From assembly GCF_964355755.1 (NCBI RefSeq), contig NC_092675.1, positions 23,290,412-23,354,411 on the forward strand: a stretch of DNA of 64,000 nucleotides. The letters run 5' to 3'. Position numbers and translations under genes: made by a program. The notes under the pieces were generated by a model that was given only the letters and a program-made list of their open reading frames with translations, did not search any database and was not told where the DNA came from. This stretch comes from Antedon mediterranea. Lineage: Eukaryota > Echinodermata > Crinoidea > Comatulida > Antedonidae. Below are positions 1 through 64,000 of the stretch, piece after piece. Numbering within the stretch: position 1 is the first letter of the stretch; each line of letters begins with the position of its first letter.

Positions 1-1300
1 TTTATCTATATATAAATTATATAAAAGTGAATTAAAAAAAAAAAAGTTAAAATAACTATAGTTATGTGATTTTTGCCATGCTATGTTTTTTGTACAAATG
101 GATACCAAAGATTGTGTACTGGGCAAAATGAACTTTCACTAGAATCCCCTTCTAATTTAAAATCATATGATCAATACATTTTTTTGGCTACACTATGATC
201 GAGCCCGGCCTTTCCCCATTGGAAATACATAGGAAACAAAATGAACTATAATAGATACAATATTAGCTTACACTTACCACTATTTGTATGGGTTTAACGC
301 TATTTTATAACAGGAAAAATGTGTGACTATTCAGTTTATTACTCCTATGTAGTCAACAGACTGCTGCGTCATTGGTGTGGATTGCATACTAAACATGTTA
401 TTGTTGTAATGGATCGAAAAAACAGTTGTTCAGTGATGCATGACCAAGTTGATCTATATCCTAGAGTTTCAATAGAATTCAATGTGCAGTCACTGTGATG
501 ACAATGACTATATACGTATGTATTATTATCTATATATAAATTATGGTTAATTCTGACATAGGCGAGCACAATGGAAAAACTTCGGTACAAATCTTTGCCT
601 TGGATACCTACCTGATCTATCTCAGATGTACCGTGAAATGTAAATGTGATAACATTAGTTTTCACTATTACGATATTGTTCCATATTTCTATCTTAGAAA
701 GATATTATAAAGAGTTTCTTAACAACTCGACTATCAATTCTACGCGGTCAAAGCAATTTCCGGGTTTACGATGAGTTCACAAACTGGTTTCATAAGTTGG
801 CCGTTATAGTGGCTATATAGCCATTTTAGTTTTTTTGTGTGAATGTACAGTATTATTATATTTAAAAAGAAGATAAATAAAACAATTAAAAACACAACAC
901 TTTTGAAGATGCATCTTGAGATCTGTGAGATGAGTATTTGCAAGCGATGATATTATTTTTTTTTACTTAATACTTGTAGCCTAAATGTACTTTTAATCAA
1001 GTTTAATAACCCGGGGTGTAAATGGTTAATAATTTAAGATAAGTTTGGTGATAAAAATGTTGTAATACGTATGTTAACAGTTAAATTTAAGTGTAGGTAA
1101 ATAATAATATTACTGTATTGTGATATTCTGAGTATTATTATATTTAAAGAGAAGATAAATTAAACAATTAAAAACACAACACTTTTGTCTACATTTTTGT
1201 CTGCCTAGTAACCCTGTTTACTAATTAAGTTTAATTAGATAATTAGTTATTGACGATTAAAATGAAGTTAGGTTCAACTATTTGTTTTCCTATCATTGGC
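1..1300. repeat. Segmental duplication, copy A (partner at 10630-13350)
   Basis: Blocks 1-80, 240-520 and 905-1240 recur in the same order and orientation at 10630-10710, 11780-12240 and 12925-13250 with high identity, separated in the partner by inserted elements. No gene is recognised in it. Confidence 0.8.
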
Positions 1301-1515
1301 TAATCATGAAGTGCTTTAAAACTAAAATGGCTTGAAAAAACTATTAAAGAAATGTTGGAATATATAGGACGTAAAGCATGTGCGGTGTAGTAGTAGACAG
1401 CGTGAGTTGCTGTAGTATAAAATTTGTATAGCCTTAGTTTTACAGCCGTCTAATAAACGTCACCTGATATTCGATTTTGTCGATAGGTGGCGGTATAGAT
1501 TACGCAATATTTGAC

Positions 1516-1797
1516 TGCATGACGATTGGTGTGTACTGCATGACGATTGGTGTGTACTGCATGACGATTGGAATGTACTGCATGACGATTGGTGTGTACT
1601 GCATGACGTTTGATGTGTACTGCATGATGTTTGGTGTGTACTGCATGACGATTGGTGTGTACTGCATGACGATTGGTGTGTACTGCATGACGATTGGTGT
1701 GTACTGCATGACCATTGGTGTGTACTGCATGACCATTTGCGTGTACTGCATGACGATTGGTGTGTACTGCATGACCATTGGTGTGTACTGCATGATA
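1516..1797. repeat. 21-bp minisatellite, about 13 copies
   Basis: Unit TGCATGACGATTGGTGTGTA(C), 21 bp, with few substitutions. Because 21 is a multiple of three, long open frames appear on both strands (CMTIGVY repeats on plus, Cys/Ser/Thr/His repeats on minus); these are by-products, not genes. Confidence 0.9.
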
Positions 1798-2844
1798 AAT
1801 GTGAACTGAAGGCAGAGGAGGCGTTCCATAGAAAAATACGTTTCCGTTTGTTAGTGCGAGTAATCAACACGTTACCGAGAGTGAATACAAGTTTTTTTGC
1901 ACTATTTGTAACGTGAATTTGTCATGCTCACCGGGAGGAATCAACGATGTTGCTGTGTACACTCCAAGTTGTTTGTTTTAATTTGTATTTTTGTTATTGA
2001 ATTAATACAACTAAGTACAGATTTGATTTGTATGTGAATGGTTTTTTATTTAAGTGTATACAACAATATAAATTTAGTAAATAAAGTTTGATTTATAATC
2101 ACCAAACAAGTTCTTTTCTTTTTGTTTGTATTACTCTGATTTGCAAAGAGCTGTCTTAAAGCTCAGGTACAGGCATGAATTTTAAATATAATATTTGGTT
2201 AATTGTACATAAATCAAATATTTGTAACAGAAATCGAGACGAAAAAAACATGAATTTCCCTTAATATGGTCAAATACAAAAACCAGGAAGACTTTTTTTC
2301 AGTAGTTAGGTAGTTAACCTAATGTAATAGACGGTGAAAAAAGATGGTGGATATACGGTGGATAATTTTTGCTATAGCATGAAAATAAAAATCTGAAGTT
2401 GAATAAAAATATCAGAAATGTAATATTCTAGTTATATTACCTATATTTAGTCATCTGATAATATTTTTTACCACACCATTTATTTTTCATAGCTTTTTAA
2501 AATGCCTCTCTATTTACAAAATGTGTGTACAAAAGAATAGAGATTTTACTGTGAAATTTGAACTATTTGAACTGATATGAAAGTGCTTATTTTCAACAAG
2601 CTCGTGTAACACAAATAAATTCCCAAAAATTATGAAACATAGGGGAAACTATAGATTGATAATTATTTGAATGTATGATCAATAGAAATTTTTTGCCCGT
2701 CGTGTTGGTAGAGTACAGTATAGTTTTATTCTTGAACGTTGGTGCCGACAGACATCACAGTGTTAACGTTGGTGGCGGTATACCCTCCCGATTTTTAATT
2801 CATTTAGGTTGGAACGTCTGCAAGTAGGTAAAATCGTATCCGGA

Positions 2845-3115
2845 TATTCACCCCCTGGACATTTACCCCCCGGACAACTACCCCCCGGACAACCACCACC
2901 TGGACCACTACCCACTTAGGACAACTACCCCTTTAGGACAACTACCCCCCGGACAAATACCCCCCGGACAACTACCCCCTTAGGACAACAACCCCCTTAG
3001 GACAACTACCCCCTGGACAACTACCCCCCGGACAATTGAATTACCCCCTAGGAACAATTACCCCCCGGACAATTACCACCCAGAAAACTATCCCTTTAGA
3101 ACACCCTAACCACCC
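2845..3115. repeat. Degenerate array of about 15-bp CCCCCGGACAACTA units
   Basis: Repeats of GGACAACTACCCCC and its TTAGGACAACTACCCC variant. The reverse complement forms a second array at 4255-4500, so the pair is inverted about a centre near 3.7 kb. Confidence 0.85.
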
Positions 3116-3479
3116 AGACCATTCAACAACCTGACTCTGCAACAGTGTATAATAGGAATTAATAACTATATTTTAATTCGTTACTTTGACGAATTACTAT
3201 TCATTATTGTAAACAAAAGTAAAAGATTGAACATAAATATAGCCTGGTATAAACTGAAGATTGTCACACATGATCATAGGATAGTCGAACGTATTATATA
3301 GTACTCCCTGTATTTACTGTAAAGACTGGGTTCGCTAATAATAATAATAATTTTTGCGTCAGGACAATGCTTCGATAACCACTGGTCTTAAAAGAATTAA
3401 TTTTTGTCTAAAATTTGTCATATATGTATTTTTGTACACTTGAAGAATAATATCACTTTTGATATTTGACCTCAATGTT

Positions 3480-3690
3480 CACTCACCGAATAAACGTCGA
3501 TCTTTAAATAAATTCCCCTCAAATAAACGGTGACCATGTCACTCCCATGAAACATCATATGGAATAATCGGCGTCTATTTCCATTAGATTATACCCCCTC
3601 CCATTGAATAAACAACTTTCTTCCAATAAATGTCCACCTAAAAACCACCTAAACAATAAACAGCCCAGGCCGTTTTTTCAATAAATACGG
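3480..3690. repeat. Degenerate AATAAACG-type repeats
   Basis: Loosely periodic AATAAAC-containing segments (GAATAAACGTCG, AATAAACGGTGA, GAATAAACAACT, AATAAACAGCCC) between the array and the MITE that follows. Nothing coding is seen. Confidence 0.4.
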
Positions 3691-3752
3691 TACTTTAAAT
3701 CTAGCGCATCTAGGGTCTAGCGTGCTGTTAAACAGAATAATCGGTTAAAAAC

Positions 3753-4185
3753 GGGTGTTTCGAAACTAGAGACCCGAGACCAGAGACCCAATACGAAAAG
3801 GGAGACCTAAATATACGAAAAGGGAGACCCACGTACGAAAAGGGAGACCCCACTATACGAAAAGGGAGACCCCACTATACGAAAAGGGAGACCCTAATAT
3901 ACGAAAAGGGAGACCTAAATATACGAAAAGGGAGACCCAGTTATACGAAAGGGAGACCCAAATATACAAAATGGGAGACCCAAATATACGAAAAGGGAGA
4001 CCCACTATAAGAAAGGGAGACCCCACTATAAGAAAAGGGAGACCCCACTATACGAAAAGAGAGACCACACTATACGAAAAGGGAGACCCAAATATACGAA
4101 AAGGGAGACCCAAATATAGGTATCCCTTTTCGTATTGGGTCTCGTGTCAGGTCTCTGGTCTCGGGTCTCTAGTTTCGAAACACCC
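3753..4185. mobile_element. Mutator-like nonautonomous element with 9-bp target duplication and internal minisatellite
   Basis: Terminal inverted repeats start GGGTGTTTCGAAACTAGAG and end in the complement. Perfect 9-bp direct repeats GTTAAAAAC flank it (3744-3752 and 4186-4194). The interior is about 14-16 copies of a 22-bp unit based on GGGAGACCCNNNTATACGAAAA, apparently expanded from the inner end of the terminal repeat. No transposase. Confidence 0.8.
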
Positions 4186-4254
4186 GTTAAAAACAGATGA
4201 TTTCATTTTTACAGAAACCGGTCCTATATATTTGTCTACTTTTGGATGGGGGGG

Positions 4255-4500
4255 GGGGGGGGCGGGTAGTTGACCGGGGGGTAGTTGACCGGGGGGTAGT
4301 TACCCGGGGGGTAGTTATCCTAAGGGGGTAGTTGTCCTAAGGGAGTGGTTGTCCGGGGGGTAGTTGTCCGGGGGGGTTGTTATCCTAAGGGGGTAGTTGT
4401 CCTAAGGGGGTAGTTGTCCGGGGGTAGTTGTCCTAAGGGGGTAGTTGTCCGGGTGGTAAACATCCGGGGGGTAACTGTCTAGGGGGTAGGTGTCCTAGAA
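4255..4500. repeat. Inverted partner array of GGGGGTAGTTGTCC units
   Basis: Begins with a poly-G tract at 4248-4262 and continues as about 15-bp units, reverse complement of the array at 2845-3115. Confidence 0.85.
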
Positions 4501-4552
4501 CCAGGTAAAATGTATGGGCCCTTGGGGATAAACTTTACAATACTGTAGTTAG

Positions 4553-4790
4553 TTATAAGTAGTGTATTATTATAAGAAGATAAATAAAACAATTAAAACA
4601 CAACACTTTATCTACCTTTTTGTCTGCCTAATGTAACCCTGTTTACTAATTAAGTTGAGTTAGATAATTAGTTATTGACGATTAAAACAAATTTAGGTTC
4701 AACGATTTGTTTTCCAATCGTGGTATACACTGGCTGATGGATGCCGATGCTGAACAATACCCGCACATAATAGGAGGATGCTTCGCATCT
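4553..4790 (+). repeat. Dispersed repeat family member
   Basis: Related copies at about 1140-1300 (truncated), 13145-13370 and 22790-22975 (minus). Shared blocks include CCCTGTTTACTAATTAAG, TTATTGACGATTAAAAC and GGTATACACTGGCTGATGG. A roughly 45-bp direct repeat (GGCCCTTGGGG...) flanks this copy at 4513 and 4817. No coding sequence. Confidence 0.7.
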
Positions 4791-4869
4791 TCTTCTACAA
4801 TAGTTGATTTATTGGCCCTTGGGGGTAAACTTTACAATACTGTAGTTAGTTAAGTAGTTTGACAATACT

Positions 4870-5530
4870 GTAAATACATATTAACCATTTTTGGTAACCA
4901 TTTGAAGTGCACATTTAGATATAAAGACATATACAAATAGTTGCTCTCTACATTTAACAAAAATATATAAACGTAGTACTAAGTAGCGGTGTATCATTAC
5001 TGTTACATATTTTATAGATATTACCCTTTTTTTAGACTATGACAGTTTGAACAAAGTATTAAATCGATGTTTAATTATTATTTAAAAATTGTTCGTCTTT
5101 GCACCTATTCTCTTCACCATCCATAGATTCCAACTGTCCCGCTTTCAGTGGGAGTGTCCCGCTTTTTATGCTCTCTTCCGCTGTCCCACCCCAACCCTTG
5201 AATTGTCCCGCTTTTAAAATATTTTATGATGAAAAAAAAATAACGAAATGATATTTTGAAAACTACCAAGATTGAATGTCGATACGCCAAATTCTACTAT
5301 TAGGCCTAGTACATTACATAAAAATGTTATCTCAAAAGTGTATATTTTTATGATATAAAAAAACACTAAACAAATCAACTTCAAGCACATTTTGTGCTTT
5401 CAAACAGTATATTAAAGTCATTAAAACATTCAATACAACAGTAATTAAGATATTCATTAGTTATAATACGCATGCGTATAAGCTGACGCTTTCGATTCGC
5501 GCGAACAAATTAGCATAGTGGAAAATAGGC
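4870..5530. other. Intergenic, AT-rich, no gene seen
   Basis: Apart from three short TGTCCCGCTTTT-like repeats at 5135-5215, nothing supports a gene or element. Confidence 0.5.
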
Positions 5531-5532
5531 TT

Positions 5533-5924
5533 AAAGACCCATTTACACTAGGACCATAACGATCGACGATAAATATATAATGCATTTTTATTTACATAAA
5601 ACAACATTAGAAAGGTTTTCGTTCTAGAACTATAGGATAATCATTTATGCTGTCTTTGATATATATAATATTTAAAAAATTCCAATCAAATGACGTCACG
5701 ATAAATAAAAACAATAAAATCGTTGTATTGTCACGATGTCATTGCTCTTACTAATCATGACGTCATTTCACTGGACGTGTGACAATATTATTTTCATCAA
5801 AGAAAGCATAGATTTAGGTTTTTCTATAGTTCTAGAATAAAAAGTGTTTATATTTATTTTATGTATGAAAAATGCATATTTGTCTATCGTCGATAGTTAT
5901 CGTCCTACAGTGTAAATGGGCCTT
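5533..5924. mobile_element. MITE with about 40-bp terminal inverted repeats
   Basis: CCCATTTACACTAGGACCAT at the left is mirrored by TCCTACAGTGTAAATGGG at the right, including an inner ATCGACGATA block. TTAAAG lies on both outer edges as a possible target duplication. No open frame. Confidence 0.7.
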
Positions 5925-6602
5925 AAAGATAAGTAATAATGAACAGAGACTTTACACTGAATTTGAGAACAACATAGCGAAAATGATTAGTCTATTATGA
6001 GCATGGTGTGAAGTTACCCTGTATGATTATACTGTATTATATGTTTATGGCGAACGAACTAAATTCAGAATTGTTCTGAACCGTCACTTAAGTCTATGAT
6101 TTATTTAAAACTGATATTACTGACATTTCATTATGTACAGATATAAAAGCGCAAGGCATCAGGCACTCCAAAAGGTAAAATATTATAAAAAAAAGATTAT
6201 AATATCTCTCATTGCAATTGCATAAAAGAAATATGAAAAACTAAAATGTTATCAACATCGTCAATACATGAATACAAAACAATAGAAAAATAAGGTGATT
6301 TAAAGGGACTGAGATTATCATGTATAACACACACTATAACAATCAACTATTATTTCAGTATTGAACACATTTGTTTGTTCTAAACAACAGGAAAATGTTT
6401 GGCAATAATAAACGATATATAAATCCAATGCTATATAAAACAAACTCAATGGTTACATAATAAGCTATATGTGCAAACTAAACATGTATTAAAAACTGCC
6501 TATAGACCTACTTTATATAATTTTTTATATAGAATATAAAAACGCTGACCAAAACAATTTTTTTTCCAAGTACAACTGTCATCCTTTGTTTTATTATCTG
6601 AT

Positions 6603-9600
6603 TTATATTTTCTCTGTTTGTTGGTAACTTGGAGGGGGATAATTGCCAGCAGGAGGGGGGTAATTGCCAACAGGAGGGGGGTAATTTCCAGCAGGATAAT
6701 TACCAGGAGGTGGTTGGTATGGGTAAGCTGGTTGTCCATACTGCATTTGTTGAGCAGGGTAGCCTGGAATATAAAATAAATAAATAAAAGTTACAAACTG
6801 TGTTCTTCTTGTTGAAATAGGTGCTATACTATTATGATAATGTCAATCAAATAGTGCTTAATGCTGAACGCGTTTAAACACTTCAGTTAGTTACTCAAGT
6901 CAATGGATTTTTAGCTCCCATATTGTCATAGCCACTAACACAGTGGAAGTTGTCACGACTTAATTACTCATTTTAATAATAACTGAATAAATGTATATGA
7001 ACTACTAGTTGGCATTAAATCCATTTAGTAATAAAAAAAATAAAATTATAATTAAAAATATACCTGTCTGAATGACCTGAGTAGTGGTAGTTGGCATGGC
7101 TTGGTTCGAAACAACAGTCTGATAAAATTAAAACACAAACATTATTTCTAGAATCATTATTTGTTGATGATAGTACTATATGACCTAATGTGTATTGGTA
7201 ATAACATCAAGCCACTGATTAAAACAAAATTGTTTCAACTAATTGTTAAATCAATCAAATGAAGACTTTTATTTTAAGTACAGTAGATAACAAATTAGGT
7301 GTATGAGAGTAAAACATTGTTTATATATTGTTTGTAATTGATTATGTTCAATCTGTATGATGTGAATAAAAAATAAAGCATACTGTTTCAGTTTCATTTA
7401 TTTATCCAAAAAGAAAAAAAAAATATCGTATAGAATAAAATACATTAATAGATGAAAAGGTTCTATCAATAAAAAGCTAAAGTCGTACGTAGAAATGAAT
7501 TTAACATTTAACATGTAGGCCTACAATATGGAATATTATTGATTATGTTAATTAATATTTTTCCACATGACCCTAACCAACGTACTCTATAACCAGAGAT
7601 GGTGTCTGTACCTTATGATACAGATGTTGCATCGGCGATCTTAACAAATTGAAATTTACCACAATCTGAAATGTTGTTGATGTGTGTTTGATGAGTAGTG
7701 CAATTAAAATGTAAGTTAGTATACGGGAATGTTGTTGTGACATGTATACTTTGTAATGGTATTGAGAGCATACCACAGTAGTGTTTGGTCTGGTACGACA
7801 ACAGCTTGTTCCTCCACACATGACAGCACTGGCATAAATAGACACAACAAATTCAACGACGGCAATGATGGTCAGTATGATGTTGACAGCAAGCTTTCCA
7901 TTCTAATAAAAACAAAAAATGACTTTAATAATAATAATATACTGTTTTTAATTTCAGAATTAGTGTTTATGTTTATTAAACATGGGTATCAAATATACTT
8001 ACATAATTATCAACATAATAATGATCATAGAAGAAGCCATAATATTCATAACAATAACTGTACAGATCACCTTCGTTGAGAGCTCCGGACAAACTCACAG
8101 AAAAGTGACTGACACTGCAAATGGCTGACAAGATGGACATCACCATACAACCAATAATCTAACAACATTAAAAACAAAGGAGGAATTAAAGTGGAGCAGA
8201 GTGAGAAAGAGAAGACACTTTGACATAGTGCGGACACAGTCTTCGTCTAGTCTCTGATAACCAGTGCAAAGAACTTGTATCCAAAGCCAAAAACTAAATG
8301 CGCATTCTGGCCAAGACGAGGAAAATTTCTTAGAAATATGGCTTTACCAATTCACAGAGTTAAAACTCTGTCATGTTTGAATATGCTATTTTTAAACTTG
8401 AGTAACCTGGAAATTATACTTTGTCACATGACATGACTATGAATACTTAAAGATGTATTCATAGTAAGATGAAACACACAAAAATGAAGGTCAAAATATA
8501 CTAAATTTTAATTGGCCATATCAAAGTAATATTAAAGTTTATTCACTTTAAGTCGAAAATTCAGGCCAAAAACAACAATTTTATGTAATTAACAGCTAAA
8601 TTAATTACATTTCGTCTGGAAAATAGTCTCGAGCAAAAGTAAACAAAGATTTCAAACCATGAGTATACATTATGCATGATGCTAATTAGGATTGTTTACA
8701 ACTCGTCATGGTTGAGAGGGTGTTTTCACACAGATCGCTAGGAAGTTTTATGATTATGCATACAGTAGCCAAATAAGCGCATTGCATTATAAGATATGTT
8801 TTGATCAAAAACTTTGACTGGAAGTCGAAGTTATTTTTTGAACCAAAAAACGTCTATATTTCAGTTAAATTATTTTTTTTTTTGACTAATTTTTTGTGAA
8901 AGGTAATAACTATTATGATACTTCAAAATGACCCACTTTTTTTTTAAATCTTTTTATTTTTTTGGAATTTGACAAAGGGACAATACATCTTTAATATATC
9001 ATAAAAAATGATATATCATTTTGAAATAAAAGATGGTTATTTTTATACAAAACAAATAAAAAAAATCTTTTTAGCATACAGTACAAGTGAAAATAATGAA
9101 ACGGACTAAAATACTGCGAATAGGCCTACGGATTGTTGAATGTATTCTGCATCGATCACAATACAGTACTTATATTAGAGTAGTTCAGAAACTTATGTAC
9201 ATTTTTAGGCTGTTTGTGTTCCATGTATGGCATGGGTTTACTTTTTTCAGTGGCAGTGTAAATGGGGTTAATCGCGCGCTACTGAATGGATTCAGAATGT
9301 GTAGATCAGCGTCATGCCATAGAATATTCTTATGTTATTTACCCAATGTTTTTTCGCTTTTTGTCCTCAAAACTGTTTGATTGGATTTGATTTGATTTAT
9401 TCAATATCGGCTCATTACAATTACAACAGAATACATAAAAATATATGATGAAACAAAAAGCCAGGATTGTCACAAGCGAACCCAATCACTGTTTAAAGAC
9501 TTTCCTTTAACATAAATAAAATACAATATAAATATAAAATAAATGACGAGAAAAAATTAAATAATAAAAATCTAAGACATAATGTAAAAAAAAAACAGCA

Positions 9601-10572
9601 GGGACCAGGTAAAATCAAAAGAAATAGTGTTAGAGGAAAAAAACAGGGGTATTTAGGCATTTTGTAGCCATACGATTCTAAATTTGGAGTTTACTTGTTA
9701 AAAAGTGTGTTCAACGTTTAGACAATCAATACTACTGTGGCCCTCTTTATTCCTAGCACCAAACCATTTTTAAACAATACCCCAATTAAAAACTAAAAAT
9801 AAAGTACCAATACTTACTGGACATGACTGCTTTTGATGACCTGCAATTACACCAAGAATTCCAGCAGGTAAGTAAAACTATAAAAAAATTGGAGCATAAA
9901 GATTGAGAAAAATATGCAGATATGCATGAAAGGTTATAATTTGTCACTCATAATTTCTTGTACAGTATGTGCAGTGTTATGACAATTTGCAGAGAATTTA
10001 ATATATGTCTACAGATAATATAATACATTCCACTCATAATTTCGCGTACAGTATGTGCAGTGTTATGTAAATTTGCAGAGAATTTAATATAGGTCTACAG
10101 ATAATATAATACATTCCACTCATAATTTCGTGTACAGTATGTGCAGTGTTATGTAAATTTGCAGAGAATTTAATATAGGTCTACAGATAATATAATACAT
10201 TCCACTCATAATTTCGTGTACAGTATGTGCAGTGTTATGTAAATTTGCAGAGAATTTAATATAGGTCTACAGATAATATAATACATTCCAGTATTCACTA
10301 TGATTAAATAAATCTCAGATTTTATTTACCCCTGCTCCACACCAGATGGCTGTGGCTCTTTCGGTGTTACATGCATCAATGGCAATGGCAACAATTCCGA
10401 GAATGATTGACAGTACGCCACAACTGACTTGGATCCATCCAGTGACTTTAGCACTGACAACATTCAGGTTGGCGCTTGGTAATGGACCAGATTGGTGATG
10501 GTACTGCACTGTTTGCGCTGCAGGCATGACAACTGTATGAGGTTGCGGGTGTTGAATAATAGTAGTAGCCAT
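6603..10572 (-). CDS. MS4A/CD20-like four-pass membrane protein, 267 aa, six coding exons
   Basis: Coding exons on the minus strand: 10572-10330, 9877-9818, 8158-8003, 7902-7774, 7118-7064, 6763-6603. All junctions are GT-AG and phase-compatible (0,0,0,0,1), giving 267 residues and a stop at 6605-6603. Four hydrophobic segments lie near residues 43-65 (VTGWIQVSCGVLSIILGI), 73-94, 102-124 and 157-182. The loop between segments 3 and 4 is rich in Tyr and acidic residues, and cysteines follow segment 4. The spacing and the GW-x-QVxxGxLSIxLG start of TM1 fit the MS4A (CD20-like) family. The cytoplasmic C-terminus has Pro/Tyr repeats of the form GNYPPPxGNYPPP. The ATG at 10572 is preferred over one further upstream because a polypyrimidine-CAG acceptor lies at 10589, so the upstream ATG would be intronic. 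Family members are membrane proteins often linked to receptor signalling or ion flux; the ligand here is unknown. Confidence 0.85.
9380..9560 (-). mobile_element. Probable LINE 3' end remnant
   Basis: On the minus strand the sequence ends TGTAATGAGCCGATATTGAATAAATC followed by GATTT-type short repeats, a form common at the 3' ends of CR1/L2-like elements. No reverse transcriptase is visible here. Confidence 0.3.
9945..10292. repeat. 86-bp tandem repeat, about 4 copies, in intron 1 of the MS4A-like gene
   Basis: CACTCATAATTTC recurs at 9945, 10031, 10117 and 10203, exactly 86 bp apart; copies 2-4 are nearly identical. Confidence 0.9.
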
Positions 10573-11324
10573 TTTTATTTTTAAAATTCTGAAAAAAAAT
10601 TTATTCAAGGTCAGTTCACTATGATACTATTTATCTATATATAAATTATATAAAAGAATTGAATTAAAACAAAAAAGTAAAATAACTATACTGTAGTCAT
10701 GTCATATTCTCACTCATGAGGACAATCCAAGCAAATTGTCGAGAAACTCAACAGTTCTTTTCAGAACTAATACACGTGGTGTACCACAAACTTTATATCA
10801 ACATATATAGTCATGTGATGTAAGTTCAAAGACATGTACAAAAAAGAAACCAGGATGATCGATATTAAAATGTATGATCAACATGACAATTCATTCAATA
10901 CAGAAAACAAATATTGACTGTGGACGTGATGCACAATGGGTAGGCTCAGGATGTGGTTGAAAGCACAGCCCATCATGGTGATCTGGGGCTTCCTATAAAC
11001 ACTATCATCGCCTCCTGATCACTCAAATTCCCTCAACCAAGTCAATAAAAAAATAATAATTTTCCAAAAAATGTTCTGTCCAGTAGTCATACTGTATACA
11101 GTAGGCTACTAATTATCTTTAAAAAGAAATATTTTTATCTTGAATGATTAAGAAATGACATATTGAGGGAAATCTTTTTAAAAATAGCAATGCTTGACAC
11201 ACAATAGCTGGATGGTTTGACAGTAAAGATAATAAATGTAATTGTAAACAAAAACATAAAACCATTGTTGATTTATTTTCATTGAGTATTTATATTTAAT
11301 GGCTAAAAAAATGCTCATAAAGCA

Positions 11325-11710
11325 AGCGAGTCATATGGCCGAGCGGTTAAGGCAGGGGCGCCGTTTATCGTACCTAAAGAGCCAACAACAACATCGGCAA
11401 GGGTTCGAGGCCGACTCGCTCCTAGTTCTGGTGGTGGAACAAGTCTTCTCGGATAAGGACTATAAACCGTAGGTCCAGTGTACACAGTTATAACCTGTGT
11501 GTACTTTAAAGAACCCAGTTCATTATTCGAAAAAGAGTAGGGGGTTACCCCGGTGAACTGGTTCACAAAATAGCCTCTGTATCAGGGGGATTACCACCTA
11601 TCTGATAGGACAGTGATTAATTCACTATTGGTAATCCTTGGCCACAGTGCCTAAAGACATAAAATAAAAAAAATAAAAAAATAAAAAAAAAAAATAAAAA
11701 AATAAAATAA
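11325..11710 (+). mobile_element. tRNA-derived SINE (tRNA-Leu-like head), nearly full length
   Basis: A head of about 95 bp has RNA polymerase III box A (TGGCCGAGCGG) and box B (GGTTCGAGGCC), with leucine-tRNA-like order. A conserved body follows (TTCTGGTGGTGGAACAAGTC, GGACTATAAACCGTAGGTCC, TACTTTAAAGAACC, GTAGGGGGTTACCCCG) and an A-rich tail at 11660-11710. Other copies: 48300-48595 (plus), 25145-25250 (minus, truncated), and body fragments at 33690 and 34897. Confidence 0.85.
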
Positions 11711-11806
11711 ATCAACGATTATTTTAATAAATACAATACATGACATACTGTAAATGTGTCATAGAAAACAAAATGAACAAATGCAATACTATTGACTTAC
11801 ACTTAC

Positions 11807-11981
11807 AAGGAATAATTTCGCCAGTGTAGCATAGAAAAAGCTATACAAAACAACCATTTTGCTACAAATTTCTAAAATTGTGTAGCAAAAAATACAATAC
11901 AAAACTATGTTTCTCGACTAAAAAAAATAAGTTTGATTAGCAATATTGCTAAACAAAATTTTAAAATGAAATTTTCCCCTG
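11807..11981. mobile_element. Short hAT-like nonautonomous element with visible empty site
   Basis: Begins AAGGAATAATTTCGCC and ends AAATTTTCCCCTG, an imperfect inverted terminus of CAGGG...ATTTC type. ACTTAC flanks both sides. Copy A of the segmental duplication at 270-285 shows the uninterrupted target (CTTACACTTACCACTATT). A second copy lies at 13842-14015. Confidence 0.7.
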
Positions 11982-13752
11982 ACTTACCACTATTTGTATG
12001 GTTTTAACGCTATTTTATAACAGGAAAAATGTGTGACTATTCAGTTTATTACTCCTATGTAGTCAACGGACTGCTGCGTCATTGGTGTGGATTGCATACT
12101 AAACATGTTATTGTTGTATTATTATGGATCGAAAAAGAAGTTCAGTGATGCATGACCAAGTTGATCTACATCCTATAGTTTCAATTCAATAGAATTCAAT
12201 GTGCAGTCATCGTAATTACAGTGACTCGAGTTGTGTATTATTATTATTATTATAATTGATGTAGATTTTTAAAGTACGAGCATCCGCTGTTTCTATCTCA
12301 TTACCAGTTTTTTGCAATACAGTGATTTTAGAAGTTTAGAGAAATTATAGGTAATTAAAGGAAAATAGTATATATTTTTATTTTTTTTAACAAACAACAC
12401 TGTAGGTGCATACCAAAGCTACACACCATGAAACACATTGTTGTTGCAATCATTTCTTTCCTTTCCTTTATTATAAATGTTTTGTGAGTATACCAGCACT
12501 ATCAAATTGAATGGTTATCACGACTAAAATATTTCTTTTTAAATTCAAATGGCACAATACAAAAAGACTAGAACGACGTATGTAATTATCTTTTATAACT
12601 TTAATTTATGGCTGTTTCTCAAAAACCTAGAGTCAAATGCTTCAAACCTGTTGTGAAACAAGGTAAAGTCAACTATATCTTACTTTTCAGCAATAATTTA
12701 TTGAAAGAATGTGTTTTTCTTTGTAAAATTATTAAAAATCCTTTATCATGTCAACATTAATTTGAAATTGGCAAACTATGATATGATTACACATAATATT
12801 CAACCATCCATCAATGACCAACAGAATGTAGTGAGAAAGTCAGTTGAACTGTTTTGAGATACCTGTATAGCAAATTTAAAAATGTACAGAGACCAGTGAA
12901 GTTGAATTTGTGATGAGGGATGAAAGATGCATCTTGGATGTGAGATGAGTATTTGCAAGCGATGATATTTTTTACTTAATACTTGTAGCCTAAATGTACT
13001 TTTAATCAAGTTTAATAATCCGGGGTGTAAATGGTTAATAATTTAAGATAAGTTTGGTGATAAAACTTTTGTAATACGTATGTTAACAGTTAAATTTAAG
13101 TGTAGGTATAATAATAATATTACTGTATTATGATATTCTGAGTAGTATTATATTTAAAGAGAAGATAAATTAAACAATTAAAAACACAACACTTTTGTCT
13201 ACCTTTTTGTCTGCCTAATGTTACCCTGTTTACTAATTAAGTTGAGTTAGATAATTATTTGTTGACGATTAAAACAAATTTAGGTTCAACGATCGTGGTA
13301 TACACTGGCTGATGGATGGCGTGCGATGCTGAATAATACCTGCACACAATAATACGAGAATGCTTGGCAATAATAGAAAGAACAATTGAAACAGGTCCAT
13401 CCCAAATTACACTCATAGCGATGTTGTTCAGGCCCTAGCCCTTTATGGTTCGGGAGAACACTCTTGACGTTTGCATTGAATGCAACCAGGGGAAAAAGTA
13501 GGATACGATTGTTTTGGCAATTGCGAGCGCGCTATTTATATTATTAGAGTATCATCATTTCCAGCCTACAACTAGCCTTTAGAGGTGCCGTTTATCATGA
13601 TTTTTATGCATTTCCAGCCATCTAGGGGTGTCATTCAACCAAAATGGGGTGGGGGGGGGGGGGCTGTGGCTATAATACGCAATGTTGGGTCGCAAGAATT
13701 CCCAAAGTAGGATCATGGGCTCGCGGTCAAAAAAGGAGTTGTGTTAAGCTGT

Positions 13753-13790
13753 TCTAGATGATACGCAAGCGAATCGAGCGTACCATCTAG
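13753..13790. repeat. Short palindrome CTAGATG...CATCTAG with GCGAGC core
   Basis: An imperfect palindrome; a better copy (ATGGTACGCTCGCTTCGCTC) occurs at 21873-21909. Probably the end of a dispersed element. Confidence 0.5.
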
Positions 13791-13841
13791 GCTAGGCCTA
13801 GTATTAATCAGGAAGGCCTCTAGCTGGCTAGCTAGAGGCCA

Positions 13842-14015
13842 GGGAATAATTTCGCCAGTGTAGCATAGCAAAAAGCTATACAAAACAACCTTTTTGCTAC
13901 ACATTTCTACAATTGTGTAGCAAAAAATACAATACAAAACTAGGATGTTTCTTGACTAAAAAATCAGTTTGATTAGCAATTTTGCTAAACAAAATTTTCA
14001 AATGAAATTTTTCCA
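13842..14015. mobile_element. Second copy of the short hAT-like element
   Basis: About 90% identical by eye to 11807-11981 over its length, including AGCTATACAAAACAACC and TTGTGTAGCAAAAAATACA. Confidence 0.7.
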
Positions 14016-14128
14016 TGTAGAGGGCCTCAGTCTAGAGTTAAGAGTAGGCCTACTAGCCTAATACTCTAATAGTACTAGGCTACAACTTACTACTAGGCCT
14101 AGCCCCTAGCTAGCTCGGCCTAGTAGTA

Positions 14129-15064
14129 TCACTCCGGCCGCGCTTCACTCCGGCCGCCGTATCAGTTTAGCGCGATGTTATGCACTCCGGCCGCTATTCA
14201 ATTCGACTTCCTGTGCAAAGGGGCCGTTAGTATGGAGCGCCCATATCTACGTTTTCTATACTGTTCAGTGTTATAACAAATTCTTGGTGAATTTAAATGG
14301 AACTAGTTGAATATTTATTAGCAACAATTTTACTTGTTTCATTAACAATAACATTCAAAGAAGTTGGAACTGCTTTTTCTTTCAAACTAAACTTAACTTA
14401 ATTAAATTCAATAATAAAATAATAATCAAATACCCGTCTAATTAATGCTTGAATAACAATATTTAATTTCTTTCTATGTACATTTATTTTTATAGCTTTA
14501 CATTTATTAACATTAAAAATTAGTTAAAACCCTTATTTTTATAACACTTTATCTTGCCAGTACCCATACTTACTAATTATAGTTAATAACAATATTTACA
14601 ATATTAATTAATTTATTTCAAATAATCAAATATCCGTCTAATTAATGTTACCTGGAATTGTATCAAGAATTAATATATCATTTTTGTACAGTCCAATTTA
14701 CAATGATTTTATATTTTAATTTATATATGATAAAAATAATATGACATATAGGGTACATTGCAATAAATTACATTAATTAATCACATTACAATTAATATAC
14801 TAGCCTATTACATTGGATAAAACACATAAATTATTTTGTTCTAGCATTAGACCTAATTTAAAACACTTGCGATGTTGTTGTGATCCTGAAAGAGAAAAAA
14901 TATACTGTATTATTACAAATGTTTATTTTGATTCTCTACAAAAAACGTGTCTCGGTTGTAAAAGACTCATTGGGCGCTCCATAGCTGCGGCCGGAATGAA
15001 TCGCGGCCGGAATGAATCGCGGCCGGATTTGAAGCGCGGCCGGAGTGAAGCGCGGCCGGAGTGA
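14129..15064. mobile_element. 936-bp terminal-inverted-repeat element with CGGCCGGAGTGA subterminal repeats
   Basis: Perfect 29-bp inverted termini start TCACTCCGGCCGCGCTTC. The right end has about five tandem GCGGCCGGAGTGAA-like units; the left end has spaced copies. A second inner inverted pair (ATGGAGCGCCCA / TGGGCGCTCCAT) borders an AT-rich core of about 730 bp with no transposase. A clear target duplication was not found. The flanks are CTAGGCCTAG-rich simple sequence. Confidence 0.7.
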
Positions 15065-15275
15065 TCTGTATTCGGCCTAGAGGCTAGGGCCTACTCCTAG
15101 CTAGTAGTAGTACTAGCCTAGGCTAGCTAGGCCTAGGCCTAGTAGAGTAGTAGGGCTAGGCCAAACGAAGTTTGGAATTCAATTAGGCCTGCACAGTTGG
15201 CCAGCAGGTAATAAGAGGAAGAGAGGCAGCTAGTATAAGTAAGGAAATACAGTTAGTAGTATCCAATAAACTTAC

Positions 15276-15340
15276 ATTTCTGGCTTTCAGGTGTATATAA
15301 ATAATCCTTGATTAGAGAGAGGTAGGTACGTTATGTTGGT
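15276..15340 (-). promoter_or_regulatory. Possible 5' UTR exon and promoter region of the MS4A-like gene
   Basis: The first coding exon of the MS4A-like gene is preceded by a splice acceptor, so a non-coding exon must lie at higher coordinates. A good minus-strand donor (GTAAGT) occurs at 15275-15270. Above it, at 15340-15440, is a locally CpG-rich stretch with a perfect cAMP-response palindrome TGACGTCA at 15375-15382. I infer a TSS in about 15300-15340. The upper exon edge is not defined by the sequence, and intervening UTR exons are possible. Confidence 0.35.
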
Positions 15341-15439
15341 GTCACGTCCCGGATGCTCTTTAAAGTTTTGAGAGTGACGTCAGTTTACGTGCGTAAACGA
15401 CGTGCGGCGGCGGCGTAGCGGTTCGATTGTTAATATTAT

Positions 15440-16465
15440 TATGTAACCTTGTTTTAAAGCGTGCGGTATGGCCGAATATTAAACTGATAAACAGAGTCAT
15501 ATACTAGGCATATTAAATTCTCTGATAATAAATAGAGTCATTTGTATAATACTATGTGATAGACATTAATAAGAGCCATTATTTATTCAGAACCTAATTT
15601 GAAAATAATATTACTATGAAATAGTATTTCAAAGGTAGAAGACCTAATTTCTTCATGCAAGTTCGAGCTGCCAAAAATACTAAATGAAGTATGCTGACAT
15701 TATTGTTACATCTTTAATAAAATTCAGAATTGTTTTGAAAAAAATTGAAGATTACATCCAGTTTTTAAATTTGTCTAAAAACAAATATATAAACCTATCT
15801 TTTTACAAAAATGATGTAAAGTTTGGATACGTGTTCATTTACGCTCTCTATAGGCATATCATATCACCACATTTCAAACACTAATGATTAGTAGATAGGC
15901 GCGGCGGCCTACCTAATTTAGCTGCCGCCATGTAGCGACCATGTGAAATAGATAGCCCTATACTTGCGGTCATAATTTTCGGTTGAAATAAGCATTCTTT
16001 TGACAGAAAAAAAAGTAGAGAAAATATCTCCTCAATATCAACAGAATGCTTGCGGGATCTAAGAACATTTTTAGAAAGAATAAAAAATGTAAATGCACTT
16101 TCTGAGAGATAAAACGTAAGACCAAAGCAAAGTAAATGCTTTAAATGCATAACTGATCTTCTATAATGTAGCATCAGAATATTAAGAGGCGTATCATCAG
16201 AATAATCAATCTTAGGCTAAGTATCGTGCTTAAATGTACCGTATGACTTTACGTCATCAAGAGATCAACAAACTAATTTCAAAATAACATGTTTGATAAA
16301 CCAGAAATAACCTATACTAATGTCCCTCAATAATACCAAAATTCAACCGTATAATAAGAATTATATAAGAATTATACAGGAGAGCATAACAAACTTGTAT
16401 AAAAGAGAGAGAGAATCAACAGTTCTCAGGGCAAAAAAGCCTACAAACAGAAGTTACTACAAAAT
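15440..16465. other. Intergenic between the MS4A-like and kinase-GEF genes
   Basis: AT-rich with no supported exon; small open frames here have no recognisable product. Confidence 0.5.
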
Positions 16466-16917
16466 TGGTTTGTTTCTTACATTATAGGGCCTACCGATAT
16501 GGTTCACAAATAATGTCGACCTCTATCATTGTATTTGTTTTATAGCGCTTCAAATAAAAAGAAATGTAATTTTTTATAGAAAATATCAAATAATTATTGC
16601 ATGTTTCCTTGTTATTGATCTTTATAAGCTTTATCACCATTTTCTGAAAATCAATCAATATTAGTTTTGTTCGATAATGAAATCAAAATTACTTTATAAT
16701 TGCGGACGTTCAAACACACAAACAAAAAGGCAAGTCATATATTTTGCATTTTGAAAGAGAAACAATTTAACAGCATGTTTACTAATTTGCAAGTCGATCG
16801 TGATGGTCCTCCTACAGGACATAAAATCATTTTGTTTCTTACATTGCATTATAGCTACAATGGTCTAGTGGTTCACAAATAATGCCGACCTCTATCATTG
16901 TATTATTTTTTTTAGCG
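16466..16917 (+). repeat. Direct repeat pair of about 85 bp upstream of the kinase exon
   Basis: 16466-16548 and 16830-16917 share TTTGTTTCTTACATT, GGTTCACAAATAATG and CGACCTCTATCATTGTATT, both ending in a T-rich run with TAGCGC. The T-rich run plus AG resembles a splice acceptor, so a 5' UTR exon could begin at 16548 or 16917. Confidence 0.6.
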
Positions 16918-17021
16918 CATCTCACTTTTCCCGAGTGACGTATGAAAAGTAAAATTATTTCCGCCTAACCTTCAAATTGTTCATATACAAACTGGAAATC
17001 CGCTTTCATGCATTTGGCATT

Positions 17022-17871
17022 ATGGAGTCATTGGTGCCGTACATAATACCATTCGACGAATTAGAGTTAGTAAAACGTAATATTGGAAGTGCTGGTGCAA
17101 CGTCGGTAATACACAAGGCATTATGGAAAACAAGAGAAAATCTTCCAGTAGTAATAAAGATCTACACTAAACACCCGTGCCAAAAAGAAGTCGAGATTCT
17201 TCGAAAACTGGATCACATAAATATCATCAAGTTTTATGGAATTGTGAATGGGTTGGCGAGTGGTATTGTTATCGAATTTGCTCCAGGTGGTGATCTATTT
17301 ACGTTTTTGGCTTCAAAGCGTGAAGAGAAGGTAAGATTATCGAAAACAAAGTTCTCTAAATGGTGTTTAGACATCGCATTTGCTATACAGTATCTTCACA
17401 AGCGACACATTACGCATAAAGATATCAAATCACTGAATGTTCTTATATTCAGCAAAGATAATGTTCACGAGGAAAATGACGATTCGCTAAGTTATTTGAA
17501 AATATGCGACTTTGGAATTTCAAAAGAAACCACCATTACTGAATCAATTATCACCAGTTATGGTGGATGCTCCAAACCATGGGCAGCTCCTGAAGTTATT
17601 AAGGATCCTCGAATTGTTTCCCAAAAGTCGGATATTTACTCTTTATGTATTGTTATTTGGGAACTTTGGACTTGCCAAGAACCTTGGTCTGAGTTGGATT
17701 ATGATATTGAAAAGAGGATAAAGGGAATTTCTCTAGAAATTCCTTCAGACTTTCCAGAATTATTGAAACCAATGATGACAAAATGTTGGCAGACTGAGAG
17801 ATGTAGACGATGTGAAATTGGTGATGTAATCTCGTTCTTCAAACGTCAAATGTCTGAATGGAATATCGATG
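17022..17871 (+). CDS. Exon 1: TKL-like protein kinase domain
   Basis: A whole kinase domain in one exon. Visible landmarks, numbered from the ATG at 17022: VVIK lysine K46, helix C glutamate E56 in KEVEIL, HKD with D124, K126 and N129 in HKDIKSLNV, DFG at 153-155, and APE as AAPE near 178-181. The HRD arginine is Lys. The glycine loop is degenerate (GSAGATSV), keeping only the first of three glycines. All catalytic residues needed for phosphotransfer are present, so activity is plausible. The general pattern (YGIV, CDFGISK, WAAPEVI, IWELWT) is closest to mixed-lineage/ZAK-like TKL kinases. Upstream in-frame codons carry no ATG, so 17022 is the start. The exon ends in phase 1 at a GTAGGT donor; reading through gives a stop a few codons later. 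Confidence 0.85.
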
Positions 17872-20800
17872 GTAGGTTTTTATTTTAGATTCAAGTGCAT
17901 TTCACGTGCAATACTGATAAACATCTTCTAAGGTATGGTGTATTTGATATAATGTGCCCGACAGCTTCAAATATACACATGTACGTGACCAACTAAAACA
18001 TATCTTTTTGAATAATTTTATTAACATTCATTTAATTTGCATTCGAAAAAAGAGGTCAATGTGTCCACTCAACCTCTGCAACAAACAATAGCCGAATTAA
18101 GAAAATATTCAAAAGACAAACTGATTTTTTTATATTTATAATGTTTACAGTTATAAACGATAAAACTGTCGATAATGAATAGAAACGTTTACCTATCTTA
18201 TCACTGAAGTATGAAATTGCTCTATAACCTATATATATTGTGTTACATCCGGGAACAATGTGCAAAACAGTATAATCATAATTAATACGATTTACAACCT
18301 TATTTTATTTTAGACCATCGGGTAAATCTACCAGAAACTAAACACACAGACAATACTGGACATGGAATTATTTCTGATGAAATGGGTAGAATATGTGAGG
18401 CTGATGGCAAGGAAGACCTGTATCAGTCTACTAGTAGTAATCTGAAAGATCCAGTCCAATCAATAGCAATCAACGACAACAATCCTATTGGAAAGTCTTC
18501 GGAAATACAAAACATATCGAATGAGATTTCAGAAAGCATCCACACAGCAAATAATGAACATGTCATCATTTATAATGAAATAGGTAAGGACGAGGGTGGT
18601 GTTGAGGAAGATGTGTACCAATCTAACACTATTAGTAGTGATGTGAAAGAATCAGTGCAATTACCTGAAATCGAGGGAAAGCATTCTATTACGAAATCAT
18701 CGAAAATACAAGAGATATCCAGTGAGTTGTCTTTAATCAGTGTCTTACCTAAATCTGACAAAGCAGACAAGGAAACTGAACGTTCTACAGAAAGCACCGA
18801 AGAAATTAAGGAAAAATACTTATCAGAAATTGGAAGTGATAATGCTGACATAATTAAACCACACGATGAAGCAACACAACATCAGAATTATGAACAGCAA
18901 TCAACCGAGGTTACTGCCGATAAGTCTAATACATTTGAAGGTGGTCGTAATGTAGCTTATATTATCAAACGCTTTGAAAGTTTGGATGCGTTAGATGGCA
19001 GTGAGAAAACAACAACATGTACTACTAGCAATGGAAACAAAGATTCCATATATGATAGTAAGTTTACATTTTATTGGAAAATATATGACGATTAGAAACT
19101 GTTCTTGACTGGGTACCGTATTATTTAAATACATTATTATTTTTGACATTCATAATAATACAGAATACATTAAAGAACACTGCGAGACTAAAGAAAGTGT
19201 ATCCTAAACTTCTCTTTTAAAAAGGTATGCATGACATCCGACTATTATATAATGACTTCATATTATGTTATTAAGTCCAATAGATAACATTCTTCATTCT
19301 ATTTTTTTTTTCATTTCCTGTTTCTCAACGTGATAATGTTTATTATTTTGTTTTATTTGTAAAATGGTATGGTATTTAATCCGTTTGTGCTCAGCGGATT
19401 TTTTTTACTCGCCGCATAAATGTCGAATATAGATAAACTAATTTGTTAAAAAGACAAAGCAAACCACTCATGAGTTTAAAATAATAAACCGATTATAATA
19501 TTACCCGATGAAAACACATTGATATATGAACCATTTTAACTTGTTGTTACATTTTTAATTCTTTCATCTAACGTGTTTTAATATTGTAATAATAATAATT
19601 AATTTTAGAAGACCGACCACGTACCCTCGACATTGATAAAGAAGAAGACGTGTAAGTTTGAATACTACTTTTAAACAAATTATAATATTTACTCAAGATA
19701 ACTATAATCATCAGCGCCTTTCACCCCTGGACAACTTGCTGATTATCCTCTAGAATTAGCAAGTCAAATTCCCACTAGCATCATTCTTACAAATGAAAGA
19801 GGCAGGACTGGTGTAAGAGTGGACATGAGAAGAAAAGTTATAAAAAATATTGAGTAGGGATGATGTACATACAATTTAAAATACTTAAATGAATGATTCC
19901 AGCTGAATCACGGTTTGTTTATTTACTAAAATAGAAAAATGCAATATACAGTGTCTGTAGGCCTACGAAAAAACGTTTAGTTATTTTACAACGATGTTTA
20001 TAGAAAAGGTTCGAAAATGTGCACTGATTTTCATTTATGTGAAACAATATTGGTGGTTCGCTAACACTAATTACAAATGCTCTCGTTTTATGCTCCAGAT
20101 ATCCAGATCTTGTGTTATACCAAAATCTCATCTCACCAGTCCCGACGATTGCGTATTACTATGGTAAGTTAATGTCTTGGCAGGCATCCAGTTGATCTTT
20201 TTTTGGCTATGTTAGTAGTATGCCCTTTCTGTTTCGGTAGTCAGAAAAGACTAAAAGCAATCATGCTCTCCATTTGCTGTTGTTTCTTTCTTAAATAAAA
20301 AATAAAACAAATTAAATCATTTACTGCAATTTAGAAAATGAAATAATCATACTTGCCATATTTACAATTTGAATGTCCAAAAAGATGAAAAAGAAGGAAG
20401 ACTTTTCCTTTTTAAGATACTAAGTACAAGCATATTTACTTTTCTAGACATGCACTATTTAGTTTAGTTAAATAGAATTGTTATTGTGTCAATATGTTTA
20501 TAAAATTCAATCAAACAGATAGCATATTGATTCATAGGTTTTACTATAGATCTAATCGAACTTTGAGCTTATGATTTTCCTCGTACAGAAAGTCATAAAA
20601 CGCATAGATGCAGAAACCACCGTTTTTATTTAAACAATTGCATATTATCTGATCAAGCAAAGAATCCTCAAATCGTTAAGTCTGCCTTTGTAGAGGCATG
20701 TTAAGGTAGACAACAATATAGACAAACGTTTCAAACTAACCTTTTTCTATTGAAATACTATAATTGTATTTCTGTATAGCACTTTCATTTTACCGTTCTT

Positions 20801-23800
20801 TCTTTCTACAACAATATTGCATCAGTTCAATACCAATACACATTATCAAATTTACAATTAAAAAATGAACTCTTGTTTTTTTCCATTTATACTGCTATTA
20901 TATTTTTATTTTCTATTGTTGTAGCAAATGTTGTTTTAATTTTCCTAAGGATGCTTATTTGCATAAGGATGATGTGCTTTGCCTTTCTTTGTTGATGTGT
21001 AAAAAAAAGTGAAAACCACAACATATAAATTTACGTAAAAGAAAATTCAGTAAATCGCATTAGATTCTTCAATAGTATACATAGTTGGTGTATATTCTCA
21101 GTACTGATAATGATGAAAAACAGTACACTAATACGAGGGTGCTTCGTAGTATCTGCCTTTAAAATAACTATTTCTAACTACCGAAATTTGGTACACAGTT
21201 CAAGTACATCGTAATTGTAAACGGGAAATAATTGTTTTATGAATTACAATTCTATCATCTAGACCCCTATAGATTAAAATTACTACAGTAATTACAGACG
21301 AAGCTTAATTCCAAAAACGCACACACATTTTGAATTTGCTGTTAATAAATTTATGATATTACTACTGTAGATGATACATTGTTTCATTTGTTTTGTAGAC
21401 GATGTTGAACTAACAGATTTACGACCAACGGGTCAACCAGGCAAGGTTAGTATAACTGTTTGAGTATTTCCAGGGAAATTCCGGTTATTATCCACATCCT
21501 GGATCATAATAACAATTTTAGGTGACTGGGCTGAATACTTGCTTTCAGAATGTCTGTGAAGTTAATTACGCCTACTGTAGCTCCTAGTTCCTTATTCAAT
21601 TTAAAGTGAAAGTTACCGCTTTCTAATACCTGATGTCTCTCAGCTAATACTGATCAATACTGAAATACTTTATTTGTCACCATCATGATAGAAATTACAA
21701 ATATTCTTTTTGAAGATTAGCAAATGTTAGTACGATAACGAACATAAAAATAAAATATAAAACAAAATGAATAACACATACGGCATACACACATTGCGCA
21801 AACCTAAGTTGTAAAATGTAAAAGTAAGATAACAACGCATAAAAGGCTGAACACTTTAACAATTTAGATACACTAGATGGTACGCTCGCTTCGCTCGCGT
21901 ACCATCTAGGTCGTGCCCACATATGGTTATCGAATACATAGTAATTTCAGCGTAAAAAAACTGGCGATTTCAAAATGTAGGCCTACGTACCGCATGACTA
22001 TAAAACATTTATTTATGTATTTATGTAGTCAACCAAAATTAGCACCGTGCGAATTACTTCCAAAAGAGAAACTTCTCACAAAATGAGTCCAAATGTTTAA
22101 ACAAACCCAATTTGTATTTTGTATCTAACATTATTGAGGGTTGGGTTTTTTTTTTAATAGGCCTATAAATAACATAACACTAAATAGAGTAAAACATTTC
22201 CGATTTAATAACTGTTAAAATTGTCACTGTCATAGTGGATTGAAATAGTAAAGTACATGTAACGATACACCACCACGACGTTTATATTTTTTTGTAATTA
22301 TTAATTAATACAAACGTTGTGAAGCAACTGTCAGTAATAAAGTATTATATTATTATGTGTTTATAATCTAAAAGTAGGGGCTACCCACACTCACAGTAAT
22401 AAAGTTTATTAGTATATTTGTTTATATTATAATAAACAGTAGGCCTACCAACGCACACAATAAGAAATTTGCGATTCAAATGGCTATCAAAAGTGGTTAA
22501 TACCTATTTACAGTATTGTATAGCTTTACAATACTATTTATGTTTATTCTCAAAGGGCCCATAAATTGACCTACTTGTGTTAAATCATGGAGGTATGCAA
22601 GCATGGTTAAACCAAATAATTTGGAATGTTCCATTCATCGCAAATCAATACATTTGTATAAACGTATATTAAATCTATCAAAATAGTATTTTTTAAAGAA
22701 AATCGGCCTGTCTTCAACATTATGATACTCTACTCGAGCTGTTCAACCGGTTTTCAGCTATTAAAAGCAATTATCGTAGGAGGAGATAGGAAAATGCGAA
22801 GTATCCTCGTATTATTGTGTACAGGTATTTTTCATGAGGACATCCATTAGACAGTGTATACCACGATCGGAAAACACCCCTATTTGGGGCAAATGGTTGA
22901 ACCTAAATTCGTTTTAATCGTCAATAACTAATTATCTAACTAAATTTAATTAGTAAACAGGGTTACATCAGGTGGTTAAAATCAGTACCGAGATTATAAC
23001 CAACTTTATATACCATCGAGTACACATTCTAGAAATAACGCGCGATTTACCGAATTTTGCCCTTACGTAAATTTATATATAGATAGATTATAGGTCCCAA
23101 TAAAGTTAAAATAAACTATTCAAACACTGCAACAACACTAAACAAGTTAGAGCAATAATTGACCACAACATTATTATGCTTTCAAAATGTTTGTAAAGTT
23201 AGTAGTTATTAAACATTATACTTTTACGCACTTCGAAATACTTTGAAGGGAAAGTGATCCGATGTTTCAAAATACAAATGATCAGTTTTTGTTATCACTT
23301 ATTGCATGATATTGACAGGAGTTATCCAAGTTGTATTTGCATATTGAAGAAAGTCACAAGGACCTAGAACTTGTTAAAGAAGAATTCATAGAGAAGGATC
23401 GATTGAACCAGATTTTAAATAAAGGAGAAATAAGGCATCTACTGATTAACACATCTGATGTGGAAAGTATAATGTCCAGGTAAGGTGATAACTTCTTAGT
23501 TTGTTAAAGATATTATAGATAATCAATAAATGGGTTTTCAAAAACGAGTTTGACCTTTTTTGACACAACGTATTAAACTATCAACCAAGATTATACAGTC
23601 GTAAATCGTTGCAGCTTTTTGGTCTTTTCTTTGCATTCATATTTATAATATAATAATAATGATTGTATTTTCATATGAATATTTAACTCTGATGGCTAAA
23701 TAAAAAAATCAAATTTGTAGTCAACATTTAATGGCGCACTATATTACGTACATCTAAATAAAAAAATAAAATATTGATCATATCACGAAATAGAATATAT

Positions 23801-26800
23801 AAAGAATATTATTGTTTTAAATTGGTAATACTAACTTGACTGTTAAAATATAGTAATATAAGGCATATATTCTTATTTATATTTTCATTTGAATATAGAT
23901 TTCATTTGTGGTTCGGCAAGTGTAAATATCATGTCCCAGCTGTGTGTAAATTGATAAGCAACATTGTTGAGGCTGACTATCTGCAACCGATCATAAACTT
24001 TGCTATATATTCACACCTTCAAATGAATATGCTGAAATTAATAAGGTATCGTATTATTATATATTTGATATAAACCCAGTTTAAAAGCAAAGAAGAAAGT
24101 GACTGTCAATCATCAGCTGCAAATGAGCGAGTGCATCCAACTAATGACGTCATACATTTTATAGTATAAATAACTGTGTTCATTGTATAGAATTTAATAT
24201 TTATCAATCTCATTTAATTGGCTGATTCATTTTTTAATCTAAAGTTAAAGAGTTCCTTCAGTATATATTAAAATGCATACTTTCAGAGCGGTTGGTTCAT
24301 TCTTATGAATATAATTTAATGAATTTTAATAATTCAATTCAGTAGCACAAAAATAAAACAAAACACATTTTTTACATACTGAATCAATTTAGTAGGTACA
24401 TATGTATGTATATGTATTTATTTTCATTTAGTGCATTCATTTATTCTAGACAACGTTGTCTCGATTTTGACGAAAAGCTGGACAAAATGCAACAGCAAGG
24501 AAGTGATGACATAACCTATCAACTCTCATTTAAACAGCTTCAATCAATCTTCTTAAAGCAAGCAAATTGGTTAAAGAAATGCTATGGTATACTGAAGGTA
24601 ATTACAGAGTTGTTTAAATCTACATTGTATTTCTAAATGTTTTACAAGACGATACATTAGTTTTTTTAACTTCTGTTCTCCACATTTTCATACACATGTC
24701 TTTTATTATATAGACCTATTTCTTCTTTAAAGTTTTATTATTCTTTTAACAGTAATAGTATTTTTACAAATGTTTAAAAAAAATTGTATTTATAAGAGTT
24801 TCTACGATGCTCTCGTTGTTGAGAAAACGATAGAAAACGAATCATCAATTCAAGATTTAAAGGAAGCCTGTTGCAAACTAGATACACTCATTAAGAACTG
24901 CGCGGAACGAGAAACTCGTATCACTGGAGATATCCAAGAACACAGTACGTCCGTGTTGCAAAAACTACGCTTTGACTCAGTGAGTAACGAAACCATGTCA
25001 CAGGTAAATATTTGCTTCTGTTTTGACACGATATTTTGAAAACATTATAATATTACATACATTAATTCATTTTCTGTAAATTCATTTAAAATACATGAAT
25101 AATAAACAATAGAATATTTAAAAAATACGTATTTTCTAGTGTATCAAACTGTTCCACCACCAGAACTAGGAGCGAGTCTGCCTCCCTTGTTCTTTAGGTA
25201 CGGTAAACTGCGCTGCGCATTTGACTCCGCTCGGCCAATAGAATATAGATCTATAAACTCGATTTTTAATTAGGACAATGTTTATTTTTTTGGAAGAAGT
25301 CGATGGTAAGCGATGAAAGTTGGATAAAGAAGAAAGGTACTATATGTATAATAGAGGAAATAAAACATGGCAAAAGACACTCTAAAATAGAAAAGAAAGA
25401 ATGTACTATGATTGCCTTTGTGTCAACAGTACTTATTGCAGAGGTTAACGGGTGAGTTTATGTAAGATAAATGTAAATAAAACAATTCTGTAGGCCTCTG
25501 CCTGAGTTACTGAGTAAACATCGATTCCTCGACTACTCATACTTTGTTTAGCATACATTAGTCATTGTATTTGTGACAAAAAGTGAGCCTCTAAAGGATA
25601 CAAGCCTCGTACTTCCACAGTTAAAATTCAGTTTAAGCACCAAAAATACCTCGTTAAATTGTAATAACATTTACTAATAGTAGGTGTATCATCCTAATTA
25701 TAATTTGAATGTTAGACATTGAATCATCCAACAACTTTAAAGTTGATTTCGACTGCTCCCTGACAATACACCAATATCTAAAGATATGAGAGAAAGTAAA
25801 ATGTATTAAACTACTGTATAAAATATACAATATAATAGTGTACAAATTAGTAACATCATGGCATTACTTTAATGGAGTATCAAATAGTTTTAAGTTTCTG
25901 TAAAATAAACGAAACGCAAATACCATCTTTAGTAGGTGGCTGTAAAGGCTATAGGCCTAGGTACAACTACTTATGTCATCATTTAAAACGTGTTGTTACC
26001 TACGGCCTGATTACGCTTAATTTATGTTTCTATTTTTTATAAATGTACTACCACTTTCATTTTTTATTTAGTATATACTTCCTGCTTCGACGAATACCCA
26101 GATTTAAATGTAAATGTAAATAATCGATGCCACCATTAATAATAGTGGTTAATATTGAGTGTTTTATTGTTTATTTATTGTACTATACATTTCAGAGAGT
26201 ATTACAAAGTTATTGATTGTATTAGCAAGAAGGACATTACATTCCAACGTCAAGACTATTTGAATGTCGCCTACATGGGAAATGAAGTATTTTCACTTAC
26301 CAAGTTCAACCCAATTACACGAGCAGCTATCAAAGAATATGAAATTACACTACAGGACAGGTTAGAAGTCATCATGTATATTTCAATATTATAATAACAT
26401 TCTGTTTATTCACTCCAGATTTTTATCTTAACTAATATGTATATAATAATGTTGTATTTTTCATCCGAAAAAAATGGTGGGACAATAAACATTTCGATAT
26501 ATTGTATAATCTATTGTTTTAGTGGAGAATTTCAAGAATGGTCCAAAGTATTGGCGTTTTCCGAGGAAGAAAAATCTTATCAAGATACAGAATATAGTAA
26601 GTCTTTTAACAAGAATAATGGGTGTGTGCAATGACTTAACCACCCCCTTCATCTATCTTCTATGATTATCTTCTATTCAACAGAAAACCCACTGTTTATA
26701 TTAAAAGCCAACTCGTAGCAAGCAAAATTGATATTTATATGCCACAGAAGACCCTTTCTAATTAAAGTTTAGTGTTCTTGACTCTTTATCAAACCAGATA

Positions 26801-29800
26801 TTGATGACATTAATACAAATATTAATTATTGATATCACTAATGTAAAATGAATATTAGTAATAATAATCCAGAGTTGTAGATTTTCTGCTGGTTAATTTG
26901 AATTCGAAAAAAAAAAATTTAAAACAGATGTCGAATTCAAATTTGGGCTAATACAATTCAATTCAATTCAATTCAATTCAATTCAATTCTATTAGGTTAC
27001 TGTTATTATATTTGTCATTTATAGTCACTCCACTTGAAATACTGAACTCACCAGACGTTGAATCTGTGTATGAAGACTGCTACAGGCCAATCGGTAAAGT
27101 ATTGAAAATGACATAAGGAAACTTAATATAATAACTAAATGCACATTATATTTCATTAAAATGTATAGCGATGTATTGCTGGTCACTAGTACATTTTTAA
27201 AAAAGTTTCCATCTCAGCATGATATTTGTATTGGACTATTTTTATTCATAGTGGTTCATTTAAAAATTATGTTTTGCTCTTGTTTTCAAAGCACGACAGA
27301 ACAGCATATATGAAAATATTGAAGCGATACAAGTAAGTTCACTTATTTTTTCCTACTTTTTTTCTACCACCATGTTGTTAGGCTTAACGTTAATTATGAC
27401 CACCTCTACTGCTATTATTTTTGTATGCCAGAATAGTTAATTCTTACATAGGTTCTCAACAAATTCTTGCCAGAATTACATTTGAAACCTTAACTAAAGT
27501 ATGGTATAGTATATGTTTTCCAAAATTAACGAAATATGAAATTTTTATTATTTCCATAATTATCTGAGCAAAAGTTTAATTACTGTACTGACTGTGAAAC
27601 ATTTCACTCAACTGAAACCATTATTATGCTGTTGTTAGGCTTAACGTTAATAATGAGCTTACATCTTAAAAGGTGCTGTCGGGTATTATCACCCTAAATA
27701 AGAAGACAATTGAAAGTCTAAGGAAGCTTAAGGAATTGTACATTGATAATGTCGTTTTAAGTTCGATTATTGGTAAAGGAGAAAAACATCATTTATACCT
27801 AAATGTCATGGAAGTGCAAGACGCTATTGAAAGGTAAAACCAATTTTTCTAAATCTGAAATAGTAACGAATTTGTTGGCTTACAAGATAGATGCCAAATC
27901 ATATCTGGAGCAATTGTCATTTACATAGACTCCTATATATTGTGTGTGTTGATGTTTAAAATGTGATTGTCACATTGAGTAATTGAAAGTAATTTATACA
28001 TTTATTGACTAAAACTTTTTAGGAAACAAAACGATTTAGTCAAAGTGGTGATCAAAGCATTTGTCATGGAAAACAAACAGTTCGCAGTATAGTGTATTTC
28101 ATGTCGCTAGACAAAATAATGATAAAAAAAAACGGCTGATTGTTACGGGGGAACCTATGTGGTACATGTACTTATACTGTATTAATGCATCTTTTTCTCT
28201 TTTATTCCAGCTTCAACCAAAAGCTAGAAAACAGCGGGACTTATGACAGTTACCAATTATTTACTGAATTACGAAAGCATTTAGAGGAGGATAGGTTTCA
28301 TCCGATAATTGATTATGAAGCCCATATGTGTTTCCAGCGAAATATGATTAGGTTCCAAAGGTAGGCTTAACCACTTCTTATACCATCCTTATTTTGCAAT
28401 ACTATTTACTTTAGCCGGCACATTTCCTATATTCTTTTTATTCTTTGTAATACATTAGTATTATTCAGGAAGTTATTCCGTTCTATGTTCCGCAGCACTG
28501 TGTTGTCAATAGCTGTGATGAATTCCGATATTGTAACTATAGCTATTTAAAAACCCCGGTTAACTCTATTATAATAAAACAATTTTTATATAATGTTGCA
28601 GCTTAATGTAATTGTTATATACAATGTATTTTAAAAATAATACTTTTACAATTATGATGAACCCTTTTAAACTTTACTACCAAATCAATGTTTTTGACAA
28701 TCAATAAAAATAAAAGCTAGAATCGTCATTATTTATTTATCATATTTTATTATTTGTAATGTTGATGCTGTTGTTTTACATCAGAAAACACAATACAGCA
28801 TTTCACCAAGTTCTTGGAAACTTAGAGCGAGATCCTCAAACAGAAATGCGTGTATCTGAGATTGATCTACAAACACGCCTCTCAAAACCTGCTGATTGGC
28901 TGTCGAGGCTTTACCACAAATTAAAGGTATATTATAATATACTCAGAGATTAGATGATGATCAACATTTTGTAAAACATAACATGATGAAACTGTAAAAA
29001 AAAATTGGTAACTATTTGCAAGCTGTAATTCTACATGATATGTGAAATGGTCATTTTTTTCTGTCGTTACAGTCTGTCGTCATCAATTATATATATATAC
29101 GTTGCTTTAGTACAGAAGGTTACCTAATCTCAGTAATAAACGTATAGCGTCAAAATTTAAGAATTTGAATTGAAGTTATTTTTCTTTTCTCTACATTTCT
29201 GTCGTTGTAGACTTTAGAAGGTACAATTAAAATCGATCCTGATCATCAAGAATCCTTCCACCGGCTCAATGCCGAAACTTTACACATGTTACAGCAACTC
29301 ATACATCGTGAACAAGATCTCAAAACTAAAGTCGAATCAGCTTCTAAGGACCATATCACAACTGTGCTCCTCAGTTTACCAATTCCTTCAGTGCATGCGC
29401 CAGGATTAATACAAGTAAAGTAGCACTTCCAATTTGCAAAATCTAGTGCCGGTATCAGACTGTTATAGGTCATTTTGGTTTAATCTTACTTACAACTGTT
29501 ATAAGTACTTTTCTTATTTTATTTTAATTTTAACTTAGACAATTTATACCTAATGGGCTATAACAGTCACGCAGTATACCAACATTTCTATACCATCAGT
29601 AATTACGTATATGAATTTAAAATTATAATAATAGGTAAATAAATTAATAGATAAAAAAATATATGGATAAATGTTGAGCGCATAATTTGTCAAAACTCTA
29701 TTCACTTAACATTAACGTAACAAGTTTTCCATAATAAACATATACAAACATTGGATTGGATATAATATTGATGCCAATATTTAAAAATTAAAATTATAAT

Positions 29801-31734
29801 AATATAATTATAATTATAGAAGCTTTCCAACATACAAGATGACTGGATAACGAAACAGGGCATTGTAACAATGTTTTGGAGGCGTAGTAAATCGCTGGCA
29901 ACAGTAAAAAGAAGGTATCATTCAAACAAAATCAACCTCTATGTATCCAAATCAGCCGTTATTTTAACTGATTCAAAAGTTAATACCGGTCTTGGCGATA
30001 CCAAAAAGTAAGTATAATTTTGGTAATTTATAACAATCATTTTAGTTTCCACGTTGGCTCCCTTTTCTGAGTTTCGTTCTTTTTAAAATTTCTTCTCATT
30101 CAATCTAATTATTGTCCGTACCTGTATGGAACGAGCATACAGATATTGTCCCTACGACATTTTTGTTATTGTTTTGTTACTCACTTTTACCAAAAATTTG
30201 ATCGAAAAAATGATTCACATGAAAACAAATATAATTGCAACAACGTAGCAGCTATTTATAAATATACTGGATAGCAATTTGACATTTCCGTCACGATTTG
30301 ACAATAAAATATTTTACAGACCTGTACTTTGTCAGTGCTATGATCGTAACTACGTTGATGTGGAAATACTCGATACAAAATCACGAGAGATGTGGATGCC
30401 TGAAAGAGAATGTGTGTTTAAGCTCTGGATATACGAAAAACAAGACGGTGACTACACACAAATTGAGTATCTTCTTGGTCTGAATCCGGACCAACCAAAG
30501 TAAGTGTGTACTGAAACTAGAATATCTTAGTGAGATGTTGTATTTATTTGTTTGAAATCTGTTAAGTTCCTTTTAAAACATATAATTAAAATTCTTACTT
30601 AAAAAAAATTTACTTTTCGTTGTAATAGAAACTCCTAAATGTTTTTTAGGCCCAGAAAAGTCTCAATCACGAATAAAAGACACAAACCTTTATTTTTACA
30701 ATGTTTAATATCCTCCATTATTCTGTACTATGGTTTGGTCTGAAATATCTACGACAGAGCTTGTGATTTTGTGATTCTGATACATATATATCAAAAAGCT
30801 CCTCTTCTACACCTTTAAACCCCTGTCTGATTGTCATTGTTATAGTTATCATGTTGATTTGTATGACAATTTCAGAGAGGATTTAAATGAATGGAAGGCG
30901 TTGCTTGTTGTAGCAACAGGTGAATCAGGAATTTTCGACGACTATAGTGAGTCAAATTTTATCACATAATTATACATATTTCTCGATATGTATAATTATA
31001 TTTGTATTAAATTAATTTATATTTTGTTGTTTATTTTATTTACTGCTATTGCCGCTAAATGCTACCATATTGGATTCTAGTTGGATGAATCATAATACAA
31101 ACATACCGGTACCCAATTTAAAAAAAGAGAATTTGTTTCCATGAATTCGCTTAAATACCATATTTAATATTCGTCTGTGTTAACAATGTTTAATTCTATT
31201 CTTAGGGCGACCAAGCCATATTGTCTCTGAGTCTTTTGCGACAGATAGGGAAGATGAACTACATTTAGAAGTCAATGACTTTGTAGAGATTTTGCAAATG
31301 GAATATGCTATGGACAAAGGTATAACAAATAGGAAGAGGTTTAACAAAATCAGGCCTATAATTAGTATTTCATTTTTAGACGAACACATGTTATAGCATA
31401 AAGTTAGGGTGTCTAGAAAACTAAGACTTAAGATATCTTAGTTTTCTAGATCTAGAAAACTAAGATATCATCTTAGGTCTTAGTTTTCTAGATCTTAGTT
31501 TTCTAGACACCCTTAAAGTTAAACTAGATTGGTAAACTGTATCTCTGAACTACGGAGTTACCGCATTACAATTCGTTTTTTTTTTCTTCAGCTTGGGTTA
31601 AAGGAAGGCGGATAAAAGATGAGCAGATAGGATGGTTTCCACGTAAAATCCTTGGTCATGAAATTGACAGCGAGTACAGCAGAGGACAAGAAGTAAAGCT
31701 ACGGTACAAACGCGAAAGAGAAAGCAAAACTTAA
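17022..31734 (+). CDS. Protein kinase-(DH-PH)2-SH3 protein, about 1422 aa, 23 coding exons
   Basis: Coding exons: 17022-17871, 18314-19057, 19609-19651, 20099-20163, 21399-21445, 23319-23479, 23899-24045, 24450-24597, 24797-25003, 25297-25451, 26196-26360, 26523-26596, 27025-27093, 27292-27332, 27673-27833, 28211-28360, 28785-28926, 29211-29414, 29820-30007, 30320-30499, 30876-30946, 31206-31319, 31592-31734. Total 4269 bp in one open frame; every junction is GT-AG with matching phase. Order: TKL-like kinase (residues about 10-280), Ser/Glu-rich repeat tail (284-531), short Tyr-containing linker, DH1 (584-804), PH1 (805-935), linker, DH2 (973-1191), PH2 (1192-1337), SH3 (about 1352-1400). The DH-PH-SH3 order and the SH3 sequence resemble ephexin-type Rho guanine nucleotide exchange factors. 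Inferred role: cytoplasmic kinase/GEF or scaffold acting on Rho GTPases. Two adjacent genes (kinase; GEF) cannot be excluded without cDNA. Confidence 0.8.
18314..19057 (+). CDS. Exon 2: low-complexity Ser/Glu/Asn-rich tail with a duplicated segment
   Basis: Enters in phase 1 after TTTTAG and leaves in phase 1 at GTAAGT. It encodes about 248 residues with no recognised domain and predicted disorder. Two halves are related: EDLYQSTSSNLKDPVQS...KSSEIQNISNEISE is echoed by EDVYQSNTISSDVKESVQ...KSSKIQEISSELSL about 70 residues later. Each copy carries a Y-Q-S tyrosine site in an acidic setting, a plausible phosphorylation site for docking. Short linker exons 3-5 (19609-21445) follow, with further tyrosines (LYQN, YYYDD). 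Confidence 0.7.
22790..22975 (-). repeat. Dispersed repeat family member, minus strand, in kinase-GEF intron 5
   Basis: Reverse complement of the family at 4553-4790, with an extra CCCCTATTTGGGG block. Confidence 0.65.
23319..25003 (+). CDS. Exons 6-9: first RhoGEF (DH) domain, divergent
   Basis: Four exons of 161, 147, 148 and 207 bp with phases 0-2-2-0-0 encode about 221 residues. The mostly helical, Leu/Lys-rich pattern follows the DH fold: an opening ELSKLYLHIEESHKDL helix, a middle block with HVPAVCKLISN, and a late LQSIFLKQANWLKKCYGIL helix standing where DH domains have the conserved LxxxLLKPxQRLxRY motif. The usual Pro-x-Gln-Arg is replaced, so exchange activity is doubtful. A truncated SINE lies in the intron that follows. 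Confidence 0.65.
25145..25250 (-). mobile_element. Truncated tRNA-derived SINE in kinase-GEF intron 9
   Basis: The reverse complement shows GGCCGAGCGG, CCGTACCTAAAGA and GACTCGCTCCTAGTTCTGG, matching the head of the SINE at 11325. Confidence 0.75.
25297..26596 (+). CDS. Exons 10-12: first PH domain
   Basis: Exons of 155, 165 and 74 bp, phases 0-2-2-1, encode about 131 residues. The opening DESWIKKKGTICII matches the start of the second PH (DDWITKQGIVTMF). The last exon holds FQEWSKVLAF, the expected C-terminal PH helix with its invariant Trp. The acceptor at 25295-25296 was chosen over TAG at 25271-25273 because only it keeps the frame and aligns with PH2. Confidence 0.65.
26953..26992. repeat. 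ATTCA microsatellite
   Basis: About eight perfect ATTCA units in the intron before linker exon 13. Confidence 0.9.
27025..27332 (+). CDS. Exons 13-14: inter-module linker with YxN-type tyrosine motif
   Basis: Two small exons (69 and 41 bp, phases 1-1-0) join PH1 to DH2. The encoded peptide contains SVYEDCYRP and SIYENIEAI. Y-E-N is a classical Grb2-type SH2 docking pattern (established knowledge); its use here is inference. Confidence 0.6.
27673..29414 (+). CDS. Exons 15-18: second RhoGEF (DH) domain
   Basis: Exons of 161, 150, 142 and 204 bp with the same phase series 0-2-2-0-0 as DH1 (161, 147, 148, 207). About 219 residues. The segment IDLQTRLSKPADWLSRLYHKL aligns with the DH LLKPxQRLxRY helix; Lys-Pro is kept but Gln-Arg is Asp-Trp. 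A TAG acceptor at 28021 opens a short alternative reading that ends at TAG near 28091; skipping it, exon 15 joins 28211 in frame and matches DH1 (EVQDAIESFNQKL versus DVESIMSRFHLWF). Confidence 0.7.
29820..30946 (+). CDS. Exons 19-21: second PH domain
   Basis: Exons of 188, 180 and 71 bp, phases 0-2-2-1, the same series as PH1. Starts DDWITKQGIVTMFWRR, continues through a beta-rich core (YVDVEILDTKS, CVFKLWIYEK), and ends with the helix EDLNEWKALLVVA carrying the invariant PH tryptophan. PH domains next to DH domains usually assist membrane recruitment and exchange. Confidence 0.75.
31206..31734 (+). CDS. Exons 22-23: C-terminal SH3 domain and stop
   Basis: EDELHLEVNDFVEILQ, AWVKGRR and EQIGWFPRKILGHEI are the standard SH3 blocks (acidic RT-loop part, WxxG, GWFP). 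The form resembles the C-terminal SH3 of ephexin-type GEFs. A basic tail (RYKRERESKT) precedes TAA at 31732-31734. The intron between the two exons carries a MITE at 31407-31512. Confidence 0.85.
31407..31512. mobile_element. 106-bp hairpin MITE with 9-bp flanking repeat
   Basis: Termini GGGTGTCTAGAAAACTAAGA and its complement; flanks ATAAAGTTA and TTAAAGTTA (8 of 9 matching). The interior repeats CTTAGTTTTCTAGA. Termini and target length resemble the element at 3753-4185. It lies in the last intron of the kinase-GEF gene. Confidence 0.8.
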
Positions 31735-31880
31735 CCAAAGCCATGAAGCTATCATAACAACTGTAGATTAATATCTGCATTATTGTTATAACTGTTGTTC
31801 TGTCAGGATGTGTATTACTCGATTCTTCAATATCCACCAACCTCTAAATCCGTAACCTCTTCATGCATCTTCATAATAAG

Positions 31881-31886
31881 AATAAA
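31881..31886 (+). terminator. Polyadenylation signal AATAAA of the kinase-GEF gene
   Basis: First canonical AATAAA after the stop codon, about 150 bp downstream, in an AT-rich context. Cleavage site not visible. Confidence 0.5.
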
Positions 31887-31899
31887 ATAAATGATCGAA

Positions 31900-32739
31900 C
31901 TTCTTATGATTGGTATGATATCTGTATCTATATTTTTTAAACATCTCTGAGTCGTAACATGCCATCGAATAGAGGACACAATTCAGTGGTCTGATGACAT
32001 AATTCTCAAGGAACCACATGCACATAGAGCGCATGTACTAGGACTATAATTCAGGAAAATTGTAATCGGTCATTAAGTTAGTGTCCATAGATGGTTATCG
32101 AATACTGAATGACGTTCTGGCGTAAAACAACCAGACCCTTTTTCCTTCATTATGTAATTATTTATATTTTATTCATTTCTGAAATAATAATACGAAAAAT
32201 CATGAGACTACAATTGTATCTATAACTGACTAAAAGATAAAAATAGCATATACATGCAGTTTCGTGCATTTACGTTTATAAGATTAGATATTTGTAAATA
32301 AAACTATCAATGAACTACAGGTATTTATTTAATTATAGTCTTGTACTGTATTGGCGGTAGAACTAAGACTAGACTATAATGAATTATACTTTAACAGCAG
32401 TTTGAGGATCTCGACGGCCAGTCGGGTAGGTTACGCATATTATAGCTAGAACGTTAATGCTTTCTACCTGTTATCAGAGATATCACTGACAAGTACAGTA
32501 AAATTATAATCATTACTTAGACTTTGTGTCTCTCAATTAAACACAGCTTATACAATTCTATTTGGCTATCCATGAACAACACAAATTAATAGGTGGTGCT
32601 ATACACATTTCAACTTATCGAAACACTTCTGGATGAATCCTTGCTGGAATACTTCTCCATCGTCAGTACTTGAAATAATGCACCTCTTTATTTTTAAAAC
32701 TACATTTCTCCAATATTTTTTTCGAATTCCTGGGATCCG
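31900..32739. other. Intergenic downstream of the kinase-GEF gene, no gene seen
   Basis: A short block near 32090 (ATGGTTATCGAATAC) is shared with 21921, a sign of a dispersed repeat. Nothing else is supported. Confidence 0.5.
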
Positions 32740-35190
32740 ATCGCTTGATAGCTACGGCTACATAATGTAGGCATATTTGCTCATTCTCCTTAAATGTTTT
32801 AGTCGCTTCATGATACTAATTTTGATTCATCAGTCGTCATAATGAGTTGTAATCACCATACTGCTACTGGCATGTCTCTATAAAGTTAATTGCAGCCACA
32901 CAGTTTGTGAATGCTTTCTTATAAGACACAAACGATCTCTCTGTCTAACCATAACTCTACAACACTATGATACACTTATATTTAAATGAATGACTGCTTC
33001 GTGTTTTCTGAAATAACACATCAATTAGATTATTGCTATTTTTTCTCAATATATGTTCAATACTGTGTTTCTTGTGCTTGTTTTAAACTTACTCCGGTGT
33101 GGTGTAGTACCTCAGTCGATTTAACTACGCCATGATTGTAATGCAACTTTAACCGATTGTGGGGATAGAGTAGGCTATATTGCTACAGAGGAGTGTCAGT
33201 ACCTTGTGGATACAGGTTTTAACAGAGCAATTTCAGGGCCCTATCCTCTCAACTTGTATACTATAGATTGTAGATACATGTTGTTACAGAGTATGTGTCT
33301 GTACCTTTCTCCTCCCAACTTGAACATTATTGTAGAACCAGTTGTTTTAGAACAGTGTAAGTACCTCCTCTACTCCCAAACTTAAACAGATCGCGGGGAT
33401 AAGTTATTACAGAGAAGTGTCAATGCCTTCTCTCCTACCTGAACTTGAACACTTGTTATCGACTTGCTGAGATTGCTTGTTTAATACGACTAGGCCTACA
33501 TCATTCGCATATGATCATTCTTCTCCAATGTTTTGCTCGCTCCATTTTTACTCTATTTAAACCTTATTCTTCCTTTTACGGTTCATAGAGCTGGTTTTCT
33601 GTGCAACTGCTATAGTCGAGTCGAAAGGCCGCAACCCATAGCTATACAATCAGCACAAGTTCAAGTCACTCCTCGACCATCTCTGGTGGTAGAACAAGTC
33701 TCCTCGTGTTCATCTTTCGGAAGAGTAAGGGGTTACCCTGATGCACTGGTTCATATATTCGTTGTGGAAAGACGAGCATGCGCCGTCAGCACTCGACAAT
33801 ACTCTTTATTCTCTTAGAGGGGAAGAAATTAAAGTACAGTTAGGCCCGCAAGCCATCGTTAATTCCTCCCCTTGTACAGGACTTTCTATTTAAAGCGGCG
33901 TCAAAGCTTTCGTACACTTAGTCTAACTTCGTCCGACTATCAGTAGATTTTCCTTTGCTCATCTGACCATGTATCGTCATCGCTTGATAGCTACGGCTAC
34001 ATAATGTAGGCCTATTTGCTCATTCTCCTTAAATGTTTTAGTCGCTTCATGATACTAATTTTGATTCATCAGTCGTCATATCAGAGTTGTAATCACCATA
34101 CTGCTACTGGCATGTCTCTATAAAGTTAATTGCAGCCACACAGTTTGTGAATGCTTTCTTATAAGACACAAACGATCTCTCTGTCTAACCATAACTCTAC
34201 AACACTATGATACACTTATATTTAAATGAATGACTGCTTCGTGTTTTCTGAAATAACACATCAATTAAATTATTGCTATTTTTTCTCAATATTTGTTCAA
34301 TACTGTGTTTCTTTTGCTTCTTTTAAACTTACTCCGGTGTGGTGTAGTACCGCAGTCGATTTAACTACGCCATGATTGTAATGCAACTTTAACCGATGGG
34401 GATAGAGTAGGCTATATTGCTACAGAGGAGTGTCAGTACATGTGGATACAAGTTTTAATAACAGAGCAAATTCAGGGCCCTATCCTTTCAACTTGTAGGC
34501 CTATAGATTGTAGATACATGTTGTTACAGAGTATGTGTCTGTACCTTTCTCCTCCCAACTTGAACAATTATTGTGGAACCAGTTGTTTTAGAACAGTGTA
34601 AGTACCTCCTCTACTCCCAAACTTAAACAGATCGCGGGGACATTAGTTATTACAGAGAAGTGTCAATGCCTTCCCTCCTACCTGAACTTGAACACTTTGT
34701 TATCGACTTGCTAAGATTGCTTGTTTAATACGACTAGGCCTACATCATTCGCATATGATCATTCTTCTCCAATGTTTTGCTCGCTCCATTTTTACTCTAT
34801 TTAAACCTTATTCTGTGCAACTGCTATAGTCGAGTCGAAAGGCCGCAACCCATAGCTATACAATCAGCACAAGTTCAAGTCACTCCTCGACCATCTCTGG
34901 TGGTACAACAAGTCTCCTCGTGTTCATCTTTCGGAAGAGTAAGGGGTTACCCTGATGCACTGGTCCATATATTCGTTGTGGAAAGACGAGCATGTGCCGT
35001 CAGCACTCGACAAGACTCTTAGAGGGGAAGAAATTAAAGTACAGTTAGGCCCGCAAGCCATAGTTCATTCCTCCACTTGTACAGGACTTTCTATTTTAAG
35101 CGGCGTCAAAGCTTTCGTACAGTTAGTCTAACTTCGTCCGACTATCAGTAGATTTTCCTTGGCTCATCTGATCATGTATCGTCATCGTTT
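32740..35190 (+). repeat. 1.24-kb tandem duplication (two copies)
   Basis: 32740-33979 and 33980-35190 align end to end (for example TCGCTTGATAGCTACGGC at 32741 and 33980) with a few substitutions and small indels. Each copy ends with a SINE body fragment (33690-33760, 34897-34965: GGTTACCCTGATGCACTGG). Inside are three loosely related segments with TTACAGAG...GTGTC...CCTACTTGAAC. Open frames at 33533 and 34777 are the SINE fragment and its copy, not genes. The unit could be transcribed non-coding DNA; no evidence either way. Confidence 0.85.
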
Positions 35191-35999
35191 GCTCATGTAT
35201 AGGCCTCCAACTCTATTCAATTCTCATGCATGCTTTTTTTCCGTATAGCTGGAGGCTGGGTACCGGGGAAAAAATTCGGTAGGCCTACGGACGACCATAC
35301 AAATAAATTCGTGTAAGGTACCAGTCCACGAAAATTAATTAGGTGAAAGCAATGCGTTGAGACCTGATTGTGAATCAAGGATAAGGTACAGAAGCAGCGG
35401 AAGAGATGAAATAGACAACAGGAGCAGGGGAAATCCTGATATACCCTTTGAGGTTTTCAATCTATTGCGAGAGGGGGTGTAGGCGCTCTGTAGTATAAGA
35501 TCACAGCAGTAGTAGGCCTAGTAGTAAACACTAAAACATTTGTCCATATTGAATGCATATGCAAAATTCCAGTGCTACTACGGTCTGGAAGTGGCGCTAC
35601 GACCATAGGCCTAACGGTTTTGTTTCCTTCCTGTATCCAGTTACTAGGAAAGAGATAAACAAATCTCAGAAACCAGTTTTTAACACACGGAGGGTTGACC
35701 TCTACAACGTATTGCAGCTGGCCTCTATATCATTTTAAAAATGACATTCACATTACAGTTAAACCAAATAAATTATAGAAATTAAAACTAAATGGAGAAA
35801 ATGGTAACTCAAAGAAATTGTAACAAACACATAGGCCAGGCCTACTGACAATCAAGGAATGTCGACTCTCGGGCCAAAATAAAACAAACAACATCTATAT
35901 ATTTTTATGGAGACAATTTGGATGCACATTCCTTATATATAGACGTAATGTTTGCTCAAATACGGTACTTCAACAGCTTGCTTTTATTGTGACCGTATA

Positions 36000-38900
36000 G
36001 TTTGTAGAGTAAAACATGCTTGCTCGCTAGTCATAGGCCTAATTAGCCTTGGACTGACTTCGATGGCAAATAGTGTATTGATGCGGTTGCCGGGGCGATA
36101 TATTGTGAGGCAGTGCTTCAACTCGCTTGCGACGTGTGATTACATTATCATAATTACCACAGTCAAGCTGTGTTGCTGATCGCGTCTTCTACTCCCGCTC
36201 TAGTGCTTGTATTGCCGTACAGTAGATTTTTAATAAGCATCTGCCGTAGCCTACCGCCATCTTAACCCGCTTTTCCTTATTTTGCATTGTAACTCCTACT
36301 AAAATGCACTGGAAGTTGTGCTGAGAATTGCTTCAAGACTTGACCCATGCAGCGACCCGCCTGGGAAGCGACGACAACGGTACGTACTTACATATTTACA
36401 CGATTTTTGTTCTTGTACTACTTTACATAGGTTAATTCCAATGTATATTATTTCTTTGATAAGACAATCGTTTTACAGTTATATCGTACTTGTAATAATC
36501 GTGTGTATAAAAAAAAAATTATGCTCATGTTATAAATGTGTTTAAAATTATTATAATCATCATTATAGTATGTAATAATAAGCTATAAAAGGAGCGAGAT
36601 GAGGTAGGCCTATATGGATTTTGAGTATGAAAAAAAACAAAGAAATCGCCTTGAATAAGACTGACCTTTATCTTCTGTTTTAGCCTACCGGCACTTTAGT
36701 GTATAATGGTACAATGTTGCAACCACTCTACTTTATGCATAGAGAAAAGAAAACAATAATGGATTATTATAATGTGCATAATCACAAGTGTCATCAATAG
36801 AAGGTGATACAATTTCTTCTATGTATGTAAATATATAAATTCACACTATAAATACCGTACGCATTTATAATTAATATATCATCAAATAGCATAATAAATA
36901 AAGGAAATAAATATTATACTATTTTACTATATAGAAAAAACAGGCAGCATTTAATTATGTGGAGTGATAAAGGGTTTAATTTTGTTATTTTTTATGTCTA
37001 TTCTACTTTTCTGTTTTTGTTTTTTCAATTGGTTCAGTCTTTTTGGTTTTTAAATCGGTTTCGAACAATCATTCATTTTCATACAATTTAGTTCACGTGA
37101 CAGACCCAGTGAACACAACATAGAGTGGACCCCAGTAGTTCTTATCACTCTCATGAGCATTTATTTTGATAGGCCTAGTAATTTTATCATCCAACCAAGA
37201 GTAAAGTGTTAAACACTGCTAATTTTTTAGTATAGCTTTATAAATTAATAAGAGCAAGCTTAATGTGTCGTATCAGCAAAAATGATGGGATTCGAACTGC
37301 TTCTCACGCTATTATAGTTCATTGTATTTAGTATGGTATAATAATATTGTCATTACAGTATTATAATGCAGGGCTAATATGTCATTCCCTGTTCATGGTG
37401 TCATAGTTCATTATCGGCCTGTTGATAATATCATATTTAATTAATTTAATTCAAATGAAAACTCTGATAGTGATAATTATCATAAAAAGCAGGTCGATAT
37501 TTCTTGTTGACATTTTTTTATTTCAGGAATTACAGTAACCCACAGATTACACCTTAATTTCACATACTATTCCTGAATGGATTAGGTCAATTAATATATT
37601 ATAATTGATAAGTAATTGATTACAAATAACTGTGCTCTCATTATCGTGTTTACACACATATTGTACTATGGTACCATTTTGTTAAACGAATGTATAATGG
37701 TATCAATTCTTGCTGATAAACTGTTTTGAGACAACGTTCCATTGATAAGCTAACTCTAGCTCAACTCAAAACAAACTACTGATACGATTAATATATTTGA
37801 TGAGAAAGGAAATATTACCAAAAACAAATAAAGCAACAACATTTTATTGCAAACATTTCTTCTGAATCCAAGAGTTGACTGCTTCACTCAACAATCATTC
37901 CACACAATATTAATCGACGTAGGCCTATACATAGGTAACAATCTCAATGTCAGATCTCTCTTTATACGCTATAAAACTTATTCAACATAATTTTGGTGAC
38001 GCATGTTCATCATGCTATTCTGCAAGGTCAAAGAAAAACAAAGTTTTGCAAAATAATATGGTTCGGTTGTACTTCATGAAGGGCCAAGGTATCATATAGA
38101 ACAAAAAGAGTTAGACGAATTAAGACTATAGAGTTGAATAGACATAAGATTGGTACCACCGTACTTAAATGTTAACTTTAAGAAAGTTTGTGATGATCAT
38201 AATCATATATATAATATATGCATGTTTTCTGTGTTTGATGGAAGGGTTAACCCTTTTAACCATTTCTTGAATATTTCTTCTAATCCTCATACATTTTTCT
38301 TATATAATTGTTTGTGACAGAATAAATAAATGAATGATCTTCTATACGGTACATGATTTTGAAATAGGGGAATTAGGAACTGAATTACAGGTGCTGAAAG
38401 TAATGCTGAAAGAAATGTAATTTCCGAATTTTAGGGGCTGGGTAGAGCCTCATATGTATGCACACAATTGGTTCTTGAAATTTCAAAACATTTTTTAAGC
38501 ATTCGATTATTTTTATAACATTGATTCATCTGTTCATTGGTCAATGTTTTCATTACAGTATTAATTCACTTCATTTTATTCAATTGTTCAAATATTCATT
38601 CACATCATTATAATATTAATCAGTTATTATATTCATTCAACCATCTCGTTCATATTCATTCCATTCGTTGCATTTTGGTGTGTGTATACAACAGCCGATT
38701 CTCTCTTCTGTATTTAGATTCTCCTCGTATTGTATCTGGAAAATTATGTTAGTTATTTATTATGTACTAACTACTGTAACATAGACACGATGTAAAAAGT
38801 AATACTTCTTACAATATACTGTATTTCATTCTTTCATTTTCATTTATTTTGCCTCAAAACGAAACATAACAATAGTATTAATACAATACATGGAAAAGTA

Positions 38901-39950
38901 AAACAGGCATAGACATGATTCTTTAAAAAAAATCAATTATCTAATAGGTTTGCTATTGCACTGGAGAGAAAACCTTTATAATATAAACACAAATATATGG
39001 ACATTTTTGGTGAAAATAGCTTTATAATATATTATGTTTATGCACAATAATAATAAATAAATTTGATTGAAATTAACTATATTTTTGGGGGGAAAATAAG
39101 AAAAGACACTATAATAATAAATAGCAAAATATAGAACAATCTTACCAAAAATATAATTTGAAATTGTTATAAATTCTAAATATTTAAAATTAATGAATCT
39201 CACATTTCTTATAGTAGGACTATATTAGTACCGTAGTAATTCCTCTCATGTGAAATTTCACAAGGTACGTTTTGCGAAAGTCGAATGATATTAAACTAAT
39301 TTTAATATATCGAAACTGGTAATAGGCTATACGATTATTATATATACCTATAATTATTATAATTCAAGTTCAGTATCGCAGCATTAGTATTTTTTGTTTA
39401 CAGTACAGGTACACAAATATATATATATATACAGTGCGCTATTATATGTTGTTCCTTCTTTACTCAATTTTCTTAAACCTTTCACGGCAATTGAACGTTG
39501 ACATTTCATTACAGATTGTTTAAAATACACCTTACAGTATTGTAGGCCTATTTGTTTGCTTGTTGACAAACTCTTTGTCATTTTGACTCGCCATGTGTGT
39601 ATAATACAGCAACAGATCCTTACCCACAAGGTCACCATCCTCATGTAATGTTCGGAACACTAGCAAGTACATTAGGATTTTAACTATTTAAATTAAATTA
39701 TTTTTACTTTTGTAACTCGGTCTAATTAAGGTGGTCATTTATTGTAAAGCAGTCAGTATGGGCCTACCGTGTTGAAAACAGCTGATATTAAAGCTAACTC
39801 TAAAATCGTAAAGGCCCGAGGCGATACTCGTTTCATCCTTATGGGTGGTCAGTCTATTTGTATTTCTGCGGCAGGCTATATAATAACAACTTTATTTTAA
39901 AACGGATGCAACACTTGAATCACCAGATTGGCCGTTAATTACTGTAAAAC
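36000..39950. other. Gene-poor AT-rich region
   Basis: Contains a CpG-richer stretch at 36060-36381 (possible 5' exon with a GTACGT donor), a TATAAAAGG near 36584, and ATTCA/TTCAT-rich simple sequence at 38520-38680. No protein exon was recognised. Confidence 0.4.
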
Positions 39951-40085
39951 TATTTACACAAGTTATCATTTACAGTATACATATGATTCAAAAACTATAA
40001 AAAAGAGACATAACTGATACAATTAAATAAAAAGATTTTATGAAAAACATAGAGTTTCAGGTATATCTTATCTTTGGTCATATTT

Positions 40086-40205
40086 TTAAATATATGTATT
40101 AGGAGCTGTAATTGCATTTGAGTTTATATCATTTAAACTATTCCATAGCTTTGTGCCAAAATATGAGAATCTTTTCTCATACTCAGTGTTTGACTTCTGT
40201 AAACC
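40086..40205 (-). pseudogene. Non-LTR retrotransposon reverse-transcriptase C-terminal fragment
   Basis: The minus-strand frame reads EKRFSYFGTKLWNSLNDINS, the conserved FSYxGxxLWNSL block found at the end of CR1/L2/Jockey-type reverse transcriptases. Stops follow and precede, so this is a decayed 3' fragment. Confidence 0.6.
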
Positions 40206-40999
40206 TAGAATATCTTTTCATCTAGTATTATATGTTAGTTTACGTTCATGGGCTCATTACATTTGAACATTGCCTCTCTTTTAATTAAATTAAAAGGCAA
40301 ATAATAATCATATTAAATTTATAAACTAGCCCACGTGATGATTCATCAGGCTACGCATAACAACTACACATTTATTCCAAGAATATACTGTAGGCCTATG
40401 GCACATAATTTATGTATGTATTATTTTATGTGGCTATTCAATACCGTACCAAATGTAACAGATAAGAGCACTTCAAGACTAAAATCGACAGAAAAGGCGG
40501 GGAAGCTAGATTATTAATTAATTATTCAGTTTAAGTTAGTGACCTCCTACCAATAATTGACCCATAAAATCAACTTACCACCTTATTAAATAACTAAGCA
40601 AGAACTGCCATTAGAACATGTTTATAATAACTTTTATGACATCCACCATTTTGAAAGACCAATATCATTATAGACAGAAGCAATTATTTTATTTCGAGTT
40701 ACAGTACTATGTCCGGTCGAAGACATTCTGAATCTTGAACAAAAATATAAAAGTAAATTTGTTAAACCATGGGCAGAAGATTTAGTATAACATTCGTTAG
40801 TCGGAGACTAAAACGTTTGAAATTTAAACGAATCAAGAATTGAAATACTATATACAGTACACTACGTGTGTGTATTGGATTATATTTGTATAGGACTACA
40901 GTATACATTGTATTGTAGGCATATACTGCTTGATGTCGATATCTCAATCCGTAGTATTCTAGATTCATATTCTTTCACCATTCATGATGATGTTGATAT

Positions 41000-43000
41000 T
41001 AATTAATTGGGCCTACCGGTAATAGAAATAACATGTCAACAATTATGTTAATTTATTCATTTATGCACACACTAATCTAAATAATGATTATTATATATAC
41101 CATTGTATTATACTCACAATATACAGCCCATGTACAGCAGCAAACCAGCTGTTTGCTCTTGGCCAATCCATTCAGGCTGCCGCGGTTATGTTAATTATGT
41201 TTGTATATTTGTTGTGTTTGTATGAAAAAATATAGATGCTTATGTTAATGATTTCATGATGATTGTGATATAAAATATATACAAATAAAATCTAACTGTA
41301 ATAACATACAACACACGTTTATTTTATGCAAGAGCACATCTCCATGGTAAGACCAACTCATGTTATACCTGTCGATGTCCTTATTTTCCCGGTCATAACC
41401 TCGTTTTTCTAGCAGTTTTTTTCATTTTTACGTATATGGTTTTCATTATTTAAACCTAATACATACTTCATGTTATGAGAGAGAGAAAACATGCACATGT
41501 TATCTATACCTTTTCTCCTTACATTTCGGCTTTTCAAGCATGAAATAAGACTTGTTTAAAACATCTCGTGCGTATGTTTGTCCGATTCTTTGTGAACAGG
41601 GTTGCTGGCCACATTTAATAAAGAGGATAGTGAATGAAATCACAAAATTGTTAAAATCAAAATTGTTATCATTCGGTATGCCTAAATTGTGAATACAAAC
41701 AGTTATGCTGTGACTCCAGTAATATTATATAATAGAAGAATTATTTATAACAATGCCTTTGTTGTTAATTTCAAAATTATTCCAACCTTAGTGTGTTTCT
41801 TTGTTTCGACTGAAGCATCTTATGTTTCCTTATAATGTAGTATGTGGCATAAAACAGTTGTTCTTGGTAATAGGCAATATGGTTTATAAACTAACCGCAT
41901 TCGGTAATCTAAAGATTTAATTGATTGCCTCTAGTATAATGAATTTTGATTGCTTCCTTCTTTTCATCTGTTATTTAGATCATTCACTACAGACCATTGC
42001 AGTTGTAAAGTCATTAAGTTGTGTGGTTACGATTGAGTGCAGCCAGGGAGGTATAGATATAGGTACAGATACCTCCCTTCTACAGCACACCTACTATTAC
42101 AACATTATAACATTTGATTAAATGAGATACAAATTGAAGCTGAAATAGGTTTAAATATTTTCCTTATTATGTCATGCACTTTTTTAAAGCCGAACCTGTA
42201 AATTGTCTCCCACCCCGATGCACTTTTCACAATCAGGGATTGGTAAAATAAATCTCCCTGCACAAAAATACTTCATCTGCTTTCATTTGGCCAGCCATTC
42301 AATTCGTTCATTAAAAACTAATTAATCTATTAAAGTTAGGTTTGTGGTACACCATTTGTTTTCAAAGGGAAATGGTTGTGATGTTACGGTTTTCATGCTA
42401 CAACAGGGAGTAAACTTTGTTTTTTTAAATTTATAACTTAATTTACAACTCTCTGCTGTAACCGTCTTCAGGAGGAGCCTATTCTCTCTCTCTCACGTGA
42501 TGTACCACACAACACTCAACTTTTAGTCATTAATAATTATGTTCCTATATTAAATATGTTAATTAAAATATTATATTTAATTATGTCTGATACTTTCAAA
42601 TTTAAAAAAAATATATATATATAATTATATATAAATATAGTGCACGTAAAAGAATACGTATGAAATTACCATTTATTTAGGTGAGTACTTACCCGCATTA
42701 CCAATGGGTTTTTAGAAACAAATAACAGAGATAAAATAAATAATGTTTACAATTTCGATTTTTATCAAGCAAACATGTCTGCCTTTGTACAGCTACCCTG
42801 TAACTGACCACCATGAGAACGGTTGTCCTGTTTATTAATTAGATGAAATCCATTGAGTTTGTTGACTACATTTTTTTAATGAGCCAAGCCAGGACCAAAA
42901 AGGTTTTGTTTTGAGTACCGGTAATGTGTGATAATGCACAACAGATGATATAACAAAACCCATATAAAAGCACGAATATACAAGCTAAAAATAACAAGGC
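41000..43000. other. Intergenic, no gene seen
   Basis: AT-rich with scattered simple repeats; no supported exon or element. Confidence 0.4.
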
Positions 43001-43009
43001 CAACAGCCA

Positions 43010-43100
43010 TAAGTCGCGTGCTAAAACGCATAGTGATACCGGACCGACAGACCGACCGACATATAGTGAACTATTAGAGTCGCGTCCACGCGACTAAAAA
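43010..43100. repeat. GACCGACC-type dispersed repeat with palindromic AGTCGCGT ends
   Basis: AAGTCGCGTGCTAAAA at the left, ACCGACAGACCGACCGAC in the middle and GTCCACGCGACTAAAAA at the right; looks like a short mobile or repeat unit. Confidence 0.4.
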
Positions 43101-44429
43101 CGAGTTAGAACATTAGCTTTTGATGGCTTTCCTATATTCCGTTAGCTTAAGTTATTCATTATAAACAAAATGTATAGAAAAGGTAAGCATCTATACATTG
43201 AATCCTCTACATCGTATATAAAAAATCCTTATATACAACCATGGGGGATTTCCCGCATATTCATTCTCATTATGTGTTACGACAGGGAAATATTCCATAG
43301 TGACATAAAGCAGTATAAAGCGAGTTTCATCTGTCTGTGACTATTCGGCAGAAAGGTTTTTGCCGCTTAAATTAAACCAAAATTAGTGAAAGTGGTCCAA
43401 ACGACCTTCCGATAACCTGCTGTTAATAACACATGTTCAATCCGTGATATTACGCTCCGATTTACACACGAACCCATTGTACAGAATTTGGAATGTGATA
43501 ATGATTTTATCCGGCTATACGAATTACGGACTTCGAGTCAGTGTGAACGTACATTCTAGAATATACCGATGTCGAGGTTTGTTCAGCTTGGCCTACATTG
43601 TAGCTAAGAAAATGTATACTGTATATCTATATACAGTGTAGCATAGGTGAAATTAAAAAAAAATAAATTACGATAACGTTATCAAATTCAAATTCAAATT
43701 CAAATAAACATTTATTTCTTTCATTCATATTTGAGTAAAAAAACATTATAATTTCTGATATTTTATAAATAAATATATATATATATTTTTTTTTTAGAGA
43801 TATAATACAATAAATCATAATGTATAAAAGGATGATTCAGTTATATACAAAATGAAAGAGGCAAAAAACCCAAGAAAGTATCGATCAATTGGAAAAAAAA
43901 AATCCAATTGAAACTTGTATGTTGGGAAGCCATGTAAGAAGATTATATACTTATATATATAAATGTAAACATATAACTACACAAACACATATAGATCAAC
44001 AGACACACACACAATCAGAATCAAACATGAAGATGACATTTTTGGAATACAAGATACACTATAACATTTAAAAGAAAATTAGACATTGAAATTAGAAGTG
44101 CGGTGCGCGCATTTTTTAAATTTGCATAACTTTGACAAAAGATGAAAAACTGTTTTTTAACTTTAACTGGCCATATTATGATAACGTCACAACATCCGAT
44201 AGGCACAATTTTTTATATTTCATATCTACATTTGCAGCTTTCACAATAAGTTATAAACATCAAGATCATTATACAGTCGGTGAAATTACATGACCCAAGT
44301 TGGTCTGGACATCGGTGGACATCGGTATCTTTACAATGTTCTACATTTGTTCTTATTTTTTGACATTATAACATGGGTGTTCTTAAAATTGAGGGAGCCA
44401 AACATAAAAGGTATGAGACCAACACAGGT

Positions 44430-44665
44430 GGCGTAAGCCAGAGGGAAAACAATGTAATGGTGTGCACTAAGGCACTGACACAGTCTTAGGGTCGTTTCAA
44501 CGACATCAGATGCATTGTTGTTGCCTCATGATGTGGTGGAAAGACGTATAATTATGTGAACCCCAAAAACAGTAGCTTGCATTGCTTTAAATCTATTCCA
44601 CCAAATGAACGTTCCGACCAGCGAGGGATTCGAACCCACGACATTCGTGTTACTAACTTACACTT
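44430..44665 (-). mobile_element. Second type of tRNA-derived SINE, minus strand
   Basis: On the minus strand GTGGGTTCGAATCCCTCGCT is a box B within a tRNA-like arm, followed by about 170 bp of body (TCTTTCCACCACATCATGAG, GTCGTTGAAACGACCC). Box A is not clear, so the head is truncated or diverged. Confidence 0.6.
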
Positions 44666-44722
44666 TTACTTGTTTATAGATAGGTTAATACGGTACTAAT
44701 TTCGTAGCCTCAAAATGAAGTT

Positions 44723-44790
44723 CATAAATATGCATATTTATGACGTAACGATGAACGTATAAATAGACTATTTTCAGCTGTCTAGTCATG
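44723..44790 (+). promoter_or_regulatory. Candidate promoter: 20-bp palindrome, CRE-like site, TATA box
   Basis: A perfect 20-bp palindrome (centre ATATGCATAT, 44723-44742) abuts TGACGTAA at 44741-44748, followed by TATAAATA at 44758-44765. The RGS gene starts with a splice acceptor at 46146-46147, so it needs an upstream 5' exon; this site, about 1.4 kb upstream on the same strand, could drive it. Another TATAAA occurs near 43314, and a CpG-richer stretch with a YY1-like CCGCCATCTT and a GTACGT donor lies at about 36200-36381. Which one is used cannot be told from sequence. Confidence 0.3.
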
Positions 44791-46192
44791 TACTTTGTGG
44801 CGTAACGGGTATTGATCTGTTTTGAAAAATCTCCGGTTTAAATCGCGGATATGTTTTCCCTTTTTTCCTCTCTTTTTTTTAAACTGAAAATATTTTCTTT
44901 TATTTTAAAAGAGAGATATTTAGAGGGTTACGTTAATTTTAGATAAGCTATCTTTGCGATTTCCACCGTCATAAATGCATAGTCAACTGTCATTATGCAT
45001 GCATAATCACTATATCTATTTACAGTAAAGGCTATTTATTATAGGGTTTGCCACCGCGGCCTGTTGGCAACCGCCTTCTGTCACATCAAAAATTCATACA
45101 AAATAAAGGCAAATTTTCCACAAATCTGCATGAACGAGTCTTGCACCACAACCTGGAAATTGACAACCGTTAGCGGCGCCAGACCCATTAAATTTAAATT
45201 TCATGTAACTAATACCCCTTCCCCATTCCCCCTCTCATCTCTTGATTGATTTTTTTTTTCACTAGCGGAAATATCGTTTTCAGACACCAGACTGTACACA
45301 AATACCGATAATGATCAAACCTCGCCTCGTCCCGATCATATCCGGCAAACTTTGTTTATATAACCCGTTATTTGTTTCTGGGTATATTCATGTGGTTTTC
45401 TTTGTTTACCGGCAATTTACAGACAACAACCGACAGTACATTTTTACTATCTTAATGCGCGCTTCAATTTGTACCTACGAACAATTAAATTCACACTTGG
45501 CCTATCTTGTTGAATACTTCAACAAATCCTAGAAATCAAATAGTTATTACGGTCAGAAATTGCTATGCCTAGTACTGTACTGTCAATTAAAGTTATCAAA
45601 ATGATCAGTTTCATGTTTGAATGGTGTGACCAATTGGCATATATAGGCTATACATGATTCAATAATAAGAAATACATTTTTTTATACAGTGAAAGCGACT
45701 ATTAAATTATTTTATACCAATTTATGTTCTGAAACAAACAATATTTCAACATGTAAATCGATTTAAGTGTGCGTTTTTGTTATATATTGTAATAATTAAT
45801 ATTATGGGTATTATTAATGAGTGTATTTTTGATTATGTATCATATGTGAACTCTACATCAACTTTAAAACGACGATGTAGACTGTTCGTCAACTTTAACC
45901 TGAAACGTCATTTTATCTGTTGCGGAATAGACTATTGTTCTTACCTTGCCAAGAAAGGAAATAGTAGAGATAGATCGGTACAAGAAGGTTTCAGCTGAAG
46001 TATTTAGGTATACTGTATTCTATTTTCAGGTCATATTCATTTTTTTCGTGTTTCGTGGTCTTTATTACATCCTTTTGTAATTAATGTTTACATTTTTGTG
46101 ACGGTAAGAATAGAAAAATAAGTAGTTGCTTATTTTTGTCTTATTAGACTTGGACCTTTTGTCGGACCAAGGAGCGATATTCGGCACTGTCA

Positions 46193-48915
46193 ATGAGGAC
46201 CGAAGGAGAGGAGTTGAGAGGGCCTGGTACGGCGTCTGTGAGCAATCTGGAGGCAAACGATGATGAAGAAGAAAATTCACCTAGGGCTTGTTGTTTCTGT
46301 TGGTGTTGGTGCTGCTCGTGTCGATGGTACGTAGTACATGGTCGATCATGCTGCCGACTGAATAGCAGTTGCAAAGCAGATAACTTGACACCGGCTGGAG
46401 TTTCGTTACAGAAATGTGAAGTCGGTGCCGAGAGGTAACATAATTAAACCGTTTAGTAAGATTTAATTGTAACAAAATCTATTTCACTGACAGCAGTGAA
46501 AATATTTCATTTTTAACTGTGCGATTAATTTTTACTCAACATCATCCAATACCGTACAAAGTTTTCCATAACATGATTAGTATGATGATTACAAAAAATA
46601 CAATAACATAAAGATTGTTGATATTTAATTGTTATATTGTATTCTGGTTGTTTACAGTTTAACAATGAGTCCAAGTGAGACTTCAGCATTACCAGCTTCT
46701 ATGCAGACCAATTATGCGTAAGTATAGAGGCCTATTTCAACTAAAAAGGAAGAAAACAAAGTATAGGCCTATAGACAGCCTACATAAGTTGATATGCATT
46801 AGCATAAAGCTCTGTCTACACTATCAAACTTTATGTGACAAAAAATTGTGATGTGCCCATATATGGACATGATGATGTCATACCACTACCATGTTTGAGG
46901 ACATTACTACCATATTTGGAAACATCACATTTTGTCAAAATAGTTTGATAGTGTAGACAGAGCTTAACTATAAATAAACCGTGTTTACTCTAATGACCCT
47001 ATACTAAATTACTTTAATTATATTTGACCTTTAAGCCCAACTTGTGAACTCTTGAGGCACCAGTCCTACTCATAAAATTGTAAAAAAAATGTGTACTACC
47101 GTTGTCACTATTCATACTTAAGGGAATTAGAGTTGGGCAGCAACACATAATACCAATTAACCAATCAAGCAGTTCGGATACAGTCACGTGTGTAATAATA
47201 TCGAATATTTGAAAGTATGCGTATTACCCAGTCTGTTATAGTATATGCAAATAGATAATAAATATATTTCGTTGTTGCAGTCCGACGGAAGATGAGTTAC
47301 GGGCGTGGAGTCGTAGTTTTGATACGATGGTGAGAAGCACCAGTAAGTATTATCAGTCTTCCTTTTTATAATCTGAACGAAACTACGCATGCAGTAGACA
47401 ACCAAGCGAATTTTTACACACAATGGCCGTGTTTCCGCAGCCAAAACAAATTATCGTGCGCAAATGCCCAATCAGATCGCAACAATTTGTTCTTCGGGTC
47501 AAAGGTTAAACATTATCGCATTTATCCGATAATTATCTGATTTGAATTAAAAAATTATCGGATTTTCTCTAGTGGAATCGGTTATACCCCGTTTCGAGAG
47601 GCAGTTTGTCGATTATTTTTTGTCTGCGGAAACACGGCGAATGTATAACTGGTAATGGAAACATTTAAATCAGTTTCAAAAATATGTTAGATCAGATTTC
47701 CCGACCTTGATTTGATTGAGATATTTTTTCATTCTGATCTCTATTTATATGATAACTGTAAACTTTTGAAAAATAGGAATTTTAAGGAAGAATTAATTGG
47801 AGCTGTAGTAACTACGTAATGTTTAAATACTATTTACAAAGTGTTTATTCTTATAGATGGATTACGGGCATTTAGAGAATTTCTGTGTTCAGAATACAGC
47901 GAAGAAAATTTAATGTTTTGGTTAGCATGCGAAGAGTTGCATACACTATCTGAGGCAGTCAAGATTGAGGAACGAGCTCGCATTATGTATGAAGATTATA
48001 TCTCAATATTATCACCTAAAGAGGTAGGTTATAATCACTTTGGCTTTAACTAACAATTAAGGGTCTAAGTTTAAGGACTTGTGTGTCCGTAGCGATTGGA
48101 GAGACGCCGTGGATGAAACGATAATGTGCTCCGAACGTGTTCACATAAGGTAGTGGGCTCAAAATTAGCCAATATTTCTGGATTGAATTTTGGCCTATTT
48201 AAGGCTACTGCTGTGGTGAAGTCTCGGTGGAAGTTTATGGCCGGGATGGGAGAACAATTCCTTGAAATAATGTATGTACTTTAATCAGTATGGAGTACAG
48301 GGAGTGAGTGGCCGAGCGGTTAAGACAGTGGAACCGTAATTACGTAGCCATAACATCGGCAGGGGTTCGAGGCTCACTCACTCCGTGGTTCTGGTGGTAG
48401 AACGAGTCTTCTCGGATAAGGACTATAAACCGTAGGTCCAGTGTACACATCTAGCTCGTGTGCACTTTAAAGAACCTAGTACATCTTTCGAGACGAGTAG
48501 GGGGTTACCCCGATGTATTAGTACATTACAGCCACTGATCACCAACTGGGTCCTCTGGGAGACCAGTCTTTGACTGAAGAGGTTACCCAGTATAAATATA
48601 TATTCAATCGATATGCTGGCATAGGCCTATGTTTCTTAAGATTATATCGAAGTTGACTTCGAAACCGTTCTATTATGATTGTTTTTCATATTGCAATTAT
48701 TTTGTTTACCATTCTGATTTCAGGTTAGTTTGGATTCAAGAGTCCGTGAAATTGTGAATCGCAACATGGTAGACCCGACAGTGTACACGTTTGACGAAGC
48801 ACAGAAACAAATATATACCCTTATGCAAAGAGACTCTTTTCCTAGGTTTTTAAATTCCAAACTCTACAAATCGCTGCTGCTAAAATCTCAATCTCAGCCT
48901 CAAGGGAATTGCTAG
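46193..48915 (+). CDS. rgs17/19/20-like: RGS17/19/20-like (RZ subfamily) regulator of G-protein signalling, 204 aa
   Basis: Exons 46193-46326, 46658-46717, 47281-47342, 47857-48023, 48724-48915; phases 2-2-1-0; stop TAG at 48913-48915. The N-terminus has an RZ-type cysteine string (ACCFCWCWCCSCRC, residues 32-45), the palmitoylation site that anchors these proteins to membranes. Residues about 86-195 are a full RGS domain: LRAFREFLCSEYSEENLMF, ARIMYEDYISILSPKEVS, and the C-terminal block with QIYTLMQRDSFPRFLNSK. The SPKEVSLDSRVRE form, with Ser where many RGS proteins have Asn, is typical of RZ members. Function by family: GTPase activation of Gi/z alpha subunits. Length matches vertebrate RGS17 (about 210). 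The frame stays open from the acceptor at 46147 to this ATG, so a longer N-terminus from an upstream exon is possible. Confidence 0.93.
46807..46965. mobile_element. MITE in RGS intron 2
   Basis: Inverted termini AGCTCTGTCTACACTATCAA, flanked by TAA on both sides, consistent with PIF/Harbinger-type 3-bp targets. A relative lies at 50413-50571. Confidence 0.7.
47426..47639. mobile_element. MITE in RGS intron 3
   Basis: GCCGTGTTTCCGCAG at the left mirrored by CTGCGGAAACACGGC at the right, with ATTATCG blocks continuing the symmetry. No open frame. Confidence 0.7.
48300..48595 (+). mobile_element. tRNA-derived SINE in RGS intron 4
   Basis: Same family as 11325-11710: TGGCCGAGCGGTTAAGACAG, GGTTCGAGGCTCACTCAC, GATAAGGACTATAAACCGTA, TAGGGGGTTACCCCG. 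Confidence 0.85.
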
Positions 48916-49124
48916 ATGGAACTTAGTGGATTGTTGTACAAAGTGGACAAGAATTGGCAAAGTTGCCATACGAAGAGAGCTTTCACTGACAACTCAGGTT
49001 CTGCTAGTTGTGTTTTATAAGACGTCGACTATCGCATTATGGATATCAAGTTATTTCAACCGTAATGTTGTTGCAAAGAATTGTCAAGGATTGAGCGAGG
49101 ATTATACACGTTTGTGAGCAAGAT

Positions 49125-49475
49125 TTAACGCGTTTATGAATGTAAATCCAATGCGTTCGATGGATGATTCGATGCGTTTGAATAAATTCACATTCGTTAG
49201 GCATTTGTGATGGATAATTCAGTGCCGTTTGGCGAGAATTCAATGTTGTATGGAGAAAATGTGTTGCGTTTGAGCGACATTTATTTACGATTGTAATTCA
49301 ATGCATTTGACAGATAATTCTACGCAAAAATGTTGAGCTACAGTTAGAAGAATGTGTTTGGGTGTTAAACCAATGCATTCAAACGAGAATTCAATGCGTT
49401 TAAGTATGAATTCAAAGCGTTTCAGCAAAAATGCAATGCGTTTAATCGTAAATCTAGTACGTTTGAATTCAATCA
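49125..49475 (+). repeat. Degenerate about 21-bp repeats in the presumed RGS 3' UTR
   Basis: AATGCGTTT-like cores recur roughly every 21 bp with AATTC spacers (49151, 49172, 49393, 49413, 49435, 49457 among others). Begins about 210 bp after the RGS stop codon. Confidence 0.65.
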
Positions 49476-49927
49476 CGCATTAGCTTCATCATTTATCATC
49501 AGAATACGTTTGCACATCAGGTATTACCATTTAAAAAAATTATCTTTGCTTGAAAACGATAAGACGAGAAATTCGATAACAAATCGATGAGTGAAGACAA
49601 AAATTATTTCTTTTCTAAATATTGTTTTTGACGACAAATATTTTCCACGTTAACTTAATCTATAGGTACCAAGTCAGTACGCTAACACACTTCCATTTTA
49701 CTAACAATTATGGTTACACTCGCATCCATACAGTAGTTCGGCCAATCCAGTTGGTTTTAATGATTTTACATTACGCAAGCATATTTTTGACAGTCATTGT
49801 ATTACAATATCGGCAACTGGAATTATACAATGGAAACATGTCACTTATTTAAACAAATAGGGAAATGATGATTGTTTTAACAATACAACAACCCTCACAA
49901 AAACAGGATAATAGTATAGGAAATAAC

Positions 49928-49955
49928 CAGGGAGTTGTTATTAAACAACTCCCTG
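49928..49955. other. Perfect 12-bp stem, 4-nt loop hairpin
   Basis: CAGGGAGTTGTT, loop ATTA, AACAACTCCCTG. Could be a minimal MITE remnant or an RNA hairpin; no histone-type flanks are seen. Confidence 0.5.
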
Positions 49956-50412
49956 AAATAACTTTCATACAGCACTGTGTGATACGATCTGTTGTATACA
50001 ATGGGCGCGTGTAACCATTGTGACTGTATGCCTGTTTGACGTTTTCGTATTGAGTAATTTTACTATTTTTTACTCAGAAAACGACACATTTGGAACCATG
50101 AATATTCTACCTGATGGTGTTTTTATAGGCCCATAGTGTGTTAGAAAATAATACAATCAATTATTTTCTTAGATACATTTTATTTGAATTTTAATACTAT
50201 ACGTAAAATGTTTTAATATTACTACGTTTTAAAATTTAGTATAAGAAACTTTAAACAAAAATGTAAATGCTTCCAGTTAAACTTTTTACTATCATAAAAC
50301 ATTACAAACTAAATCAGTGTAGCTAAATAGTGTATAGATATAGGTCAGAGTGAATTATTCTTGTTAGTAACTGTTGATATGTGTAGTTAATTTTATTCAG
50401 ACAGTATTGTTA

Positions 50413-50571
50413 AGCCTAACACTATCAAACTTTATCTGTCAAAAAAAGTGATGTGCCCATATATGGACATAATGATGTAATATCACTACCATATTTAAGC
50501 ATAGCACTACCATATACGGGCACTTTTTTGGCACATAAAGTTTGATAGTGTAGACAAGGCTTTAATTTTAC
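50413..50571. mobile_element. MITE, relative of the element in RGS intron 2
   Basis: AACACTATCAAACTTTAT at the left and AAAGTTTGATAGTGTAGACA at the right; shared interior GATGTGCCCATATATGGACA. Confidence 0.7.
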
Positions 50572-51060
50572 AATCAAATATTATTATGATCTTCGGTGGA
50601 ATATAGGTGCTTTACTACTGGTGCTAAACCGTAGCCTTACCTTATCTAATTTATTAAATTGATGCGTGCGTTCTGGTACGAATTACGTTATTCATTACGT
50701 CAACGTTGATTTTTCGTAGTTGTCATTCATGGTTTGACAAAACGGTACCACATCTTTAATATTCGTTTCGAATACCATCATGATACTAACCAACGAAGAA
50801 CGCCGCCGAATTATGTGGAAACTGAGCTTTGTATTCCCGATAGACCTCCTTAACTATATTTTAAATAGATAATGAATGTTTATGAACGAATTAAATGTGA
50901 ACAATGTTCATTAGTTGGAATTCATTGTTCTATTCGACATGGATTCATGCTTTCTACGAATACAAATATTACCTATCAACAAATACAAAACTTTCATTAT
51001 TTATTATTTATATAATGCATTGATGACACCCGATTTTCTCTGTGCTTTATCTTCACATTT

Positions 51061-51203
51061 TTGTCCAGTATCATAGGAAAATTCCATAATACAGCCCCTC
51101 ATGGCATCACATGTTATGACTGTATCATGTAAGGTTAGTATAAGGGTTAGGTTATGGTCTAAACATGTGATGTATCACGGTATTTTCATGTGATACTGGA
51201 CAA
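51061..51203. mobile_element. 143-bp MITE with TTGTCCAGTATCA termini
   Basis: Inverted repeats of about 25 bp with a few mismatches; GGTTAGTATAAGGGTTAGG lies in the centre. No open frame. Confidence 0.65.
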
Positions 51204-52017
51204 ATTTTAATACAGTACCTGGAATCGGTTAGTTTTGGAAGTACTGTACGGTGACCGCTAAAATCCTACCGAGCCTTCGTGCCACTCCGATAAATATTTT
51301 ATTAATCTACCCTTGTATACATTACCGGTGAGATATTAAATGTGTTACATAAATACCGTAGCCTGTGTATATACGAGAACGTGATCGGTCGACATGGCAT
51401 CACATGAATCGAAACGTTTTATTGTCCGGTCGGTAGATGAAAATATTGACCGTAATCTTGCGTCATTGGATACGCTTCTGGAAATGTAATCCTTCGAGAA
51501 AAATAATATAATTCCTATGATCTTCAATGTTATATTACACTTCGAAACAGGCAATATCTGTATGGTAGTATTATAATATTACAGTAAATTCATGTGTGAA
51601 ATGGTACTGCCATTGTTAAAACGCAATTTCTGGTGCTATTGCAGAGAAAGTGTAATAACATTTGTACTTAACAAAACGTACCATCATTAATTGTTGGGAT
51701 AATACAAAATATATACAGAAAAATCCTTTAGAAGATGACTGATTTTATGAAATATGACGTTACACTTTATTAGGGTTCAGATTTTACTCATACACATCAT
51801 TAGATCACATGAATATTTCGAGTAATGTTTTGAACAGCATTTTAGTTGTTAGAAATATATTTTCTTGAATCAAGATCAAGTGCTGTGTAAAACCATCAAG
51901 ACACTTACCATTGTTGTAAACATTTTTCCGTAGCCCGAATTATTTTATAATTTTAAGCATACCAACTAGGGAAGAAAGGGTACTGTAAATACATGCAAGT
52001 ATCATTAGTATCATTTA

Positions 52018-52416
52018 AGGCCAATTTACACAGACGAGTGGTACAGTAATTTGTAAGTGGAAAACAACAATAAAGAATATATGTTACTCTTTATTATATT
52101 TCATGTGCAATTACACAAAACGCAGAGCGGAAGGGCGGTGAGCGGAAACCCACTTAGGATAGGTACAGTTTCTACGTGGGACAAGCAAGTGGTTTTCCCG
52201 CTAAAGCTTGGTTCCCACTAGAACGTAACGCAAGGACGTAAACGCAACGCAAGCATTTTAACCAATGACAAGCGAAGTTATAGACAGTTAGCAATCACAA
52301 GCGAATAAGCCATCGCTTGTGATTGGTCAATTCACTTGCGTTGCGTTACGTTCTTGCGTTGCGTCGCTAGTGAGAACCACGCTTTACCGTTACCGCTCAT
52401 CAGTTTAAATTGGCCT
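52018..52416. mobile_element. Nested MITEs: one inserted within another
   Basis: Outer termini AGGCCAATTTACACAGACGA / AGTTTAAATTGGCCT. The inner element at 52203-52385 has termini AAAGCTTGGTTCCCACTAG / CTAGTGAGAACCACGCTTT and ACGCAACGCAAG subterminal repeats. Order of insertion: outer first. Confidence 0.7.
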
Positions 52417-52499
52417 GTCATCATTTATGATAACCAACCAGTTTCTTTCTTTTGTTAAAATTAACATTATTAAAATCAGACATATATTTATACGGTATA

Positions 52500-54600
52500 A
52501 TGTAATATCGTTATGTCTTTTTACTACCGTTGGTATGTCTACACATGCCTGCAATTGAATTCAGTAGATATAGTTATTTTAGCGGTTTTTGTTCGGTTAA
52601 TAGGCCTACAGTATTAAAGTCCGATTCAGAAGTTTCCAATGTTCAGTAATATACACTGACATGATATTAAGAAAACATTATGTACCGGTGATCTTACTTA
52701 CCGGTAATATTACTAAAATGGGTTAAATTATGCTTTTTCTTAACTTTAATAATTTATAATGTATACACACAGTAGATTACTGTATAGACTTGCGTTCAAG
52801 TATGCCTACATTCGAACATTTCCACGAGAGAGCGGTAAGATTATAGAATGCTCTCTTTAGTCAGAGACTTAATAAAGAGCAAAACCATAGTTAATTTAAA
52901 ACCTCTTGGTGCCGACTTGTACGTATTTAATAGTGTTTTACTAAGATACGCTTTGCATACGTTTGTATACATGTTTTTATAATACGCCTATATACACACA
53001 TTAGTGTTGAAAGTTGATATAATAACTATTCTACATCGTTTATAGGCCCGAGTTTTCAACAAATTGGTATTTATCTTTCAATTATCAATGTCTTTGAAAT
53101 TTTGTTATTTTGAATTTTTTGATGTCAAAAGTTGTTCTTTGTAGAAATATGTGACGTCACAGTATATTGTTCAGTTTATGCTAATTAGTAAAATATGAAA
53201 ATAAAGACACTAGTCGTTAAACATGTTTATTATTTATTTATGTGGAATACAATGAACTGTTATGTTGATGTCTTTTAGTTCGTGTATACACCTGCGTACT
53301 CGCGCATTGTTAATTTTTAAGCTTTGCTAATGAAAATACTTTCAGAAGAAAATGCTTGTGATTTTGTTAATATGTCAGTTCATGCTCATGTGTGTGTCTA
53401 CAAAAATTATCAAGTTCTTCACATGAGTATATATAGAGAAAGACATCGCTACATGCAAAATTGCGTGCGTGTCCAACATAGAGAAAAAGAAGATTTCCAC
53501 ATTTTAGAGAAATCTGATTTTTTTTATAAATTGGACAGTTTTACACATCATTTTCGCTATTTTGAAGAAAATAGAATTGTCTCTATTTTGGACTCACCAA
53601 CTTCTCTCAATCAAAGGACATTGATCTAATATTATTGACAATAAAACTATTATTATCTAACTCAATTATTTACCTTCACAAATCTGATGATCATCAATAT
53701 TAACATCATTATAAAGAGAATAAACGGAATGTCATTTTCATGACAAATTACTTTTTCATCACCGGAAATCATTGGTGCTCAAATCATCATTCAAATATAT
53801 TCAACAAATATATACCCAGGGTAAGCCGCCAGTGTTTAACGAGTATTATAAGCCTGGTTGTTGAAGCGGAAATATGTAATTATGTTATTTTTAATATTCC
53901 GCTTAGGTCCTAAATAATAGATTGACTAGAAGTTGGTGACAATTTGTGACGTTTTGCAGCGTACAGACAACGATACATACAATAACTAGACTTTTAACTC
54001 GTCACAATAGTTAGTTGATCCGCGCTGACTACTTTTTTTAGGTATTTCTCCACTACACTTGTCGGTTCTTTAACAAAGCACTCGCTATGCTCAAGCTACC
54101 GACGATGACCACCATACATTATACAATTGCTTTTTAACCTCAGGTGGGAAGAAGGTTCTGTTCCTCATTTCCACAGCTTTTCTTATCTTCACAGATTATA
54201 AATTACTTAATCCAGTATGTCACAATCATATTTTTACTAAATTATATAATACAAAAATCTTCGGAGATCATGTCTAGCCAATTAAACTACAAGATATTGG
54301 GCGTATCAATGTGATCTATGTTGCATTGCATAGGGTACCTGAGAACTAGTTCTGCACCACCATTATTCATTCAATCTTTCGTACATATTTTATTCACATT
54401 TCATTTTTGTACATTAAATTAAAGCCTAATTTATTACTTACACAATAGCGTAGAAACATAGAAGACAATTGATAATCAAAATAGGTGTACCGCACAGATC
54501 ACACAAAAATTGTATGCTGCACTTCTTGTATTCATACAGTGCGATTATCCGCTTCAATAAAGATATAAAATCTTTGCGATTGTTGTTGGGTGACGTTAAG
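52500..54600. other. Intergenic upstream of the SRCR-WSC gene, no gene seen
   Basis: An open frame at 53324-53629 (101 codons) shows no domain, splice sites or codon pattern to support it. Confidence 0.4.
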
Positions 54601-54687
54601 CTTTTGTGACTATGTAAATATTCTAACTGTACATGCTGTTCGATTGTGTGTGTTGTTCAGACGTAGATTAATAGGCCTACTGTCAAC

Positions 54688-57600
54688 ATGTTCTACATCA
54701 GAGTCGTTATTCTTTTTGCCACTGCTTTAGTTATATCACATGCTCAGGGTAAGTTGTTTTTCTTGTATTATGTAGTATAATATACATGTTGCTTTAAGGC
54801 TTAGTGATATCAGCTTCATTTTGTGAATACCGTAGGCCAGTTACAAACACAATAGGCCTTTGGTTGGTCTACACCTACTGGCACAACTTTGAGATTGTAG
54901 TTGCATACTCATTGCGTTTTACTAAAGGTATAGAGTCAACAGAGCCAGGTTGCTTAATTAGGCCTACGAGAAAGAACAAATTTAAGCTATGCCAAAACAT
55001 TATAATATTATAAACGGAGTTAACTGCCCAACCAGCTGATAACCTATTGAAAACAATTTTAAAGGGTTAAAATAGGCAAGAGAAGGATTTCACTCTTGCC
55101 TGGTTCAACCAGCCATCATACAGACAATCAATCAATGGTTATTTTTTTATTACTCTAGGCCCTAAACGTTTGCTAATTAATTAACACAACAATTATTCTT
55201 TGTGCCATGTCGTACGTACAAACTTTATTTCCTGCCATGACGTATACTAGGTACCAACAAAAAATACATTTTTTGCCATGACGCAGGCCTACTTTAAATA
55301 CTTTTTTATTTCCTGCAATGTCATACTCTAAAAACGTTACACTTCATCTTTGGTATTTCTGATGCGGTTCCATGCAGATGTATCTTCCACATTAAACATG
55401 CTACCATTCACTAGGCCTACTACCTTGATATGACTTTAGTGTTCAGCATAACTAACTTGGTACACGATATATCGGCTCTTAATCATGTAGACTACTTTCG
55501 TATTGTGTCCGATATGTTTTAATATAATAGTGTACGTTTAAATTCACATACAATACCGTTTTCTATATGGTGATTAATAACTACCTATTTCCTTTAATAA
55601 TATGTCCCCCTGAAAAAAAAGATTATTTTTTTTAATGTGCCATTTAAATTTCAAATAATAGTTATTCACTTTGACCAAAATTCGGATCGAAAGAATCAAT
55701 TACTCACCTGAAAAATTATAAATTTAAGCCAAAAAATTATTATAAATTGTCAGAAAATGTTTTGGTTAAATTTAACCCTTTGTCGTTTTATAAGTGATAT
55801 TATTTGTATATACATATATATTTCTGTGAAAGTGAATAGCTTATAACTATAACTACAAAATGGCCCATTCAAAGTCTGATTTATATAAATGTAGGCCTAC
55901 ATTTTTAATGTTTTTGAATGATAATACATCTAATGTATTTTATTCGGTGTAGTTTTGGGTAGTTTCTTAAAACCTAAAATTACTATTACAGTAGGCCTAG
56001 TTTTATTACGTATTTTTCATTGCTATTACTTTTTAGACGTACTCAACAGAGTCTACTATAAATGTTATTTAATAATTTTATTTTTGATAGTATAGGATCA
56101 TTGCCATTTTTACACAATATTTTGCTTGTTGACATTATACATTTACATATGATATTCACATCTGAAAAACAATGGTGTACAGTAGTTTTTTTTTGTTCAA
56201 ACAACTCTGATTTTTTCCCCAGTGAATGCATTGTAAAAATACTGATATTATCAATTTTACTTTATCATTAATCTGTAAAACAATTTATATACTGTTAAAA
56301 GTTTATCGGATTTTAAGAAAACACTGAGAGAACGGTATATAGTTGTATAAAACAACAAATTTAAATAAAGGTGTTTCTTGTTCCTGAAAGTGAATGAATT
56401 GTTAAATGCCGACCGATATTATCAATTTTACTTGTTATCGTTAATCTTTAAAACAATTGATTGACTGTTAAAAGTATCGGATTTAAACTAGGAGAACATA
56501 CAATTGTTACTATTAATAGTCTGTGAGACAGATATGTGAAGAAAAGAATGGTATAGTTTTATAAAACATATAATGGTTGCTGTTCGATAAAATGAATAAA
56601 CTGCCCAATGGTAAAACCGGTACACCGATTATATCAATTTTACATTCTTGTTAATCTATTTTAAATAATTAAAAGACTGTTAAAAGTTTATTGGATTTGA
56701 AGAACTTCTGAAACAGTCTATAGCCTGTGAGACCTACCGTACACGATATAAACAGTTACACACAGTGCTATTTAACATTACCACCCGAATAATAATAATA
56801 ATATTTTTATACAATAATAAGTGACCTCGTCATTTGGTCTATCATATGCTGTATACTTTAACTGCCTATCCCTCATTCCTTAGCATTGTAATGCTTTCGA
56901 GCGTACGGTATGAATACATACTATTATTTTTATTTGTGTGATATAGCAATTCACGGTTCTATAAGTCATAATAGATATTTTATTGTCGTACCAACTTTGT
57001 TATTCAAATATCAGGTTCATTGGAGTTTAGCAAGCATTAAACGTGTGTCTAGTATATTGTCGCTATTCTTTTAAAAACTTGTATCTCCTTTCTTTGCTGT
57101 AATTGAGTTATTGAGCCCAATATGTTGTCAGTGTTATTGTGCAAACAATGGTGACGTTTTTAGTTTCAACTGTGACCAATCAGAAATCAGAAAACTGTTT
57201 TATTTTCTGATCGTGATATTTTAAAGCTATAATCATAATGTCAGTATATGAAACAGCAAACGTTTTTATATAATTGTTTAATAATTCAATTTTACTTTAC
57301 GTTTTTTATATAATTGTTTAGAATCTTGTGTATTGTGTAATTCGTTATATATTTTACAAACAGAAAATACAATAAACATAAATGGTGAGGACGTAATGTT
57401 GTGTCCTACTGTAAAAATATGTCGATGGTTTTGTTGGTTTGAAAAAAAAGTGAATGTTAGGTTTTACATGGACATACCCGTATGCTATGTAGGCCTTCGC
57501 CTATTCTGCGTAGATTTAAAAAAAAAAACAGAAAATAATAATATAACATTTAATTTTTTTTCTTAATCTACCATAGTTTCTGAACAATGGAATATATCTA

Positions 57601-60600
57601 TCGAGTTGCAAGGTAGTTCACTGTGGGGTTATGTACAAGTTTTAAAAGATGGTCAATTGAAGTATATATGCAATGATTACTGGGACATTGAAGATGGACG
57701 TGTTGTCTGTACACAATTAGGTCAGTATAATGATGTATTTTTTGTAATCATCTACAAAACTTTAATAGGCGAACAAAGACACGGTCACACTAATAATAAA
57801 TTAAATCATATTATAATATTAATATTATATATAATAATGATGACAGTTATAATATTAGGTATTGCGACCATTGATGGTTGATATATTAACCAACCTGTCA
57901 GTTGGTTATACAGGAACCAAGTGAAAGATTGTAGTAGTCAGCAGTGAAGAAACTGCAGATACTGTTTAGTGTCGCTAGACATAATACTTTGTACGACAAT
58001 CGAGTGGCATAACTATAATACTGCAAGTTTCCATCCCACTGTAGAATAACGATTAACGTTCTCAATGTTTGAGTATCAAGTACAATTTACTTCAGATTGA
58101 CATCTAATGAGTATTGTTATATTATTAAGCTTCATATATATTTGCTGTTATTCAAAATGGTAATTAGAGAACCTGTTTTGTATTGTATTGATGCCACAAT
58201 TGACTATTGTTTTACCGGTACGTGTTTGTAGAAATAACATTGCTTTAATGACTAGAATTATAATTCTAGGGATGTCATAGGATTATGTTCAGAGACATCA
58301 TTTTAAATAGTATTTGCCTTTAGGTCTTGGTGATGTATTTACGGTTAGTGGAGAGACATACCCTACAGAAAATACTATACCAGATGGGTTCTTGTGCGAT
58401 GGAACAGAGAGTACGCTAACCGAGTGTCAACGTACATCAGATCTACCAGGTGACGAAAATACACGATGCAATGCAGCTTACGTATCATGTGGTCCAAAGG
58501 GTAAGTTAAATGTGTTGAGAGGACATAAAAGTTATACATTCTAATACATTAACGCTAGGCTGAAATCTAGAAAGACATCTTGAAATATAATTATTTTGAT
58601 ATGAAAAGTCATTTCGCGCCCAACTCAGGAACATACATGATCATGCGCAGAATGTTAGCTGCATATAGTGTCCCATCTCTACTCTTTCTGCATTGAGTAG
58701 GCCTATGCTTCATGAATGTATGTCGACTTCTTAGAACTAGGAGGAAATTCTCAATTTGAAATGTCCTACAAAAAAATGGTTTAATCATGTCAGTAAACAA
58801 AATGTTTTAAGTCTATTATCTCAATTATAGATTCTAAAGTGTACGATTGGAAAGAAATCGGCTGTTTTCAAGATAACAATAACCGAATACTTCCTGACTT
58901 AAAGTGCGATGAATCCACAACCGAGATATGTAGACATTGCTTAAATGACACCGGCCAGTATTTCTGTGCTGATTACCACGGAATGACTGTGGATCTATGT
59001 CTACAAGTATGCTGTGGTTATGGTTATACGTACGCAGGCTTACAGAATGGAGATCAATGCTTCTGTGGACACGAATCTGCTGACTATAGTAGATATGGGG
59101 AGAAGCCATCAACTGACTGCTCTTCCGAGTGTGAAGGCAACGCTGGGCAGGATTGTGGCGGTATATTCAACATGAAAGTCTACGAATGTAGTAAGTTAGA
59201 ACATACTATACAATTATTTCCTTATTTGGTCAGATGTTTTCCTCGGAGTGTTTTCTTGTTGTAACGTCATTCATTGATTATTCGCGTCAACAATAACCAA
59301 TTTTATTTGACGTATAGATTTTTGTATCTTATACTAATTGATATGGTATAATGTTATTATTTCCTAGTTTATCCTGATGCTAGCACAATACAAGATATAT
59401 CAACTGAATCATCGATTCCCACTTCTAGTGTATCACCAACCTCTAAAAGAGACACAAATACACCGGAAAATAATGTAACACCACCGATGACTACGGAATA
59501 CTCAAGTAGTGTAACAGTTTCAAAATCAAGCGAGCCATCTTCTTCTTCAACTTATCTTACTTCCACTAAATCAAACGAAGTATCTATGACTAACGGTGTA
59601 ACAGTCCCAACTTCAAGTAAAGAACCAACCAAATCCTCTGTCACATCATCTTCTACGGAAGATTCAAGTCGTATAACAGTTTCAAAATCAAACGAAGAAA
59701 CAAGCAAACCATTCTCTACTTTAACTTCTTCTATTTCTACTCAATCAAAAGTGTCTATGATCAGTGACGTTACAATGACAATATCAAGTAAGGAACCAAC
59801 CAAATCCTCTGTCACATCATCTTCTACGGAAGATTCAAGTCGTATAACAGTTTCAAGATCAAACGAAGAAACAAGCAAACCATTCTCTACTTTAACTTCT
59901 TCTATTTCTACTCAATCAAAAGTGTCTATGATCAGTGACGTTACAATGACAATATCAAGTAAGGAACCAACCAAATCCTCCGTCACACCACCTTACACTA
60001 TTACTAAATCAACGAAAGGTCCTGTATCTTCTTCAGTTACAAGCACACGTCAGTATTCAACAAGCGACGGAGATAAATTTGTAAAAACGACTATCGCGTC
60101 ATCAACTGGTGACGCAATGATGTCACGTAACCCATCTGAGTATTCAACATCAATGAGTTCAGTGAGAAACACGGATGGACCAAGAACATCTGAACAATCT
60201 TTATCATCGAATCTACCAAGCAATAATCCTACTACATCATTTAACAAGTCCCTGACAACATCTAAGGTGCAAGAAACACCGGTCGTTCTCACAAGTAAGT
60301 TACAAACGGTACACTACACTATTTTCTTACTACCGTCTTTGCATCAGAGATTATAATGAAAGATAACTGATGTCTTTGTTATCATTTGCTATTGGTATTT
60401 GGTATCGGGAGGTTGTATCCTGTTTTCTTTCTATAATTTAATTGATAATGATATAAAACATTATAGCATCAATATGATTATCTGTGATGATACTGTATAA
60501 TGTACGGTAATATGTTACTGTTTCGTCATTACAGCAAAGAAAAACAACGAAAACCCCGTTCCAAAGGACAGCTTAACGTCTAACGAAGAAGATGATTCAT

Positions 60601-61440
60601 TTTGGTGTAAGCTTTCAAATTATAAAAAGAGTTAGCGCTCTTGTTTTGAGCGTAGGTCATTGTGCAACGAAAATTCCACATGATTTTCTTTTATATAATA
60701 AATAGGATCGAGTGTCAACAATAAACTTTTGTTGTACAATGTCTTTTAACAATGTATCTTTGTTTTTGGTAGACTGGTATATGATATTGGGAACCGTGTG
60801 TTTGTTGCCTATTGTTTTAATTTTGTTTCGATGTTTCTGTTGGAAAACCAGGTAGGATTATTTATAACATTATTTAGTGTATAACTACACCAATGATTTG
60901 CTGAAAACACGTGTTTAACTTTCTGCAGAAGTAACAACTATAAAATCCTCTGTTCACTTTTGAGTTTATTCTGTTTTGAAAATATTTTCAAGTTAAACAT
61001 TTTTCAATGGTTCAAACAAATGAATTAATCTTTTGACTTCTTGTAGCAAGAAACACAAGTTCAACTACTCACAGAACAAGCCTAGCAAGATCAAAGGTGA
61101 ACTGGCAGACGACTGTGATTTCGATTCAATTGATGATAACTGTATTGTTACTAAAGGCACCATAGTAGATGAAGAGGTTCAACCGGTACCAATACCTTCA
61201 TATCTATATCCACCACCAACTGTAAACGATAACCAGAAGTTAATCGAAAAAGATGATCCAGAATTTACCGACTGGAACGTTGATAATAATGGCGTTGTCA
61301 ACACTGGTGTGTCTGTTGAAACTGAAACAAAACCCATTAACGGTGACGTTGAGGCGGCTGTAGACGCTGCAGATTTGTACAGTCGAGTTGATTTTTCAAA
61401 GAAAAAAAATCGACGAATGATTGATATGAATAATTTGTAA
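54688..61440 (+). CDS. SRCR-WSC-mucin type I membrane receptor-like protein, 737 aa
   Basis: Exons 54688-54748, 57577-57720, 58324-58500, 58831-59190, 59368-60294, 60535-60606, 60773-60851, 61047-61440; phase 1 at all junctions except the last (2); 2214 bp total. Residues 1-20 form a signal peptide ending at A-Q. About 27-125 is a scavenger-receptor cysteine-rich domain with six cysteines (ICND..., VVCTQLG, FLCDGTESTLTEC, RCNAAYVSC). About 134-247 is a WSC domain (EIGCFQD, YTYAGLQNGDQCFCGHES, CGGIFNMKVYEC). 248-556 is a Ser/Thr-rich mucin-like stalk with 57-residue repeats. A transmembrane segment (WYMILGTVCLLPIVLILF) sits at about 582-600. The cytoplasmic tail is acidic and contains SYLYPPP and DLYSRVDFSKKK, the latter a YxxV SH2-type site near the C-terminus. 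Likely a cell-surface carbohydrate or pathogen sensor; the ligand is unknown. Confidence 0.88.
56230..56700. repeat. Ancient tandem triplication in intron 1 of the SRCR-WSC gene
   Basis: TATCAATTTTAC recurs at about 56251, 56422 and 56634, each followed by TTAATCT and ACTGTTAAAAGT blocks. Heavily diverged; offsets about 171 and 212 bp. Confidence 0.6.
59622..59990 (+). repeat. 171-bp in-frame tandem repeat in the mucin stalk
   Basis: The motif starting KEPTKSSVTSSSTEDSSRIT recurs at exact 171-bp (57-codon) offsets (59622, 59793, 59964; the third copy is partial). Copies 1 and 2 are nearly identical, suggesting recent unequal exchange and possible length polymorphism of the glycosylated stalk. 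Confidence 0.85.
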
Positions 61441-62200
61441 TTCTTTATTGTAGTACATTTATTTATTAACTTTATAGATTTTAATACTGACATTATTTTT
61501 TAGCACTATATTAATTTTTTCTTTACACTTGGCACAACAATTATAATATTGCCATTATTATTATAGTTATATATGTTTGCCAAACGTTAGTTAGATATTA
61601 GTTATGGATGAAATAATAACATTAATTTTTGTTATAGGCCTATTATTATCATTCAGCATTAAGCCAACATGATAAACATAACAAAGAGGACAATATACAA
61701 ATGCTATATTTAGTATAAACTATATTTACAAATGGTATGTCAAAATTGCAGCTAACATTAACAAACAAAGTCTGGAAAGAACTTTGACTTTGATTACAAA
61801 TATCAATTGATTACAAATGTTGTTATTTACCTTTTACTACTATAATTTCGCTTACTTATATTTAAATCAAATGTTTTTAGGATCATAAATAAACACAAAC
61901 ACTGGCATACATTTCAGTAAAATTAGCTGTATAAATTAGAAACACTTTACTTATTAGGCATATGATAATTATCTTGACATAAATAACGAATAACGTTATG
62001 TTTTAAAAAAAGTTGTACATCGGATATGTAAGTTTGTATCAGGGTGTTATATATAAGAGAGGCGAAGATGATTAAAAGCGAAAACTGTTTATTGATCACA
62101 ACTCGTGTTTTATTGTATTGAAAATGTTTTAGACGAAAGGTAAAAAATATTTAAAATCAATTAAAAATTATGAAATTTTATATCTGTAAAACTGTGTTCA
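61441..62200. other. 3' flank of the SRCR-WSC gene, no gene seen
   Basis: AT-rich; AATAAA at 61887 may serve as a distal polyadenylation signal. Confidence 0.4.
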
Positions 62201-62320
62201 GAACTGCATACAATAGAAGGCATGTTAAAGGAGAAATTCTATGGACCCAACAAAGTGTCTGTAAAAGACGAGTGTCCCTTGAATAGTGGTTGATCGTGTT
62301 ATACAGGTATTCCTTTCATA

Positions 62321-62520
62321 CAAAATGTCTCCAGAATAGGGGTGTGCTTTGACTAGGTGCTGGTAGTAGGCCTAGTGTTAATATATTACCCCTTATTCGT
62401 TTACACGGAGACCGTCCCCTCAAAATGTCTCCAGAATAGGGGTGTGCTTTGACTAGGTGCTGGTAGTAGGCCTAGTGTTAATATATTACCCCTTATTCGT
62501 TTACACAGGAGAGCGTCCCT
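62321..62520. repeat. 100-bp tandem duplication
   Basis: CAAAATGTCTCCAGAATAGG starts at 62321 and again at 62421; the two 100-bp units are nearly identical. Weaker related units extend to both sides. Confidence 0.85.
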
Positions 62521-63276
62521 GCAATATGTTCCTAGAATATCAGTGATGTCTCAAAGGAGGGGGGCCCTACTGTTATCGCCTTTTGGTTTCAAGAAAGAAA
62601 GTAGGACAGTAACAATGCTATAGTTATAACACATTTTCGTAGGCATCTTGCTGTTCAAACACACTTTGTATGAAGAAAACACATAAAGATAAACACAAAC
62701 AGAATAGTTATTTAAATGTATACAAATATTTGGTCTATCAATCGAATAAGGAAATCATCGAAACGTAGCTGATATACACAAAATATGCCTTTATTTTTGT
62801 TGTTAGTGTTTCCACGGTAACAATTCGGAGTTGATGATCCGTATAGAACGTGATTTTATTTTGCCAGAATTCGTATATAATAAGCCTGCAAATGCCTGTA
62901 TATTTGAGAATGAGTTATATTTAGTGGTTTCTAAGAAGGACAAAGGAACTAGACGCCATTCTATCTCGATGACTTGTACAAGGTAAAATCTCTCTGTTAG
63001 CTTATGAAAGAGTAGGCCTATAATCAGTCTGTATTAGATAGAAATGTCCATAATAGTTGTAATATTATGTAAAATAGCACAACTGAGACTTGGGCCCTAC
63101 ATTCATCAAAACAAAGAATTAAAAACTTATAAATGGATCTGTAAAGAATTGTGTCTTTCCTTGCCTAAACTGTGGCAACTAAATAGTAGATAAATTTATA
63201 TGCAGCTATTAGGCCTAAATACGTTTATGTTATGTTTTTATTTGATTTATTTAAGGAAAAGTAAATCCGCTTTGCA

Positions 63277-63934
63277 ATGAATACAACGACACCATTGGAT
63301 TTTAATAACATTCCATTGATAGCAACTCAGAAACCATCAGAAAATAGTAACTTAGACATATTAGGTAAGTATATCCATTGAACGATTACTTACTTACTTT
63401 ATCTTCTAGGAAATGATGAGAAAGTCTAGTAATAATTTTTATCTTTTACATTATAAATATAAAAATACATTATTATGATTGCCTTAAAAATCTCTCACTA
63501 TTAGTATTACTATACCTTTGACAAGTATTACTTATGATAACGAATACGTATAAATTATAACAAAGCTAGATCTTATTAATAAGTATAATATTAAAGTTAA
63601 ATATTATAATTTGATACATTGAATATAGTATAACATAATACATACATATTAATACTGTAATACAAGATGTATTATAAAATCGTTTTGTAAGAGAAATAAT
63701 TTTATTTTCAGAGAGTCGTTTGATTGCAGACAGTATACATCCGGTACTTTTGCAATAAAATGTTTAATACAAATTAATGTGTTAAAACAGTTAAAAGAGT
63801 TATTAGATTAAAGATCAATTAATGTAAATATTACGGTAAAATGCATGCTTTAATTTCTATCCAGCGTACGTGACTATATCCTTTGCATTGGTGTTTTTGT
63901 TGTTCTTTTTGTGGATAAACTTAAAACATGTAAG
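63277..63934 (+). CDS. 5' end of a single-pass membrane protein gene, runs off the window
   Basis: The ATG at 63277 starts MNTTTPLDFNNIPLIATQK; the exon ends at 63364 in phase 1. A 21-bp microexon (63712-63732, phase 1 to 1, ESRLIAD) may be optional, because the next exon 63865-63934 joins in frame with or without it. That exon encodes a clear transmembrane segment (YVTISFALVFLLFFLWI) followed by basic residues, then a GTAGGT donor. There is no signal peptide, so a type III topology is likely. A 5' UTR exon ending at 62982 (AAG|GTAAAA) and an acceptor at 63254-63255 fit. No family is recognised; the neighbouring SRCR gene also encodes a one-pass protein, but no similarity is obvious. Confidence 0.5.
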
Positions 63935-64000
63935 GTAGGTAGATTTATTTTACATAAACAAAAGTTACAATTATAAAATGCTAGTAAGTATAAGATTTAC

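Follow-up and report, generated by a model that had tools for sequence, protein, structure and literature searches.

The window, as we call the whole 64,000-nt stretch of DNA analysed here, carries on its (+) strand, at 17022-31734, 23 exons that join in a single frame to encode 1422 aa. The product has no internal stops, and all 22 introns have GT..AG borders. The order of its domains is kinase, linker, DH-PH, DH-PH and SH3. Both the continuous 23-exon frame and this order had been proposed in an earlier note on this DNA; both were confirmed, and the order is common to three paralogues on contig C9 of the same genome (below). In a 22-exon model, a candidate third exon (19715-19810) kept the frame, but it had no counterpart seen in the paralogues and was dropped; comparison with the paralogues gave exons 3, 4 and 5 of Table 1 as the correct linker exons and a total of 23. 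The Pfam scan used the model with 19715-19810 and a version without exons 3-4, and the query of the paralogue search was the window protein without exons 3-4; in both cases the domains were unaffected. The open frame of exon 2 has a probability of ∼4e-9 by its base composition. The AATAAA 3′ of the stop codon is weak as a poly(A) signal, since two such hexamers occur in 31735-32400 and ∼2.4 are expected.

Table 1. Features of the kinase-DH-PH-DH-PH-SH3 gene (window coordinates).
Feature	Position	Strand	Evidence
Exon 1: start codon and entire ZAK/MLK-like kinase domain	17022..17871	+	Pfam PF07714, PDB profile; donor phase 1
Exon 2: long acidic, Ser-rich linker, phase 1-1	18314..19057	+	248 open codons; equivalents of same phases in PA, PC, PD
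Exon 3: linker, 43 nt, phase 1-2	19609..19651	+	Equal phases in PA (43 nt) and PC (40 nt); not found in PD
Exon 4: linker, 65 nt, phase 2-1, LISPVP motif	20099..20163	+	PA 65 nt, PC 41 nt; TPVP/SPVP common; not found in PD
Exon 5: linker, phase 1-0, PTG motif	21399..21445	+	Phase 1-0 equivalents in PA, PC, PD; TGK/TGQ common
Exons 6-12: DH-PH unit 1	23319..26596 (23319-23479, 23899-24045, 24450-24597, 24797-25003, 25297-25451, 26196-26360, 26523-26596)	+	Homology to unit 2 with identical phases; ARHGEF16 profile match
Exons 13-14: inter-unit linker	27025..27332 (27025-27093, 27292-27332)	+	
Exons 15-21: DH-PH unit 2	27673..30946 (27673-27833, 28211-28360, 28785-28926, 29211-29414, 29820-30007, 30320-30499, 30876-30946)	+	Sub-cut-off Pfam RhoGEF; ARHGEF16 match together with SH3
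Exons 22-23: SH3 domain and stop codon	31206..31734 (31206-31319, 31592-31734)	+	Pfam SH3_1; ARHGEF16 SH3 (1x6b)
AATAAA, possible poly(A) signal	31881..31886	+	Weak

The kinase domain gave a clear match to Pfam PF07714 (6.9e-42). In a profile search of PDB, MAP3K20 (ZAK) was at the top (1.9e-47), followed by an EGFR-labelled entry (1.2e-43), MAP3K12, CTR1 and MAP3K9 (MLK1), among the best 60 of 69 matches. By profile, the kinase is nearest to the ZAK/MAP3K20-MLK branch of the TKL type, as the earlier assignment of an N-terminal TKL-type kinase had it, and it looks Ser/Thr-specific. The catalytic Lys (K46), the αC Glu (E56), the loop Asp and Asn (D134, N139) and the DFG Asp (D163) are invariant in the six members of the clade: the window copy, the paralogues PA, PC and PD, and two further kinases (PB1 and PB2). 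The window kinase keeps DFG and has HKD in place of HRD; in PB2, alone among the six, the catalytic loop is changed and DVG replaces DFG. The Gly loop of the window kinase is altered (IGSAG vs. LGRGS in PA and LGIGS in PC).

The DH-PH module of the window protein is, as read from the sequence, duplicated internally and in tandem; units 1 and 2 share 25% identity and all seven exon phases. Pfam RhoGEF matched unit 2 at 4e-4 (21.1 bits vs. a gathering cut-off of 27.6), and none of the other seven of the eight DH-PH units at the four loci, window unit 1 included, gave a match. Single-unit Pfam matches were thus insufficient, and the RhoGEF identity was established by profiles against solved structures, weakly for unit 1. 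A profile of all eight units found ARHGEF16 at 1.8e-14. With a profile of unit 2 plus SH3, all four PDB matches at E 0.001 were ARHGEF16 (best 7.6e-18), collinear through DH-PH-SH3 over profile positions 3-414 of 441. Unit 1 alone reached ARHGEF16 at just 6.9e-4, with its best single stretch no better than 0.2. The SH3 matched Pfam PF00018 (SH3_1) at 2.5e-6 and the ARHGEF16 SH3 at 7.3e-5. A genome-wide RhoGEF search returned 46 places without the window's own units, which is consistent with their divergence. Of the domains expected in the joined product, kinase and SH3 thus came out clearly and RhoGEF stayed under the Pfam cut-off. The DH-PH-DH-PH-SH3 part is apparently ephexin-derived, in line with the earlier view of an ephexin-like DH-PH-SH3 with an additional DH-PH.

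The exchange residues were mapped on a weak alignment made without structure. CR1 Glu and CR3 Lys are described as important in DH domains in the excerpts of PMC5727386. In unit 1 the CR3 Lys is retained in all four copies and the α6 Asn in three (Ala in the window copy), and its CR1 Glu lies one column off the expected place. Unit 2 has Asn for the CR1 Glu in every copy and R, S, C and C for the CR3 Lys. Where ARHGEF16 has Gln-Arg as its CR3 pair, 8/8 units have Asn-, Asp- or Glu-Trp. GEF activity is doubtful, because RhoGEF is below the cut-off and the exchange residues are mostly missing or displaced. The same grounds make doubtful the earlier proposal that phosphorylation is coupled to Rho control by exchange.

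PA, PC and PD each carry the kinase, linker exons, two DH-PH units and an SH3, and at the 4/4 loci where a complete GEF array was found the kinase and GEF parts have identical order and strand. The gene is thus no one-off but one of a small family of at least four members in this genome; the number is a lower bound, since scoring covered 53 of the 64 first-look candidates. The three paralogues matched 20, 18 and 18 of the 22 window introns in place and phase, compared with at most 5 in random placements (n = 2000 per paralogue), a null that is generous because the search for the paralogue exons was guided by alignment to the window protein and some of them were placed manually. Automatic spliced alignment gave spurious small linker exons, which were replaced by hand from the DNA with phase and motif as guides. 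The reading frames of PA (23 exons) and PD (21 exons) are free of internal stops, and PC has an in-frame stop within exon 2, so that this copy yields no joined protein, barring alternative splicing or misassembly. Downstream of PB1 and PB2, a stretch of 7 to 8 kb gave no GEF match; the kinase may thus stand without the GEF. A partial GEF remnant lies at C9:20958150-20958570. The Tyr motifs VYED and IYEN of window exons 13-14 are both absent from PA, PC and PD.

The locus could also hold two adjoining, co-duplicated genes, one for the kinase (exon 1 and maybe exon 2) and another for the tandem GEF. The wide gap at 19-23 kb, the GEF-less PB1 and PB2 kinases, the stop in PC exon 2 and the exon 2 frame, which beyond its donor reaches a stop at 19093-19095, are in favour of this arrangement, as are Met codons in linker exons 3-4 of PA and PC that could start a separate GEF, at places that differ. 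Against it, counterparts of linker exons 3-5 exist in PA and PC, and of exon 5 in PD too, with equal phases, and every junction is in frame in the window copy, PA and PD. A GEF start codon is absent from window exons 3-5 and from PD exon 5: the window protein is Met-free from aa 307 (exon 2) to aa 635 (inside DH1), and that of PD between aa 333 (exon 2) and 402 (inside DH1). Poly(A)-like hexamers in the gap number 17, compared with ∼16 by a rough composition estimate. The kinase exon stops at a phase 1 donor in 4/4 copies, and the frame sequence read through past this donor is unconserved among them. Because the three C9 paralogues keep layout, order, strand, and intron places and phases, the two-gene risk appears largely answered, and we consider two genes very unlikely. 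The single gene of the earlier note thus stands, its linker exons recurring in the paralogues.

Selection was estimated from three C9 pairs, in which dS is unsaturated. In these pairs dN/dS was below 1 in the kinase (0.37-0.51, fairly high for an enzyme), DH-PH (∼0.31-0.60) and SH3 domains, and ∼0.68 to 1.1 in linker exon 2, which indicates little constraint there. Between the window copy and C9, synonymous sites are near saturation, and the window frame is still open. The family might instead be drifting to pseudogenes, the degenerate DH being loss of function and not a new role. Such decay would fit the PC stop, PB1 and PB2 without a GEF, the GEF remnant, the kinase dN/dS and the changed catalytic residues of PB2; it is opposed by the domain dN/dS values below 1, by stop-free frames of 1202 to 1422 codons in the window copy, PA and PD, and by a window copy that stayed open despite near-saturated synonymous divergence. 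We regard decay as highly improbable.

Among known systems, the ephexins (ARHGEF16/ephexin4 being the sole strong PDB match) have the collinear DH-PH-SH3 with C-terminal SH3 of the window protein. In contrast to the single DH-PH without kinase of the ephexins, the window protein has an N-terminal kinase, two DH-PH units and a long acidic linker, with degenerate CR1/CR3. ZAK/MAP3K20 and the mixed-lineage kinases (TKL) share its kinase domain; ZAK has a SAM and a leucine zipper, whereas a Pfam SAM match is absent from the rest of the window protein. Obscurin/UNC-89, with RhoGEF and kinase on one chain, is a giant Ig protein with C-terminal kinases of different type and order; the window protein has no Pfam Ig match, and its kinase is N-terminal. 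In Trio and Kalirin the kinase is C-terminal and of CAMK type, and spectrin repeats and an SH3 are on the same chain. Like them, the window protein combines two DH-PH modules (two GEF modules are given for Trio in part of PMC9372627), an SH3 and a kinase, but its kinase is N-terminal and a Pfam spectrin-repeat match is absent. The degenerate units also recall BCR, which has C2 and RhoGAP domains and no canonical kinase domain of its own. The DH of Bcr-Abl, without the conserved catalytic residues, as proposed for the window units, is called a pseudo-GEF in the excerpts of PMC5727386. In the part of the open literature covered on kinase plus RhoGEF, titles and abstract openings among the matches listed gave no animal case of this architecture. 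LISK kinases belong to the TKL group. One of them in Dictyostelium (DDB0229867) has a RhoGEF domain with an IQ motif beside it, as stated in a portion of PMC1420674, so a TKL kinase with a RhoGEF has a precedent. This amoeba protein is likely an independent fusion. Kinase-RhoGEF fusion is already known as a kind from Trio, obscurin and Dictyostelium.

These data suggest, at the level of sequence, that one gene probably encodes a Ser/Thr kinase joined to a scaffold of ephexin origin that is partly degenerate; the evidence is the single frame, the linkage and phases kept over deep divergence, and the intact catalytic residues of the kinase. The N-terminal kinase, of ZAK/MLK kind, would probably be active, and the linker that follows it is probably disordered. 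The DH-PH-DH-PH-SH3 part would serve mainly as a regulatory, GTPase- or membrane-binding scaffold for the kinase. Weak exchange or GTPase binding may persist in its unit 1, and its unit 2 has probably become a pseudo-GEF. A closed state of the protein may be held by the SH3 and linker and released by a partner or by autophosphorylation, in the manner of ephexins, for which partners or phosphorylation have this effect. An N-terminal helix autoinhibits ephexins 1 and 3 and Tyr phosphorylation relieves this, and ephexin4 is autoinhibited via its own SH3 and relieved by Elmo1 (PMC6406967). The altered Gly loop and the weak constraint on exon 2 count against this reading, as do the stop in PC, the GEF-less PB1 and PB2, the linker Met codons of PA and PC and the weak alignment behind the residue map.

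The protein might instead be a working kinase-RhoGEF, in which cis phosphorylation of the linker or DH opens an ephexin-type autoinhibition and a Rho GTPase is activated, by unit 1 at least. Ephexins 1 and 3 do open on phosphorylation N-terminal to the DH (PMC6406967, in part), a Ser site is reported in ephexin4 (PMC11758948, in part), the CR3 Lys persists in all four unit 1 copies and the α6 Asn in three, and DH-PH is under constraint in the C9 pairs. However, the shifted (unit 1) or replaced (unit 2) CR1 Glu, the substituted CR3 pair, the Ala of window unit 1 and the sub-cut-off RhoGEF argue against exchange, and a kinase of apparent Ser/Thr specificity fits poorly with ephexin switches that are mainly Tyr and have Cdk5 as a priming kinase (PMC6406967, in part). 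We consider this possible but rather doubtful. More tentative, and in our view unlikely, is that the scaffold-bearing kinase represents a new animal kinase class, in which a ZAK-like kinase captured an ephexin module that was doubled as a GTPase-binding, non-exchanging sensor, so that Rho-family state would control the kinase and not the reverse; the class would then form a branch within a wider group of genes here, each with a single-exon ZAK-like kinase before different partner domains.

The favoured reading, a kinase with an ephexin-derived scaffold, would represent a natural fusion of two modules that act in separate proteins of the known ZAK and ephexin pathways, and its occurrence in at least four genes makes testing easy. 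A catalytically dead doubled GEF module would be a further animal case of pseudo-GEFs serving as scaffolds; an active one would make the protein a self-contained phosphorylation-to-Rho switch.

The 23 exons proposed in the earlier note, joined on the plus strand, give a stop-free product of 1422 aa, which bears out both its coordinates and its exon count, and all 22 introns have GT..AG borders. The start codon and the entire kinase domain lie in exon 1, followed by a linker (exons 2–5), DH-PH unit 1 (exons 6–12), a short linker between units (exons 13–14), DH-PH unit 2 (exons 15–21), and the SH3 domain with the stop codon (exons 22–23). Elsewhere in the window, a Ser/Thr-rich open frame (334 aa, internal repeats) that adjoins a Cys-rich frame resembles a secreted or surface protein.

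The species' own assembly (354 Mb, 18 contigs), in which the window occupies C6:23290412-23354411, was searched with both parts of the product. The kinase returned 59 matches, including five close relatives on contig C9 (46–53% identity). Among the candidates scored with the GEF part, matches beyond the window were confined to C9, bar a weak C11 match to the SH3 part (E 0.015). A complete GEF part lies downstream, on the same strand, in three of the five C9 relatives (PA, PC and PD); GEF search and profile scan detected no GEF match within 7 to 8 kb downstream of the sister kinases PB1 and PB2. All four complete GEF arrays found are preceded by a kinase of this clade (window, PA, PC, PD, PB1 and PB2), and a GEF part follows four of the six clade kinases. 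By eye, a ~280-bp block with exon 3 sequence occurs in three tandem copies upstream of exon 4 of PC.

Location of the window gene, its paralogues and neighboring features (ranges of PA, PC and PD close at the last aligned codon, the stop lying 5 to 10 codons further)
Feature	Contig or locus	Coordinates	Remark
Kinase-GEF gene	window	17022-31734 (+)	23 exons
TCTTAGTTTTCTAGA-like motif	window	31400-31515	last intron; inverted and repeated, by eye
Cys-rich frame	window	58797-59264	
Ser/Thr-rich frame	window	59352-60356	
PA	C9	20883113-20898006	
PC	C9 (L005/L006)	20945757-20955495	
Partial GEF remnant	C9	20958150-20958570	
PD	C9	20974052-20986882	
24-bp-unit arrays flanking PB1	L003 (C9)	1-852 and 6349-7705	35 and 56 copies, 96-97% matches, translation (NMYTVCIL)n
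Death-domain frame	L011 (C1)	7064-7360 (-)	Pfam 6.2e-6
Two long frames	L012 (C4)	4310-6556	first frame Pfam Macro, 2e-8
Six similar frames	L010 (C8)	404-3491 (-)	the one tested matches Ig V-set, 7.4e-9
Roc-like frame	L014 (C4)	7525-7830	weak, Pfam 2.5e-4 (below cut-off)

The gap at 19–23 kb had raised the doubt that kinase and GEF parts are two separate genes. Such a reading would be in keeping with the kinases PB1 and PB2, which stand without a GEF part, with the Met codons in linker exons 3–4 of PA and PC, and with PC, in which a single TAA interrupts the frame of exon 2; this copy is otherwise open over 1258 codons and may be a pseudogene, an allele or an assembly error. Against it, linker exons 3–5 recur among the paralogues with shared motifs and conserved phases: exon 3 (43, 43 and 40 nt; phase 1-2) and exon 4 (65, 65 and 41 nt; phase 2-1) in the window, PA and PC, and exon 5 (47, 38, 38 and 35 nt; phase 1-0) in the window, PA, PC and PD. 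PD is devoid of exons 3 and 4, and losing both leaves the frame intact. The kinase-exon donor is in phase 1 in all four copies; the codons beyond it differ among copies, being common only to PB1 and PB2. Also against two genes, 20, 18 and 18 of the 22 window introns agree in phase and place (within 3 columns) with PA, PC and PD, respectively, whereas none of the 2000 random placements made for each paralogue exceeded 5. This null is generous, because the search for paralogue exons used alignment with the window protein and some exons were positioned manually. The unmatched introns keep their phase at a shifted place in all cases in PA and PC and in two of four in PD, where the other two correspond to the missing exon pair. 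In the spliced proteins, Met is absent between aa 307 (exon 2) and aa 635 (inside the first DH) in the window, and between aa 333 and 402 in PD. From the gene structures, we consider it very probable that kinase and GEF parts form one gene.

The domains are conserved and the linker is fast-evolving. Ratios of dN/dS were taken from the three C9 pairs (synonymous sites are near saturation between window and C9), and were about 0.37–0.51 for the kinase, 0.31–0.60 for the DH-PH units and 0.30–0.48 for SH3, compared with about 0.68–1.1 for linker exon 2 and 0.28–0.69 for exons 3–5, the latter on 11 to 39 codons.

The domain search upheld the proposed kinase (Pfam PF07714, 6.9e-42) and left RhoGEF below the Pfam cut-off, with a sub-threshold match in one of the eight units of the window, PA, PC and PD and none in the other seven; the ephexin origin emerged from profiles. 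Against solved structures (60 of 69 matches listed), the profile of the six clade kinases placed ZAK/MAP3K20 on top (1.9e-47), then an EGFR-labelled entry (1.2e-43), MAP3K12, CTR1 and MLK1, and thereafter mostly tyrosine kinases. The catalytic Lys46, Glu56, Asp134, Asn139 and Asp163 are invariant in all six, and HKD stands for HRD. A Lys two places past the catalytic Asp is a sign of Ser/Thr specificity, and its presence suggests such specificity here.

The eight-unit profile matched ARHGEF16 (1.8e-14; others E 0.3 or more), and unit 2 plus SH3 matched it collinearly across DH, PH and SH3 (7.6e-18). The C-terminal part is therefore, by profile homology, assigned to the ephexins; for unit 1, which alone reached 6.9e-4 in two pieces, neither beating 0.2 singly, the assignment leans largely on homology to unit 2. 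Units 1 and 2 of the window share 25% identity over 226 columns and agree in the phases of all seven exons (0-2, 2-2, 2-0, 0-0, 0-2, 2-2, 2-1), which identifies them as products of an internal duplication. The duplication predates the window/C9 split, because same-kind units are 45–53% identical between window and C9.

Unit 1 of PA, PC and PD retains the alpha-6 Asn, which has a role in exchange; unit 1 of the window copy has Ala there. The CR1 Glu and CR3 Lys are important for catalysis, and the Bcr-Abl DH, without conserved catalytic residues, has undetectable GEF activity (both in the accessible text of PMC5727386). Mapped by weak alignment with ARHGEF16 and between units, the CR1 Glu position of unit 2 is Asn in all four copies; at its basic CR3 position, the window copy has R and the other three have S, C and C. 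Unit 1 has the CR3 Lys in all four copies, and Ile in the CR1 Glu column with Glu one column on, a shift possibly due to misalignment. In all eight units, Asn-Trp, Asp-Trp or Glu-Trp takes the place of the CR3 Gln-Arg pair. These residues appear unfavorable to catalysis by unit 2.

Trio, Kalirin and obscurin combine kinase and RhoGEF in one chain. In Dictyostelium, one LISK and one STE-group kinase carry RhoGEF domains (PMC1420674, available text). No animal protein with the present architecture was found by title or start of abstract in the kinase-RhoGEF literature of a partial open library. What appears new is the combination of an N-terminal ZAK-like kinase with a doubled ephexin module, in a family of at least four genes.

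Related single-exon kinases have other neighbors. The Death-domain frame shares its strand with a ZAK/MLK-like kinase that lies 0.4 kb upstream of it, an adjacency in which fusion is a possibility; the Macro-containing pair follows a kinase of the same kind, also on the same strand; the six similar frames lie downstream of another, and the Roc-like frame ~6 kb downstream of a fourth. At L009, the downstream pieces are weakly kinase-like, unlike those at L010. Together these neighbors hint that one kinase exon may have been placed ahead of many partner domains.

According to the accessible text of PMC6406967, ephexins 1 and 3 are shut by a helix ahead of DH and opened by Tyr phosphorylation, and ephexin4 is shut via its own SH3 and opened by Elmo1. 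Here, the kinase occupies the place of the ephexin regulatory N-terminus. The earlier note had suggested that phosphorylation could be coupled to Rho regulation; a kinase acting as a switch for Rho exchange ranks lower here and seems unlikely, because the exchange residues are degraded. We lean towards a single chain in which kinase, linker and GEF module would regulate one another, the GEF module serving the kinase as scaffold and sensor.
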